A program made the translations under genes and the position numbers. This document shows positions 1 to 44,950 of a stretch of 44,950 bases of DNA, one piece after another. The stretch lies in the NCBI GenBank assembly GCA_938027655.1, contig CALJAP010000120.1:1-44950 (forward strand), in the 5' to 3' direction. The DNA comes from an uncultured bacterium. Its GTDB lineage: Bacteria; Armatimonadota; HRBIN16. The first letter of the stretch is position 1, and every line of letters begins with the position of its first letter. The notes under the pieces were generated by a model. It had not been told where the DNA came from. It was given only the letters and a program-made list of their open reading frames with translations, and made no database searches.

Positions 1-13
1 CAGAGCAAAACAG

Positions 14-43
14 CCCCCTCTCCCGTAGCGCCGGGAGAGGGGG
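14..43 (-). terminator. Hairpin terminator / dispersed repeat, copy 1
   Basis: A 12-bp perfect stem (CCCCCTCTCCCG against CGGGAGAGGGGG, 6-nt loop) lies 13 bases beyond the stop codon of the prepilin-like gene. A G-rich tail separates it from the stop. The same stem and tail recur after two other genes here (9519-9563 and 13795-13836), so it is both a repeat-family member and probably a transcription terminator, although there is no clear T-run. Confidence 0.6.
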
Positions 44-56
44 TTGGGGGTGAGGG

Positions 57-542
57 CTACTCCTCCCCTATCAAGCCGAAATCGCGCACCAGGATGCCGA
101 AATCGAACAGCGTGATCTCCTCGTCGCCGTCGAAGTCTACCACTGAATTTTCTCTTGGTTTAAACGGCGCCCATTCGCGGTTATAGCCATAGGGCAGCCA
201 CCCTCTTTCGCCGTACGTCTCCACATACCTGCCCGTGCTATCGGATGGACAGCGGAACAAGCCGGTGTTCTTGATGTACGGCGCCACCATCGCGCTCCAT
301 ATCGGAGAGAGGGGGTCCGTGCTCACTGCTGTCGGAGGCATGTACAGGTCGTAGTCCTGGCTATACATGCGGAAAGCTTTAGCGATCTGGTTCAGATTGG
401 AGATGCACTGCGTCTGTCTCGCCTTATCACGGGCTTTCGCGAAAACGGGGAACAGTATCGCCGCTAAGATGGCGATAATCGCTATCACCACGAGGAGCTC
501 GATGAGCGTAAACGCCCAGCGGCGGGGGATTCTGCTATTCAC
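57..542 (-). CDS. Prepilin-type N-terminal domain protein with dockerin-like C-terminus
   Basis: A 161-residue pseudopilin-like exported protein. I chose the GTG start because AAGGAGG sits 8 bases before it. The N-terminus has a short basic leader, then the class III signal AFTLIELLVVIAIIAILAA; the residue before the Phe is Ala rather than the usual Gly. This predicts cleavage by a prepilin peptidase and assembly through a type II secretion or type IV pilus-like machine. The middle (about 45-130) resembles the DUF1559 type of pseudopilin common in Planctomycetes and Armatimonadota, but is shorter. The last 28 residues contain DFDGDEEITLFDFGILVRDF, a single dockerin-type calcium loop. Ligand and function are unknown. 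The prepilin call is firm; the dockerin call is by motif only. Confidence 0.85.
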   Translation of the reverse strand: MNSRIPRRWAFTLIELLVVIAIIAILAAILFPVFAKARDKARQTQCISNLNQIAKAFRMYSQDYDLYMPPTAVSTDPLSPIWSAMVAPYIKNTGLFRCPSDSTGRYVETYGERGWLPYGYNREWAPFKPRENSVVDFDGDEEITLFDFGILVRDFGLIGEE

Positions 543-637
543 TTTCGCACCCTCCTTGCGTAATCGTTTGCTCTTCCAGAGACACCTACGATAATTACCG
601 CACCTGCGAGTGCGCAAACACTCCTATCACTAATGGT

Positions 638-666
638 AGTATATCACTATTACGTATTTTATGCAA
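638..666 (-). promoter_or_regulatory. Sigma-70 type promoter of the prepilin-like gene
   Basis: On the minus strand, TTGCAT (661-666) and TATACT (638-643) are separated by exactly 17 bases. The start codon lies about 95 bases downstream. An 8-base direct repeat (TATCACTA on the plus strand at 625-632 and 642-649) overlaps and follows the -10 box and could be an operator. Confidence 0.6.
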
Positions 667-765
667 GACATTCATCCTTCACATTCTCCGCATTTTGCGA
701 AACCGGTAATTTTGCGCCTGCTTCGAGGGTATCATTCTTAAGAGGGTAATCCTTTTGAGGATGTA

Positions 766-783
766 GTCGCGACGGAGCGCGAC
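766..783. repeat. Short GTCGCG/CGCGAC hairpin
   Basis: GTCGCG and CGCGAC form a perfect 6-bp stem around ACGGAG. It sits in the 366-base spacer between the prepilin-like gene and arsC, directly beside the longer palindromic repeat at 801-870. The rest of this spacer holds the prepilin promoter and no gene that I can support. Confidence 0.4.
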
Positions 784-800
784 CCTTCAAGGCGGGTACG

Positions 801-870
801 CGGAGGGCGAGGCTTCGTCCGAGCCATTCGGCATCAAGGTTTTTCGGCTCACCAGGGTTATTGCCCTCCA
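801..870 (-). repeat. Palindromic dispersed repeat, copy A
   Basis: Read on the minus strand, this segment aligns with 27727-27795 on the plus strand. Both have TGGAGGGC, then GGTGAGCCGAAAA, then GGCTCGG and GAAGCC or GAGCC, with the two ends forming an imperfect inverted repeat. The two copies are 27 kb apart and in opposite orientation. This points to a genome-wide hairpin-forming repeat family. Confidence 0.6.
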
Positions 871-908
871 TGTCGACGGGATGAGAACACGCAACAGGAG
901 GACACATA

Positions 909-1337
909 ATGAGGATTCTGTTTCTGTGCACTGGCAACTCGTGCCGCAGTCAGATGGCGGAAGGGTTCGCCCGACAATTGTTGAAAGGCTGGGACATCTG
1001 GAGCGCGGGAACGCACCCCGCCGAGCGCGTCAATCCCCTTGCGGTGCAGGTGATGGCGGAAAAGGGCATCGATATCTCCACCCAGTATCCCAAACTGGTG
1101 CAGGATATTCCCCGACCGGTGGACTTCGTGGTCACCCTGTGCGGCGAGGCAGCGGAGGAGTGTCCGGTCTTCCCCGGCGCGAAACGCACCGAGCACTGGG
1201 GCTTGCCCGACCCAGCGAAGGCAACAGGCACTCCCGAAGAGGTGCTACAGGTCTTCCGCCACGTGCGCGATGAGATTGAGAGGAGGATGAGCGACCTCGC
1301 CAATCGGGTGAAAACGCAGATGGACGACCGACTATGA
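909..1337 (+). CDS. arsC: Arsenate reductase, low-molecular-weight phosphatase (thioredoxin-coupled) type
   Basis: A 142-residue cytoplasmic enzyme that would reduce arsenate to arsenite. The start follows AGGAGG by 7 bases. It has the LMW-PTP P-loop CTGNSCRS (Cys7 to Arg13) and the DP motif near residue 101. A second and third cysteine at 78 and 85 sit in TLCGEAAEECP. Spacing of Cys7/78/85 matches the redox triad of Staphylococcus aureus pI258 ArsC (Cys10/82/89), so I favour a true arsenate reductase over a protein tyrosine phosphatase. No arsR, arsB or acr3 lies beside it. It converges with cheW, overlapping its 3' end by 6 bases. Confidence 0.88.
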   Translation: MRILFLCTGNSCRSQMAEGFARQLLKGWDIWSAGTHPAERVNPLAVQVMAEKGIDISTQYPKLVQDIPRPVDFVVTLCGEAAEECPVFPGAKRTEHWGLPDPAKATGTPEEVLQVFRHVRDEIERRMSDLANRVKTQMDDRL

Positions 1338-1802
1338 TGCAGGTGACAAATGGCTCAGCTTCTCCACCTGCTTCTTGTCCAGCAGGCAGTTGGGGTCAAG
1401 AAGCAGCACAAGTCTCTCGCCATCATGCCCGATGGCTTGCACGTAGCTGTTCTGTTCGTTGAGCAGAAGCGCGGCAGGCGGTTCGACGTCGTTCTCCGCA
1501 AAGCGGTGCACGGTGTGTACGCCATCTACCAGAAAACCAATCGGCTGCCCATACACCTCGGCCACCACCACACGCATTTGTGGGGAAGGCTGTGTCGACT
1601 CCATCCCGAACCGCTCGCGCAAGCACACAATAGGAATAGTCTGCCCCCGCAGCGCGGCGGCGCCACGCAACCAGCGCGGCGCACGGGGGATACGCGAGAT
1701 GGGGGGGACATGGATGATTTCCCTTACCGCCCATACGGGAAAACCTATCATCTCGTCCCCCACTTGCGCTTGTACATACAGATTTTGCTCTTCGTGCGGC
1801 AT
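1332..1802 (-). CDS. cheW: CheW-like chemotaxis coupling protein
   Basis: A 156-residue single-domain CheW-family protein that would couple receptors to the CheA kinase. Family features include GFPVWAVREII near the N-terminus, then PRAPRWLRGAAALRGQTIPIV and the conserved VDGV segment. An AGGAGG box precedes the ATG by 8 bases. It is the last gene of the minus-strand che operon, 45 bases after the yjfB-like gene. A single CheW domain with no response-regulator fusion makes CheV unlikely. No CheA is encoded in the window. Confidence 0.85.
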   Translation of the reverse strand: MPHEEQNLYVQAQVGDEMIGFPVWAVREIIHVPPISRIPRAPRWLRGAAALRGQTIPIVCLRERFGMESTQPSPQMRVVVAEVYGQPIGFLVDGVHTVHRFAENDVEPPAALLLNEQNSYVQAIGHDGERLVLLLDPNCLLDKKQVEKLSHLSPAS

Positions 1803-1847
1803 GGCGAAAGCCTCCTAACCACAAACGCTTATGCCACCTGAAAGCGG

Positions 1848-2027
1848 TCACGCACGGATATCGATCATCTTTCCGGCGTCCTCAATCATCTGCACCAGCT
1901 GTTCGCCCGTTTGCTGTTGGGCGTCCATTGTTTTGCGCAAAAGTCTGGTCTGATACTCTTGTCCCTGCTGTTCGCTGCGCAACAGCGACACCAGTAGAGA
2001 CATGGCGGCGCGGTCTTCTACACGCAT
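1848..2027 (-). CDS. Small YjfB-like motility protein
   Basis: A 59-residue protein with no signal peptide or membrane segment. I start it at the ATG in MRVEDRAAMSLLVSLL, which has GGAGAGGA about 7 bases upstream; the frame is open further upstream but would run through the end of cheX. The composition and the pattern of a leading hydrophobic stretch, a central LLRKTMDAQQQTGEQLVQMI helix and a terminal IDIR resemble the short YjfB family found in motility loci. Its place between cheX and cheW agrees. The molecular role of that family is not known. The gene is probably real; the family assignment is tentative. Confidence 0.55.
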   Translation of the reverse strand: MRVEDRAAMSLLVSLLRSEQQGQEYQTRLLRKTMDAQQQTGEQLVQMIEDAGKMIDIRA

Positions 2028-2028
2028 T

Positions 2029-2499
2029 TTACTTCCTCTCCTGTAAGCTGACGTTGATTTCGATATCGCCGAAGTCACCAAGCAGTATCGGCACCACCAG
2101 CGCGGGCGTGTTCACTGTGGAGATTTTCACGTTGCTGCCCCGAATGATGCTGGGCGGAGAGATGTCGCAGGTATAACCTTTCTCTGCGAGCAGAGCGGCA
2201 GCGTTGCCCGTAATCATATTGCCCAGTTCGGCAATCGCGCTAGCAGCAAGCGCGTCGAAGGTACGAATAGGCTGACCGATCATATGGGAGGCGATTTTGT
2301 CGGCGGTCGTGAGGCTCATGCCGTAGATAACCGACCCTTCTACCTTGCCCGTCACGCCCATCACGATGCTGCACTGCTGGGTGGTGAAAATGCCGGGGCG
2401 CATCGCCAGCTGTCCCTTCTCCGGCTGGATACCCAGCACCATCTCCAGCACCGAGTACGCCGCGCTCACAAACGGGTTGATGTATTCTACTCGCATCAT
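2029..2499 (-). CDS. cheX: CheX-type CheY-P phosphatase
   Basis: A 156-residue protein of the CheC/CheX/FliY phosphatase family, which dephosphorylates CheY-P. The single active-site helix reads AIAELGNMITGNAAALLAEK, giving the required Glu91 and Asn94, followed about 22 residues later by Pro115/116. One such motif, rather than the two of CheC, marks it as CheX. Two consecutive ATG codons begin the gene and GAGGAG lies 9 to 12 bases upstream. It follows cheY by 14 bases. A second phosphatase (CheC) is encoded in the same operon. Confidence 0.85.
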   Translation of the reverse strand: MMRVEYINPFVSAAYSVLEMVLGIQPEKGQLAMRPGIFTTQQCSIVMGVTGKVEGSVIYGMSLTTADKIASHMIGQPIRTFDALAASAIAELGNMITGNAAALLAEKGYTCDISPPSIIRGSNVKISTVNTPALVVPILLGDFGDIEINVSLQERK

Positions 2500-2513
2500 G
2501 GTTCAGGCTCCTC

Positions 2514-2879
2514 TCAGCTACCCAGCAGTTTCTGCACGCTTTCTATCACGCGATCCGGCTGAAACGGCTTGACGATGAAATCCTTTGCGCCCGCCTGGAT
2601 GGCTTCTACCACCAGGTTCTTCTGCCCCATAGCGGTCACCATCACGATACGGGCGTTGGGGTCTACCTTTTTTATCTCCCGTACCGCGCTGATGCCGTCC
2701 ATCTCCGGCATGGTGATGTCCATCGTCACCAGGTCGGGTTTGAGGCTTTTGTACATCTCCACCGCTTCACGCCCATTGGTGGCTTCGCCCGCCACCTCGT
2801 AGCCATGCTGCGTGAGGATATTTTTCAAAGTGACCCGCATAAACAGCGCGTCGTCGGTAACCAGTATCCTCTTGCCCAT
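2514..2879 (-). CDS. cheY: CheY response regulator
   Basis: A receiver-only response regulator of 121 residues, the CheA substrate that signals to the flagellar or pilus motor. Counting from the upstream GTG, acidic-pocket residues are Asp10 and Asp11, the phosphorylation site is Asp55 in VTMDITMPEMDG, the switch Thr is 83 and the conserved Lys is 105 in VKPFQ. I start at the ATG that has AGGGGG 9 bases upstream; a GTG lies one codon before. No output domain follows. It sits between cheR and cheX, next to both kinds of CheY phosphatase. Confidence 0.92.
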   Translation of the reverse strand: MGKRILVTDDALFMRVTLKNILTQHGYEVAGEATNGREAVEMYKSLKPDLVTMDITMPEMDGISAVREIKKVDPNARIVMVTAMGQKNLVVEAIQAGAKDFIVKPFQPDRVIESVQKLLGS

Positions 2880-2923
2880 CACTTGCTTCCCCCTTAGTAT
2901 CCTCCTTGTTGGTTATTCCATGT

Positions 2924-3733
2924 TTACGCCACGCGGCGTAGTTCCGTCGCCGGCTTGCGGTAGAAAAAGGACAATGGCATCTCGTAGCCGATTTCACGGT
3001 AGTTGAAAATACGCTCGGTGCTGCCCACAAACAGCACCCCACCAGGTACCAGCGACTGGAAAAAGCGCATATACAACCTGTCCTTTGCCTCCTCGGTGAA
3101 GTAAATCACCACGTTGCGGCAAAGGATAAGATGGAAGCCCGTGTCAAACGGGTCTGCCAGCAGGTTATGCTTACGAAAGGTGATGTTCCGCTTCAGCTCT
3201 GGCTTCACCTGGTAGCGATTGCCCTGCTGCACAAAGTACCTCTGTTTCCATTCTGGCGAGACGTTGCGCATATCCTCAGCGGTGAAAATCCCCTCTTTCG
3301 CCTTGCTCAGGATGCTCTCGTCCACGTCGGTAGCGAGAATCTGGTAAGACAAGGGGCGCATCTCCTCCAGCAAAATGGCGAGCGAATACGGCTCCGCCCC
3401 GTACGAGCACCCTGCACTCCACACCTTTAGCGAGCTACTCAACTGGCGAAGCTGAGGAAGGATGACCCGACGCAGTTCCTCGAACTTCTCCGGATTACGA
3501 AACAGCTCGGACACGTTGATGGTAATCCGGTCAATAAAGTACGCGAACTGCTGGGCATCTCTTTCCAGAACCGCCCAGTACTCCTCTAAGTTGTGTGCGC
3601 CCACGCGGTCTGCCATCGAGCGCAAGCGACGCTCCATCTGTGGGCGCTTGTATTGCTGCAGGTCTAACCCTGTCTTACGCTTCACCTGTTCGCAAAACCA
3701 CAGGTAATCGTCCGCAACAGATGTTGTTTTCAC
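2924..3733 (-). CDS. cheR: CheR chemoreceptor glutamate methyltransferase
   Basis: A 269-residue SAM-dependent methyltransferase that would methylate receptor glutamates. It has the N-terminal helical CheR domain (about 8-65), the ITINVSELFRNP linker segment, the SAM loop VWSAGCSYGAEPYSLA near residue 105-120, and the LILCRNVVIYF motif near 205. The GTG start overlaps the HDOD stop codon by 4 bases, implying translational coupling. A 41-base gap then separates it from cheY. No CheB methylesterase is present in the window, so the demethylating partner is elsewhere or absent. Confidence 0.92.
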   Translation of the reverse strand: MKTTSVADDYLWFCEQVKRKTGLDLQQYKRPQMERRLRSMADRVGAHNLEEYWAVLERDAQQFAYFIDRITINVSELFRNPEKFEELRRVILPQLRQLSSSLKVWSAGCSYGAEPYSLAILLEEMRPLSYQILATDVDESILSKAKEGIFTAEDMRNVSPEWKQRYFVQQGNRYQVKPELKRNITFRKHNLLADPFDTGFHLILCRNVVIYFTEEAKDRLYMRFFQSLVPGGVLFVGSTERIFNYREIGYEMPLSFFYRKPATELRRVA

Positions 3734-4611
3734 CGCAGTGCTACCTCCGGTTGCTCCTGTAAGTTGGCTGCCTGCGCCATCTGGTCGACGACCTGTTCAC
3801 ACAGTTCGTCGATGTCCGCCTGTTCCATCCCAAGCATTGCCAGCGTGTCCTCTTCGAGCACGTAATACAATCCATCTCCTCCAATGCCGATACCCATTGT
3901 GATGGACAGGATGTCTGCCAGATGTACAACGGAAATCATCAGGTCTTTGTCGGGTGCACTGGATGGCCGGTGGTGATACTTAATCACCGAAACCAGCGCG
4001 GGGGGCAGGTTCCATTTTTCCGCGATAAGCCCGCCCGCCATCGCGTGGTTGAATCCGAGTACCTCTTGCTCTGCCTCCACGAAGGGGATGCGGTTTTGCA
4101 GAGCGTGCTCCATAATCTGGTCAAACTGCTCACGCACAAAGAGGTTGATCGCCACCTTGCCGATATCGTGTAGCAGTCCGGCAACGAACGCCTCTTCGAC
4201 GACGGGCAAGCGTACCTTGTGTGCAATCAACTGCGCGCCGATTGCGCAAGCCAGAGAGTGTCGCCACAGCTCGCCACGCTGCAACCAGTATCCGGCGATT
4301 TCACGATTGAGTAGTTCGAAAGTCGAAGCGGCGATGGCGAGGTTCTTGATGGTACGAAATCCCAGAATAACCACTGCCTCCGAGAGAGTGCTCACACGCC
4401 GTGGCAGTCCGTAGAAGGCAGAGTTGGCGAGCTTGAGCACACGCGCCGCCATCGCCTGGTCGGTCGCAATGACCTTCGCGATGCTCTGGGCGTCGGAACG
4501 GGGGTCCTCTGTCATGCGCATCACACGCACCACGACCTCCGGTAGCGCAGGCAGGTCTCGAATGGTTTGTACCAGCTGCTGCAGTTTTTCCGGTGTCCCT
4601 GTTCCGTTCAT
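3730..4611 (-). CDS. HDOD domain signalling protein
   Basis: A 293-residue protein whose residues 15-210 form an HDOD domain: LPALPEVVVRVMRM, then VLKLANSAFYGLPRRVSTL and VVILGFRTIKNLA. Unlike many HDOD proteins it retains an HD-type HDIGK motif at about 148-152. It overlaps cheD upstream and cheR downstream by 4 bases each, so it is embedded in the che operon. HDOD proteins are known in bacterial signalling and motility, mostly without a defined biochemical activity. Phosphodiesterase activity cannot be judged from the sequence. Confidence 0.85.
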   Translation of the reverse strand: MNGTGTPEKLQQLVQTIRDLPALPEVVVRVMRMTEDPRSDAQSIAKVIATDQAMAARVLKLANSAFYGLPRRVSTLSEAVVILGFRTIKNLAIAASTFELLNREIAGYWLQRGELWRHSLACAIGAQLIAHKVRLPVVEEAFVAGLLHDIGKVAINLFVREQFDQIMEHALQNRIPFVEAEQEVLGFNHAMAGGLIAEKWNLPPALVSVIKYHHRPSSAPDKDLMISVVHLADILSITMGIGIGGDGLYYVLEEDTLAMLGMEQADIDELCEQVVDQMAQAANLQEQPEVALR

Positions 4612-5135
4612 GCTGCCACCCCCGAAGAGGCAAGAATATTACCTAGCACCGCCAGTTCGCGTTCCGCACCGCCTATCGTGCGCACCACAATCAGCCCATT
4701 GTCCGAAATGAGGCGTAGGGTGCGCCCCGCACTGCCTCCAACGTCCTTCGCCTGCAACGGGATGCCTGCTTCGCGCAGGGCTTTCACTACCGCCTCGGCG
4801 TTGCGCGCCCCCACGTCCAGAGAGTTGCTCACGCCAAACTGAAAAAGCTGCGCCCCTCCGGCTATCGCCGCTTTCAAGCGCGAAGCGCTTGCCCCTTGCT
4901 CCACCATCCGCTGCACAATCGCAGGAATAGCGGTATCTGCGAACTTGCCCGGTAAGTCCCCCGCCTTACTTGCCTGGCTTTGGGGTAATACCACGTGCAC
5001 CATACCTGCAACGCGTGTCAACGGGTCATACAAACACACTCCAATACAAGAACCCAAACCCAAAGCGGTCAACACATTGCCTGCACCGCGAACCACCTGT
5101 ATCTCTCCCATGCCAACGGTCAAGTTAACACCCAT
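4608..5135 (-). CDS. cheD: CheD chemoreceptor glutamine deamidase
   Basis: A 175-residue CheD that deamidates receptor glutamines and usually binds CheC. The catalytic set is visible as Thr24, Cys30 in LGLGSCIGVCLYD and His47 in MVHVVLP. Their spacing is identical to Thr21/Cys27/His44 of Thermotoga maritima CheD. The gene follows cheC by 4 bases and overlaps the HDOD gene by 4. In Bacillus and Thermotoga, CheD stimulates the CheC phosphatase, so adjacent genes for both suggest the same feedback loop here. Confidence 0.92.
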   Translation of the reverse strand: MGVNLTVGMGEIQVVRGAGNVLTALGLGSCIGVCLYDPLTRVAGMVHVVLPQSQASKAGDLPGKFADTAIPAIVQRMVEQGASASRLKAAIAGGAQLFQFGVSNSLDVGARNAEAVVKALREAGIPLQAKDVGGSAGRTLRLISDNGLIVVRTIGGAERELAVLGNILASSGVAA

Positions 5136-5139
5136 CGCT

Positions 5140-5751
5140 TTAGCCCATCCCTATCGCCTCGAGGATTCTCTGGATGCCGCCCGGCTCGGGCAGAAAGATG
5201 AACGTGCCGGAAATCAGCCCATCCCGGTCGTAGATGTCGGTGGTGATGGTCACGGCGAAATCATCGAGGTTGGGTATGTTCGCGATGACCGCGTCCAGAA
5301 TCGCCGCTCCCATATCCACCGCCATCACAGGCGGGCTGGGAAGCAGTTGCAGTGCCGTGAAGTCGCTAATAGCGGTGAGATACGCGCTGAGCATGATGTT
5401 GCCGATTTCCATGAGCGCAGAGGCGGTTAACTCATCTAGGCTCACCTCCGGCATTCCCAGCAGCACCCCAGCCAGACGGTGCGCGCTTTGCACGTCGAAG
5501 ATGAACGTAGCATGTCCCGGCACATCGCCGGTCACTTGCAGGTAGACGCCAGCCGTCACTTGCTCGGGGTCGCGTAGAATGTCAGGCAGATCGCCGATGG
5601 GTACACAGACCGCCTGTGGCACGTTGATAAGTATTGTGGTATCGATAAGGTCGGCTAAAGCCGAAGAGGCTTTGCCCATTCCGATATTGGCGATTTCGCG
5701 CAGCGCGTCGAACTGCTCCTCGCTGAAAGCATATTCTGGCTGGGCGCTCAT
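5140..5751 (-). CDS. cheC: CheC CheY-P phosphatase
   Basis: A 203-residue CheC with both expected phosphatase helices. The first is LREIANIGMGKASSAL (Glu19, Asn22, then Pro45) and the second is LMEIGNIMLSAYL (Glu115, Asn118, then Pro140). No FliN-like or FliM-like domain is attached, so it is CheC rather than FliY. It is the first gene of the operon, about 35 bases after an exact GCCGATAA sigma-28 type -10 element. Its ribosome-binding site is weak (GGGATGAGAAG). Confidence 0.9.
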   Translation of the reverse strand: MSAQPEYAFSEEQFDALREIANIGMGKASSALADLIDTTILINVPQAVCVPIGDLPDILRDPEQVTAGVYLQVTGDVPGHATFIFDVQSAHRLAGVLLGMPEVSLDELTASALMEIGNIMLSAYLTAISDFTALQLLPSPPVMAVDMGAAILDAVIANIPNLDDFAVTITTDIYDRDGLISGTFIFLPEPGGIQRILEAIGMG

Positions 5752-5785
5752 CTTCTCATCCCTTCGGTTGCAAAGACTATACCCA

Positions 5786-5813
5786 TTATCGGCACTTGAT
5801 GGTCTACACTGGA
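5786..5813 (-). promoter_or_regulatory. Sigma-28 (FliA/SigD) type promoter of the che operon
   Basis: The minus strand carries GCCGATAA at 5786-5793, an exact match to the flagellar sigma-28 -10 element. It is preceded after 12 bases by TCCAGTGT (5806-5813), a 5/8 match to TAAAGTTT; the usual spacer is about 11. The cheC start is 34 bases downstream. The match is seen directly; use by a sigma-28 factor is inference. Confidence 0.55.
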
Positions 5814-5837
5814 GTGCACCCAGCCAGCAACGGACAG

Positions 5838-6698
5838 TTATTTCTTCTCATCTCGCCAGGAGCGCGTCGCTTGCCAGCCCAGCACCTGCCTGGCGTGAGA
5901 GGTGTCAATGAGCGCACGATAGGGGTTCTCTGCCACATAAGCAGTCAAATCGCCTCGCCAGGGAAGGTGTGACCAGTACTTCTGTACCAGTTCTATCGTT
6001 GGAATATCGATAGTGGTATCCACAGCACTCAGCAGGAAAGCGTCGTGCTGTATGCCGTCTGCCTTCAGCGCAAGCAACACCGCATCACACACGTCTTGCA
6101 GGTCTACGTATGCCCATAGCTCGTCCTTGCCCCACTCGGCGCGCATTTCGACGGGTACGCGCCTCCACCAGGGAAACGGTTGCGCGGTGTTGACCACGAA
6201 GACCGGTCGGAAGCATATGGTGATGATGCCGTATCGCTCGGTGTAGCTGCGGCATACCTCTTCCGCCAGATGCTTGGATAACTGGTAGGGAGTCATTGGG
6301 TGGCGCGGATGGAAATCGTCCAGAGGAAGGTAGTCTGGAGGGCGATGTCCTCCCACACAACCCAGCGCGTTAATGCTGGAGAAGTACACTACTCGTCCCA
6401 CGCCAGCCTCCGCGCAGGCTTGCAGCACGTTCCATGTGCCCTGCACGTTCACCGCCAGTACCTCATCGGCAGCATTGCGACGGTCGCTGGACATCGCCCC
6501 CAGGTGCACTACCGCATCTACACCCTGCACCACACGCCGAACGGTAAACACATCGCGCAGGTCGCCCGCCACATGCTCCCACTCCGTGCTTGCACTGGCA
6601 GTGCGGTCAAAGGTGCGCAGAGTATACCCCTCTTCCAGTAGCCTTTTTACCAGCTCCTGTCCGATGAAACCGTTGCTTCCTGTTACCAGCAGACGCAT
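5838..6698 (-). CDS. NAD-dependent epimerase/dehydratase (extended SDR)
   Basis: A 286-residue extended short-chain dehydrogenase. The N-terminal nucleotide-binding motif is VTGSNGFIG at residues 6-14. The catalytic Ser lies in VYFSSINALG near 107, and Tyr138 and Lys142 lie in TPYQLSKHLAEE. These motifs fit sugar-nucleotide epimerases and related dehydratases, but the substrate cannot be read from them. I chose the ATG with GGAGGAG about 9 bases upstream over a GTG two codons earlier. It stands alone, divergent from aconitase, and 86 bases from cheC. Confidence 0.8.
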   Translation of the reverse strand: MRLLVTGSNGFIGQELVKRLLEEGYTLRTFDRTASASTEWEHVAGDLRDVFTVRRVVQGVDAVVHLGAMSSDRRNAADEVLAVNVQGTWNVLQACAEAGVGRVVYFSSINALGCVGGHRPPDYLPLDDFHPRHPMTPYQLSKHLAEEVCRSYTERYGIITICFRPVFVVNTAQPFPWWRRVPVEMRAEWGKDELWAYVDLQDVCDAVLLALKADGIQHDAFLLSAVDTTIDIPTIELVQKYWSHLPWRGDLTAYVAENPYRALIDTSHARQVLGWQATRSWRDEKK

Positions 6699-6734
6699 CG
6701 TCACATTCTCCTCCGCATGGGATCTCGCCTGTGT

Positions 6735-6763
6735 ATTATATCACCTATCGCCCGATTGCAACT
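6735..6763 (-). promoter_or_regulatory. Putative promoter of the epimerase gene
   Basis: A perfect TATAAT occurs on the minus strand at 6735-6740. Possible -35 boxes are weak: TTGCAA (6756-6761, 15-base spacer) or AGTTGC (6758-6763, 17-base spacer). The start codon is 37 bases downstream. Confidence 0.4.
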
Positions 6764-6785
6764 GCACTCGCCCGCGCAATTCTGG

Positions 6786-6807
6786 TAAAATATTACAGAA
6801 CGCTCTG
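6786..6807 (+). promoter_or_regulatory. Putative acnA -10 box followed by an operator-like palindrome
   Basis: TAAAAT at 6786-6791 is a likely -10 element with no good -35. Four bases on is CAGAACGCTCTG (6796-6807), a near-perfect inverted repeat ending 17 bases before the acnA start. A one-base variant, CAGAACGTTCTG, lies in the same position upstream of the STAS-Usp gene at 34021-34032. Confidence 0.4.
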
Positions 6808-6824
6808 AACAGAGGATGACAACC

Positions 6825-9515
6825 ATGAAAAACTCTCTGCAAGCAAAAGCTCTTCTTCACACTCCCGCTGGAGACATCACTATCTATCGTGTGGATGCTC
6901 TGCAGCGTGCAGGCATCAGCGGATTAGACCGCCTCCCTTACTCCATCCGCGTGCTGATCGAGAACCTGCTACGCCACGAGGACGGCAACGTGATTACCGC
7001 AGAGGACGTGTTGGCACTGGCGCGATGGTCGGGCGGAGGTGAGGCGCGCGAAATCGCCTTTATGCCTGCCCGCGTGGTGATGCAGGACTTTACCGGCGTG
7101 CCGGCGGTGGTAGACCTCGCTGCGATGCGCTCCGCCATGCAGCGACTGGGCGGCGACCCGATGAAGATTAACCCCATCGTGCCGGTAGACCTGGTAATCG
7201 ACCACTCGGTGCAGGTGGACGTGTTCGGCACACCCGACGCCTACGAGCAAAATGTGGCTCTGGAGTACCAGCGTAACGTGGAGCGCTACACCTTCCTGCG
7301 CTGGGCACAATCGGCGTTCGGCAACTTCCGCATCGTGCCGCCGGGCATGGGCATCGTGCATCAGGTCAATCTCGAATACCTTTCGCCCCTAGTACACCGG
7401 CGCGAACAGCATGGTGAACCGACCGCCTATCCCGACACGCTGGTCGGAACCGACAGCCACACCACCATGATTAATGGACTGGGCGTACTCGGCTGGGGGG
7501 TAGGCGGTATCGAGGCGGAGGCAGTGATGCTGGGACAGCCCTACTACATGCTGACACCGGAGGTGGTGGGGTTCCGTCTCACAGGAGAACTACCGGAAGG
7601 CGCCACCGCTACCGACCTGGTGCTCACCGTCACCCAAATGCTACGCCAGAAAGGGGTGGTGGGTAAGTTTGTGGAGTTCACCGGTGAAGGTGTGAGCCGA
7701 CTTAGCCTGCCGGACCGCGCCACCTTGGCTAACATGGCGCCCGAATACGGCGCGACGATGGGGTTCTTCCCTGTGGATGACGAGACCATCGCCTACTTGC
7801 GCGGAACCGGCAGACCCGACGAGGTGGTGGAACTGGCGGAGCGATATTGCAAGGAGAACCTGTTGTTCCGCACCGACGACGCGCCAGAACCCCTTTTCAG
7901 CGACATGCTGGAGCTGGACCTGAGCACCGTAGAACCCAGCCTGGCTGGTCCCAAGCGACCGCACGACCGCGTGCCCTTGCGCGACGCCAAAAGGTCGTTC
8001 GCTGTCAGTCTGCGCGCGCCGGTGAAAGAGCGAGGCTTCGAACTGAGCGATGAACAGATAGATAAGCGCGTGGCGGTGGAAGGCACGCACTATAGCCTCA
8101 CGCACGGTGACGTGGTGATTGCCGCCATCACCAGCTGCACCAACACCAGTAACCCCTCGGTGATGATTGGCGCAGGATTGCTGGCGAAGAAGGCGGTAGA
8201 GCGTGGTCTGCAGGTTAAACCCTGGGTGAAGACCAGTCTCGCGCCCGGCTCGCGTGTGGTCACCGACTACCTGCAGGCGTCGGGACTGATTTCCTACCTG
8301 GAGCAGCTGCGCTTCCATGTAGTGGGCTACGGCTGTACAACCTGCATCGGCAACAGCGGTCCCGTGCCCGAACCGATTGCAAAGGCAGTGAAAGAGGGCG
8401 ACTTAGTGGTCTCGGCGGTGCTTAGCGGCAACCGTAACTTTGAAGGGCGCATCAATCCGGTGGTGCGAGCGAACTACCTCATCTCGCCGATGCTGGTGGT
8501 AGCGTATGCGCTGGCAGGCACGATGAACATCGACCTGTACAACGAACCGCTGGGCACAGGCAAAGACGGTCAGCCTGTGTATCTGCGCGACATCTGGCCC
8601 TCCCAGCAGGAGATTCGCGACCAAATCCATCGCTCACTGGACGCCGAGATGTATCGCCGGCAATACGCACGGGTGTTCGCAGGCGATAAGTTCTGGCAGG
8701 ACCTGCCCGTGCCCGAAGGCAATCTGTACGTCTGGGACGCCCGCTCCACCTACATTCAGGAGCCACCTTACTTTGTGAACCTGTCGCCGGAGCCTGCACC
8801 ATTAAGCGATATCGAGGACGCGCATGTGCTGGCGATGTTCGGTGACTCCATCACGACCGACCACATCTCACCAGCAGGTTCCATCGCGGCGAACAGTCCG
8901 GCGGGGCGTTATCTGATAGAGCGTGGCGTCCAGCCGCCGGAGTTTAACTCCTACGGGTCGAGGCGGGGCAACCACGAGGTGATGATGCGGGGCACTTTCG
9001 CCAACATCCGCATTAAGAACCTGCTGCTACCCGGCACGGAAGGTGGCATCACTATCCACTTCCCTTCGGGCGAAACCCTGCCCATTTATGAGGCGGCGAT
9101 GCGTTATCAGCAGGCGGGCATCCCGCTGATGGTTATTGCGGGCAAGGAGTACGGCTCTGGCTCCTCGCGCGACTGGGCAGCGAAGGGCACCATCCTGCTT
9201 GGCGTCAAAGCGGTGCTGGCGGAGAGCTTCGAGCGCATCCACCGTAGCAACCTGGTGGGCATGGGCGTATTGCCCCTGCAGTTCAAACCGGGCGAGAACC
9301 GCGAAACGCTGGGGCTGACCGGGCGGGAACGATACAGCGTGCTGGGCGTGCGCAACCTGCAGCCGCGCCAGGAGGTAACCGTCATTGCCCGCGACGGTTC
9401 CGGCAACGAGAAGCGGTTTACCGCCATCGCTCGCGTCGATACGCCTGTAGAAGTGGAGTACTACCGGCATGGCGGCATCCTGCCGATGGTGCTGCGTCAG
9501 CTGGCGAAGGGATGA
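6825..9515 (+). CDS. acnA: Aconitate hydratase A
   Basis: An 896-residue aconitase of the AcnA/IRP1 type, interconverting citrate and isocitrate in the TCA cycle. The [4Fe-4S] cysteines are visible in [13 protein letters not shown] and in [10 protein letters not shown]. The swivelling C-terminal domain carries [12 protein letters not shown]. Length is normal for the family. The frame opens three codons earlier at another ATG, but AGAGG abuts that codon and is correctly spaced (8 bases) for the ATG I use. The gene is monocistronic, divergent from the epimerase, and ends at a repeat-type terminator. The Fe-S cluster would depend on the suf genes further along. Confidence 0.95.
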
Positions 9516-9535
9516 TCTCCCCCCTCCCCCTGCCT

Positions 9536-9559
9536 CCTTCTCCCGATGCCGGGAGAAGG
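9536..9559 (+). terminator. acnA terminator hairpin / dispersed repeat, copy 3
   Basis: CCTTCTCCCG and CGGGAGAAGG make a perfect 10-bp stem with a 4-base loop. A pyrimidine-rich tail (from 9519) separates it from the acnA stop. It belongs to the same family as 14-50 and 13795-13836 and has the same polarity relative to the upstream gene. Confidence 0.6.
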
Positions 9560-9609
9560 GGGTATGTCCCCAAACCTACCCGTCTATGACATGGCGACGC
9601 AGCACCATT

Positions 9610-9862
9610 TTAACATATTTGCCTCAGCCCAATATGCTCATAGCTCTCCGGATGCGCCCAGTAGCACTTTTTACAGATGTCGGGGCTGCGCTCATCCGTC
9701 CAATTGGGACAATGCTCAGAGGCAGGCAGCAGCCAGCGTTACCGCCGCGGAGCCGGCAAAAGGCTCAATAAGCCTCGTAACATGTTGGGGGAAGTAAGCA
9801 AGTATCGCTTCAGCAATGCCCCTTTTGCTTCCCTGATAAGGTATCGGATGAGGAATGCGCAT
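9610..9862 (-). pseudogene. Remnant of a restriction-modification locus: Dam-type methylase start fused to a Cys-rich fragment
   Basis: From 9862 the minus strand reads MRIPHPIPYQGSKRGI and continues through RLIEPFAGSAAVTLAAA before a TGA at 9716, only 48 codons. This is the N-terminus and SAM motif I (PFAGSAAV) of D12-class adenine DNA methylases, which are normally 250-300 residues. One frame over, from about 9720 to a TAA at 9610, the strand reads CPNWTDERSPDICKKCYWAH and on to IGLRQIC. This Cys/Trp-rich segment is not methylase-like. From memory, it resembles a piece of restriction enzymes that accompany such methylases. AGGAGGT sits 5 bases before the ATG, and the ATG overlaps the coaX stop (TAATG). 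I infer a large internal deletion. Confidence 0.65.
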
Positions 9863-10638
9863 TAGTTACCTCCTCCCGCCACACGTTCCCAGATGATTCG
9901 CAGTCCCTCCAGAGTCAACCAGGGGTCTACATGCTGGATGGTGCGGGCTTCGGCGGCGATGCGCTCCGCCAGTCCCCCTGTTGCGACCACCGTCGTCTCG
10001 CAACCGAGCTCCTTGTGGATACGCTCCACCAGCGCATCAATCGCCCCGGCGTAACCCAGCATGATGCCGGATTGCATCGCTTCCACCGTCGTGCGCCCAA
10101 TAACATGTTCAGGAGCGACCAGTTCGATGCGGGGCAAGCGGGCAGCGGTGCGAAACAACGCCTCCGCGGAGATACCCACGCCTGCCATGATACATCCCCC
10201 CAGATACTCACCCTCAGGAGAAATCACGTCCAGCGTGGTTGCCGTGCCGAAGTCCACAACGGTGGCGGGTGCACCATATTTGCGAATCGCGGCGACAGCG
10301 TTCACCAACCTGTCTGCTCCCACCTCACGTGGGTCGTGGTAGCGGATAGGCACGCCTAGGTCCAACTCATGTGAGACGAATATCGGTTCCACATGGAAGA
10401 AACGCCTTGCCATCCCCTGTAAGGCGTCGGTCATCGGGGGGACCACGCTCGAGATAATCACGCCGTCGATGCTCTCTGAGGAAAGGGAGGCGTACTGCAG
10501 CAGATGCGTCATCAGCAAACCGTGCTCGTCAGCGGTGCGTTCGCGGTCGGTGCGCACACGCCAGTGCTGCACCAGCCTCTGTTCTTCAAACACCCCTACC
10601 ACGATGTTGGTATTGCCTACGTCCAGCGCCAGCAACAT
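9862..10638 (-). CDS. coaX: Type III pantothenate kinase
   Basis: A 258-residue ASKHA-fold kinase that phosphorylates pantothenate in CoA synthesis. Motifs are LLALDVGNTNIVVGVF at the N-terminus and the second phosphate loop VVDFGTATTLDVIS near residue 125. The start is the ATG 7 bases after GAGGAG. It begins 4 bases past the glmM stop and is the last intact gene of hrcA-grpE-glmM-coaX. Its stop codon overlaps the ATG of a decayed methylase gene. Confidence 0.92.
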   Translation of the reverse strand: MLLALDVGNTNIVVGVFEEQRLVQHWRVRTDRERTADEHGLLMTHLLQYASLSSESIDGVIISSVVPPMTDALQGMARRFFHVEPIFVSHELDLGVPIRYHDPREVGADRLVNAVAAIRKYGAPATVVDFGTATTLDVISPEGEYLGGCIMAGVGISAEALFRTAARLPRIELVAPEHVIGRTTVEAMQSGIMLGYAGAIDALVERIHKELGCETTVVATGGLAERIAAEARTIQHVDPWLTLEGLRIIWERVAGGGN

Positions 10639-10642
10639 CCCG

Positions 10643-11992
10643 TTACTCCTCAGCCTTGCCACACACCTCCAGCACCGCCTGCTCCAGTTCCCCTATCACC
10701 TGCTCCATTCGGGCGCGGTCAGTGGCTTCGAGCATAATGCGCACTACCGGCTCCGTGCCCGATGGGCGGATGTTTATGCGCGATGGGCTGCCCAGCTGCT
10801 GTAGTACACCCGCTTCTATCTCTTTCGCCCCCTCATATCTTTCCCAGGCGTGCTTGTCACGCACCCTCACGTTGCGTATCATCTGCGGATACCGAGTCAT
10901 CACCTTCGTGAGGTCGGAAAGGGGCTGACCGGTACGCTGCATCAGGGCAAGCACCTGCAAAGCGGTCAGCAAGCCGTCTCCGGTGGTGGTATACTCTGCG
11001 AAGATAATGTGCCCCGACTGTTCACCTCCCAGCACAGCATCCAGGTCACGCATTCGCTCGGCAACATAGCGGTCGCCGACCCGCGTGCGCTCCAGGCGGA
11101 TACCGTGCTTTCTCATCGCCTCCTCAAGCCCCAGATTGCTCATAATGGTGGCAACCAGCACATTATTGCGCAGGCGGCCTGCCTCTTTCAGGTGAATAGC
11201 ATTCATCGCCATGATGCAATCGCCATCCACTTCATTGCCGTGTTCGTCGCTCATGATAACCCGGTCAGCATCACCGTCAAAAGACAGTCCCGCATCTGCG
11301 CGTTGCTCCTTGACGGTACGGCGCATGCTTTCAGTGTGTAGCGAACCGCACCCTGCGTTGATGTTGATGCCGTCAGGGGTGCAGTGTATCGGGATAACTT
11401 CTGCACCAAGCTGTGACAACACGCGCGGCGCGATGCTATAAGCAGCGCCGTTGGCGGCATCCACCACAATGCGCATTCCCTTCAGCGAGCAGCCGGTGCT
11501 GGCGATAAGATGGGCAACGTAGTGGTCTATCCATTCGCTGTCGCGTTGCACGCTGCCGATATGCTCTCCTTGCGCGCGAGTAATATGCTCCCAATCCCGC
11601 ACAAGCGATTCTATCTCGTCTTCTGTCTTGTCGGGCAGTTTACATCCGTCCACGCTGAAGAACTTGATACCGTTGTCTTCGAAGGGGTTATGCGATGCGG
11701 AGATAACCGCGCCGGCGTCCGCCTGAGAGTTTTTAGTGCAGTATGCCACCGCGGGAGTGGGCAGGATACCCAGCAAGGTGACCCGTGCCCCTGCCGCGCA
11801 TAGTCCTGCCACCAGCGCCGCTTCGAGCATATCCCCCGATAAACGAGTGTCACGCCCCACCAGAACGTGTGGGGCGTGATTGCCATTACCCAGCACCGTT
11901 GCCGCCGCCATGCCCAGCTGCATCGCCAGAAGAGGGGTTAAATCGCGGTTGGCGACGCCGCGCACCCCATCGGTACCGAATAACCTTGCCAT
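10643..11992 (-). CDS. glmM: Phosphoglucosamine mutase
   Basis: A 449-residue alpha-D-phosphohexomutase converting glucosamine-6-phosphate to glucosamine-1-phosphate for peptidoglycan and lipid sugars. The catalytic phosphoserine loop is VISASHNPFEDNGIKFF near residue 100. The metal-binding loop is SFDGDADRVI near 240, and the sugar-binding segment is LGGEQSGHII. The N-terminus MARLFGTDGVRG is diagnostic of GlmM as against ManB/Pgm enzymes. The ATG overlaps the grpE stop (TGATG). Confidence 0.95.
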   Translation of the reverse strand: MARLFGTDGVRGVANRDLTPLLAMQLGMAAATVLGNGNHAPHVLVGRDTRLSGDMLEAALVAGLCAAGARVTLLGILPTPAVAYCTKNSQADAGAVISASHNPFEDNGIKFFSVDGCKLPDKTEDEIESLVRDWEHITRAQGEHIGSVQRDSEWIDHYVAHLIASTGCSLKGMRIVVDAANGAAYSIAPRVLSQLGAEVIPIHCTPDGININAGCGSLHTESMRRTVKEQRADAGLSFDGDADRVIMSDEHGNEVDGDCIMAMNAIHLKEAGRLRNNVLVATIMSNLGLEEAMRKHGIRLERTRVGDRYVAERMRDLDAVLGGEQSGHIIFAEYTTTGDGLLTALQVLALMQRTGQPLSDLTKVMTRYPQMIRNVRVRDKHAWERYEGAKEIEAGVLQQLGSPSRINIRPSGTEPVVRIMLEATDRARMEQVIGELEQAVLEVCGKAEE

Positions 11993-12594
11993 CAGTTTTT
12001 GACCACCTTTACTCGACTGGGGCGTAGAACGCGCGACTGTATCATATAACCGCGTTCCACCTCTTCCAGCACGGTTTCGTCAGGGTGATCGGGGCTCTCG
12101 ACGCGCTGCACTGCCTCGTGGTAGTTGGGGTCAAAAGGTTTACCTACTGCCTCGATGGGCTGAACACCCGCCTCTCGAAGCAGTGCCTGCATTTGCCGAT
12201 AGGTCAGCTGCACGCCCTCCATGAGCTTCTCAAAGGACTGGCTTTCCTCCGCCGCCTGCAGGGCGCGTTCGAAGTTGTCCATCACGCGCAGCAGACTGCG
12301 CAGGAACTCCTCGAGGGCGATACGACGGATTTCCTCCATCTCCTGGCGCGTACGTCGGCGGAAGTTATCGAAGTCCGCCATCGTACGTAAGAGGCTATCG
12401 TGTTTCTCCGCCAGCTGCTGCTTGAGCAGCGCGTTTTCTTCCTCTAACAGGTGCAAGCGCGCCTCGAGTTCGGCAATATCCGCAGCCACCGGTTCGCCTG
12501 TCGCCTCCGAAGGCATTTCAGTAGATGTGACCGGCGGTTCCTCCTGGCGCGCTTCCGGCTGTTGTTGCTGGTGATGTGGTGCTTTACGTTTCAT
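11992..12594 (-). CDS. grpE: GrpE nucleotide exchange factor
   Basis: A 200-residue DnaK co-chaperone that exchanges ADP for ATP. A charged, Gln-rich N-terminal tail (1-40) is followed by a long coiled coil (about 40-110, with TMADFDNFRRRTRQEMEE). The C-terminal beta-wing domain has GKPFDPNYHEAVQ and RGYMIQSRVLRPSRVKVVK. AGGAG lies 8 bases before the ATG. It follows hrcA by 29 bases, the usual order, but dnaK does not follow; glmM does. Confidence 0.95.
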   Translation of the reverse strand: MKRKAPHHQQQQPEARQEEPPVTSTEMPSEATGEPVAADIAELEARLHLLEEENALLKQQLAEKHDSLLRTMADFDNFRRRTRQEMEEIRRIALEEFLRSLLRVMDNFERALQAAEESQSFEKLMEGVQLTYRQMQALLREAGVQPIEAVGKPFDPNYHEAVQRVESPDHPDETVLEEVERGYMIQSRVLRPSRVKVVKN

Positions 12595-12623
12595 TCGCTC
12601 TCTCCTAGATTGAATTACCCCCG

Positions 12624-13676
12624 TTACGAGTTCACGCTGAGATAGGTCAGCACTCGCGAAAGCGCGTTGGCGATATATTCTACCACGGTTGTTGCCACTT
12701 CATAGTGCATTCGGGTGGGACCCAACACCGACACCGCGCCCGCGATGCGGTCCCCTATCCGATAAGAAGAGGTCACAAAACTGCAGCAGCGCATTTCCGG
12801 CAGAGGGTTCTCCTCGCCGATGGTGACCTGCACCCTGCCTGATGCGCTCAACCGGCGCATCACGCGCATGAGAGCCTGAGGATGCTCCAAAAGCGCAATC
12901 ACCGGGTACAGACGTTCTACCTGCCGGAACTCAGGCTGCTCCAGAATGTGTTGCAACCCATCCAGAAAGACCTCTTGCTCGCCGAGCGCCTCGATGCAGT
13001 CCTGTGCAGCCTGTTCCACCAGCCTCCACACCGCCTCGATGCCGGATAGTTCGGCAGGTATGACCAGCGGTTCTGCGTTCAGCAGGTCTCGCACGGCGCG
13101 TCCAGAGTAGCGCTCCTGCAACAACCTGTCTATGACCGCCATCTGCTGATCGCTCAATCGTGAGGGGGTGGCAAGCAGGCGGTGTTCCACCTGTCCACTA
13201 CTGGCAACCACCACCAGCAGCAGCTTGCCCGGAGCCGGTTGAGATAACAGAATGTGGCGAAGGGAAACCACGTCCGTTTCCGGCGCCGTTGCCATCGATG
13301 CGTAGTGGGTGGACTCCGCCAGCAGGCGGCAGGCTGCCTGCAGGAGACGCTGCACCTCGCCCGCTTCGGGGTTGGTCGGCGAGAACAGGCTGGTCTGCTG
13401 AGAGGAGAGCAGCCTGCTGACCGGTATCGGCTTCATCAGATGTTCTACGTAGTAGCGATAGCCCAGGTCGGAGGGAATGCGCCCTGCCGAGACGTGCGGC
13501 TGGCGCAAGTAACCCATTTCCGCCATTTCCGCCATCTCGTTGCGCACCGTTGCCGAGCTGACGCGCAAGCCGTAGCGTTCCACTACCGCCTCCGAGCCAA
13601 CCGGCTCGGCGGTCGCTACGTAGTCCTGAACCACCGCTTGCAGGATGAAGGCTTTTCGAGCATCTAGCGGACGCAT
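12624..13676 (-). CDS. hrcA: HrcA heat-shock repressor
   Basis: A 350-residue HrcA, the repressor that binds CIRCE elements upstream of dnaK and groE operons. The N-terminal winged helix includes VRNEMAEMAEMGYLRQPHVS and SAGRIPSDLGYRYYV, both family signatures. The GAF-like central domain and C-terminal SVLGPTRMHYE segment are present and the length is typical. A strong promoter precedes it, but I find no CIRCE-like inverted repeat there, so autoregulation is not evident. Confidence 0.95.
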   Translation of the reverse strand: MRPLDARKAFILQAVVQDYVATAEPVGSEAVVERYGLRVSSATVRNEMAEMAEMGYLRQPHVSAGRIPSDLGYRYYVEHLMKPIPVSRLLSSQQTSLFSPTNPEAGEVQRLLQAACRLLAESTHYASMATAPETDVVSLRHILLSQPAPGKLLLVVVASSGQVEHRLLATPSRLSDQQMAVIDRLLQERYSGRAVRDLLNAEPLVIPAELSGIEAVWRLVEQAAQDCIEALGEQEVFLDGLQHILEQPEFRQVERLYPVIALLEHPQALMRVMRRLSASGRVQVTIGEENPLPEMRCCSFVTSSYRIGDRIAGAVSVLGPTRMHYEVATTVVEYIANALSRVLTYLSVNS

Positions 13677-13699
13677 CTTCCCTTCTTCCCCCTTATGTG

Positions 13700-13729
13700 A
13701 ATATAGCCTTACAATGGGCGTTTTGTCAA
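13700..13729 (-). promoter_or_regulatory. Promoter of the hrcA-grpE-glmM-coaX operon
   Basis: Minus-strand TTGACA (13724-13729) and TATATT (13700-13705) are 18 bases apart and the hrcA ATG lies 24 bases past the -10 box. It looks like a housekeeping promoter. No TTAGCACTC/GAGTGCTAA repeat overlaps it. Confidence 0.7.
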
Positions 13730-13794
13730 GTTTGCTCTACCGGTATCGATTGTGGCAAGGGGGACGGTCTTGTAGAGGTAGTGTAAGACGGACA

Positions 13795-13823
13795 ACCCCT
13801 CTCCCACGCCGTGGGAGAGGGGT
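13795..13823 (-). terminator. Terminator hairpin / dispersed repeat, copy 2
   Basis: ACCCCTCTCCCAC pairs perfectly with GTGGGAGAGGGGT around a 3-base loop. A tail similar to that of copy 1 (GGGGGTAAGGGTCTACTC against GGGGGTGAGGGCTACTCC) links it to the stop of the PKD gene 17 bases away. It probably terminates that gene. Confidence 0.65.
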
Positions 13824-13839
13824 ACCAGGGGGTAAGGGT

Positions 13840-15042
13840 CTACTCGTTCACCGTGATTTTGGTGGTGGCGACGAACGGCTTCTTCAAACCGTATATGTCG
13901 GTGACGGTCAGCGTGACGATATATTCGCCCGGCTTGCGGTAGCGGGTAGTTACCACCCTACCGACCGCGTCCTCCTGAATGCCGTCGCTAGCGTCGAAAT
14001 CCCACGAGTATTTCAGCGGGGTGATGCCTGCGCTGGCGCGCGCCTCCAGCCTTACCAGGTCGTTGGCGGCGACGATTTGCTCTTCACCCGCGTCGCCCGT
14101 GATGGGAGTGGGGTCGGTCGCCACCCGAATCTCGCCCACGTAGAACACTCCGTAGGCGTCGCCGAAAACGCGAATCTCTTTGATTTTCGCGTCCGGTGAC
14201 AGTCCTTTGAACGCGCCAAGCGCAACCCCGATGGGGAACCAGCCTTCCTGGTCGGTGATGGGCGGTTCAAAGGGAGCAACCGCTTCATACTGCTTGCCGT
14301 CAGTGGTAACCACTACCACCCGCATCTGCTTCATCACGCGCGTGGTCATCGTGGGCGCAGTGTAGCCTCCCCGGTATCCGCCGTAGCCATAGCCGGGCAT
14401 CCCCGGGTAGCCGCCCGTCACTCCACCGGTGCGTCGTCCGGTGCCCGTAGCTGGTGCACCCGGCACACCACCTGCTCCCGGCGGCGCTCCTATACCGGCA
14501 CCGCCCATCGGGGGTCCTGTCATACCACCCAGCATCCCACCTGTTCTACCGGTAGCCCGTCCGGCACCCGTTGCTGCGCCGCCAAGCCTGCCTCCCCGCG
14601 CGCCGGCAAGTCCGCCCATTTCGGGCGTACCCATACCGGGCATACCCGGCATGCCGGGCACACCGGGCATTCCGTAACCTCTACCGTACCCTCCGGTGTA
14701 CAGACTACCGGTTCCTCTGGGTAGGCGAACCTGAAATACCAGGTAGGCAGCAGGGTCGCTGACAAAGGCTCCCAGGCTAATCGGCTGCTGCAAAGCGATG
14801 CGCCCGCCCTGGTAGAAGCTCTGGGTCACCACCTGCAGGGAGGTGCTGCCGATGTACACCGCTTCACCCGACTCACGGATGTCGCCGCTGCCCCATCCGC
14901 TCAGGACCAGCCCTGCATCTGCAGGTTTATCGCCTTTGAAAATCATCAACTCCTGTTGTGCCGACGCTGTGAGGCAGACCAGTGCCCCTGCGATTGCCAG
15001 CACCGTGTAGATACTCCTCCGCAACCCTCTGGACGTTCGCAC
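13840..15042 (-). CDS. Exported Gly/Pro/Met-rich protein with C-terminal PKD domain
   Basis: A 400-residue protein, GTG start with GAGGTG 7 bases upstream. Residues 1-28 are a Sec signal peptide ending near LTASAQQ. Residues 30-110 look like a beta-rich carbohydrate- or surface-binding domain. Residues 113-235 are a low-complexity stretch rich in Gly, Pro, Met and Ala with GMPGMPGMPGMG-type repeats and a later tyrosine-rich GYGYGGYRGGY. The last 90 residues are a PKD-type Ig fold (LKYSWDFDASDG, then GEYIVTLTVTDIYG). It is likely a cell-surface or matrix protein; the family is not recognised as a whole. Confidence 0.75.
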   Translation of the reverse strand: MRTSRGLRRSIYTVLAIAGALVCLTASAQQELMIFKGDKPADAGLVLSGWGSGDIRESGEAVYIGSTSLQVVTQSFYQGGRIALQQPISLGAFVSDPAAYLVFQVRLPRGTGSLYTGGYGRGYGMPGVPGMPGMPGMGTPEMGGLAGARGGRLGGAATGAGRATGRTGGMLGGMTGPPMGGAGIGAPPGAGGVPGAPATGTGRRTGGVTGGYPGMPGYGYGGYRGGYTAPTMTTRVMKQMRVVVVTTDGKQYEAVAPFEPPITDQEGWFPIGVALGAFKGLSPDAKIKEIRVFGDAYGVFYVGEIRVATDPTPITGDAGEEQIVAANDLVRLEARASAGITPLKYSWDFDASDGIQEDAVGRVVTTRYRKPGEYIVTLTVTDIYGLKKPFVATTKITVNE

Positions 15043-15072
15043 TTCGGTTCACCTCGTTTCCGTGGATTACCC

Positions 15073-15909
15073 TTATTCGGGTAGTAACCCCTGCTCGGCG
15101 TGTAGCACGATACCGCTCGAGCCGGGCAACGCTCGAAATCGCTGTATCTGTCGGGCGCGACCGGTGCCGGCGTCCATCTCCACATAGACGCCCTGTACCG
15201 CCGGACGACCGTGCGCCGCCTCAAACTTCACCGGTAGCTGCGAACGGAATCTTCGCACTACCTGCTCTACCTGCATCCCTATCACCGAGTCCAGCGATCC
15301 ACACATGCCAGCATCGGTGATATACGCTGTGCCCTGCGGCAGGATGCGTGCATCCGCCGTTTGCACGTGGGTGTGCGTGCCGATAACTGCACCACACCGC
15401 CCGTCCACATACCAGCCGAAAGCCTGTGCCTCCGAGGTGGCTTCCGCGTGGAAGTCCACCAGCACCATCGGTGTGGTACCCAGCACCTCATCCAGTATAG
15501 CATCTATTGCCCGAAATGGGCAATCCACCAGGTCCATAAACACCCTGCCGCTGAGATTCACCACCGCCAGCCGGTGCTCACCCGCCGGGTAAATCGCCCA
15601 TCCGCGCCCCGGTGCTCCCGGGGGATAGTTGGCGGGGCGCAAGATGCGCGGTTCGGCATCGAGGAAGGCATACACCGCCTTTTCCTTCCACGCATGGTTG
15701 CCCGTTGTGAGCACGTCGATGCCACTCTCCAGCAGCTGCGTGGCGATGTCGGCGGTGATGCCAATGCCCCCCGCCGCGTTCTCCCCGTTGGCAATCACAA
15801 TGTGTGGTGCAAACTCCTTTTTCAAGAAAGGCAGGCAGTGCTGCACCGCATGTCGCCCTGCTCTGCCCACGATGTCGCCCAGAAACAGCACTCGTGCCAC
15901 GTCGCTCAT
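15073..15909 (-). CDS. ymdB: YmdB-family metallophosphoesterase
   Basis: A 278-residue cytoplasmic phosphodiesterase of the YmdB/DR1281 family. In Bacillus, YmdB hydrolyses 2',3'-cyclic nucleotides and affects biofilm and motility decisions. Metal ligands are visible in [45 protein letters not shown] and [12 protein letters not shown]. The ATG overlaps the rny stop by 4 bases, matching the conserved rny-ymdB pair. Confidence 0.9.
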
Positions 15910-17447
15910 CGAGCGTACTCCACCGCGCGCGTTTCGCGAATCACGGTCACCTTAATCTGCCCCGGATACTCCATTTCCTGCTCGATTTTGTTTGCGATTT
16001 CGCGCGCCAGTCGCATCGCCTCCAGGTCGTCGATCTGGTCGGGCTTGACAATAAGGCGCACCTCACGTCCAGCCTGCACGGCGAACGCCTTCTCCACGCC
16101 AGGGAACGAATCGGCGATTTTCTCCAGGCTCTGCACGCGCTTCACATAGTTCTCCAGCATCTCGCGCCGTGCGCCCGGACGCGCCGCTGACAGCGAGTCC
16201 GCAATGGCGACGATGATCGCCTCGATGCTGGCTGGCTCCACGTCGAAATGGTGCGCTCCCGCCGCGTTAGCCACCTCTTCGGGTTCGCCATAGCGGCGCA
16301 GGATTTCAATAGTCAACAGAGCGTGCGGACCCTCCTGCTCGTGGTCTGCCACTTTGCCGATGTCGTGCAGTAAGCCCGCCCGTTTCGCCAGTGCGACGTT
16401 GACGCCCAGTTCGCTGGCGAGCACCCCACACAGATGCGCCACCTCGATACTGTGTGCCAGCACGTTCTGTCCATAGCTGGTGCGGTAGCGCATCTTTCCC
16501 AGCATTTTGACGATCTCCGGTGCCAATCCGGTTACACCCGTTTCCAGCACCGCACGTTCGCCTGCCTCCCAGATGCGCCTTTCCACCTCTTCGCGCGCCT
16601 TTTCCACTACCTCTTCGATACGCGCCGGGTGGATTCGCCCGTCCGCGATCAGGTTGGTCAGCGCGATGCGCGCTATCTCACGCCGAATAGGGTCAAAACA
16701 AGAAAGCACCACCGCTTCCGGTGTGTCATCGATAATCAGGTCTACGCCCGTAGCAATCTCGAAGGAGCGAATGTTGCGCCCTTCGCGCCCGATGATACGT
16801 CCTTTCATTTCGTCGCTGGGCAACGGTACCACCGACACGGTGGTTTCGGTCACTTGGTCAACGGCGCACCGCTGGATGGCGTCGATTAGAATCTCCCGCG
16901 CGCGTCGCTCCCCTTCTCGGCGGGCATCCTCTTCGATTTCGCGAATCAGATGTGCCGCCTCCTGACGGGCGGTCTCCTCCACGCTGCGCAGGAATATCTG
17001 CTTTGCCTCATCCGGCGTTAAGCCGGAGATACGCTGCAGTTCCCGCCTTTGCTGTTGTACCAGTGCTTCTACCTCGCGGCGCAGGTTCTCTATCTCTGCC
17101 TCTCTGGCTGCCAGCTGCCTTTCCTTACGTTCCACCCCTTCCAGACGTCGGTCAAGGGTCTCTTCCTTATGAGCCAGCCTTCGCTCTATCCTCTGTATCT
17201 CCGCGCGTTTTTCGCGGTTCTCACGTTCTGCTTCTGCACGGATTCGGTAGGCTTCTTCTTTCGCCTCCAGCACGGCTTCTTTTTTGAGTGCGTCTATCTG
17301 CTTAAGTGTCTCCTCGCGCTCTTGCTGTAGCTGGGTAAGGCGCGCCCTGATTTCGGTTTCCTTCGGTAGTATCAGCGTTCGCCATAGGATTACTGTGGTG
17401 GCAGCCGCCACCACCAGGCCTGCTATGGTACCAACGAATATATCCAT
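15906..17447 (-). CDS. rny: Ribonuclease Y
   Basis: A membrane-anchored endoribonuclease of about 513 residues that starts mRNA decay. It has one N-terminal transmembrane helix (about 4-25) and a long charged coiled coil (30-190). The KH domain contains [15 protein letters not shown] and the HD domain contains [13 protein letters not shown] and [10 protein letters not shown]. An in-frame GTG lies one codon before the ATG I use; GAGGTGAGAGAAGG precedes both. It is read after recA and is coupled to ymdB. Confidence 0.95.
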
Positions 17448-17539
17448 CACCTTCTCTCACCTCCAGGCTCGCGGAGGAGTCCAGAGGATGAGCGAAGGGC
17501 CTCGGGAAAAGGTCGCCCTGATACCGTTATACAGGTTAA

Positions 17540-18577
17540 TTACTCGACAACTCCTGCAATTTCCTCTAGAGGGGGGATGGCAGTCGCCGCCGTTACCCCG
17601 CCCGAGCGGATGCGGGACTCGATCTCGTCGGCGATTTCGGGGTGCTCCTCCAGGAAGGTGCGGGCATTCTCGCGCCCCTGTCCCAGACGGATGTCACCGT
17701 AGGTGAACCAGGTACCCGACTTGGTGATAATGCCGCTTTCCACGCCCAGGTCCAGGATTCCGCCCACACGCGAGATACCCTTGCCGAAGATGATGTCGAA
17801 CTCCGCCTGTTTGAACGGGGGAGCCACTTTGTTTTTGACCACCTTCACCCGCGTGCGCGCGCCGATGACCTCGGTGCCCTGCTTGATGGTATCTACCCGA
17901 CGTATCTCCAAACGCACACTTGCCCAGAACTTGAGCGCACGCCCTCCTGGGGTGGTTTCGGGGTTGCCGTAGGCGATGCCGATTTTCTCGCGCAGCTGGT
18001 TGATGAAAATAGCTACCGTGCCCGTCTTGGATACCGAGCCGCCGATTTTGCGCAGTGCCTGGCTCATCAGCCGCGCCTGCATCCCCACATGTGCGTCGCC
18101 CATTTCGCCCTCGATCTCGGCGCGAGGCACCAGCGCCGCCACCGAGTCGAGCACCACCACGTCAATCGCCCCCGTGCGGATGAGGGCATCCATAATCTCC
18201 AGCGCCTCTTCACCGGTGCCCGGCTGCGACACGTACAGCTGGTCTACCTGTACCCCAATCGCGCGGGCATACTCGGGGTCCAGGGCGTGTTCGGCGTCGA
18301 CGAAAGCGCAGATACCGCCGCGTTTCTGCGCCTCGGCGATGATTTGCAGGGCAAGAGTGGTTTTACCGGAAGACTCCGTACCGTAGATTTCCACAATCCG
18401 TCCGCGCGGCACCCCGCCAACGCCGATGGCAATGTCCAGCGCGATAGAGCCGGTGGGGATGGCTTCGATCTGCATCCGAGCAGCGTCGCCCAGCCGCATC
18501 ACGGAGCCTTTGCCGAACTGCTTCTCTATCTGAGTGAGCGCCTGTTCCAAAACCTTTTGTTTCTGTGCGATTTCCAC
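17540..18577 (-). CDS. recA: Recombinase RecA
   Basis: A 345-residue RecA, the strand-exchange ATPase that also triggers LexA self-cleavage. Walker A is [14 protein letters not shown] near residue 65-78, Walker B is [12 protein letters not shown], and the DNA-binding loop 2 region [10 protein letters not shown] is present. The GTG start follows GGAG by 10 bases. A near-consensus promoter precedes it. The C-terminal acidic tail is short. No clear SOS box overlaps the promoter. No intein is present, unlike in sufB. Confidence 0.97.
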
Positions 18578-18617
18578 GAGCGTTCGCTCCTTTACCAGAA
18601 GATTGTATACCTAAAGG

Positions 18618-18646
18618 ATTATAGCATATTGCGCAAACCCTGTAAA
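18618..18646 (-). promoter_or_regulatory. recA promoter
   Basis: Minus-strand TTTACA (18641-18646) and a perfect TATAAT (18618-18623) are separated by 17 bases. The GTG start lies about 40 bases downstream. Confidence 0.75.
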
Positions 18647-18709
18647 GGTACGGTGGGATTTCTTTTTCGACAGGGAACGGGATTTTCCTTGCTTATCCAT
18701 ACCTCCGAA

Positions 18710-18771
18710 GAACACGGATTTTCACGGATGCGACGAATTGGCACGGAGGCTATCCGTGTGCATCTGTGTTT
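18710..18771. repeat. Imperfect inverted repeat of the ACACGGAT type
   Basis: The left end AACACGGATTTTCACGGAT and the right end ATCCGTGTGCATCTGTGTT are imperfect reverse complements about 25 bases apart. It is the first of three unrelated repeats in the 478-base spacer between recA and the unknown gene at 19056. I see no gene in this spacer. Confidence 0.5.
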
Positions 18772-18873
18772 TAGGGCTGGCTTTGTGCGCGAGGGGGGCG
18801 GTATACCATTACTTCACCACTCGTCAATGTTTGGATGGAGGTATTCTGATTCAAAAGACGTTCCAGTCTATTG

Positions 18874-18947
18874 TGTCATGCTGAGCGATAGCGAAGGGGG
18901 TCAGAGTGGCGACACAACAAGATTCTTCGCCTGCGCTCAGAATGACA
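18874..18947. repeat. 74-bp inverted repeat with TGTCAT ends
   Basis: TGTCATGCTGAGCG at the left end pairs with CGCTCAGAATGACA at the right end, with one internal mismatch. The size and inverted ends suit a small non-autonomous element or a dispersed hairpin repeat. No flanking target duplication is obvious. Confidence 0.55.
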
Positions 18948-18972
18948 GAGAAGGGGAGCCGTGTTTCGGACG

Positions 18973-19010
18973 CCCCTTCCTTCTCACAAAAGGGGGCTGG
19001 GGGATTGGTT
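18973..19010 (-). repeat. CCCCTT/AAGGGG hairpin, possible terminator of the 607-residue gene
   Basis: CCCCTT and AAGGGG form a short stem followed, toward the gene stop at 19056, by a G-rich tail (GGGGGCTGGGGGATTGG). The arrangement of hairpin plus G-rich tail beside a stop codon resembles the 14-50 repeat family but the sequence is different. Confidence 0.35.
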
Positions 19011-19055
19011 TCCCTGCCGTGCCTGGCGGCTTCTGCTGCTCCATCGGGCACTCTT

Positions 19056-20879
19056 TTACTTCTTAATATGCTTACGCTTAGCACGGTCGATACCGGCGTC
19101 GCGCTTCTTCTCGTCCAGATGCCACAGCCCACCTCGCAGGTAGAACGCCTGAAACGCGCTCAGCACGGCTGCAACCCTTCTGCGCCTGGTGCGCCGGATG
19201 ACGTTGACCTCACTGAGAATGCTCAGGAACTCCATGCCTCCACGGTGTGTGCTGAGAATCTCGCAGATGATGTCGAAGGTGGAGTAGCTCTGAGCCATGC
19301 GCGTGCTCATATCCAGCAGCTCTTCGTATCGGCTACGGCTGATATGCACGCGCGGCTCCAGCGCGTCTTCCCAGCGTACTTTGAAGACAAACGGGTCGTC
19401 GGTGCGGGTCAGGGTAAATATCAAGCCCGATACCGCCTCGCGAGTAGCGTACCAGTCCAGCAAGCCGAAGAGAAGCCGAGTGCTGTAGTTCACGTATACT
19501 TCCGTATAGCGGTCACCGGTCGTCTCGTCGATGAGCGTAATCTGCTGGAAGTTTGGCTCTTTCTGGAAGAACCCTGCGGGGATCTGGCAGAGCGGGAACG
19601 TGCCAATCTCCTTATGGCGCGCTTTGACCACGCACTGCACGCTCTCGGGTATCGGGAAGATGGTGACTTCCTGCTCCTCTTCGTCACCTACGTCCTGTGC
19701 AAGCGGGTCCAGGATGTCGGAACGCAGCGTCCCCGATAGCCCCTCATCCTCCATGTCGAACTCCAGCGGTTCGCCCTCCTCGGTGTAGAACTGCACCTCA
19801 GGAAAGCTCAAACTCTCAGGTACCTCAAAGAGGTACGCGGGCAGGTTCGCCTTATGGGTAAAGCGTGTACCACCCAACCACATCACCCGTTCATCGTGCT
19901 TTAACGACAAGGTGATGGTATCGAGGTCGTTAGCATAGGTAGGGTCGCTGGAGGTGAGATCAAAGAATCTGCGCGCGAGCTCTTCGGCGGTGACCACTCC
20001 GGGCGATTGCAGCACGTGCTGTACCATGTTTTCCACATCTTCCACCGATAGCACCAGTGGCTCCGCCATCAGCTGCGCCAGCACTCCTGCCATCTGCCTG
20101 GCTTGAGGACGTATTGCCTCTAGCCATTGGGGTACCCACTCCGTCAGCGCCCAGTGCGCTACCGGCTCCAGTGTATTCGCCTCCTGCAGAGGAAACGTCA
20201 TGACCCCTTCGGTATCCAGCAGGCTCTGGTAAGCCTTCAGCGCATGGAACGATTCGGGGTTCCTGTACCACTGCAGAAACGCGATGAGGCGTGCGGATAG
20301 CGGGGTGCCTACCTGGCGCAACAGGGCGACGACCGATTCGGGCGAACCATCGAACTTCGAGTGCTTTCGCAATAGCTTTTGCGCCTCGGCGAAATCGACG
20401 TAGTTGTAGAACGCCACATCCTCCGCGCTGTCGTAATCGGTGCGAAGTAGCCACTCCCGCAAGCCGATGCGGTTGTCCGGCAGGCGGAAGAAGTGTTCAT
20501 CGGACAGACGATAGATGACCACAGCCATCGCCTGGGGGGCGCGATGATACACCTCGGCGAGTAAGAAAGCAAGTGGCTCCAGCGCAACGGGTTGCCCGGT
20601 GTTGCGCAGGATACCTTCCACGACCGCATGAACGGGGCGCGTCGCCTCCTCGAAGCGGGTGGAAAGCGTCCAGCGCCGCTCGGTGGAGGTGAACAGGTCG
20701 GCATTGGAGCCCAGCGTGTAGCGCAGGATGTCCATGTCCAGCGCAGGCAGGTGACAGGCGTCTTGCAGCTCTGACATTTTAGCAGGCTCCTTGAAGTGCA
20801 CCAGCGCGTTAGCGACGATCGCCCTCAGGAAAGCCTGCGCAGTGGTCTCTACACTTTGTGCGGTGACAGAATTGCTCAC
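19056..20879 (-). CDS. Unknown 607-residue protein with possible winged-helix segments
   Basis: I do not recognise this family. The protein is cytoplasmic by appearance, without signal peptide or membrane helices. Residues 25-75 (helical, ending LFTSTERRWTLSTRF) look like a small winged-helix unit of the HARE-HTH kind. A second such unit may lie at about 280-355, ending WLGGTRFTHK. An acidic stretch near 395-425 (DVGDEEEQEV) and a very basic C-terminus (RRTRRRRVAAV, then KKRDAGIDRAKRKHIKK) suggest nucleic-acid contact. The GTG start has AAGGAGG 7 bases upstream and overlaps the rimO stop by 4 bases, so it is translationally coupled to rimO. Confidence 0.7.
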   Translation of the reverse strand: MSNSVTAQSVETTAQAFLRAIVANALVHFKEPAKMSELQDACHLPALDMDILRYTLGSNADLFTSTERRWTLSTRFEEATRPVHAVVEGILRNTGQPVALEPLAFLLAEVYHRAPQAMAVVIYRLSDEHFFRLPDNRIGLREWLLRTDYDSAEDVAFYNYVDFAEAQKLLRKHSKFDGSPESVVALLRQVGTPLSARLIAFLQWYRNPESFHALKAYQSLLDTEGVMTFPLQEANTLEPVAHWALTEWVPQWLEAIRPQARQMAGVLAQLMAEPLVLSVEDVENMVQHVLQSPGVVTAEELARRFFDLTSSDPTYANDLDTITLSLKHDERVMWLGGTRFTHKANLPAYLFEVPESLSFPEVQFYTEEGEPLEFDMEDEGLSGTLRSDILDPLAQDVGDEEEQEVTIFPIPESVQCVVKARHKEIGTFPLCQIPAGFFQKEPNFQQITLIDETTGDRYTEVYVNYSTRLLFGLLDWYATREAVSGLIFTLTRTDDPFVFKVRWEDALEPRVHISRSRYEELLDMSTRMAQSYSTFDIICEILSTHRGGMEFLSILSEVNVIRRTRRRRVAAVLSAFQAFYLRGGLWHLDEKKRDAGIDRAKRKHIKK

Positions 20880-22270
20880 AGCGAAACCTCCTTATACCCG
20901 GCAGTAACCGGCAGAGTAATAGTGCTTTCGGCTATCAGGTCGTAGGCAGTGGCATCGGTAATCCGGACCGTGATGAACTCCCCAGGCTGGACGTTCCTTG
21001 CCCGTACAAGTACTGTTCCATCCACCTCCGGTGCATCGCGGAAGGAACGTGCCACCCACAAGTTGCGCTGGCTGGGGTGCGGGCACTCAACGAGCACCTC
21101 CATCTCACGCCCGACCCATGCGCGGTTGCGCATCAGGGAGATACGCTGTTGCAAACGCATGAGACGGTCGTAGCGGGCTTGAGCCACACGATAGGGAACT
21201 CGGCTGGGCAGATGTTCGGCAGGTGTGCCGTCCTCCGGCGAGAAGATGAAGGCTCCTGCCCTGTCCAGCTGCACCTCCTCAAGAAAAGAGAGCAGGTTGG
21301 CGAAGTGGCTCTCCGTCTCGCCTGGAAAGCCCACGATAAAGGTGCTGCGTACGGTCATGTCCGGGTTCGCCTCGCGCAGGCGATGCACCAGTTCAACGTA
21401 GCGCTGTCTGCCCGGCGGGCGCATCATCGCCCGCAGAATCTCGTCATCCGCGTGTTGCAAGGGTATGTCTACGTAGGGCAACACACAGGGCGTGTTCGCC
21501 AGTACTTCGATTACCTCGTCTGTCATGCGCGAGGGGTAGCAATACAACACGCGAACCCAGTGAAACCCACCCATACTGGACAGCTCGCGCAGCAAGCGGG
21601 GCAACATCTGTTTGCCGTAGAGGTCCAACCCGTACTGCGTACTGTCCTGAGCGATGAGGTTGACTTCCTTCACACCACGCTTTGCCAGGTCTTCCGCTTC
21701 TGCCAGCACACGCTCCAGTGGTTTGCTCACGTGCGCGCCGCGAAAGGCGGGGATGGCGCAGAAAGTGCACTTGTGGTCACAGCCCTCCGAAATCTTCAGG
21801 TACGCGCTCCAGGGGGCGGTAGAGAGCACGCGCGTGCCCGTTTTCGCCCATCGATGCTGGGGTGGCGTGTTTTCCACCACAGGCTGGTCATACGACAGGG
21901 CACGTTCCACCACCTCATGAATGCGTGCCATCTGCCCTACCCCGATCAGCGCGTCTACCTCAGGAACCCGTTCTAACAGCTTCTGTCCGTACCGCTGCGA
22001 GAGGCAACCGGCGACGATTACCTTCGCCCCGCGGCGGCGTTTCCAGCGCAGCGCGTCACGAATGGCGGATAACGACTCCTCCTTCGCGCTGGCGATGAAC
22101 CCACAGGTGTTGACGATGAGCACGTCGGCGCGGGATGTGTCGGCGGTGAGCGTGTAGCCGTGCTCCGCCAGCACGCCCAGCATCTCCTCGGCATCCACCA
22201 CGTTTTTGGCGCAGCCAAGGTTCACTATCGCCACCGAAGGAGATTGTCCGTTGGAACGACCTGTCGCCAT
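20876..22270 (-). CDS. rimO: Ribosomal protein uS12 methylthiotransferase RimO
   Basis: A 464-residue radical-SAM methylthiotransferase that modifies an aspartate of ribosomal protein S12. The N-terminal UPF0004 domain starts VAIVNLGCAKNVVDAEEM and has its other cluster cysteines in VNTCGFI and VAGCLSQRY. The radical-SAM CxxxCxxC is SEGCDHKCTFCAIP. A TRAM domain ends the protein. RimO rather than MiaB is supported by the GCAKNVVDAE signature. I start at the ATG in MATGRSNG, which has GAGGAG just upstream; a longer open frame upstream crosses the promoter and rplU and is not coding. Confidence 0.93.
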   Translation of the reverse strand: MATGRSNGQSPSVAIVNLGCAKNVVDAEEMLGVLAEHGYTLTADTSRADVLIVNTCGFIASAKEESLSAIRDALRWKRRRGAKVIVAGCLSQRYGQKLLERVPEVDALIGVGQMARIHEVVERALSYDQPVVENTPPQHRWAKTGTRVLSTAPWSAYLKISEGCDHKCTFCAIPAFRGAHVSKPLERVLAEAEDLAKRGVKEVNLIAQDSTQYGLDLYGKQMLPRLLRELSSMGGFHWVRVLYCYPSRMTDEVIEVLANTPCVLPYVDIPLQHADDEILRAMMRPPGRQRYVELVHRLREANPDMTVRSTFIVGFPGETESHFANLLSFLEEVQLDRAGAFIFSPEDGTPAEHLPSRVPYRVAQARYDRLMRLQQRISLMRNRAWVGREMEVLVECPHPSQRNLWVARSFRDAPEVDGTVLVRARNVQPGEFITVRITDATAYDLIAESTITLPVTAGYKEVSL

Positions 22271-22281
22271 ACACTCCTCAC

Positions 22282-22303
22282 AAAAAAATCGCACTTGCGT
22301 GCG
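22282..22303 (-). terminator. Terminator-like hairpin in the rimO leader
   Basis: On the minus strand CGCAC-GCAA-GTGCG forms a 5-bp stem with a GCAA tetraloop, followed at once by AT and seven T residues. It lies between the rimO promoter and its ribosome-binding site, so it may act as an attenuator rather than as an end-of-gene terminator. Confidence 0.45.
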
Positions 22304-22309
22304 CACATT

Positions 22310-22339
22310 AGTATACCACGTTCTCGATGGGCAGGTCAA
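22310..22339 (-). promoter_or_regulatory. rimO promoter
   Basis: Minus-strand TTGACC (22334-22339) and TATACT (22310-22315) are 18 bases apart, 40 bases before the rimO start. Confidence 0.65.
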
Positions 22340-22415
22340 AGGAGGAGGGATGAACTTCCCCGCACGACACTCGTCGGCTCCACAAAGAAGATAGCGAAGA
22401 TATTCAATCGAGCCC

Positions 22416-22444
22416 TTGACAAAGAGCATTTTGTTCGGTAAAAT
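22416..22444 (+). promoter_or_regulatory. rplU-rpmA promoter
   Basis: Consensus TTGACA (22416-22421) and TAAAAT (22439-22444) are separated by 17 bases, 46 bases before the rplU ATG. It is back-to-back with the rimO promoter. Confidence 0.75.
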
Positions 22445-22490
22445 CCTACAGGTGTTTGAACACAATTCGCTGAGAGAAGCGGGGTTGGCA

Positions 22491-22802
22491 ATGGTCGCTG
22501 TCATCAGAACAGGCGGAAAACAGTATAAGGTAGAACCCGATACCATCCTGCATGTGGAAAAACTACCGGTGGAAGAGGGGCAGACCGTCGAGTTGACGGA
22601 GGTGCTGCTGGTGCAGGACGAGAACGGTCTGCGTGTGGGCACACCGACGGTACCCAACGCCAGGGTGGTTGCCGAAGTGGTGCGCCACGTGAAGGGCAAA
22701 AAGATTATCGGGTTCACGTATAAGCCGAAGAAGAACGAGCGACGCCACTACGGACATCGGCAGTGGCAGACCGTTCTTCGGGTTCAGAGCATCGAAGCGT
22801 AG
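22491..22802 (+). CDS. rplU: Ribosomal protein bL21
   Basis: A 103-residue large-subunit protein that binds 23S rRNA. The N-terminus [15 protein letters not shown] and the C-terminal [18 protein letters not shown] are family hallmarks. I start at the ATG before VAVIRTGG; the frame is open further upstream but that part overlaps the promoter. The ribosome-binding site is poor (GGGG about 8 bases upstream). rpmA follows 16 bases later and obg beyond that, the standard order. Confidence 0.95.
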
Positions 22803-22818
22803 AGCGAGGTGAGGTAAA

Positions 22819-23091
22819 TTGGCACACAAGAAGGGTGTGGGTAGCTCCCGCAATGGGCGAGATAGCAAATCGAAGCGCCTTGGCGTGAAGGAATACGCGG
22901 GTGAGTTCGTGAAGGCGGGAAGTATCATCATCCGCCAGCGAGGCACCAAGTTCAAGCCCGGCAGGAACGTGGGCATGGGTGGTGATTACACGCTGTTCGC
23001 CCTGGTGGACGGCGTGGTGAAGTACGAGAGCAGCGACAAGAAGAACCGCCGTGTGAGCGTGGTGCCGACGACAGAAGCGGTTACCGCCTAG
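22819..23091 (+). CDS. rpmA: Ribosomal protein bL27
   Basis: A 90-residue large-subunit protein near the peptidyl-transferase centre. It begins at a TTG codon with GGTGAGGT 3 bases upstream, then [21 protein letters not shown]. There is no N-terminal extension of the sort cleaved in Firmicutes. An intrinsic terminator follows within 25 bases. Confidence 0.95.
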
Positions 23092-23104
23092 ATTGGCGGG
23101 ATGA

Positions 23105-24456
<1,352 letters not shown>

Positions 24457-24457
<1 letters not shown>

Positions 24458-25590
24458 TGGCTTATCGCAGGATGGTGATTAAGGTCGGTACCAGCACGCT
24501 GACGGATGAGACCGGTGCGCTGGACAGGGTGTACATCGCCTCGCTGGCGATGCAATGTGCTGCCGAGTATCGCTCGGGTAGCGACGTGGTGCTGGTGAGC
24601 TCGGGCGCCATCCGTGCGGGCACGGAGCAGTGGGAAAACTATGCGGGGCAAACTGCCGAACCCCTCACGCGCGCAACCATGCCCTTCAAACAGGCGATGG
24701 CAGCCATCGGTCAACCCCTGTTGATGCAGGCGTATCTGGCGGCGTTTGCAGCGTACGACCTGCCGGTGGCACAGGTGCTGCTCACGCGCGAGGATTTCGG
24801 TGAGCGGCATCGCTTCTTGCACGCCCGCAACACCCTGCAGCAACTGCTCAAAATGGGTGTGGTTCCCATTATCAATGAGAACGACACCGTTGCCACCGAA
24901 GAGATTCGCTTCGGCGATAACGATACGCTGGCAGCAATGGTTGCCTCATTGCTGGACGCAGACCTGTTGATTCTGCTCTCGGACGTGGAGGGTCTGTATG
25001 AGCGCGACGAACGCGGGCGTTATACCCGGCTGGTGCGCGAGGTGCATCGGCTGGACGAAAGCATCTGGCGCATGGCGCAGGGTAGTGGTTCGCGCGTGGG
25101 CACAGGGGGGATGATTACCAAACTGCAGGCAGCGCAGATTGCCACTACCTCCGGCGTGACGATGGTGATTGCGCATGGCAGGCATGAGGGGATTATCCAC
25201 CACATCTGCCGGGGGCGCGATTTTGTGGGCACGGTGTTCCACCCGCTGCCTCGCAAACTCTGCCACCGCAAGCGATGGCTGGCATATGGTTTGCCTGCCT
25301 CAGGCACGATTGTGGTCAACGAGGGGGCGAAACAGCGCATCGTCGCCGATGGCAAAAGCCTGCTCCCTGCGGGCGTGCTGTCCTGCGAAGGACATTTCTT
25401 GCCCCAGCAGGTGGTGGAACTGCGCGACGAAAGCGGTCGCGTGTTCGCGCGCGGGTTCACCAACTACAGCAGCGAGGAGATTGCCCGCATCGCAGGCTGT
25501 CAAACCGCGCAAATCGAGCAACGGCTCGGTTTCAAACGCGCCGACGAGCTCATCCACCGCGATAACCTAGTGCTCGTGTACAGCGGGTAG
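24457..25590 (+). CDS. proB: Glutamate 5-kinase
   Basis: A 377-residue enzyme for the first step of proline synthesis. The amino-acid kinase domain has MVIKVGTSTLTDE, LVSSGAIRAG, INENDTVAT and the LLSDVEGLYERD segment. A C-terminal PUA domain (about 280-370, with RIVADGKSLLPAGV and ARGFTNYSSEEIARI) is typical. The ATG overlaps the obg stop by one base; a GTG one codon earlier is an alternative. No proA follows. Confidence 0.93.
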
Positions 25591-25661
25591 GGCAGGATAT
25601 TCCGTCTCCTCTCGCGAATACTTAAATTAAGGTCAAGTCTATTCTGACGGAGGGTCATCGC

Positions 25662-27677
25662 ATGTATCGCGCTATATCGTGCATCATGGTTACCGGAGTA
25701 GTTCTGCTCTCCTTACAGGCGTTGTCTGCGCCTTCGGTTACCATGTCCGACCTGCTGAAGCAAATGGTAGACCTCGAGGCGTTAAGTCTCAAACCCCTAC
25801 CGGGTGAGCGATGCGAACAGGCATCCAGCTACGACCGCGCCAGCCGTATTGTAGACGGCAAGAAAGTGGACTGGTTCGCTAATGCTGACGTTGGGCATTA
25901 CATCCGCGTCGAGGAACGCAACGGGCGCAGGGAGATGGTGATGGCGGATATTCGGGGACCGGGAGCCATCGTGCGCATCTGGTCGGCAAACCCGAAGGGC
26001 GTGCTGCGCATCTACATCGACGGTGCGGAGAAACCGGTAATTGAGAAGGAGTTTCCCAAACTGTTCGACGGTTCGCAAGGGTATCCGTTCGTGCCTCCGT
26101 TTGCAGGGGTGCGTTCCAGCGGAGCAAACATCTATTTCCCCATTCCCTTCGCCAGCCGCGCGCTGGTCACCGTAGAAGGCGGTGAAGGGGTGTTCTACCA
26201 CGTGAACTACCGCCTCTATCCGCCCGGCACACAGGTGGAAAGCTTTTCATGGGAGGCGGTAGAGCGTACGCGCAAACTGGGCGAAGAGGTGGCGCAACGG
26301 CTGACGAAACCCTACGACCTGTGGCGTGCACCGTCCGGCTCGCGAACCCATTCCATCCGCTGGAGCATTCCTGCGGGTGGCTCGCGGGTGCTGAATCTGC
26401 AAGGACCGGCACGCATCGTAGCGATCGAGATGAAACCTCAGGCGAACGACCTACAAAAGGCACTGCGAGCGGCGGTGCTGGAAATCACGTGGGATAACGC
26501 CGTGTTGCCTTCCGTGTGGTCTCCGCTGGGCGATTTCTTTGGCACGGGACCCGGCTTGAACCGCTACCAGGGCTTACCCTGCGGAGTGCTGGAGAACGGG
26601 ACAATGTATAGCCACTGGGTGATGCCTTTTGCCCGGCGAGCGGAGCTGCGGATACGCAACGAGGGCGATGAACCGCTGAACCTGTCGGGTAGGGTGGTGG
26701 TGCAGCCCATGCGCTGGAGCAACCGCTGGATGCGCTTCCACGCACAGTGGCATACGCAATATCCCATCCGCACCCGCCCGATGCGCGACTGGACGATGGC
26801 GGAGGCGCGGGGAACAGGGCGTTTTGTGGGCGTTTCACTCAGTGTAGCCAATCCGGTCAACGTATGGTGGGGCGAAGGCGACGAGAAGTTTTACGTGGAC
26901 GGGGAGCAGTTCCCCAGCACCTTCGGCACTGGCACGGAAGACTTCTTCGGCTACGCCTGGGGCAACCCAACGCCTTTCACACACGCCTACCACAATCAGC
27001 CTCGTGCGGATGGCCCTGGCAGCGCTGGGCACGTGTCCAACAACCGCTTCTTCATCGTCGACAACGTGCCGTTCCAGAACAGCTTCCGGGCGGATATCGA
27101 GGTGTGGCACTGGGCAGAGACGCAAGTAGGCTACAGTGCCATCGGTTACTGGTATGCTGATAGCGAGCAGGGGGCGCGCAGCTTCCCCTCTTTGCAGGAG
27201 CGACTGCCTGTGCAGTTGCCTGAACTGAAAAGTTATCGCGAGCCTGATGCCATTGAGGGCGAGGGGATGGAAGTTCTACGACGCACCGGAGGCAACGTCA
27301 CGACACAGGATATGCAGGGTTTCGGCGAAGCGTGGAGCGGCGGAGCACAGCTGTGGTGGACAGGGACCAAGCCGGGCGACGTGCTGGAACTGGGATTTGA
27401 CGCGCAGAAAGCAGGCACGTATGAGCTGGTTATCGCGATGACCAAGGCGGTAGATTACGGGCAGTTCCGCCTGTCGGTCAACGGCGCGCCGGTCGGCGAC
27501 CAGATAGACCTGTTCAACAACGGAGTGATACACACGGGCAAAATTAGTCTGGGGAAAGTGCAGTTGAAGCAGGGGCAGAACGTATTGCGTGTGGAGGTGG
27601 CAGGCACGAACCCTGCCAGTACCGGCGACCGCCACATGTTCGGGCTGGATTTTATGAAGATAGTGCCGGTTCACTAG
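25662..27677 (+). CDS. Secreted GH172 (DUF2961) glycoside hydrolase
   Basis: A 671-residue exported protein; the signal peptide runs to about ALSAPS and GGAGGG precedes the ATG by 8 bases. The DUF2961 domain (about 45-515), now classed as GH172, shows SSYDRASRI, DWFANADVGHYIRVEE and the hallmark FGTGTEDFFGYAWG near residue 425, which holds a conserved acidic residue. Characterised GH172 enzymes act on alpha-fructofuranosides or arabinofuranosides. A C-terminal beta-sandwich (about 530-671) ends GTNPASTGDRHMFGLDF and looks carbohydrate-binding. It is followed by another glycosidase, so a shared substrate is likely but not known. Confidence 0.85.
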   Translation: MYRAISCIMVTGVVLLSLQALSAPSVTMSDLLKQMVDLEALSLKPLPGERCEQASSYDRASRIVDGKKVDWFANADVGHYIRVEERNGRREMVMADIRGPGAIVRIWSANPKGVLRIYIDGAEKPVIEKEFPKLFDGSQGYPFVPPFAGVRSSGANIYFPIPFASRALVTVEGGEGVFYHVNYRLYPPGTQVESFSWEAVERTRKLGEEVAQRLTKPYDLWRAPSGSRTHSIRWSIPAGGSRVLNLQGPARIVAIEMKPQANDLQKALRAAVLEITWDNAVLPSVWSPLGDFFGTGPGLNRYQGLPCGVLENGTMYSHWVMPFARRAELRIRNEGDEPLNLSGRVVVQPMRWSNRWMRFHAQWHTQYPIRTRPMRDWTMAEARGTGRFVGVSLSVANPVNVWWGEGDEKFYVDGEQFPSTFGTGTEDFFGYAWGNPTPFTHAYHNQPRADGPGSAGHVSNNRFFIVDNVPFQNSFRADIEVWHWAETQVGYSAIGYWYADSEQGARSFPSLQERLPVQLPELKSYREPDAIEGEGMEVLRRTGGNVTTQDMQGFGEAWSGGAQLWWTGTKPGDVLELGFDAQKAGTYELVIAMTKAVDYGQFRLSVNGAPVGDQIDLFNNGVIHTGKISLGKVQLKQGQNVLRVEVAGTNPASTGDRHMFGLDFMKIVPVH

Positions 27678-27726
27678 GCTGTATCCCACGAGCCGCAATC
27701 GGGGGGGAGACTGCTTCGTCGCCGCT

Positions 27727-27795
27727 CTGGAGGGCGAACCTCCCGGTGAGCCGAAAACCGGTGCACCACAACGGCTCGGCAGGAGCCTTGCCATC
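27727..27795 (+). repeat. Palindromic dispersed repeat, copy B
   Basis: The inverted partner of 801-870. The element begins TGGAGGGCGAACCTCC, passes GGTGAGCCGAAAA, and ends CGGCTCGGCAGGAGCC. Its two arms (about 24 bases each) are imperfect reverse complements, so it can fold into one long hairpin. It lies in the 246-base spacer between the two glycosidase genes. Confidence 0.6.
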
Positions 27796-27923
27796 TAGAA
27801 AGCTTATGAACAGAGCGGTTCCACTTGTCTGTCGCTCTGAAACTGTCCAACGCAGTACGTGCAGGCAGAATGCTCTCCAACAGCGTATCTACTCATCAGC
27901 GTTCCATGATAGGAGGTGTGAAA

Positions 27924-30038
27924 ATGGCTTACTGGTGGCTCCTTGTTTCTTGCTTACTGGTAGGCGCCGCGCTGAGCGCGTCGGCTCAGCAGACGCTGTT
28001 CGATTTCGAGAGCGAGGCGCACCTGCAATATGTTGTGCAAAACAGCGTGCAGGCACGGCGAACCTCTGCGGGCGGACAGCTTTCTGGACAGGCTCTGGAA
28101 GTGGAGTTTCGTCCTGCCGAATGGCCCAATGTCACCTTCCGACCGGCTCAGCCTTGGAATTGGGCAGGAGCGGGCGCACTGGCTATCGACATTCATAACC
28201 CCAACGCCGAGCCGGTGTGGTTTGGTATTCGCGTGGACGATGACCCGCGCGCCGATGGCTGGAACTACTGCCGGCAGGCGACCACGACCATCGGGGCAGG
28301 TGAGACGCATACCTACGTGCTGCCGCTGGCTTTCAACCCGATGGACTACGGCATGAGAGGGCTGCCGCCACTGGTGCAGGGTGGAGGCACGCTGCTAGGG
28401 GTGACGAACCCGCATAAGCTGGATGTGAGCCACATTGTGGCGTTTCAGGTCTTTCTCCATCGCCCCGCGAAGCCAACCAAACTGCAGATAGACAACATCC
28501 GCCTCGTGGAGGGTAGTGCGCCCGTTAAGGGCATTGTGGACCGCTTCGGGCAGTGGACGGGGGGCGACTGGCCCGGCAAGGTACACAGCGAGAATGACCT
28601 GATTCGCCGGCGCCAGCAAGAGGAGGCGGAGTTGAGACGGCTCCCCTCACTGCCCGACCGCGACGAGTACGGCGGCTGGAAGAGCGGACCACAGCTGCAG
28701 GCTACAGGCTATTTCCGCGTTGCTAAGCATAATGGCAAGTGGTGGCTAGTTACACCGGCGGGCACGCTGTTCATTTCGATGGGGATGGATTGCGTGCACA
28801 CGGGCGACGCCACCTTCATCACTGGGCGCGAGCAGATGTTCACCTGGCTACCTGAGGAAGGTAGTCCGCTGGCGAAGCACATCGGCTATCATTCCGGTGT
28901 GCATTCGGGCCCAGTGAAAGAGGGCAAGACCATCAACTGGTACGCGCTGAACCTGCAGCGCAAGTACGGAGAGAACTACAAAACGCAGTGGATGCAGGTG
29001 ACTTTGCAAAGATTGCGCTCGTGGGGCTTCAACACCATCGCCAACTGGTCGGACTGGGATTTCCACCGCAACGGCAAGGTTCCGTATGTGGGCACGGCGC
29101 ATATCGGCGGCGACCACGCGCGCGTCGCTAGCGGCGGCGATTACTGGGGCAAGATGCACGACCCCTTTGACCCAAAGTTTGAGCAGAGCGTGCGCAACTC
29201 CCTGCGCCCTGTGGTGCAGCATATCGGGGATGACCCCTGGTGCATCGGCTACTTCGTAGACAACGAGCTGAGCTGGGCGGGTACAGGGGAAGAGGGCGGT
29301 CGCTACGGGCTGGCGTACGGCACGTTGCAAGAGGATGCCGCAAACTCCCCTGCCAAGCGTGCTTTCGTCCAGCAATTGCGCCAGAAATACGGGCAGATTG
29401 AGAATCTGAACGCCGCTTGGGGCACATCCTTCGCCAGCTGGGAGCAGCTGGAACAGCCCCAGAAACTACAACCCCCCTCCCCTGATGCCCGCAAGCAGGA
29501 CTTCGCCGCCTTCGTCAAGAGCCTTGCCCGGCAGTACTTCCGCACGGTGCGTAGCGTGCTGAAAGAGCTTGCCCCCAATCACCTGTACCTTGGCTGTCGG
29601 TTTGCATGGTACGGACCGGATGCGGTAGAAGCGGCGGCAGAGTACTGCGACGTGGTCAGCTTCAACATCTACGCGCCTCGCGTGGAGCGCGAGCGATACG
29701 CCATCGTGGAGAAGCTGGACAAACCTGCCATTATCGGCGAGTTCCACTTCGGCGCGTTGGATAGAGGGATGTTCCACACCGGACTGGTAGCTGCAAAAGA
29801 CCAGCAAGACCGCGCTCGCATGTACAGGGATTACCTGACCAGCGTGCTCACCCATCCCAACTTTGTAGGCTGCCATTGGTTCCAGTACAATGACCAGCCG
29901 CTGACGGGGCGCTGGTTCGACGGTGAAAACTACAATATCGGCTTCGTGACCGTTACCGATACGCCTTATCCCGAAATGGTGCAGGCAGCCAGGGAGATAC
30001 ATGGGATGGCGTATCGCATCCGGGCGGAAGCGCGGTAA
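27924..30038 (+). CDS. Secreted GH50-like (beta-agarase type) glycoside hydrolase
   Basis: A 704-residue exported protein. AGGAGG lies 7 bases before the ATG; the open frame upstream has no such support. Residues 1-22 form a signal peptide ending ALSASAQ. Residues 25-200 look like a carbohydrate-binding beta-sandwich. A clan GH-A type barrel follows, with GTLFISMGMDCVHTG and RSWGFNTIANWSDWDF. The likely acid/base Glu448 is in GYFVDNELSW and the likely nucleophile Glu606 is in AIIGEFHFGA. The resemblance to GH50 agarases is by motif; substrate could be a different beta-galactoside polymer. Confidence 0.8.
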   Translation: MAYWWLLVSCLLVGAALSASAQQTLFDFESEAHLQYVVQNSVQARRTSAGGQLSGQALEVEFRPAEWPNVTFRPAQPWNWAGAGALAIDIHNPNAEPVWFGIRVDDDPRADGWNYCRQATTTIGAGETHTYVLPLAFNPMDYGMRGLPPLVQGGGTLLGVTNPHKLDVSHIVAFQVFLHRPAKPTKLQIDNIRLVEGSAPVKGIVDRFGQWTGGDWPGKVHSENDLIRRRQQEEAELRRLPSLPDRDEYGGWKSGPQLQATGYFRVAKHNGKWWLVTPAGTLFISMGMDCVHTGDATFITGREQMFTWLPEEGSPLAKHIGYHSGVHSGPVKEGKTINWYALNLQRKYGENYKTQWMQVTLQRLRSWGFNTIANWSDWDFHRNGKVPYVGTAHIGGDHARVASGGDYWGKMHDPFDPKFEQSVRNSLRPVVQHIGDDPWCIGYFVDNELSWAGTGEEGGRYGLAYGTLQEDAANSPAKRAFVQQLRQKYGQIENLNAAWGTSFASWEQLEQPQKLQPPSPDARKQDFAAFVKSLARQYFRTVRSVLKELAPNHLYLGCRFAWYGPDAVEAAAEYCDVVSFNIYAPRVERERYAIVEKLDKPAIIGEFHFGALDRGMFHTGLVAAKDQQDRARMYRDYLTSVLTHPNFVGCHWFQYNDQPLTGRWFDGENYNIGFVTVTDTPYPEMVQAAREIHGMAYRIRAEAR

Positions 30039-30045
30039 ACTGCCC

Positions 30046-30074
30046 TTGCCTTCTGCCCGTAGCCGTGCTATACT
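30046..30074 (+). promoter_or_regulatory. Promoter of tRNA-Leu
   Basis: TTGCCT (30046-30051) and TATACT (30069-30074) are 17 bases apart, with the tRNA starting 13 bases after the -10 box. It may also serve lpdA downstream. Confidence 0.65.
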
Positions 30075-30086
30075 TTTTAAGGATGT

Positions 30087-30168
30087 GCCCGGGTGGCGGA
30101 ATCGGTAGACGCACGGGACTTAAAATCCCGGGCCGTAAGGCGTGCGGGTTCGAGTCCCGCCCCGGGCA
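30087..30168 (+). tRNA. tRNA-Leu (anticodon UAA)
   Basis: The acceptor stem GCCCGGG pairs with CCCGGGC and leaves discriminator A. The anticodon stem CGGGA/TCCCG closes the loop CTTAAAA, giving anticodon TAA at 30121-30123. A long variable arm (GGCCGTAAGGC) marks a class II tRNA, and GCGGG-TTCGAGT-CCCGC is the T arm. The full 3' CCA is not encoded. Confidence 0.97.
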
Positions 30169-30203
30169 CATGGTGTGGGTGAATACGTTTGCGAGGAGGA
30201 GCC

Positions 30204-31751
30204 ATGCCACAACCCGAAGCACAAGATACTGCCATCATGGAGCCGCCTGTCAAGACGGCGGATGCTCTCGCCGAAGCAGAACAGTTGCTGGAACGCGCAG
30301 CACGAATGGACCAAGCCCTTCCCCAACAGGAGCCCCAACCACAGGTGCTCCGTTCGGAGCAGTTTGACGTGGATGTGACGTTCATCGGCGCGGGACCGGG
30401 CGGATACGTGGGAGCTATTCGTGCCGCGCAGCTCGGTGGGCGTGTGGTGTGTATAGAAAAAGAGTATCTGGGCGGATGCTGCCTGAACTGGGGATGCATT
30501 CCCACCAAGGCGATGATTGCCGGGGTGGAGCGCTACCAGCAGGTAAAGCACGCTGAGATATTTGGCATCAGCACGGGAGAGGTAAGCATCGACTTCGCGA
30601 AGCTGATGGCGCACAAGGATAAGGTAGTGACTACCCTGCGCAACGGCATCGCCAGCCTGTTCAAGAAGAACGGTGTGCGCCATATCGAGGGAACCGGACG
30701 AATCGCCGGACACCATACCGTAGAGGTCGTCAAGCCCGATGGCTCCAAAGAGACCATTCGCACTCGCGCTATTGTGATTGCGACCGGCTCCGCACCGGTG
30801 CGCCTGCCCATATCTGGTTTGGAAGGGGAGGGCATCTGGACGAGCGACGATGCGGTATCGGCGAAAGAGGTTCCGCCTCGTATGGTGATTATCGGTGCCG
30901 GAGCAATAGGTTGCGAGTTCGGCTATATCTACAACGGTCTCGGCTCCAAAGTAACCGTTGTGGAGATTATGCCGCAGATCCTGCCCAACGAGGACGCCGA
31001 AATCGCCGCCGAATTACAACGCAGCCTGACACGACAGGGCATCCGCTTCCTGATGAACTCGCGCGTCACAGAGGTAAGGCATGGCAAAAATGGCGTCAAG
31101 CAGGTGGTGGTGCAGACCGAGAAGGGCGAGGAGACCATCGAGTGCGAGGTCGTGCTGGTAGCGGTAGGACGGCGTGCGGTGCTGGACGGACTGGGACTGG
31201 AGACGGTGAATGTCAAGACGCATGAGAGAGGCATCGCCGTCAACGACAGGATGGAGACCAGCGTGCCGGGCATCTACGCTATCGGCGACGTAACCGGACG
31301 CATCCAGCTGGCGCACGTGGCGTCCATGGAAGGCATCGTGGCGGCGAGCAACGCGATGGGACAGGAGCGACGCATGAACTACCGCGCCGTGCCCAGCTGC
31401 GTCTACACCGTGCCGGAAGTGGCATCGGTCGGGCTGACGGAACAGCAGGCGCGCGAGCAGGGATATGATGTGCGTGTGGGTAAATATGCCTTTCGCGGAC
31501 TGGGCAAAGCGATGGCGATGGGCGAACGCGAAGGGCTGGTGAAGGTGGTTGCGGAGGCACGATATGGAGAGATACTGGGCGTGCACATCGTGGGTCCCCA
31601 CGCCACCGACCTGGTCGGCGAGCCGGTGACCGCCATCCAGCTGGAAAGCACTGTCGAGGAAATGAGCCATACTATCCATGCCCATCCGACTCTCACCGAA
31701 GCTCTACTGGAAGCTTACGAAGACACCGAGAGGATGGCTATTCACAAGTGA
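30204..31751 (+). CDS. lpdA: Dihydrolipoamide dehydrogenase (E3) with N-terminal extension
   Basis: A 515-residue flavoprotein disulfide reductase that reoxidises lipoyl groups of 2-oxoacid dehydrogenases or the glycine system. The FAD motif FIGAGPGGYVGA is at residues 60-71, the redox pair Cys93/Cys98 in GGCCLNWGCIPTKAM, the NAD motif IIGAGAIGCEFG follows, and the active-site His is in HAHPTLTEALLEA. GAGGAGGA precedes the ATG. The first 53 residues are an extra Glu/Gln/Pro-rich helical segment not found in ordinary E3; it has no lipoyl-Lys motif. The next gene overlaps it by 4 bases. Confidence 0.9.
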   Translation: MPQPEAQDTAIMEPPVKTADALAEAEQLLERAARMDQALPQQEPQPQVLRSEQFDVDVTFIGAGPGGYVGAIRAAQLGGRVVCIEKEYLGGCCLNWGCIPTKAMIAGVERYQQVKHAEIFGISTGEVSIDFAKLMAHKDKVVTTLRNGIASLFKKNGVRHIEGTGRIAGHHTVEVVKPDGSKETIRTRAIVIATGSAPVRLPISGLEGEGIWTSDDAVSAKEVPPRMVIIGAGAIGCEFGYIYNGLGSKVTVVEIMPQILPNEDAEIAAELQRSLTRQGIRFLMNSRVTEVRHGKNGVKQVVVQTEKGEETIECEVVLVAVGRRAVLDGLGLETVNVKTHERGIAVNDRMETSVPGIYAIGDVTGRIQLAHVASMEGIVAASNAMGQERRMNYRAVPSCVYTVPEVASVGLTEQQAREQGYDVRVGKYAFRGLGKAMAMGEREGLVKVVAEARYGEILGVHIVGPHATDLVGEPVTAIQLESTVEEMSHTIHAHPTLTEALLEAYEDTERMAIHK

Positions 31752-32242
31752 GCGAGATGGAGAGCGAGGAGAGCAAGCAGACGCCAACACGACGTGCGCT
31801 GGTGGTAGGGTTGCGCCTGCCTCCGGATATGATGGACCGTGCCGAATACATCGCTGCGCTATCGGGAGCGTCGTTGAAGGGGATGTTTCGCCGGTGGATT
31901 AGCCATGAGCTGCAGCGCGACCCTCGCTGGAGCTCTGGGGTGATCGAGTGGAACGAGGCGAACGCGCGGCGTGCCCCTGCCTGCGCGGCGGTGTATCGCT
32001 TCCGTGATGCGCAGTATCAGGTGCTGTACGTGGGCTTTGAACCCCAGAATCTGCAGCAGAGGCTGCTGGAGCACTGGCGCACAGGGGATGTCCCTGACGC
32101 TCGCTATGTCAGCTATCTGCCGGTGACCAGCATGGCGAAGGGCAAGGAGGTACAACAACGCCTCATTGCCCGCACCAAGCCTCTCTATCAGGTACAGGAA
32201 GAGGGCGAAGGCAAAGCAGAAGAGGACTCTGGTGAGGAGTAG
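31748..32242 (+). CDS. GIY-YIG-like nuclease-fold protein
   Basis: A 164-residue protein. Residues 15-60 (RRALVVGLRLPPDMMDRAEY) look like a ribbon-helix-helix or similar small DNA-binding unit. Residues 78-150 resemble a GIY-YIG fold: AAVYRFRDAQYQVLYVGFE, then an Arg in QQRLLEHWRTG and a terminal TKPLYQ. The catalytic Glu expected near the C-terminal helix may be in KGKEVQQRLI. The last residues are very acidic. The GTG start overlaps lpdA by 4 bases; an ATG three codons on is possible. Function is not known and nuclease activity is unproven. Confidence 0.6.
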   Translation: MSEMESEESKQTPTRRALVVGLRLPPDMMDRAEYIAALSGASLKGMFRRWISHELQRDPRWSSGVIEWNEANARRAPACAAVYRFRDAQYQVLYVGFEPQNLQQRLLEHWRTGDVPDARYVSYLPVTSMAKGKEVQQRLIARTKPLYQVQEEGEGKAEEDSGEE

Positions 32243-32366
32243 TAATACCGGACCACATGTGATCATCTGGATACGAGTGGAGCAATTCCGCGTGCCTGTT
32301 ACTCTGAACGTAGCCGCAACCTTCAGGTGACGACAGGTTCTGAACACGTGTTCGACGAGGGATGCC

Positions 32367-33419
32367 ATGAGGGCTGTACATCTCTTACTGATACTGAGTG
32401 CGCTGGCGTTGCTGAGCGCGTGTGCGAAAAAGCCGTCTGCGCCCACGTCGGGTGAAGCCCCGGCGGGAGAGAAGAAGAAGCTGCGCGCGGCAATGGTGAC
32501 CGATATTGCCGGTATCGGTGACCGTTCGTTCAACGAGTCCGCATGGCGCGGCTTGCAACGTGCGCAGAAGGAGCTGGGCGCGGAGGTGCGCTTCCTTGAG
32601 TCCGCCAAGCTGCCCGACTACGAGCAGAACCTGCGTCTGCTGGCACAGCAGAAATACGACGTAGTTATCGCGGTAGGCTTCGCGATGGAGGACGCGCTGA
32701 AGAAGGTGGCTCCGCAGTTCCCAAACGTCATCTTCGCTATCGTGGACGGCAACGCGCCCGACCTGCCCAACTGTGTATCGCTGAAGTTCCGCGAGCACGA
32801 AGGCTCGTTCCTTGTCGGCGCGCTGGCGGGCGCGATGACCAAAACGAACATTGTCGGCTTCGTAGGGGGGATGGAGATACCCCTTATCAAGAAGTTCGAA
32901 GCGGGCTATCGCGCGGGCGTGATGACCATGAACCCGAAAGCGAAGGTGCTGGTCGGCTATACCGGTAACTGGACGGACACCGCCAAAGGCAAAGAACTCG
33001 CCCTGTCGCAGTTCGAGCGCGGAGCGGATATCGTCTACCATGCCTCCGGTCAGTGCGGCTTGGGCGTTATCGAAGCGGCGAAAGAGCGGGGCAAAGGGCA
33101 CTTCGCCATCGGTGTGGACTCGGATCAGGACTATATCGCGCCCGGCTTCGTGCTGACCAGCATGATTAAAAGCGTAGACAATGCGGTTTTCGGCGTATGT
33201 CAGTCGGTCGTAGAGGGCACGTTCCAGCCCGGCACGCGCGACCTAGGCATCAAGGAGCAGGGCGTCGGTCTCAGCCCAATGCAGTATACGAAGCATCTTG
33301 TGCCCCAAGAGGTGCTGAACCGGATAGAGACCCTGCGCCAGATGATAGCGGACGGCAAGCTGAAGGTTCCGCAGAGCGAGGAGGAGCTGAAGCAGTTTGG
33401 GCCTCCGGCTATACCGTAG
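32367..33419 (+). CDS. BMP-family (BmpA/PnrA-type) substrate-binding lipoprotein
   Basis: A 350-residue exported lipoprotein; the lipobox is LLSAC with Cys19, followed by a Lys/Pro/Ala linker. The BMP domain begins KLRAAMVTDIAGIGDRSFNESAW and includes VGFVGGMEIPLIKKFEAGY, YHASGQCGLGVIEAA and AIGVDSDQDYIAPG. Characterised members bind purine nucleosides and feed ABC transporters, but no ATPase or permease gene is next to it. The ATG follows GAGGGATGCC. The upstream 124 bases hold no feature I can name. Confidence 0.88.
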   Translation: MRAVHLLLILSALALLSACAKKPSAPTSGEAPAGEKKKLRAAMVTDIAGIGDRSFNESAWRGLQRAQKELGAEVRFLESAKLPDYEQNLRLLAQQKYDVVIAVGFAMEDALKKVAPQFPNVIFAIVDGNAPDLPNCVSLKFREHEGSFLVGALAGAMTKTNIVGFVGGMEIPLIKKFEAGYRAGVMTMNPKAKVLVGYTGNWTDTAKGKELALSQFERGADIVYHASGQCGLGVIEAAKERGKGHFAIGVDSDQDYIAPGFVLTSMIKSVDNAVFGVCQSVVEGTFQPGTRDLGIKEQGVGLSPMQYTKHLVPQEVLNRIETLRQMIADGKLKVPQSEEELKQFGPPAIP

Positions 33420-33435
33420 GATAGGAGGAGAGAGG

Positions 33436-33975
33436 ATGGCTGTACCCAAATACCTGCCGCATTACACATACTCCGACTACGTGCAGTGGCAGGGTCGTTG
33501 GGAGATCATCGACGGCATCCCCTTCGCCATGAGCCCCCAACCCTCTTTCCGGCACCAGCGTATCTCGCACCGCATCGCCGCGGAACTGGAACGCGCGCTC
33601 GAAGGATGCGAACACTGCCGGGCGGTGTTGCCGGTGGACTGGAAAATCGCCGAAGATACGGTGGTACAGCCCGACAACATGGTGGTATGCGGAGAGGTGA
33701 CCACCGAGGCATATCTGGACAGACCGCCCGTGCTCATCTTTGAGATACTCTCGCCGTCTACCGAACAAAAAGACCGGTTGGTCAAGGCGGAACTCTATGC
33801 GTCGCAGGGCGTCCAATACTATGTGATAGTAGACCCCGACCTCTTGCAGGCGGAGGTAATGGAACTTCAGAAGGGGGAATACCGGCTACGGGCAACGCTA
33901 CATGAGGAAACATGGCGTTTTGACCTCGGCGAGTGCAGGATAGAGATGGACTTCGGTCGGCTGTGGAGGCTGTGA
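33436..33975 (+). CDS. Uma2-family (DUF820) putative endonuclease
   Basis: A 179-residue protein of the Uma2/DUF820 family, which has a PD-(D/E)XK-type fold. Matching segments are YEIIDG-like WEIIDGIPFAMSPQPS, VVQPDNMVVCG with the acidic residue, and PPVLIFEILSPSTEQKDRLVKAELYA containing the E-x-L-S-P-S-T core. These features are known; the cellular role of the family is not. GGAGGAG lies 6 bases before the ATG and the gene starts 16 bases after the BMP lipoprotein. Confidence 0.82.
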   Translation: MAVPKYLPHYTYSDYVQWQGRWEIIDGIPFAMSPQPSFRHQRISHRIAAELERALEGCEHCRAVLPVDWKIAEDTVVQPDNMVVCGEVTTEAYLDRPPVLIFEILSPSTEQKDRLVKAELYASQGVQYYVIVDPDLLQAEVMELQKGEYRLRATLHEETWRFDLGECRIEMDFGRLWRL

Positions 33976-34006
33976 AGGTCTTAAATGTTTCTTATCACAA
34001 AAAGCG

Positions 34007-34034
34007 TATCATAAGAGATGCAGAACGTTCTGCA
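34007..34034 (+). promoter_or_regulatory. Putative -10 box and 16-bp perfect palindrome upstream of STAS-Usp gene
   Basis: TATCAT at 34007-34012 may be a -10 element. TGCAGAACGTTCTGCA (34019-34034) is a perfect 16-bp palindrome ending 13 bases before the start codon. Its core differs at one base from the repeat in front of acnA at 6796-6807. It looks like a repressor operator; the regulator is unknown. Confidence 0.45.
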
Positions 34035-34047
34035 GAGGCGATGAAGC

Positions 34048-34833
34048 ATGATTGTAGAAGCACGCAACGATACGGTCAACCTGCTGGGTGCGCTGACTAA
34101 AAATCACTGGCAAACGATTAAGGCGGCGGCGAACCTGCTGCTGAAACGGAACCCGGCGGGTATTATCATCAACTGCTCTGGCATCACCGAGTGCACGGAA
34201 GAGGGCGCGGAGACCTTCGCCGATGCGCAGGCGTACATCCAGAAGCACGGCGCGCGCATTGTGCTCTGCGACATCCCCGAGCATGTGATGGAGGTGCTCC
34301 GTCGGGTGCCGGGTGTACGCTCGCAGTTGCCCGTTGCCTGCACGATGGCACAGGCGCGCGCCTCGCTAGGATTGCCCAGCGCGTATGAGACCACAGAAGC
34401 CCCCACCGAGAAAATCGTGCTGCTGCCCGTCTGGGAGGGGATGAACGCGCCGTACGCTGCCCAGCACGCCCTGCACATGACCAAAGACCAGCACGCGGTT
34501 CTGCACATCGTGTACATCCTGCTGGTGCCGCAGAAACTGGCTCTCACCACCCCCATGCCCGAACAAGAGGAGAGGGCGCATCGTACCCTGACCGAGCTGG
34601 AAGAGATGGCGCGTCGCGCCCGGGTGAAGGTGGAAAAGCGGGTGGAACGCTGTCGCGACCTGGCGCGAGGCATCGTCACCGCGGCGGAACAGGAAAGAGC
34701 AAGCCAGCTGATTTTGGGAATCACGCCGGGCGACATGTCGGCAGCAAACGGCTTGCTGACCACCGTGTTGCAGAAAGCGCCCTGCGAGGTGCTGGTGGTG
34801 CGCGCCCCGGCAGCGGTGGGGCAGACGGGGTAA
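34048..34833 (+). CDS. STAS domain - universal stress protein fusion
   Basis: A 261-residue two-domain protein. Residues 1-108 fold like an anti-sigma-factor antagonist STAS domain (IIINCSGITECTEEGAETFADA). Where SpoIIAA-type proteins have the regulatory DSSG serine, this has TEEG (Glu51-Glu52), so phosphorylation control is missing or mimicked. Residues 121-255 are a UspA-like domain (KIVLLPVWEGMNAPYAAQHAL and ending APCEVLVVRAP). The Usp ATP-loop GxxGx9GS is not seen (LGITPGDMSAANGLLTTVL instead). Cytoplasmic; partner unknown. Start chosen by the first ATG after GCAGAGGCGATGAAGC. Confidence 0.7.
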   Translation: MIVEARNDTVNLLGALTKNHWQTIKAAANLLLKRNPAGIIINCSGITECTEEGAETFADAQAYIQKHGARIVLCDIPEHVMEVLRRVPGVRSQLPVACTMAQARASLGLPSAYETTEAPTEKIVLLPVWEGMNAPYAAQHALHMTKDQHAVLHIVYILLVPQKLALTTPMPEQEERAHRTLTELEEMARRARVKVEKRVERCRDLARGIVTAAEQERASQLILGITPGDMSAANGLLTTVLQKAPCEVLVVRAPAAVGQTG

Positions 34834-34856
34834 AGCTGCGTCTACTCCCTCCGGCG

Positions 34857-35293
34857 TTACCGTTTCAGCACCTTTTTCACGTCCAGCCACCCCGCATACA
34901 GGATGGGTATCTTGCGCCGATTGTCCCAGTGCAGGCGGACACCTGCTGCTTTGCACAAGCGGCGTAACGATACGTAATCTACTCCATTATGTTGCAGCTT
35001 GTCAGAAGATTGCAAGCGTCCGTAGAGTAGATGCTTATCCGCACCGGCACATCCCTCGTCTGGGCACTGTCCAGCCTGTACTGAAACGACGTGTCGCACA
35101 CCTCTGGACGGTCAGGGTCCGATTAGCCACTTCGCCGGATGTCACACATTGCATGGGCTGACTATCGGTCAGGTTGCTGTCCGATTGCACGTGGATGGCA
35201 GTGACGATTTGTTGGGCGCAGAGGGGCGTAGCGAACCACAGCAGAAGCGCACTCAGTACCCCCCGGTTGGAGTAGCAGAGTGAAGTGTTTCAT
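34857..35293 (-). pseudogene. Frameshifted exported stalk-domain (copper amine oxidase N-like) protein
   Basis: An ATG with AGGAGGT 7 bases upstream starts MKHFTLLLQPG. A run of six G then shifts the frame: removing one G gives VLSALLLWFATPLCAQQ, a perfect signal peptide. That frame continues to about 35095, and a second shift is needed to enter the frame that ends KLQHNGVDYVSLRRLC and HWDNRRKIPILYAGW. This last part is a copper-amine-oxidase-like 'stalk' domain (PF07833 type). With an intact ribosome-binding site and signal peptide but two shifts, I call it a pseudogene; a sequencing error in the G run could explain one of them. The surrounding 550 bases hold nothing else coding. Confidence 0.65.
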
Positions 35294-35322
35294 TCTGGTT
35301 ACCTCCTTTGAAGGGGTATCGT

Positions 35323-35342
35323 ACCTGTAGTAGAACACAGGT
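35323..35342. promoter_or_regulatory. ACCTGT-N8-ACAGGT inverted repeat
   Basis: A perfect 6-8-6 inverted repeat lies 30 bases upstream of the pseudogene start. It could be an operator for that gene. No convincing promoter was identified with it. Confidence 0.3.
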
Positions 35343-35383
35343 TACAGGAAACGTCAATCTACTGCCCCGACAAACCACTCTGC

Positions 35384-36229
35384 CTACTTCCTCCCCTTAC
35401 ACAACGGAAGCAAGCTCATCTGTCGTTTTTCGAACACCGCTACCTCGCGGAAGCCGATGTCCCATGCCATACGCACCGCGTCCAGCAGATAGTGCGCCAG
35501 TTCATCGGGGTGGTGGGCGTCGGAGCCGAAGGTAATCAGCCTGCCGCCGCGCTCGTAGTACCACTCCAGCGTTTGTCGGCAGGGGTAAAAGTCGCGAGCA
35601 TCCTGTCGCAGACCGGCGGTGTTTATCTCCAGCGCGGTGCCCTTTTCTACCATCAGGTCAAACAGCGTGAACAGCAGGTCGCGATAGGGTTGCGGGTCAA
35701 ACGCGCCGAAGCGAGGCACACCGCGCCGCTTGGCATATTCCAGATGCCCCACGATATCGATTAAGCCGCTCTCCACCGAGTGCAACACTTCCTCGTAGTA
35801 GCGGGTATATGCCTCGCGTGCGGTGGGGAAACGCTCTACGTAGTCGTCGGTCATCAGCATTCGGGCATCCACGTAATGCACGCATCCCAGCACATAGTCG
35901 AAAGGGTACTGGCTGAGCCACACGCGCACATCCGGCTCGAACCACTGCTGATAGTCTATCTCCACGCCCGCGCGGATGCGCAGTCGTCCCCGGAACAGGT
36001 CGCGCACGTAGGCGATTTCGTCCATGAACAGGTCGTAGTCGAAGTATTCCACCACGGGGTCGTTGGGATCAAAATCCTTGTGCTCGGTGAAGCCAATTTC
36101 ATCCAGCCCAAGGGCCATCGCACGGGCGCAGTGTTCCAACATTGTCGCACGCCCATCGTGTGACAGGAAGGTGTGCACCTGATAGTCTACCTTTGTATAC
36201 TCTGCCTTGCTACTCCAGCCCATTGACAC
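35384..36229 (-). CDS. PHP-domain phosphatase (histidinol-phosphatase HisK-like)
   Basis: A 281-residue PHP-fold metal-dependent phosphoesterase. The metal-binding motifs appear in order: VDYQVHTFLSHDG, IGFTEHKDF, AGVEIDYQ, LGCVHYVD, VGHLEYAK and TFGSDAHHP. This set matches HisK/YtvP histidinol-phosphatases, which dephosphorylate histidinol phosphate, but other PHP phosphatases share it. No other his gene lies nearby. The GTG start has GAGGG 5 bases upstream and overlaps the preceding gene by 20 bases; an ATG two codons later is possible. Confidence 0.82.
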   Translation of the reverse strand: MSMGWSSKAEYTKVDYQVHTFLSHDGRATMLEHCARAMALGLDEIGFTEHKDFDPNDPVVEYFDYDLFMDEIAYVRDLFRGRLRIRAGVEIDYQQWFEPDVRVWLSQYPFDYVLGCVHYVDARMLMTDDYVERFPTAREAYTRYYEEVLHSVESGLIDIVGHLEYAKRRGVPRFGAFDPQPYRDLLFTLFDLMVEKGTALEINTAGLRQDARDFYPCRQTLEWYYERGGRLITFGSDAHHPDELAHYLLDAVRMAWDIGFREVAVFEKRQMSLLPLCKGRK

Positions 36230-36698
36230 TTATTCCCTCGACATCGATCACGCGCCATTTTTCGGCAGGAAACACCAGCCACTTGCGAGCAGGCTCTTTA
36301 CGCAGTTTCACCTGGATATCTGTTGGCTCGTGGCGGCTGACCAAGCCCTGTTCTTCCCACCACGCCTCCACACGCATATTGACCGTTGCCTCTTTGCCGA
36401 TAATGTTAACGAACGGGGTAGTGTAGCGCACATGCGGGCGGATACCGCGACGAAACGCCGACGCCAATTCGATGCGCAGCCGTTCGGGTGAATAGCCAAA
36501 GGCATCGAAATCGTTGGAGATGGCGTCCATCAGCGTGTTGAGGTCACGCCCTTCTATTGCCTGGCGGATTTCCTCCAGCCGATTTCGTACCACTTGCTCT
36601 TCGGACGGGGTAGGTGTTGCCGCGATACGCCACAGCACCAGCAGCGCTGCTATCAGCACTGTTGCCCCAGAGATAGCCAACCAGGTGGAACGTTTCAT
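36210..36698 (-). CDS. Membrane-anchored NTF2/SnoaL-like protein
   Basis: A 162-residue protein with one N-terminal transmembrane helix (about 7-26) or uncleaved signal. The rest resembles a small NTF2-like alpha+beta barrel: EEIRQAIEGRDLNTLMDAI followed by beta strands with VNMRVEAWWEEQ and KWLVFPAEKWRVIDVEG. No catalytic residues are recognisable, so it may be a binding or accessory domain. GAGGGAGCGG precedes the ATG and a good promoter lies upstream. It is cotranscribed with the PHP phosphatase. Confidence 0.65.
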   Translation of the reverse strand: MKRSTWLAISGATVLIAALLVLWRIAATPTPSEEQVVRNRLEEIRQAIEGRDLNTLMDAISNDFDAFGYSPERLRIELASAFRRGIRPHVRYTTPFVNIIGKEATVNMRVEAWWEEQGLVSRHEPTDIQVKLRKEPARKWLVFPAEKWRVIDVEGISVNGLE

Positions 36699-36730
36699 TC
36701 CGCTCCCTCTCGCAGGTTTATGCTGCTGAG

Positions 36731-36760
36731 ATTATACCGAAAAGGGCAGGTCGTAGCCAA
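36731..36760 (-). promoter_or_regulatory. Promoter of the NTF2-like / PHP phosphatase pair
   Basis: Minus-strand TTGGCT (36755-36760) and perfect TATAAT (36731-36736) are 18 bases apart, 33 bases before the start codon. Confidence 0.65.
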
Positions 36761-36819
36761 CTGATGCACCGGCAAGTTGTCAACACGACCCATCACCCTA
36801 CCAGTCGTGCCCATGTAGC

Positions 36820-36945
36820 CGCAGGCTTTAGCCTGCGCACCGTCCCGCCATGTAGCCTGCGCCTCTACACATCGGCAAGCCTGCGCTCGTTCCTGCCATG
36901 TAGCCTGCGCCCCGTCCCGCTATGCTGCCTCTACACATCGGCAAG
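36820..36945. repeat. REP palindrome and 66-bp partial tandem duplication beside the RAYT gene
   Basis: GCAGGCT-TT-AGCCTGC (36821-36836) is a REP hairpin. Downstream, an 18-base block beginning CCTCTACACATCGG occurs at 36862-36879 and again at 36928-36945, 66 bases apart; the second copy contains the RAYT stop codon. CCATGTAGCCTGCGCC is also repeated. The pattern indicates duplication of the gene end together with REP sequence. Confidence 0.6.
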
Positions 36946-37416
36946 TACCTCTCGCAGGTCTACCCCAATTGCTCCAGTATACGAATACTCATCCCACTGC
37001 GCCACTAAACCCTTCCGTACGGGGTTATTCGCCACATATTTTATCTGTGCTTTCACATCTTCGTCTTTCCGCATTACATGGTCGTAAAAATCTTTCTGCC
37101 ATCTACATCCCTGTTTCTGAGCCAACCAGAAGCCACTTCGCTGCTTGAACTGCACCACGGCGCGCCACAAATCGGCTTCAGCAGACCGTCCCTGCAGAAT
37201 CAAATGCAGGTGGTCAGGCATGAAACAGTAGATAAGAACAATGCACCGGTGTTCATCACAAGATCGATGCAGCATTTCGATCAAAATGTGAACCGTCTCA
37301 CGCGGCTGGAAACCCGGATATCTGTCTTTCAGACAGAGCGTAAAAGCGGCAATCACTTCCCCTCGATAGGCTTCCCGAGGGAGACGATGTTTCTGTTCCC
37401 TCACGAGGTGAGCCAT
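36931..37416 (-). CDS. REP-associated tyrosine transposase (RAYT, IS200-like Y1)
   Basis: A 161-residue HUH-superfamily protein. The HUH motif is YCFMPDHLHLIL (His69, His71). The catalytic tyrosine is most likely Tyr127 in QIKYVANNPVRKGLV, by comparison with E. coli TnpA-REP Tyr115. I start at the ATG in MAHLVREQKHRLPRE, which has GGGAGG 5 bases upstream. RAYTs are domesticated single-copy enzymes thought to spread REP sequences. REP-like palindromes lie on both sides here in opposite orientation, which supports this reading over an ordinary IS200 transposase. No terminal IS ends are seen. Confidence 0.85.
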   Translation of the reverse strand: MAHLVREQKHRLPREAYRGEVIAAFTLCLKDRYPGFQPRETVHILIEMLHRSCDEHRCIVLIYCFMPDHLHLILQGRSAEADLWRAVVQFKQRSGFWLAQKQGCRWQKDFYDHVMRKDEDVKAQIKYVANNPVRKGLVAQWDEYSYTGAIGVDLREVLADV

Positions 37417-37469
37417 AAGTTCCTCCCTGCCTTCTGTCGATTCGGTCTTGTGCCCTTTGCGCAATGGCA

Positions 37470-37546
37470 CGCAGGCTGAAGCCCGCGGCGACAATGGGCG
37501 ACTATGGGCGCATGACAATACCATCGCGCAGGCTGAAGCTACAATG
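37470..37546. repeat. Two REP sequences upstream of the RAYT gene
   Basis: CGCAGGCTGAAGCCCGCGGC (37470-37489) and a shorter CGCAGGCTGAAGCTACAATG (37527-37546) are direct copies. The minus strand at 36820-36837 reads CGCAGGCTAAAGCCTGCG, so REP copies flank the transposase in inverted orientation. ACAATGGGCG follows the first copy. Confidence 0.6.
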
Positions 37547-37555
37547 CACCATCTT

Positions 37556-38197
37556 TTACCATGTGAATATCTCCCCCTCCCCCAGCAACCGCACTACTAC
37601 CAGATAGCCAAACCGCCACTCGATCACCACGGGCGAACGCTCCACCACGTTGCTGACCCCGCGCGTGCCGAGCGTCAGCGTCTCGCCGTGTAACGCCCAT
37701 TTCAGCCCCTCGGTGCGCACACCGTCCACATCCCCCAGAGGCAAAAGCGAAACGGTTGTCCCTGCCGGCGCATCAAACCGCAACTGGCGATGGGCGAAAT
37801 AGGTGATGGAGTGGTCTTCCACGAAGCGAATGAAGGCTCTGTCCGCATACCGCACCGCGCCACAGACGTTACCCAGCACGTGGTCGATGCGGTCGCCCGT
37901 CGTGCCTACCACAACCACCTGCGGCTGGCTCCAGCGTGTGACCGCGAAGCGCAACGCCTTCTCCAGGTCGGTGTCGTCCTGTCCGGGGTCGTGCACAATG
38001 CTCTCAAGAGGCAATGAGTGCAGCAACTCGGCAGGCACGGAATCGAAATCCCCCACCACGTAGTCGATACGCAAGCCCGCCTCGCGCAGGCACACTGCTC
38101 CTGCGTCCGCGCCAATCAGCACCTCAGCCCCTGCCGCGACCGACTCGAGCAGTTGCCGCCGCGGCGGTTGACCGTTCAGCATAATCAGAACGCGCAT
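37556..38197 (-). CDS. thiN: Thiamine pyrophosphokinase
   Basis: A 213-residue enzyme that makes thiamine diphosphate from thiamine and ATP. Active-site motifs are IGADAGA, VVGDFDSVP, DPGQDDTDLEKAL and GTTGDRIDHVLGN. A C-terminal beta-sandwich binding domain includes SLLPLGDVDGV and GTRGVSNVV. The ATG follows AAAGGAG closely. It stands alone; no TPP riboswitch is visible upstream. A neighbour upstream is divergent. Confidence 0.92.
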   Translation of the reverse strand: MRVLIMLNGQPPRRQLLESVAAGAEVLIGADAGAVCLREAGLRIDYVVGDFDSVPAELLHSLPLESIVHDPGQDDTDLEKALRFAVTRWSQPQVVVVGTTGDRIDHVLGNVCGAVRYADRAFIRFVEDHSITYFAHRQLRFDAPAGTTVSLLPLGDVDGVRTEGLKWALHGETLTLGTRGVSNVVERSPVVIEWRFGYLVVVRLLGEGEIFTW

Positions 38198-38338
38198 TCT
38201 CCTTTACCTCTAAACTACGTATTACGCACGAAGACTGACGTGATTCCTCTTCCTTTACTCATGCGAAGAGGGGGGTTGCACTTTTTTTTTCGATGTATAC
38301 TTTGTAGCACCAAATCTACAAGGAGGTGTAACAAAAAC

Positions 38339-38815
38339 GTGAGGTCCCTTGTTGCTGCTACAGTAGCAATCGCTTTCTGCGTGGCAGGCTGCGCATACGC
38401 ACAGTCCTACCTCCCCGAAATGTCCGGAGGATGCGCTCAGTACGTGGTGGAGGCGGTTACAGATTCCAGCTTCTACTACGTTCTGTGGCAGAAGGACAAG
38501 GACACTTTAGCGAACGGTCAGCAAGTTCGAGATGACCTAAGCAGTGTTAGACCGGCTAATATCAGGAGCATGAAGATAGGATATAGCTGGGGACTAACCC
38601 GTGTGGATGACGATGGCAAGATACACTGGACGGTAGCAGGAACTGCAATACATGTAACCGAAGAGACTATCGTTAGTGACGAGTGGGTCCTCTACAACAA
38701 CCGAGGTACAGCCGACCCACTACTGGACCCAGCCATTCGCGTGGTTCAGTTCGTAAGAATCAAACCTCCTCAAGCACAGCCGCCCGGTGGGCAACCGCCT
38801 GGCGGAGGGGTGTAG
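38339..38815 (+). CDS. Small exported protein or lipoprotein, unknown
   Basis: A 158-residue protein I do not recognise. GTG start, with AAGGAGGTG about 10 bases upstream; the long open frame before it overlaps thiN and is not coding. The N-terminus VRSLVAATVAIAFCVAGCAYAQ fits either a Sec signal cleaved after AYA or a lipobox VAGC at Cys18. The middle is predicted beta-rich (SSFYYVLWQKDKD, MKIGYSWGLTRVDDDGKIHW) and the end is Pro/Gly-rich (PPGGQPPGGG). A TATACT box at 38296-38301 preceded by nine T may be its promoter. A strong hairpin follows and then an STN-domain protein. Confidence 0.65.
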   Translation: MRSLVAATVAIAFCVAGCAYAQSYLPEMSGGCAQYVVEAVTDSSFYYVLWQKDKDTLANGQQVRDDLSSVRPANIRSMKIGYSWGLTRVDDDGKIHWTVAGTAIHVTEETIVSDEWVLYNNRGTADPLLDPAIRVVQFVRIKPPQAQPPGGQPPGGGV

Positions 38816-38831
38816 TTTTAGGTATTAGCCA

Positions 38832-38858
38832 CATGGTGGAGCAACACGCTCCACCATG
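38832..38858 (+). terminator. Hairpin terminator between the two exported-protein genes
   Basis: CATGGTGGAGC and GCTCCACCATG form an 11-bp perfect stem with a 5-base loop, followed by TTTG. The T-run is short, so termination may be partial, letting the STN gene 28 bases downstream be read at a lower level. Confidence 0.65.
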
Positions 38859-38886
38859 TTTGCATCAGACTCAATGGAGGTAAACG

Positions 38887-39879
38887 ATGCATCTAAACAC
38901 TCGTATCATCCTCACAATTCCTGTAATGGGGTACTGGCTTGCTACTGCTGGTGCCTTCGCTCAACAAAACACTCCTAATACGCCTCAAAGAAACACCATC
39001 TCGTTCGCTGCCGCCTGCGAAAAGCTGGCACAGCAATACCAAGTCAATATCTTGGGCGATGTTTACCTTACGGGTGACCCTCCCGTGACCCAATGGCAGA
39101 TTCGCGGGCTATCGCTGGAGCAAGCGGTTCAAAAACTCGCCCAAACGTACGGGCGAGAGGTTACGCTCGTAGGCAAGACCTATATAGTGAGGGCGAAAAA
39201 CGCCGCCCTGCGCCGCCAGCAGGATGTGTTTGCCCAGACGCACTACGGCGCACGGTGGACCACTGAAGGTGCGCTGAGCATTAGCGTGGATAGCGTCTTA
39301 AAGATAGCCGTTACTGCAGTGGTTGTTCCGCTATCCCGTTTCGCCCGGGTGCTCACGGAAAGAACCAGTTGGGACCTGCAGATCGAGCAGGGTTTGCAAG
39401 ATGCGCGCATCGTGGCTTACTGGCAAAGCGCATCGTTAACGGACATCATCGAGGCACTGGCGGTCCTGCTTAACGCGCAGAAAAAGGTATATCTCTCTCG
39501 CTCGGACGAGCAGAGGCAGAAGGAACACCTGCAAGCACAGCAACCTGACGATAAACCAACGCCTGCAGAGGAAGCGGCACAGCGGCTATTACCCAAACTA
39601 GCGGAGCTGCTTACGCCCGAAGAACGAGAAGCATGGTCGCAGGGTAAAGAGGTGGAGATACCCCTCTCTCGTTTGCCATCCGAGGTGTTTGCCGAGGCTT
39701 ATGATTATGCCACCAAACAGTTTCAACGCTTCTACGAGCGTGCTCCAGAAGAAATACGTCCTCCTGACGACCTCATCAGCAGCTACGGTAACATCTTCCT
39801 GATCCTACCTCGCCCAGACCAGAACAGTATCGGCGTGCGTCTGCGGGATTCGCAAAATCAGCGTAGCTACGTCTTTTGA
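38887..39879 (+). CDS. Exported protein with two STN (secretin N-terminal)-like domains
   Basis: A 330-residue protein; GGAGGT lies 5 bases before the ATG. Residues 1-25 are a signal peptide ending AGAFAQQ. Residues 36-105 form an STN-like domain (ISFAAACEKLAQQYQVNILG and SLEQAVQKLAQTYGREV). A second one (about 147-207: VPLSRFARVLTERTSWDLQI, then SLTDIIEALAVLL) follows. The remainder is charged and helical, with no secretin barrel or TonB plug. STN domains are usually part of secretins or receptors, so a periplasmic or envelope accessory role is an inference only. Confidence 0.65.
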   Translation: MHLNTRIILTIPVMGYWLATAGAFAQQNTPNTPQRNTISFAAACEKLAQQYQVNILGDVYLTGDPPVTQWQIRGLSLEQAVQKLAQTYGREVTLVGKTYIVRAKNAALRRQQDVFAQTHYGARWTTEGALSISVDSVLKIAVTAVVVPLSRFARVLTERTSWDLQIEQGLQDARIVAYWQSASLTDIIEALAVLLNAQKKVYLSRSDEQRQKEHLQAQQPDDKPTPAEEAAQRLLPKLAELLTPEEREAWSQGKEVEIPLSRLPSEVFAEAYDYATKQFQRFYERAPEEIRPPDDLISSYGNIFLILPRPDQNSIGVRLRDSQNQRSYVF

Positions 39880-39929
39880 TAATTTTGTTGGGGGCATGCT
39901 TCGTCACCTGCTCAATGTCGTGGTCACGG

Positions 39930-39941
39930 CGGGGCGTGCCC
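39930..39941. repeat. GGGGC-GT-GCCCC palindrome within a spacer repeat
   Basis: A short perfect palindrome inside GGCGGGGCGTGCCCCTACA. The 197-base spacer otherwise holds the suf promoter and no gene. A widespread intergenic repeat is likely but only one copy is in the window. Confidence 0.3.
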
Positions 39942-40022
39942 CTACACCGTATGCGCACCTGGCATTGCCAAGTCGCACGCTGACCCCGTTTTCTCACAAC
40001 AGAGCCACAAAATCCCTTTTGG

Positions 40023-40055
40023 ATACTTGACTTTTTTGTAAGGATTGGGAATAAT
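40023..40055 (+). promoter_or_regulatory. suf operon promoter with Rrf2/IscR-like half-site
   Basis: TTGACT (40027-40032) and AATAAT (40050-40055) are 17 bases apart. ATACTTGACT (40023-40032) matches the left half of the E. coli IscR type 1 site (ATASYYGACT), overlapping the -35 box; the right half is poor. This suggests autoregulation by the Rrf2 gene 22 bases downstream. Confidence 0.5.
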
Positions 40056-40076
40056 AAGGGGTGGAGGAGAAACGGG

Positions 40077-40595
40077 ATGAAAATCACCGCACAAGAGGAA
40101 TACGGACTGCGCTGTATCATGCACCTTGCCCGCGTGCCCTTCGGCGATACGGTGAACGTGCGCCAGATTGCGGAACACGAAGGGCTATCGGTCGCCTACG
40201 TGGAGAAGCTGCTTTACCTGCTTAACCGCGCCGGCTTGACGGAGAGCGTGCGCGGTGCTCAGGGAGGCTATCGCCTCGCCCACCCTGCCGAGCAGATTAC
40301 CCTGCGACAGGTGCTGGATGCACTGGGCGGGGTGCTTACCGCCGACTCCTTGTGCAGTCAGTTTTCGGGCGATCGCGAAATCTGCGTGCACCATGGGGGA
40401 TGCGAACTGCACTCGGTGTGGAGCTTTGTGGCGGACTACCTGTCGGTGATTTTCAACCGCATCACGCTGAAGCACCTGGCGGAGGGCGCCGCGCGTCCGC
40501 TGGTCCCGCCCGTGCTTTTACGCAGCGAGCAAACGATACCACTGACCGAGCGAGAACCTGCATCAGCAGCTCAGATATCCTTGGAGGGGAGATAA
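40077..40595 (+). CDS. Rrf2-family Fe-S-sensing regulator (IscR/SufR-like)
   Basis: A 172-residue winged-helix repressor. The N-terminus [18 protein letters not shown] and the recognition region [20 protein letters not shown] with [12 protein letters not shown] are typical Rrf2. Cys93, Cys103 and Cys109, followed by His112, would ligate an Fe-S cluster; the first spacing (nine residues) is longer than the five of E. coli IscR. It is the first gene before sufC, so it most likely tunes SUF expression to cluster supply. GGAGGAG precedes the ATG. Confidence 0.88.
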
Positions 40596-40602
40596 CGCAG
40601 CC

Positions 40603-41388
<786 letters not shown>

Positions 41389-43815
41389 ATGACCGCACCA
41401 CAGTCTCTGCTGGATGTCGGCACCGAATACCAGTACGGTTTTCGGGATGAGATAGAGTATGTCTACAAGGCGGAAAAGGGGCTCAACCGCCGTGTGGTGG
41501 AGATGATTTCGCATTTCAAGAACGAGCCCGACTGGATGCGCGAGTTTCGCCTGCGTGCTCTGGAGATATTCCTCAAAAAGCCCATGCCCACGTGGGGCAA
41601 CACCCAGCTTCTCAGCGAGATAGACTTCGACGACATCTACTACTACATCAAACCCGCAGAGAAGCAGGGCAAGACCTGGGAAGAGGTTCCCGAAACCATT
41701 AAGAACACCTTCGAGAAACTGGGCATCCCCGAGGCGGAGCGCAAGTTTCTGGCGGGCGTCTCGGCACAGTACGAGTCCGAGGTGGTCTATCACAGCATCC
41801 GTGAAGACCTCGAACGACAGGGCGTGATTTTCCTCGATATGGACTCGGGCTTGCGCGAGTACCCCGACCTCGTGCGCCGCTGGTTCGGCAAAGTGGTGCC
41901 TCCTGGCGACAACAAGTTCGCTGCGCTCAATTCGGCGGTGTGGTCGGGTGGCTCGTTCATCTACGTGCCGCCGGGCGTGCATGTGGAGATTCCCCTGCAG
42001 GCGTACTTCCGCATCAACGCAGAAAACATGGGGCAGTTCGAGCGTACGCTCATCATCGCCGACGAAGGCAGCCGGGTGCACTACATCGAAGGCTGTACCG
42101 CGCCCATCTACTCTACTGACTCGCTGCACTCGGCGGTGGTGGAGCTGGTTGCTCTCAAAGGCGCACACATCCGCTACACCACCGTGCAAAACTGGTCTAA
42201 GAACGTGTACAACCTGGTGACCAAGCGCGCGGTAGCATACGAAGATGCTACGGTGGAGTGGGTGGATGGCAACCTCGGCTGTTTAACAAGTGACACCAAA
42301 GTATTTCTGAATAGCAATATCAAGCCTATTGCTGAATTACAGCCGGGCGATGTGGTGTATTCTGTGGATGCCAGCTTGCAGTTGGTTCGCCACAAGGTGG
42401 TTGCCAAAAAGTACAGTGGCAGGCAGCCAGTGTTCCTTCTGCGCACCGAGAACCACAGAGAAATCCGGGCAACAGCAAACCATCCTTTCCTGACGCTAAC
42501 CAAGCAGGGGAAGGTCTTCTCACTGAGCTGGAAGCGGTTGGACCAGCTGAAAGAGGGCGACTGGGTAGCGATTACGGGAGACATCCCGGACCATGGTAAG
42601 CCAAAGCGGTTTGAGCCGATGCCGATTCGAGGGAAGAAGCCTGTCACCCTGCCTGAGCAAAGCTCGGAAGACCTGATGTGGCTGCTGGGCGCCTATATGG
42701 GGGACGGCTACCTCGATGCGAATCGCGTGTACTTTGCCGTGCCGCCCGATGACAGAGCGTACGAACGCCTGACCACTTTGTTCTCCACCCTGTTCGGTGT
42801 GGACTACGAGGTGCGGGGCAACGCAGTGCGTATCAACTCCGTCACGCTCCGTGACTGGATTATGCAGCAGGGTTTTGGCGGTAGCGCCCACGAGAAGCGC
42901 GTGCCGCAGTGGGTATACACCCTCCCTAAAGCGCAGAGGCTGGCGTTCATCGAGGGATATATCGCCGCCGACGGCTATCGCCGCGCGAACCACAGAAACA
43001 CATCCATCACCAGCGCCAATCGCGAGTTGCTGGAAGATGTAAAGCAGCTGGCGATATCCTGCGGTCTCGACCCGCGCAAAATCAGCCAGTGGACGCGCCG
43101 TGAGAAGAAGCCTCTGGGCAAGGACGAAAAGGAGTACACCCACTACTTCCTCTACTTTGGCGAGGGACATTACACGCAGCCGGTGCATTTCAGCCGGGTG
43201 ACAGGCATCGAACCCGCTGGGGTCGAGGACACATGGGATATCGAAATAGAAGGTAGCCACAACTTTGTGGCGAATGGCTTCATCGTGCACAACAGCAAGC
43301 TCACGATGAAGTACCCGAGCGTCTATATGGTTGGCAAAGGCGCGAGAGGTGACATTTTATCTGTTGCGTTTGCCGGTCCTGGGCAGCACCAGGACGCGGG
43401 CGCCAAGATGGTACATGCCGCGCCGTACACCACCTCTACCGTCATCTCCAAGTCCATCAGCAAAGGAGGCGGGCGCACCACCTATCGCGGACTGGTGCAG
43501 GTAGACGAGGGGGCGGTGGGCGTTAAGTGCAACGTGCGCTGTGACGCGCTGCTGCTCGACGAGCACTCGCGTTCTGATACCTATCCTACTATGAACGTGA
43601 AAGAGGACGACGTGCGCATCGAACACGAAGCCACCGTCAGCAAAGTGGGCGAGGAGCAACTGTTCTACCTGATGAGCCGGGGGCTGAGCGAGCAGGAAGC
43701 GGTCACCATGATTATCAACGGCTTCTTCGAGCCGTTCGCCAAAGAGCTTCCGCTGGAGTACGCGGTGGAGCTGAACCGCCTTATCGCTCTGGAGATGGAG
43801 GGGTCGGTAGGCTAA
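41389..43815 (+). CDS. sufB: SufB Fe-S scaffold protein containing an intein
   Basis: An 808-residue precursor. After removing residues 298-635 the exteins (297 + 173) give a 470-residue SufB, the family's usual size. Extein landmarks include GWSGGSFIYVPPGVHVEIP-like WSGGSFIYVPPGV, VHYIEGCTAPIYS and, after the intein, SKLTMKYPSVYMVG and RCDALLLDEHSRSDTYPTM. SufB and SufD form the scaffold that, with SufC, builds Fe-S clusters. The insertion falls in the conserved GNLG/SKLTMKYP segment, so splicing is needed for function. sufD overlaps the stop codon (TAATG). Confidence 0.95.
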   Translation: MTAPQSLLDVGTEYQYGFRDEIEYVYKAEKGLNRRVVEMISHFKNEPDWMREFRLRALEIFLKKPMPTWGNTQLLSEIDFDDIYYYIKPAEKQGKTWEEVPETIKNTFEKLGIPEAERKFLAGVSAQYESEVVYHSIREDLERQGVIFLDMDSGLREYPDLVRRWFGKVVPPGDNKFAALNSAVWSGGSFIYVPPGVHVEIPLQAYFRINAENMGQFERTLIIADEGSRVHYIEGCTAPIYSTDSLHSAVVELVALKGAHIRYTTVQNWSKNVYNLVTKRAVAYEDATVEWVDGNLGCLTSDTKVFLNSNIKPIAELQPGDVVYSVDASLQLVRHKVVAKKYSGRQPVFLLRTENHREIRATANHPFLTLTKQGKVFSLSWKRLDQLKEGDWVAITGDIPDHGKPKRFEPMPIRGKKPVTLPEQSSEDLMWLLGAYMGDGYLDANRVYFAVPPDDRAYERLTTLFSTLFGVDYEVRGNAVRINSVTLRDWIMQQGFGGSAHEKRVPQWVYTLPKAQRLAFIEGYIAADGYRRANHRNTSITSANRELLEDVKQLAISCGLDPRKISQWTRREKKPLGKDEKEYTHYFLYFGEGHYTQPVHFSRVTGIEPAGVEDTWDIEIEGSHNFVANGFIVHNSKLTMKYPSVYMVGKGARGDILSVAFAGPGQHQDAGAKMVHAAPYTTSTVISKSISKGGGRTTYRGLVQVDEGAVGVKCNVRCDALLLDEHSRSDTYPTMNVKEDDVRIEHEATVSKVGEEQLFYLMSRGLSEQEAVTMIINGFFEPFAKELPLEYAVELNRLIALEMEGSVG
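42280..43293 (+). mobile_element. SufB intein with LAGLIDADG homing endonuclease
   Basis: A 338-residue in-frame intein. Block A begins with Cys1 in CLTSDTKVFL; block B has ANHPFLTL; the DOD endonuclease blocks C and E are LLGAYMGDGYLD (near precursor residue 432) and FIEGYIAADGYRR (near 518). Block F is EDTWDIEIEGSHNFVANG and block G ends VHN. The +1 extein residue is Ser636. Asp residues of both LAGLIDADG motifs (GDGYL, ADGYR) are kept, so both splicing and endonuclease activity look intact. Homing inteins move by gene conversion between identical sites in other sufB alleles. Confidence 0.93.
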
Positions 43816-44950
43816 TGAGCAACATATTGACCACAACCAGTCCTGCAGGGCTGGAGCTGATCGAAGCCATCAGTCGGCATCTGGCGGAGCCGGAATGGGC
43901 GTCTGCCCACCGCAAGGAAGCGTGGGAACGCTTCCTGCAGGCGCCCATGCCCTCTCGTACACAGGAGCATTGGCGGCGTACGGACATCAGCCACTTGACT
44001 CTGGAGAACATCGTGCCCTCCCCACCCACTGAGCATCGCGCCCTGCCCGAGTGGCTGGAAGGCAGCATCCACGGTGGTGCACGCCGCGTCGGGGGTACGC
44101 TGGCTTTTGTGGACGGCACCCTCGCCCACGAGCACGTGACCGATAGCCTGCGCAAAAAGGGCGTGATTTTCACCAGCTGGTCGCAGGCAATCCAGCGACA
44201 TCCCGATTTGATGCGCCGTGCGATAGAGAACGTAGACTATGACCCTGCCGACGAGAAGCTCACCGCGATGGCGCGCGCCTATGCTACCGGCGGCGCGGTG
44301 CTTGTTGTGCCACGCGGAGTAGACGTGACCCTGCCCTTGCAAACCTTCTTTACCACCAGCGAGGCACAGGCGGTTTTCCCACATACGCTGGTAATTCTGG
44401 AAGAGGACAGCCGCGTCACCCTGCTGGACGGGATGATTTCCCCTAACATGCCGGCGCGAGCTTTTGGCAGTGGCGTTGCCGACCTCATCCTGGGCGAAGG
44501 CGCGAAGCTGACCTACGTGTTATTCCAGCAGTGGGGACGGGGCATGGAGTACTTCCACCACCAGCGGGCGGTGCTGGGGCGCGATTCGCACCTGACCACT
44601 ATTACCGTCGCACTGGGGGCATCCTTGAGCAAAATTACCATCGAATCGGTACTCTGCTCGCCCGGCGCGGTCAGCGACATGCTGGGCGTCGTGTTCGGCG
44701 ACGACAAACAGCACTTTGACCATCACACGGTGCAGCTGCACACAGTGGGCAATACCACAAGCGACTTGCTGTTCAAGGTGGCGCTGGACGAGGCGAGCTA
44801 TTCCGCCTACAGCGGTTTGATACGCATCGAGCCGGGGGCACAGAAGGCAAACGCCTACCAGCGCAACGAGAATCTGGTGCTGAGCAGCACCGCACATGCC
44901 GAAACTCTGCCCAATCTGGAGATCGAGGCGAACGATGTGCGCTGTACGCA
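43815..44950 (+). CDS. sufD: SufD, Fe-S assembly scaffold subunit (3' end outside window)
   Basis: The first 378 residues of SufD; no stop occurs before the window ends. It begins MSNILTTTSPAGLELIEAIS, with the SufD helical N-terminus containing PMPSRTQEHWRRTDISHL. The beta-helix core has VVPRGVDVTLPLQ, the conserved QHFDHHTVQLHTVGNTTSD segment and PNLEIEANDVRC near the break. SufB lacks that N-terminal helical region, so this is SufD. The ATG overlaps the sufB stop codon, pointing to coupled translation. Confidence 0.95.
   Translation, partial: MSNILTTTSPAGLELIEAISRHLAEPEWASAHRKEAWERFLQAPMPSRTQEHWRRTDISHLTLENIVPSPPTEHRALPEWLEGSIHGGARRVGGTLAFVDGTLAHEHVTDSLRKKGVIFTSWSQAIQRHPDLMRRAIENVDYDPADEKLTAMARAYATGGAVLVVPRGVDVTLPLQTFFTTSEAQAVFPHTLVILEEDSRVTLLDGMISPNMPARAFGSGVADLILGEGAKLTYVLFQQWGRGMEYFHHQRAVLGRDSHLTTITVALGASLSKITIESVLCSPGAVSDMLGVVFGDDKQHFDHHTVQLHTVGNTTSDLLFKVALDEASYSAYSGLIRIEPGAQKANAYQRNENLVLSSTAHAETLPNLEIEANDVRCT

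Follow-up and report, generated by a model that had tools for sequence, protein, structure and literature searches.

We describe a gene for a REP-associated tyrosine transposase (RAYT) in a 44,950-nt stretch of DNA (the window) from an uncultured bacterium of the Armatimonadota, together with a palindrome that recurs across the host genome. With a probability of roughly 0.87, in our estimate, gene and palindromes make up a GTAG-type RAYT-REP system (a REPtron), in which one RAYT is accompanied by about 200 intergenic REPs and REPINs and which follows a REP code conserved throughout the RAYT lineage. The system is a RAYT-REPIN system of known kind and, as far as our literature searches go, new for the Armatimonadota, a phylum that joins the hosts found with a genome rich in REPINs. 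A constant REP code alongside a half-drifted protein amounts to a clean natural experiment, in which the free central base pairs serve as an internal control: the pattern of constancy predicts which DNA positions the protein reads, and it is in line with what in vitro selection showed for a distant RAYT.

Background

In the literature, RAYTs figure as domesticated transposases, and their REPs as diverging together with them. The window is contig C120 (CALJAP010000120.1) of a 3.53-Mb, 219-contig genome that is 98.95% complete (GCA_938027655.1; hereafter G000), and by RpoB the host groups with Armatimonadota and Fimbriimonadales (SH-aLRT 100). An earlier reading of these letters without database searches (the sequence-only reading) had proposed a lone RAYT bracketed by its own REP-like palindromes. 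Comparisons with the literature below draw on parts of the texts of PMC3116915, PMC3733652, PMC6006769 and PMC8266576.

The gene and its protein

The open frame of the RAYT gene reaches 37524 (ORF 36931-37524, 197 aa), passing through decayed REPs on the way; homology begins at the ATG at 37416, which is therefore the likely start (Table 1). The protein scores above the cut-off of the NCBIfam model for REP-associated tyrosine transposases (NF047646; 92.7 bits, cut-off 80) and of Pfam Y1_Tnp (PF01797; 34.2 bits, cut-off 23). An AlphaFold2 model from a 39-member alignment (mean pLDDT 91.3) finds its best solved-structure match in 4er8, a complex of E. coli TnpA-REP with a REP hairpin (TM 0.71, 2.7 Å, 19% identity in the structural alignment), followed by the IS608 and ISDra2 transposases; 4er8 was also the only match in a sequence search of the PDB.

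The gene has an HUH motif and a single predicted catalytic Tyr in its Y1 domain, a combination expected of a RAYT. Both HUH histidines (His69 and His71) are present in 64/64 members of the lineage, and the predicted catalytic Tyr127, 58 residues past His69, is a Tyr in 63/64. In E. coli TnpA-REP, the GTAG tetranucleotide is contacted by W94, Q95, E100, H101 and R104 (PMC6006769, in the part covered). By alignment these residues are kept in the window RAYT, with D in place of E100, and both this D and the Q occur in 64/64 lineage members. Homology and the predicted fold thus confirm the protein as a RAYT, a putative HUH/Y1 REP-associated tyrosine transposase, and the sequence-only reading had named the gene correctly.

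Table 1. Features in and around the RAYT gene, in window positions.
Feature	Position	Strand	Remark
g162, 162-aa unknown gene	36210..36698	-	downstream of RAYT
Intact type-A REP GTAGCCGCAGGCTTTAGCCTGCG	36815-36837	+	GTAG foot, 7-bp stem, TTTA loop; RAYT 3' side
Collapsed REP GTAGCCTGCGC	36852..36862	+	hairpin gone between two TAGCC repeats
19-bp direct repeat GCCTCTACACATCGGCAAG, first copy	36861-36879	+	outside the gene
Second collapsed REP GTAGCCTGCGC	36900..36910	+	
19-bp direct repeat GCCTCTACACATCGGCAAG, second copy	36927-36945	+	contains RAYT stop codon
RAYT gene, 161 aa	36931..37416	-	stop TAG 36931-36933, likely ATG 37414-37416
Predicted catalytic Tyr127 codon	37036..37038	-	in YVANNP
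W-Q-K-D-F-Y-D-H-V-M-R	37069..37101	-	aligned on W-Q-P-R-F-W-E-H-A-I-R of 4er8
HUH motif D-H-L-H-L	37201..37215	-	aligned to 4er8
Decayed REP	37470..37492	-	GTCG foot, one stem mismatch; RAYT 5' side
Truncated REP GTAGCTTCAGCCTGCG	37527..37542	-	no stable hairpin
TPK (thiamin pyrophosphokinase) gene	37556..38197	-	upstream of RAYT

Palindromes and a direct repeat at the gene

The intact REP on the 3' side of the gene folds as single-stranded DNA (-8.4 kcal/mol, z -3.1). Its foot and those of the decayed and truncated REPs on the 5' side all point outward from the RAYT, in agreement with the opposite orientations reported by the sequence-only reading. In the window alone these palindromes are weak evidence (three matches to the 18-mer at up to 3 mismatches versus 0.65 expected), and it is the genome-wide counts that settle their reality. 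As the 5'-side REPs are decayed, the RAYT may be inactive or idle.

The two copies of the direct repeat lie 66 bases apart, the second enclosing the stop codon; a direct repeat of at least 19 bases arose in 0 of 2,000 first-order resamples of 36700-37600. The block had been described as 18 bases long; its duplication, spacing and stop codon hold, and its size is 19.

REPs and REPINs across the genome

The sequence-only reading had suggested a genome-wide search for the palindrome, with two outcomes that would speak against it: no further REPs, or many copies of the transposase gene. The 18-bp palindrome, with up to 2 mismatches allowed, occurs at 163 sites, versus 1 for the reversed pattern, and the footed family GTAGCCGCANNCTTYAGNNTGCG (GTAGCCGCA-NN-CTTYAG-NN-TGCG, with free central dinucleotides) has 209 exact copies, versus 0 for the reversed control. 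The figure of 209 is probably a lower bound, as REP clusters frequently lie at contig ends (e.g., C10, C29, C105, C117, C148). The gene itself is single-copy. G000 holds one RAYT of the window lineage (NF047646 gives four matches there, only the window's above cut-off); "lone" is correct in that sense, though not for RAYT-like genes at large, since there is also a broken RAYT on C99 and a distant relative on C28.

These counts bear on a rival candidate, an ordinary insertion sequence of the IS200/IS605 type that would carry subterminal hairpins and move as one piece. Such an element would share the HUH/Y1 superfamily of the window protein, as the Pfam Y1_Tnp match and the IS608 and ISDra2 structures illustrate. 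However, hairpins are found without the gene in about 200 places, no ortholog or near-identical copy of the gene was found in nine congeners, and the Y-x3-N-P and WQ...DH..R motifs are RAYT-like and differ from the Y-x3-Q given for IS200 in the motif table of PMC6006769. We rejected this candidate on copy number and consider it very unlikely.

The arrangement of the copies was analyzed in the window plus 48 fetched stretches (49 in all, 242,580 bases), which contain 154 of the 209 exact copies. By crude ORF calls in 47 of the 49 stretches, holding the same 154 copies, 8/154 REPs fall inside called ORFs versus 81% of random positions; a 20-40-bp palindrome with a GTAG foot, mostly intergenic and in high copy number, is what is called a GTAG REP. 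The first central dinucleotide is GG in 102 of the 154 copies (type A) and AC in 44 (type B). Types A and B stand inverted to each other with their feet outward, mostly as a 55-bp unit (GTAGC-CGCAGGCTTYAGCCTGCG-N9-CGCAACCTRAAGGTTGCG-GCTAC), and many copies form such inverted A-B pairs, i.e., REPINs. There are 39 exact A-B pairs genome-wide (reversed control, 0), and in the fetched stretches the spacer is exactly 9 nt in 28 of 39 close inverted pairs. The length of this spacer is fixed and its sequence is not; some spacers recur on unlinked contigs (CCAAAGGCA is common to C29, C115, C149 and C201), as expected if the A-B pair moves as a unit. Neighbors within 200 bp are oriented HH in 42 cases, HT in 30 and TT in 25. 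An impression from the list of type-A copies, that clusters are only head-to-tail, was dropped, the inverted partner being type B. The base preceding the foot is a T in 49/55 type-A copies (counting one per cluster and strand).

Could the hairpins instead act on transcription, as terminators or attenuators whose place next to a Y1 gene is accidental? They are intergenic and sit mostly between genes of the same direction (56 sites unidirectional, 10 convergent, 8 divergent), as terminators might. Against this stand the strict GTAG foot, the TTYA loop, the A-B pairs at fixed spacing and the lack of a T-run after the palindromes displayed; variation is moreover confined to two central pairs, and the palindrome matches a RAYT lineage across phyla (below). 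This explanation is extremely improbable.

Local repetition and decay of REPs

Many clusters repeat a REP or REPIN together with locus-specific neighboring DNA. The upstream 20-mers of successive type-A copies within clusters are at least 70% alike in 23/46 cases, versus 24/1485 between clusters (median similarity 0.675 and 0.30, respectively). Local repetition is not universal, as half of the within-cluster cases reach this level. The duplicated 19-mer at the RAYT stop codon looks like an instance of this genome-wide repetition of REPs with host DNA; the 3'-end duplication pointed out by the sequence-only reading is real and, on this view, not special to this gene.

Collapsed REPs (GTAGCCTGCG) number 13 in the same 49 stretches, versus 4 for the reversed control. 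They lack exactly the hairpin between two TAGCC repeats, and several continue with the usual spacer and a type-B REP. Examples of collapsed REPs can be seen in stretches L139 and L167.

In the RAYT-REP system that we propose, the RAYT would very probably bind the REP as a single-stranded hairpin by its GTAG foot, CGCA..TGCG outer stem and TTYA loop, and Tyr127 would very probably cut and rejoin strands, acting in trans on the roughly 200 intergenic REPs. What moves is probably the REPIN of 55 bp, in which type A, the 9-nt spacer and an inverted type B follow one another. REPs would multiply locally with adjacent host DNA, which would account for the duplicated 19-mer at the 3' end of the gene, and would decay by loss of the hairpin between short repeats. 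Direct results here are the gene with its predicted fold and aligned residues, the number and REPIN arrangement of the copies, the covariation and the tie to one RAYT lineage. We infer catalysis, binding, cleavage, mobility and a host benefit, and local repetition would be driven by the RAYT rather than by replication slippage. No empty/filled pair was seen for any one REPIN, so movement was not observed directly.

A shared REP code beside RAYTs of many phyla

Among named genomes, a scan turned up relatives of the window RAYT, 36-56% identical to it, at 74 loci; phyla were taken from submitters' record titles and NCBI ranks, plus unranked groups. We searched the 500-bp flanks for hairpins by form only, requiring a perfect stem of at least 8 around a 2-nt loop and a GTAG or GTGG foot. 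This gave 133 footed hairpins at 47/74 loci (69,421 bases), versus 29 in 333,725 bases lying beyond 1 kb; 27/74 loci had none in their 500-bp flanks under this strict definition. The sequence of these hairpins is nearly uniform: the foot is GTAG in 131/133 hairpins, the outer stem C-G-C-A is found in 130, 130, 126 and 132 of 133, position by position, and the loop is TT[TC]A in 130/133 (TTTA 90, TTCA 40). Stem positions 5 and 6 alone vary freely (GG, AC, AG, GC, CC, AA, GA and others). When pairing is not required, the two central dinucleotides are complementary in 67/71 distinct cases, versus a shuffled mean of 21.3 and maximum of 34 (10,000 shuffles). Almost no change is seen in the foot, the outer stem or the TTYA loop, and the central two pairs vary with compensation.

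Exact family copies lie beside RAYTs at 40/74 loci in 13 phyla plus unranked groups, to which the window adds the Armatimonadota; at the locus of the nearest relative (L055, 55%), imperfect versions flank the gene on both sides. To the sequence-only reading the locus had looked like an independent example of RAYT and REP, a view that the presence of the same hairpin beside 36-56% identical RAYTs in so many phyla does not support. In the 49 genomes searched, starting from 50 of the 74 loci, exact motif copies were present in 37 (2 to 160 each; control, 0); the motif was absent wherever the RAYT of the lineage came from an Armatimonadota genome that was searched (G120, G125, G126, G127, G129). 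Among RAYT pairs that are 40-50% identical, 296/545 share an identical REP, 284 of these with hosts of different or unranked phylum (the window REP was entered as one sequence).

In this lineage the recognition code has stayed the same in many phyla, even where the proteins differ by about 50-60%, an unusually conserved code compared with what published RAYT work would lead one to expect. A further idea, to which we give somewhat less than an even chance, is that of a portable REP code in a lineage spanning at least 14 phyla, whose cassette could pass between phyla and seed REPINs on arrival. If true, proteins that are 50-60% different should still cut each other's REPs, in contrast to Pseudomonas and Stenotrophomonas, whose REPs have been described as turning over fast.

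Exact REP copies number 0-16 in the nine congeners, and any copy at all was found in 2/71 same-phylum genomes outside the genus. Other RAYT lineages of the phylum carry other palindromes (GCGGAAGC..GCTTCCGC in G001, GTAGTGCACGCTTTAGCGTGC in G006): the REP tracks the RAYT lineage, not the host. Copies nevertheless persist or arise without this RAYT, as the congeners that lack it show. Such copies would suit a view of the REPs as selfish or structural repeats spread by recombination and slippage, with the RAYT a bystander or domesticated for another host function. REP clusters repeat host DNA, as slippage could, and broken syntenic junctions (below) carry REPs, so that recombination may act there. 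The same view leaves unexplained why the palindrome is in 37/49 relatives' genomes versus 2/71 non-genus genomes of the phylum, why REPINs have recurring 9-nt spacers on unlinked contigs, and why the loop bases that hardly vary are those on which a Marinomonas RAYT was found to depend (PMC8266576, in the part covered). We regard it as unlikely.

Two further RAYT-like genes in G000 have palindromes of their own. L129 (C99:1275-1607) is a broken RAYT of another lineage, near the RAYT of the congener G003 in the tree and flanked by a palindrome of the GGCTCGGC-GGGAGCCTCGCC type; L130 (C28:1141-1326) is a distant RAYT-like gene in a 251-aa frame, with the recurrent palindrome GGGGCGCAC.... In G001, the RAYT L024 has ten recurrent flanking GCGGAAGC..GCTTCCGC copies, whose foot is GGACT-like rather than GTAG. 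By our script's criterion, a recurrent palindrome is present at 20/42 loci from other genomes of the phylum and absent at 22, at least one gene having been entered twice.

Comparison with known systems

The system resembles that of E. coli TnpA-REP (4er8) in the HUH-Y1 fold, aligned GTAG contacts, single copy and bracketing footed hairpins, and the REPs of E. coli in forming many intergenic inverted pairs that combine two subtypes (Y and Z in E. coli); it differs in having a perfect stem and TTYA loop, with no AA-GC bulge. The group 3 REPtron Mb of Marinomonas sp. MWYL1, described in the covered part of PMC8266576 (2021), shares the GTAG foot, perfect stem and TTTA loop, with a 5-bp stem 2 bases from GTAG where ours has 7 bp and 1 base. 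In vitro, T12, T13 and A15 of its loop are essential to the Marinomonas RAYT and position 14 is free; the latter is the loop position that varies between T and C here (a comparison of loops, the proteins' kinship aside).

The GTAG families surveyed by Di Nocera and co-workers in 2013 (PMC3733652, in part) come from several phyla, including Planctomycetes and Verrucomicrobia, and likewise show dimers, clusters reiterated with flanking DNA, and stem sub-families with alternative complementary residues. The likeness to these families, for which that paper gives 24 consensus sequences, is one of description, and our REP may be among them; in the text of that paper, as far as covered, neither Nitrospira* nor Armatimonad* occurs. 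The TnpA-REP subclasses of PMC6006769 (2018, in part) similarly have a patchy multi-phylum distribution and subclass-specific REP types. The Y motif of our lineage, Y-I-L-[DNEQ]-N-P, is nearest to subclasses 2.7 and 2.4, and the combination of DHxH, WQ and YILxNP exactly fits no row of Table 1 there, compared by eye and including 2.2, 2.4, 2.5 and 2.7. The REPINs of PMC3116915 (2011) are also units of two inverted REPs (unit definition from PMC6006769, both in part), whereas here the unit is a heterodimer of two subtypes, mostly of 55 bp, in the Armatimonadota.

Literature searches, whose scope lay outside subscription papers and preprints, found no instance of the exact REP letters, of RAYT and REP sequences with Nitrospirae, or of Armatimonadetes with repetitive extragenic palindromes; among the matches listed for RAYT or interphylum literature from 2018, a cross-phylum REP code was absent.

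Ancestry of the RAYT

In 80 same-phylum relatives, the best match to the window RAYT scored 69 bits, with identities of at most 41%, and its best match outside the phylum was to Nitrospirae (55%), which first suggested transfer into this host from another phylum. We gave this claim up because RpoB places the host in the Armatimonadota, Fimbriimonadales RAYTs belong to the lineage, and a tree joining the window with ten Armatimonadota rows as one clade is not rejected (p-AU 0.66, with an even higher likelihood). Around the window's RAYT, the tree of 93 RAYT rows is weak; it omits 20 loci (duplicates or fragments) and rows below 95 bits other than L129, L024, L029 and L130. Two of the ten Armatimonadota rows are titled Methanoregulaceae and were counted by that genome's RpoB. 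Loci L095 and L112 come from a record titled Methanoregulaceae archaeon isolate SJ84; the RpoB of the L095 genome is nearly identical to a Fimbriimonadaceae one, and the record looks mislabelled.

A single clade of Nitrospirota RAYTs is rejected (p-AU 5e-7), which may have come about by transfer or paralogy or from an error of binning. Somewhere the lineage has probably crossed between phyla, and whether the RAYT came into this host in that way is undecided. Earlier work has already put forward horizontal spread for RAYTs (PMC6006769, in part; PMC2817692 for a Thauera case). The exact type-A REP also occurs in 21 IMG/VR contig stretches (L277-L297), 0/21 of which matched three RAYT queries, and plasmid records gave six weak matches (26-35% identity); across these IMG/VR stretches and plasmid records no vehicle for RAYT-REP spread was found.

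Gene neighborhood and genome assembly

The TPK gene is present in 9/9 congeners, with no RAYT found adjoining it, and is followed by a symporter gene in 8/9. In a comparison of relatives at the locus, as the sequence-only reading had advised, no RAYT was found there, and a REP is present between TPK and symporter in G002 and G008 (decayed). The other congeners have no REP at the TPK 3' end, and there is no clean single-REPIN empty site. In G000 the symporter is on C110, about 40 bp past a REP (region C110:55-119).

On the other side, a PHP-family gene comes next after g162, and g162 is conserved elsewhere in the congener G006. Window positions 19056-36698 align to 53.1-73.7 kb of G006 contig C4, and the TPK side aligns in reverse to 37.7-31.7 kb of the same contig. 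The gene that follows g162 in G006 is found in G000 at C3:31954, past a REPIN cluster (region C3:31825-31954). Two junctions intact in G006 are thus broken in G000, with REPs at all four broken ends and the RAYT at one join. The simple reading is recombination at REPs; misassembly at repeats is possible. Contig ends fall within or beside REP clusters on C1, C10, C12, C24, C29, C49, C87, C88, C105, C110, C117, C148 and C149, and REPs seem to break this assembly.

Elsewhere in the window, positions 34048-34833 encode a universal stress domain after a weak STAS-like domain (24 bits, cut-off 29.2), in a single 261-aa protein.
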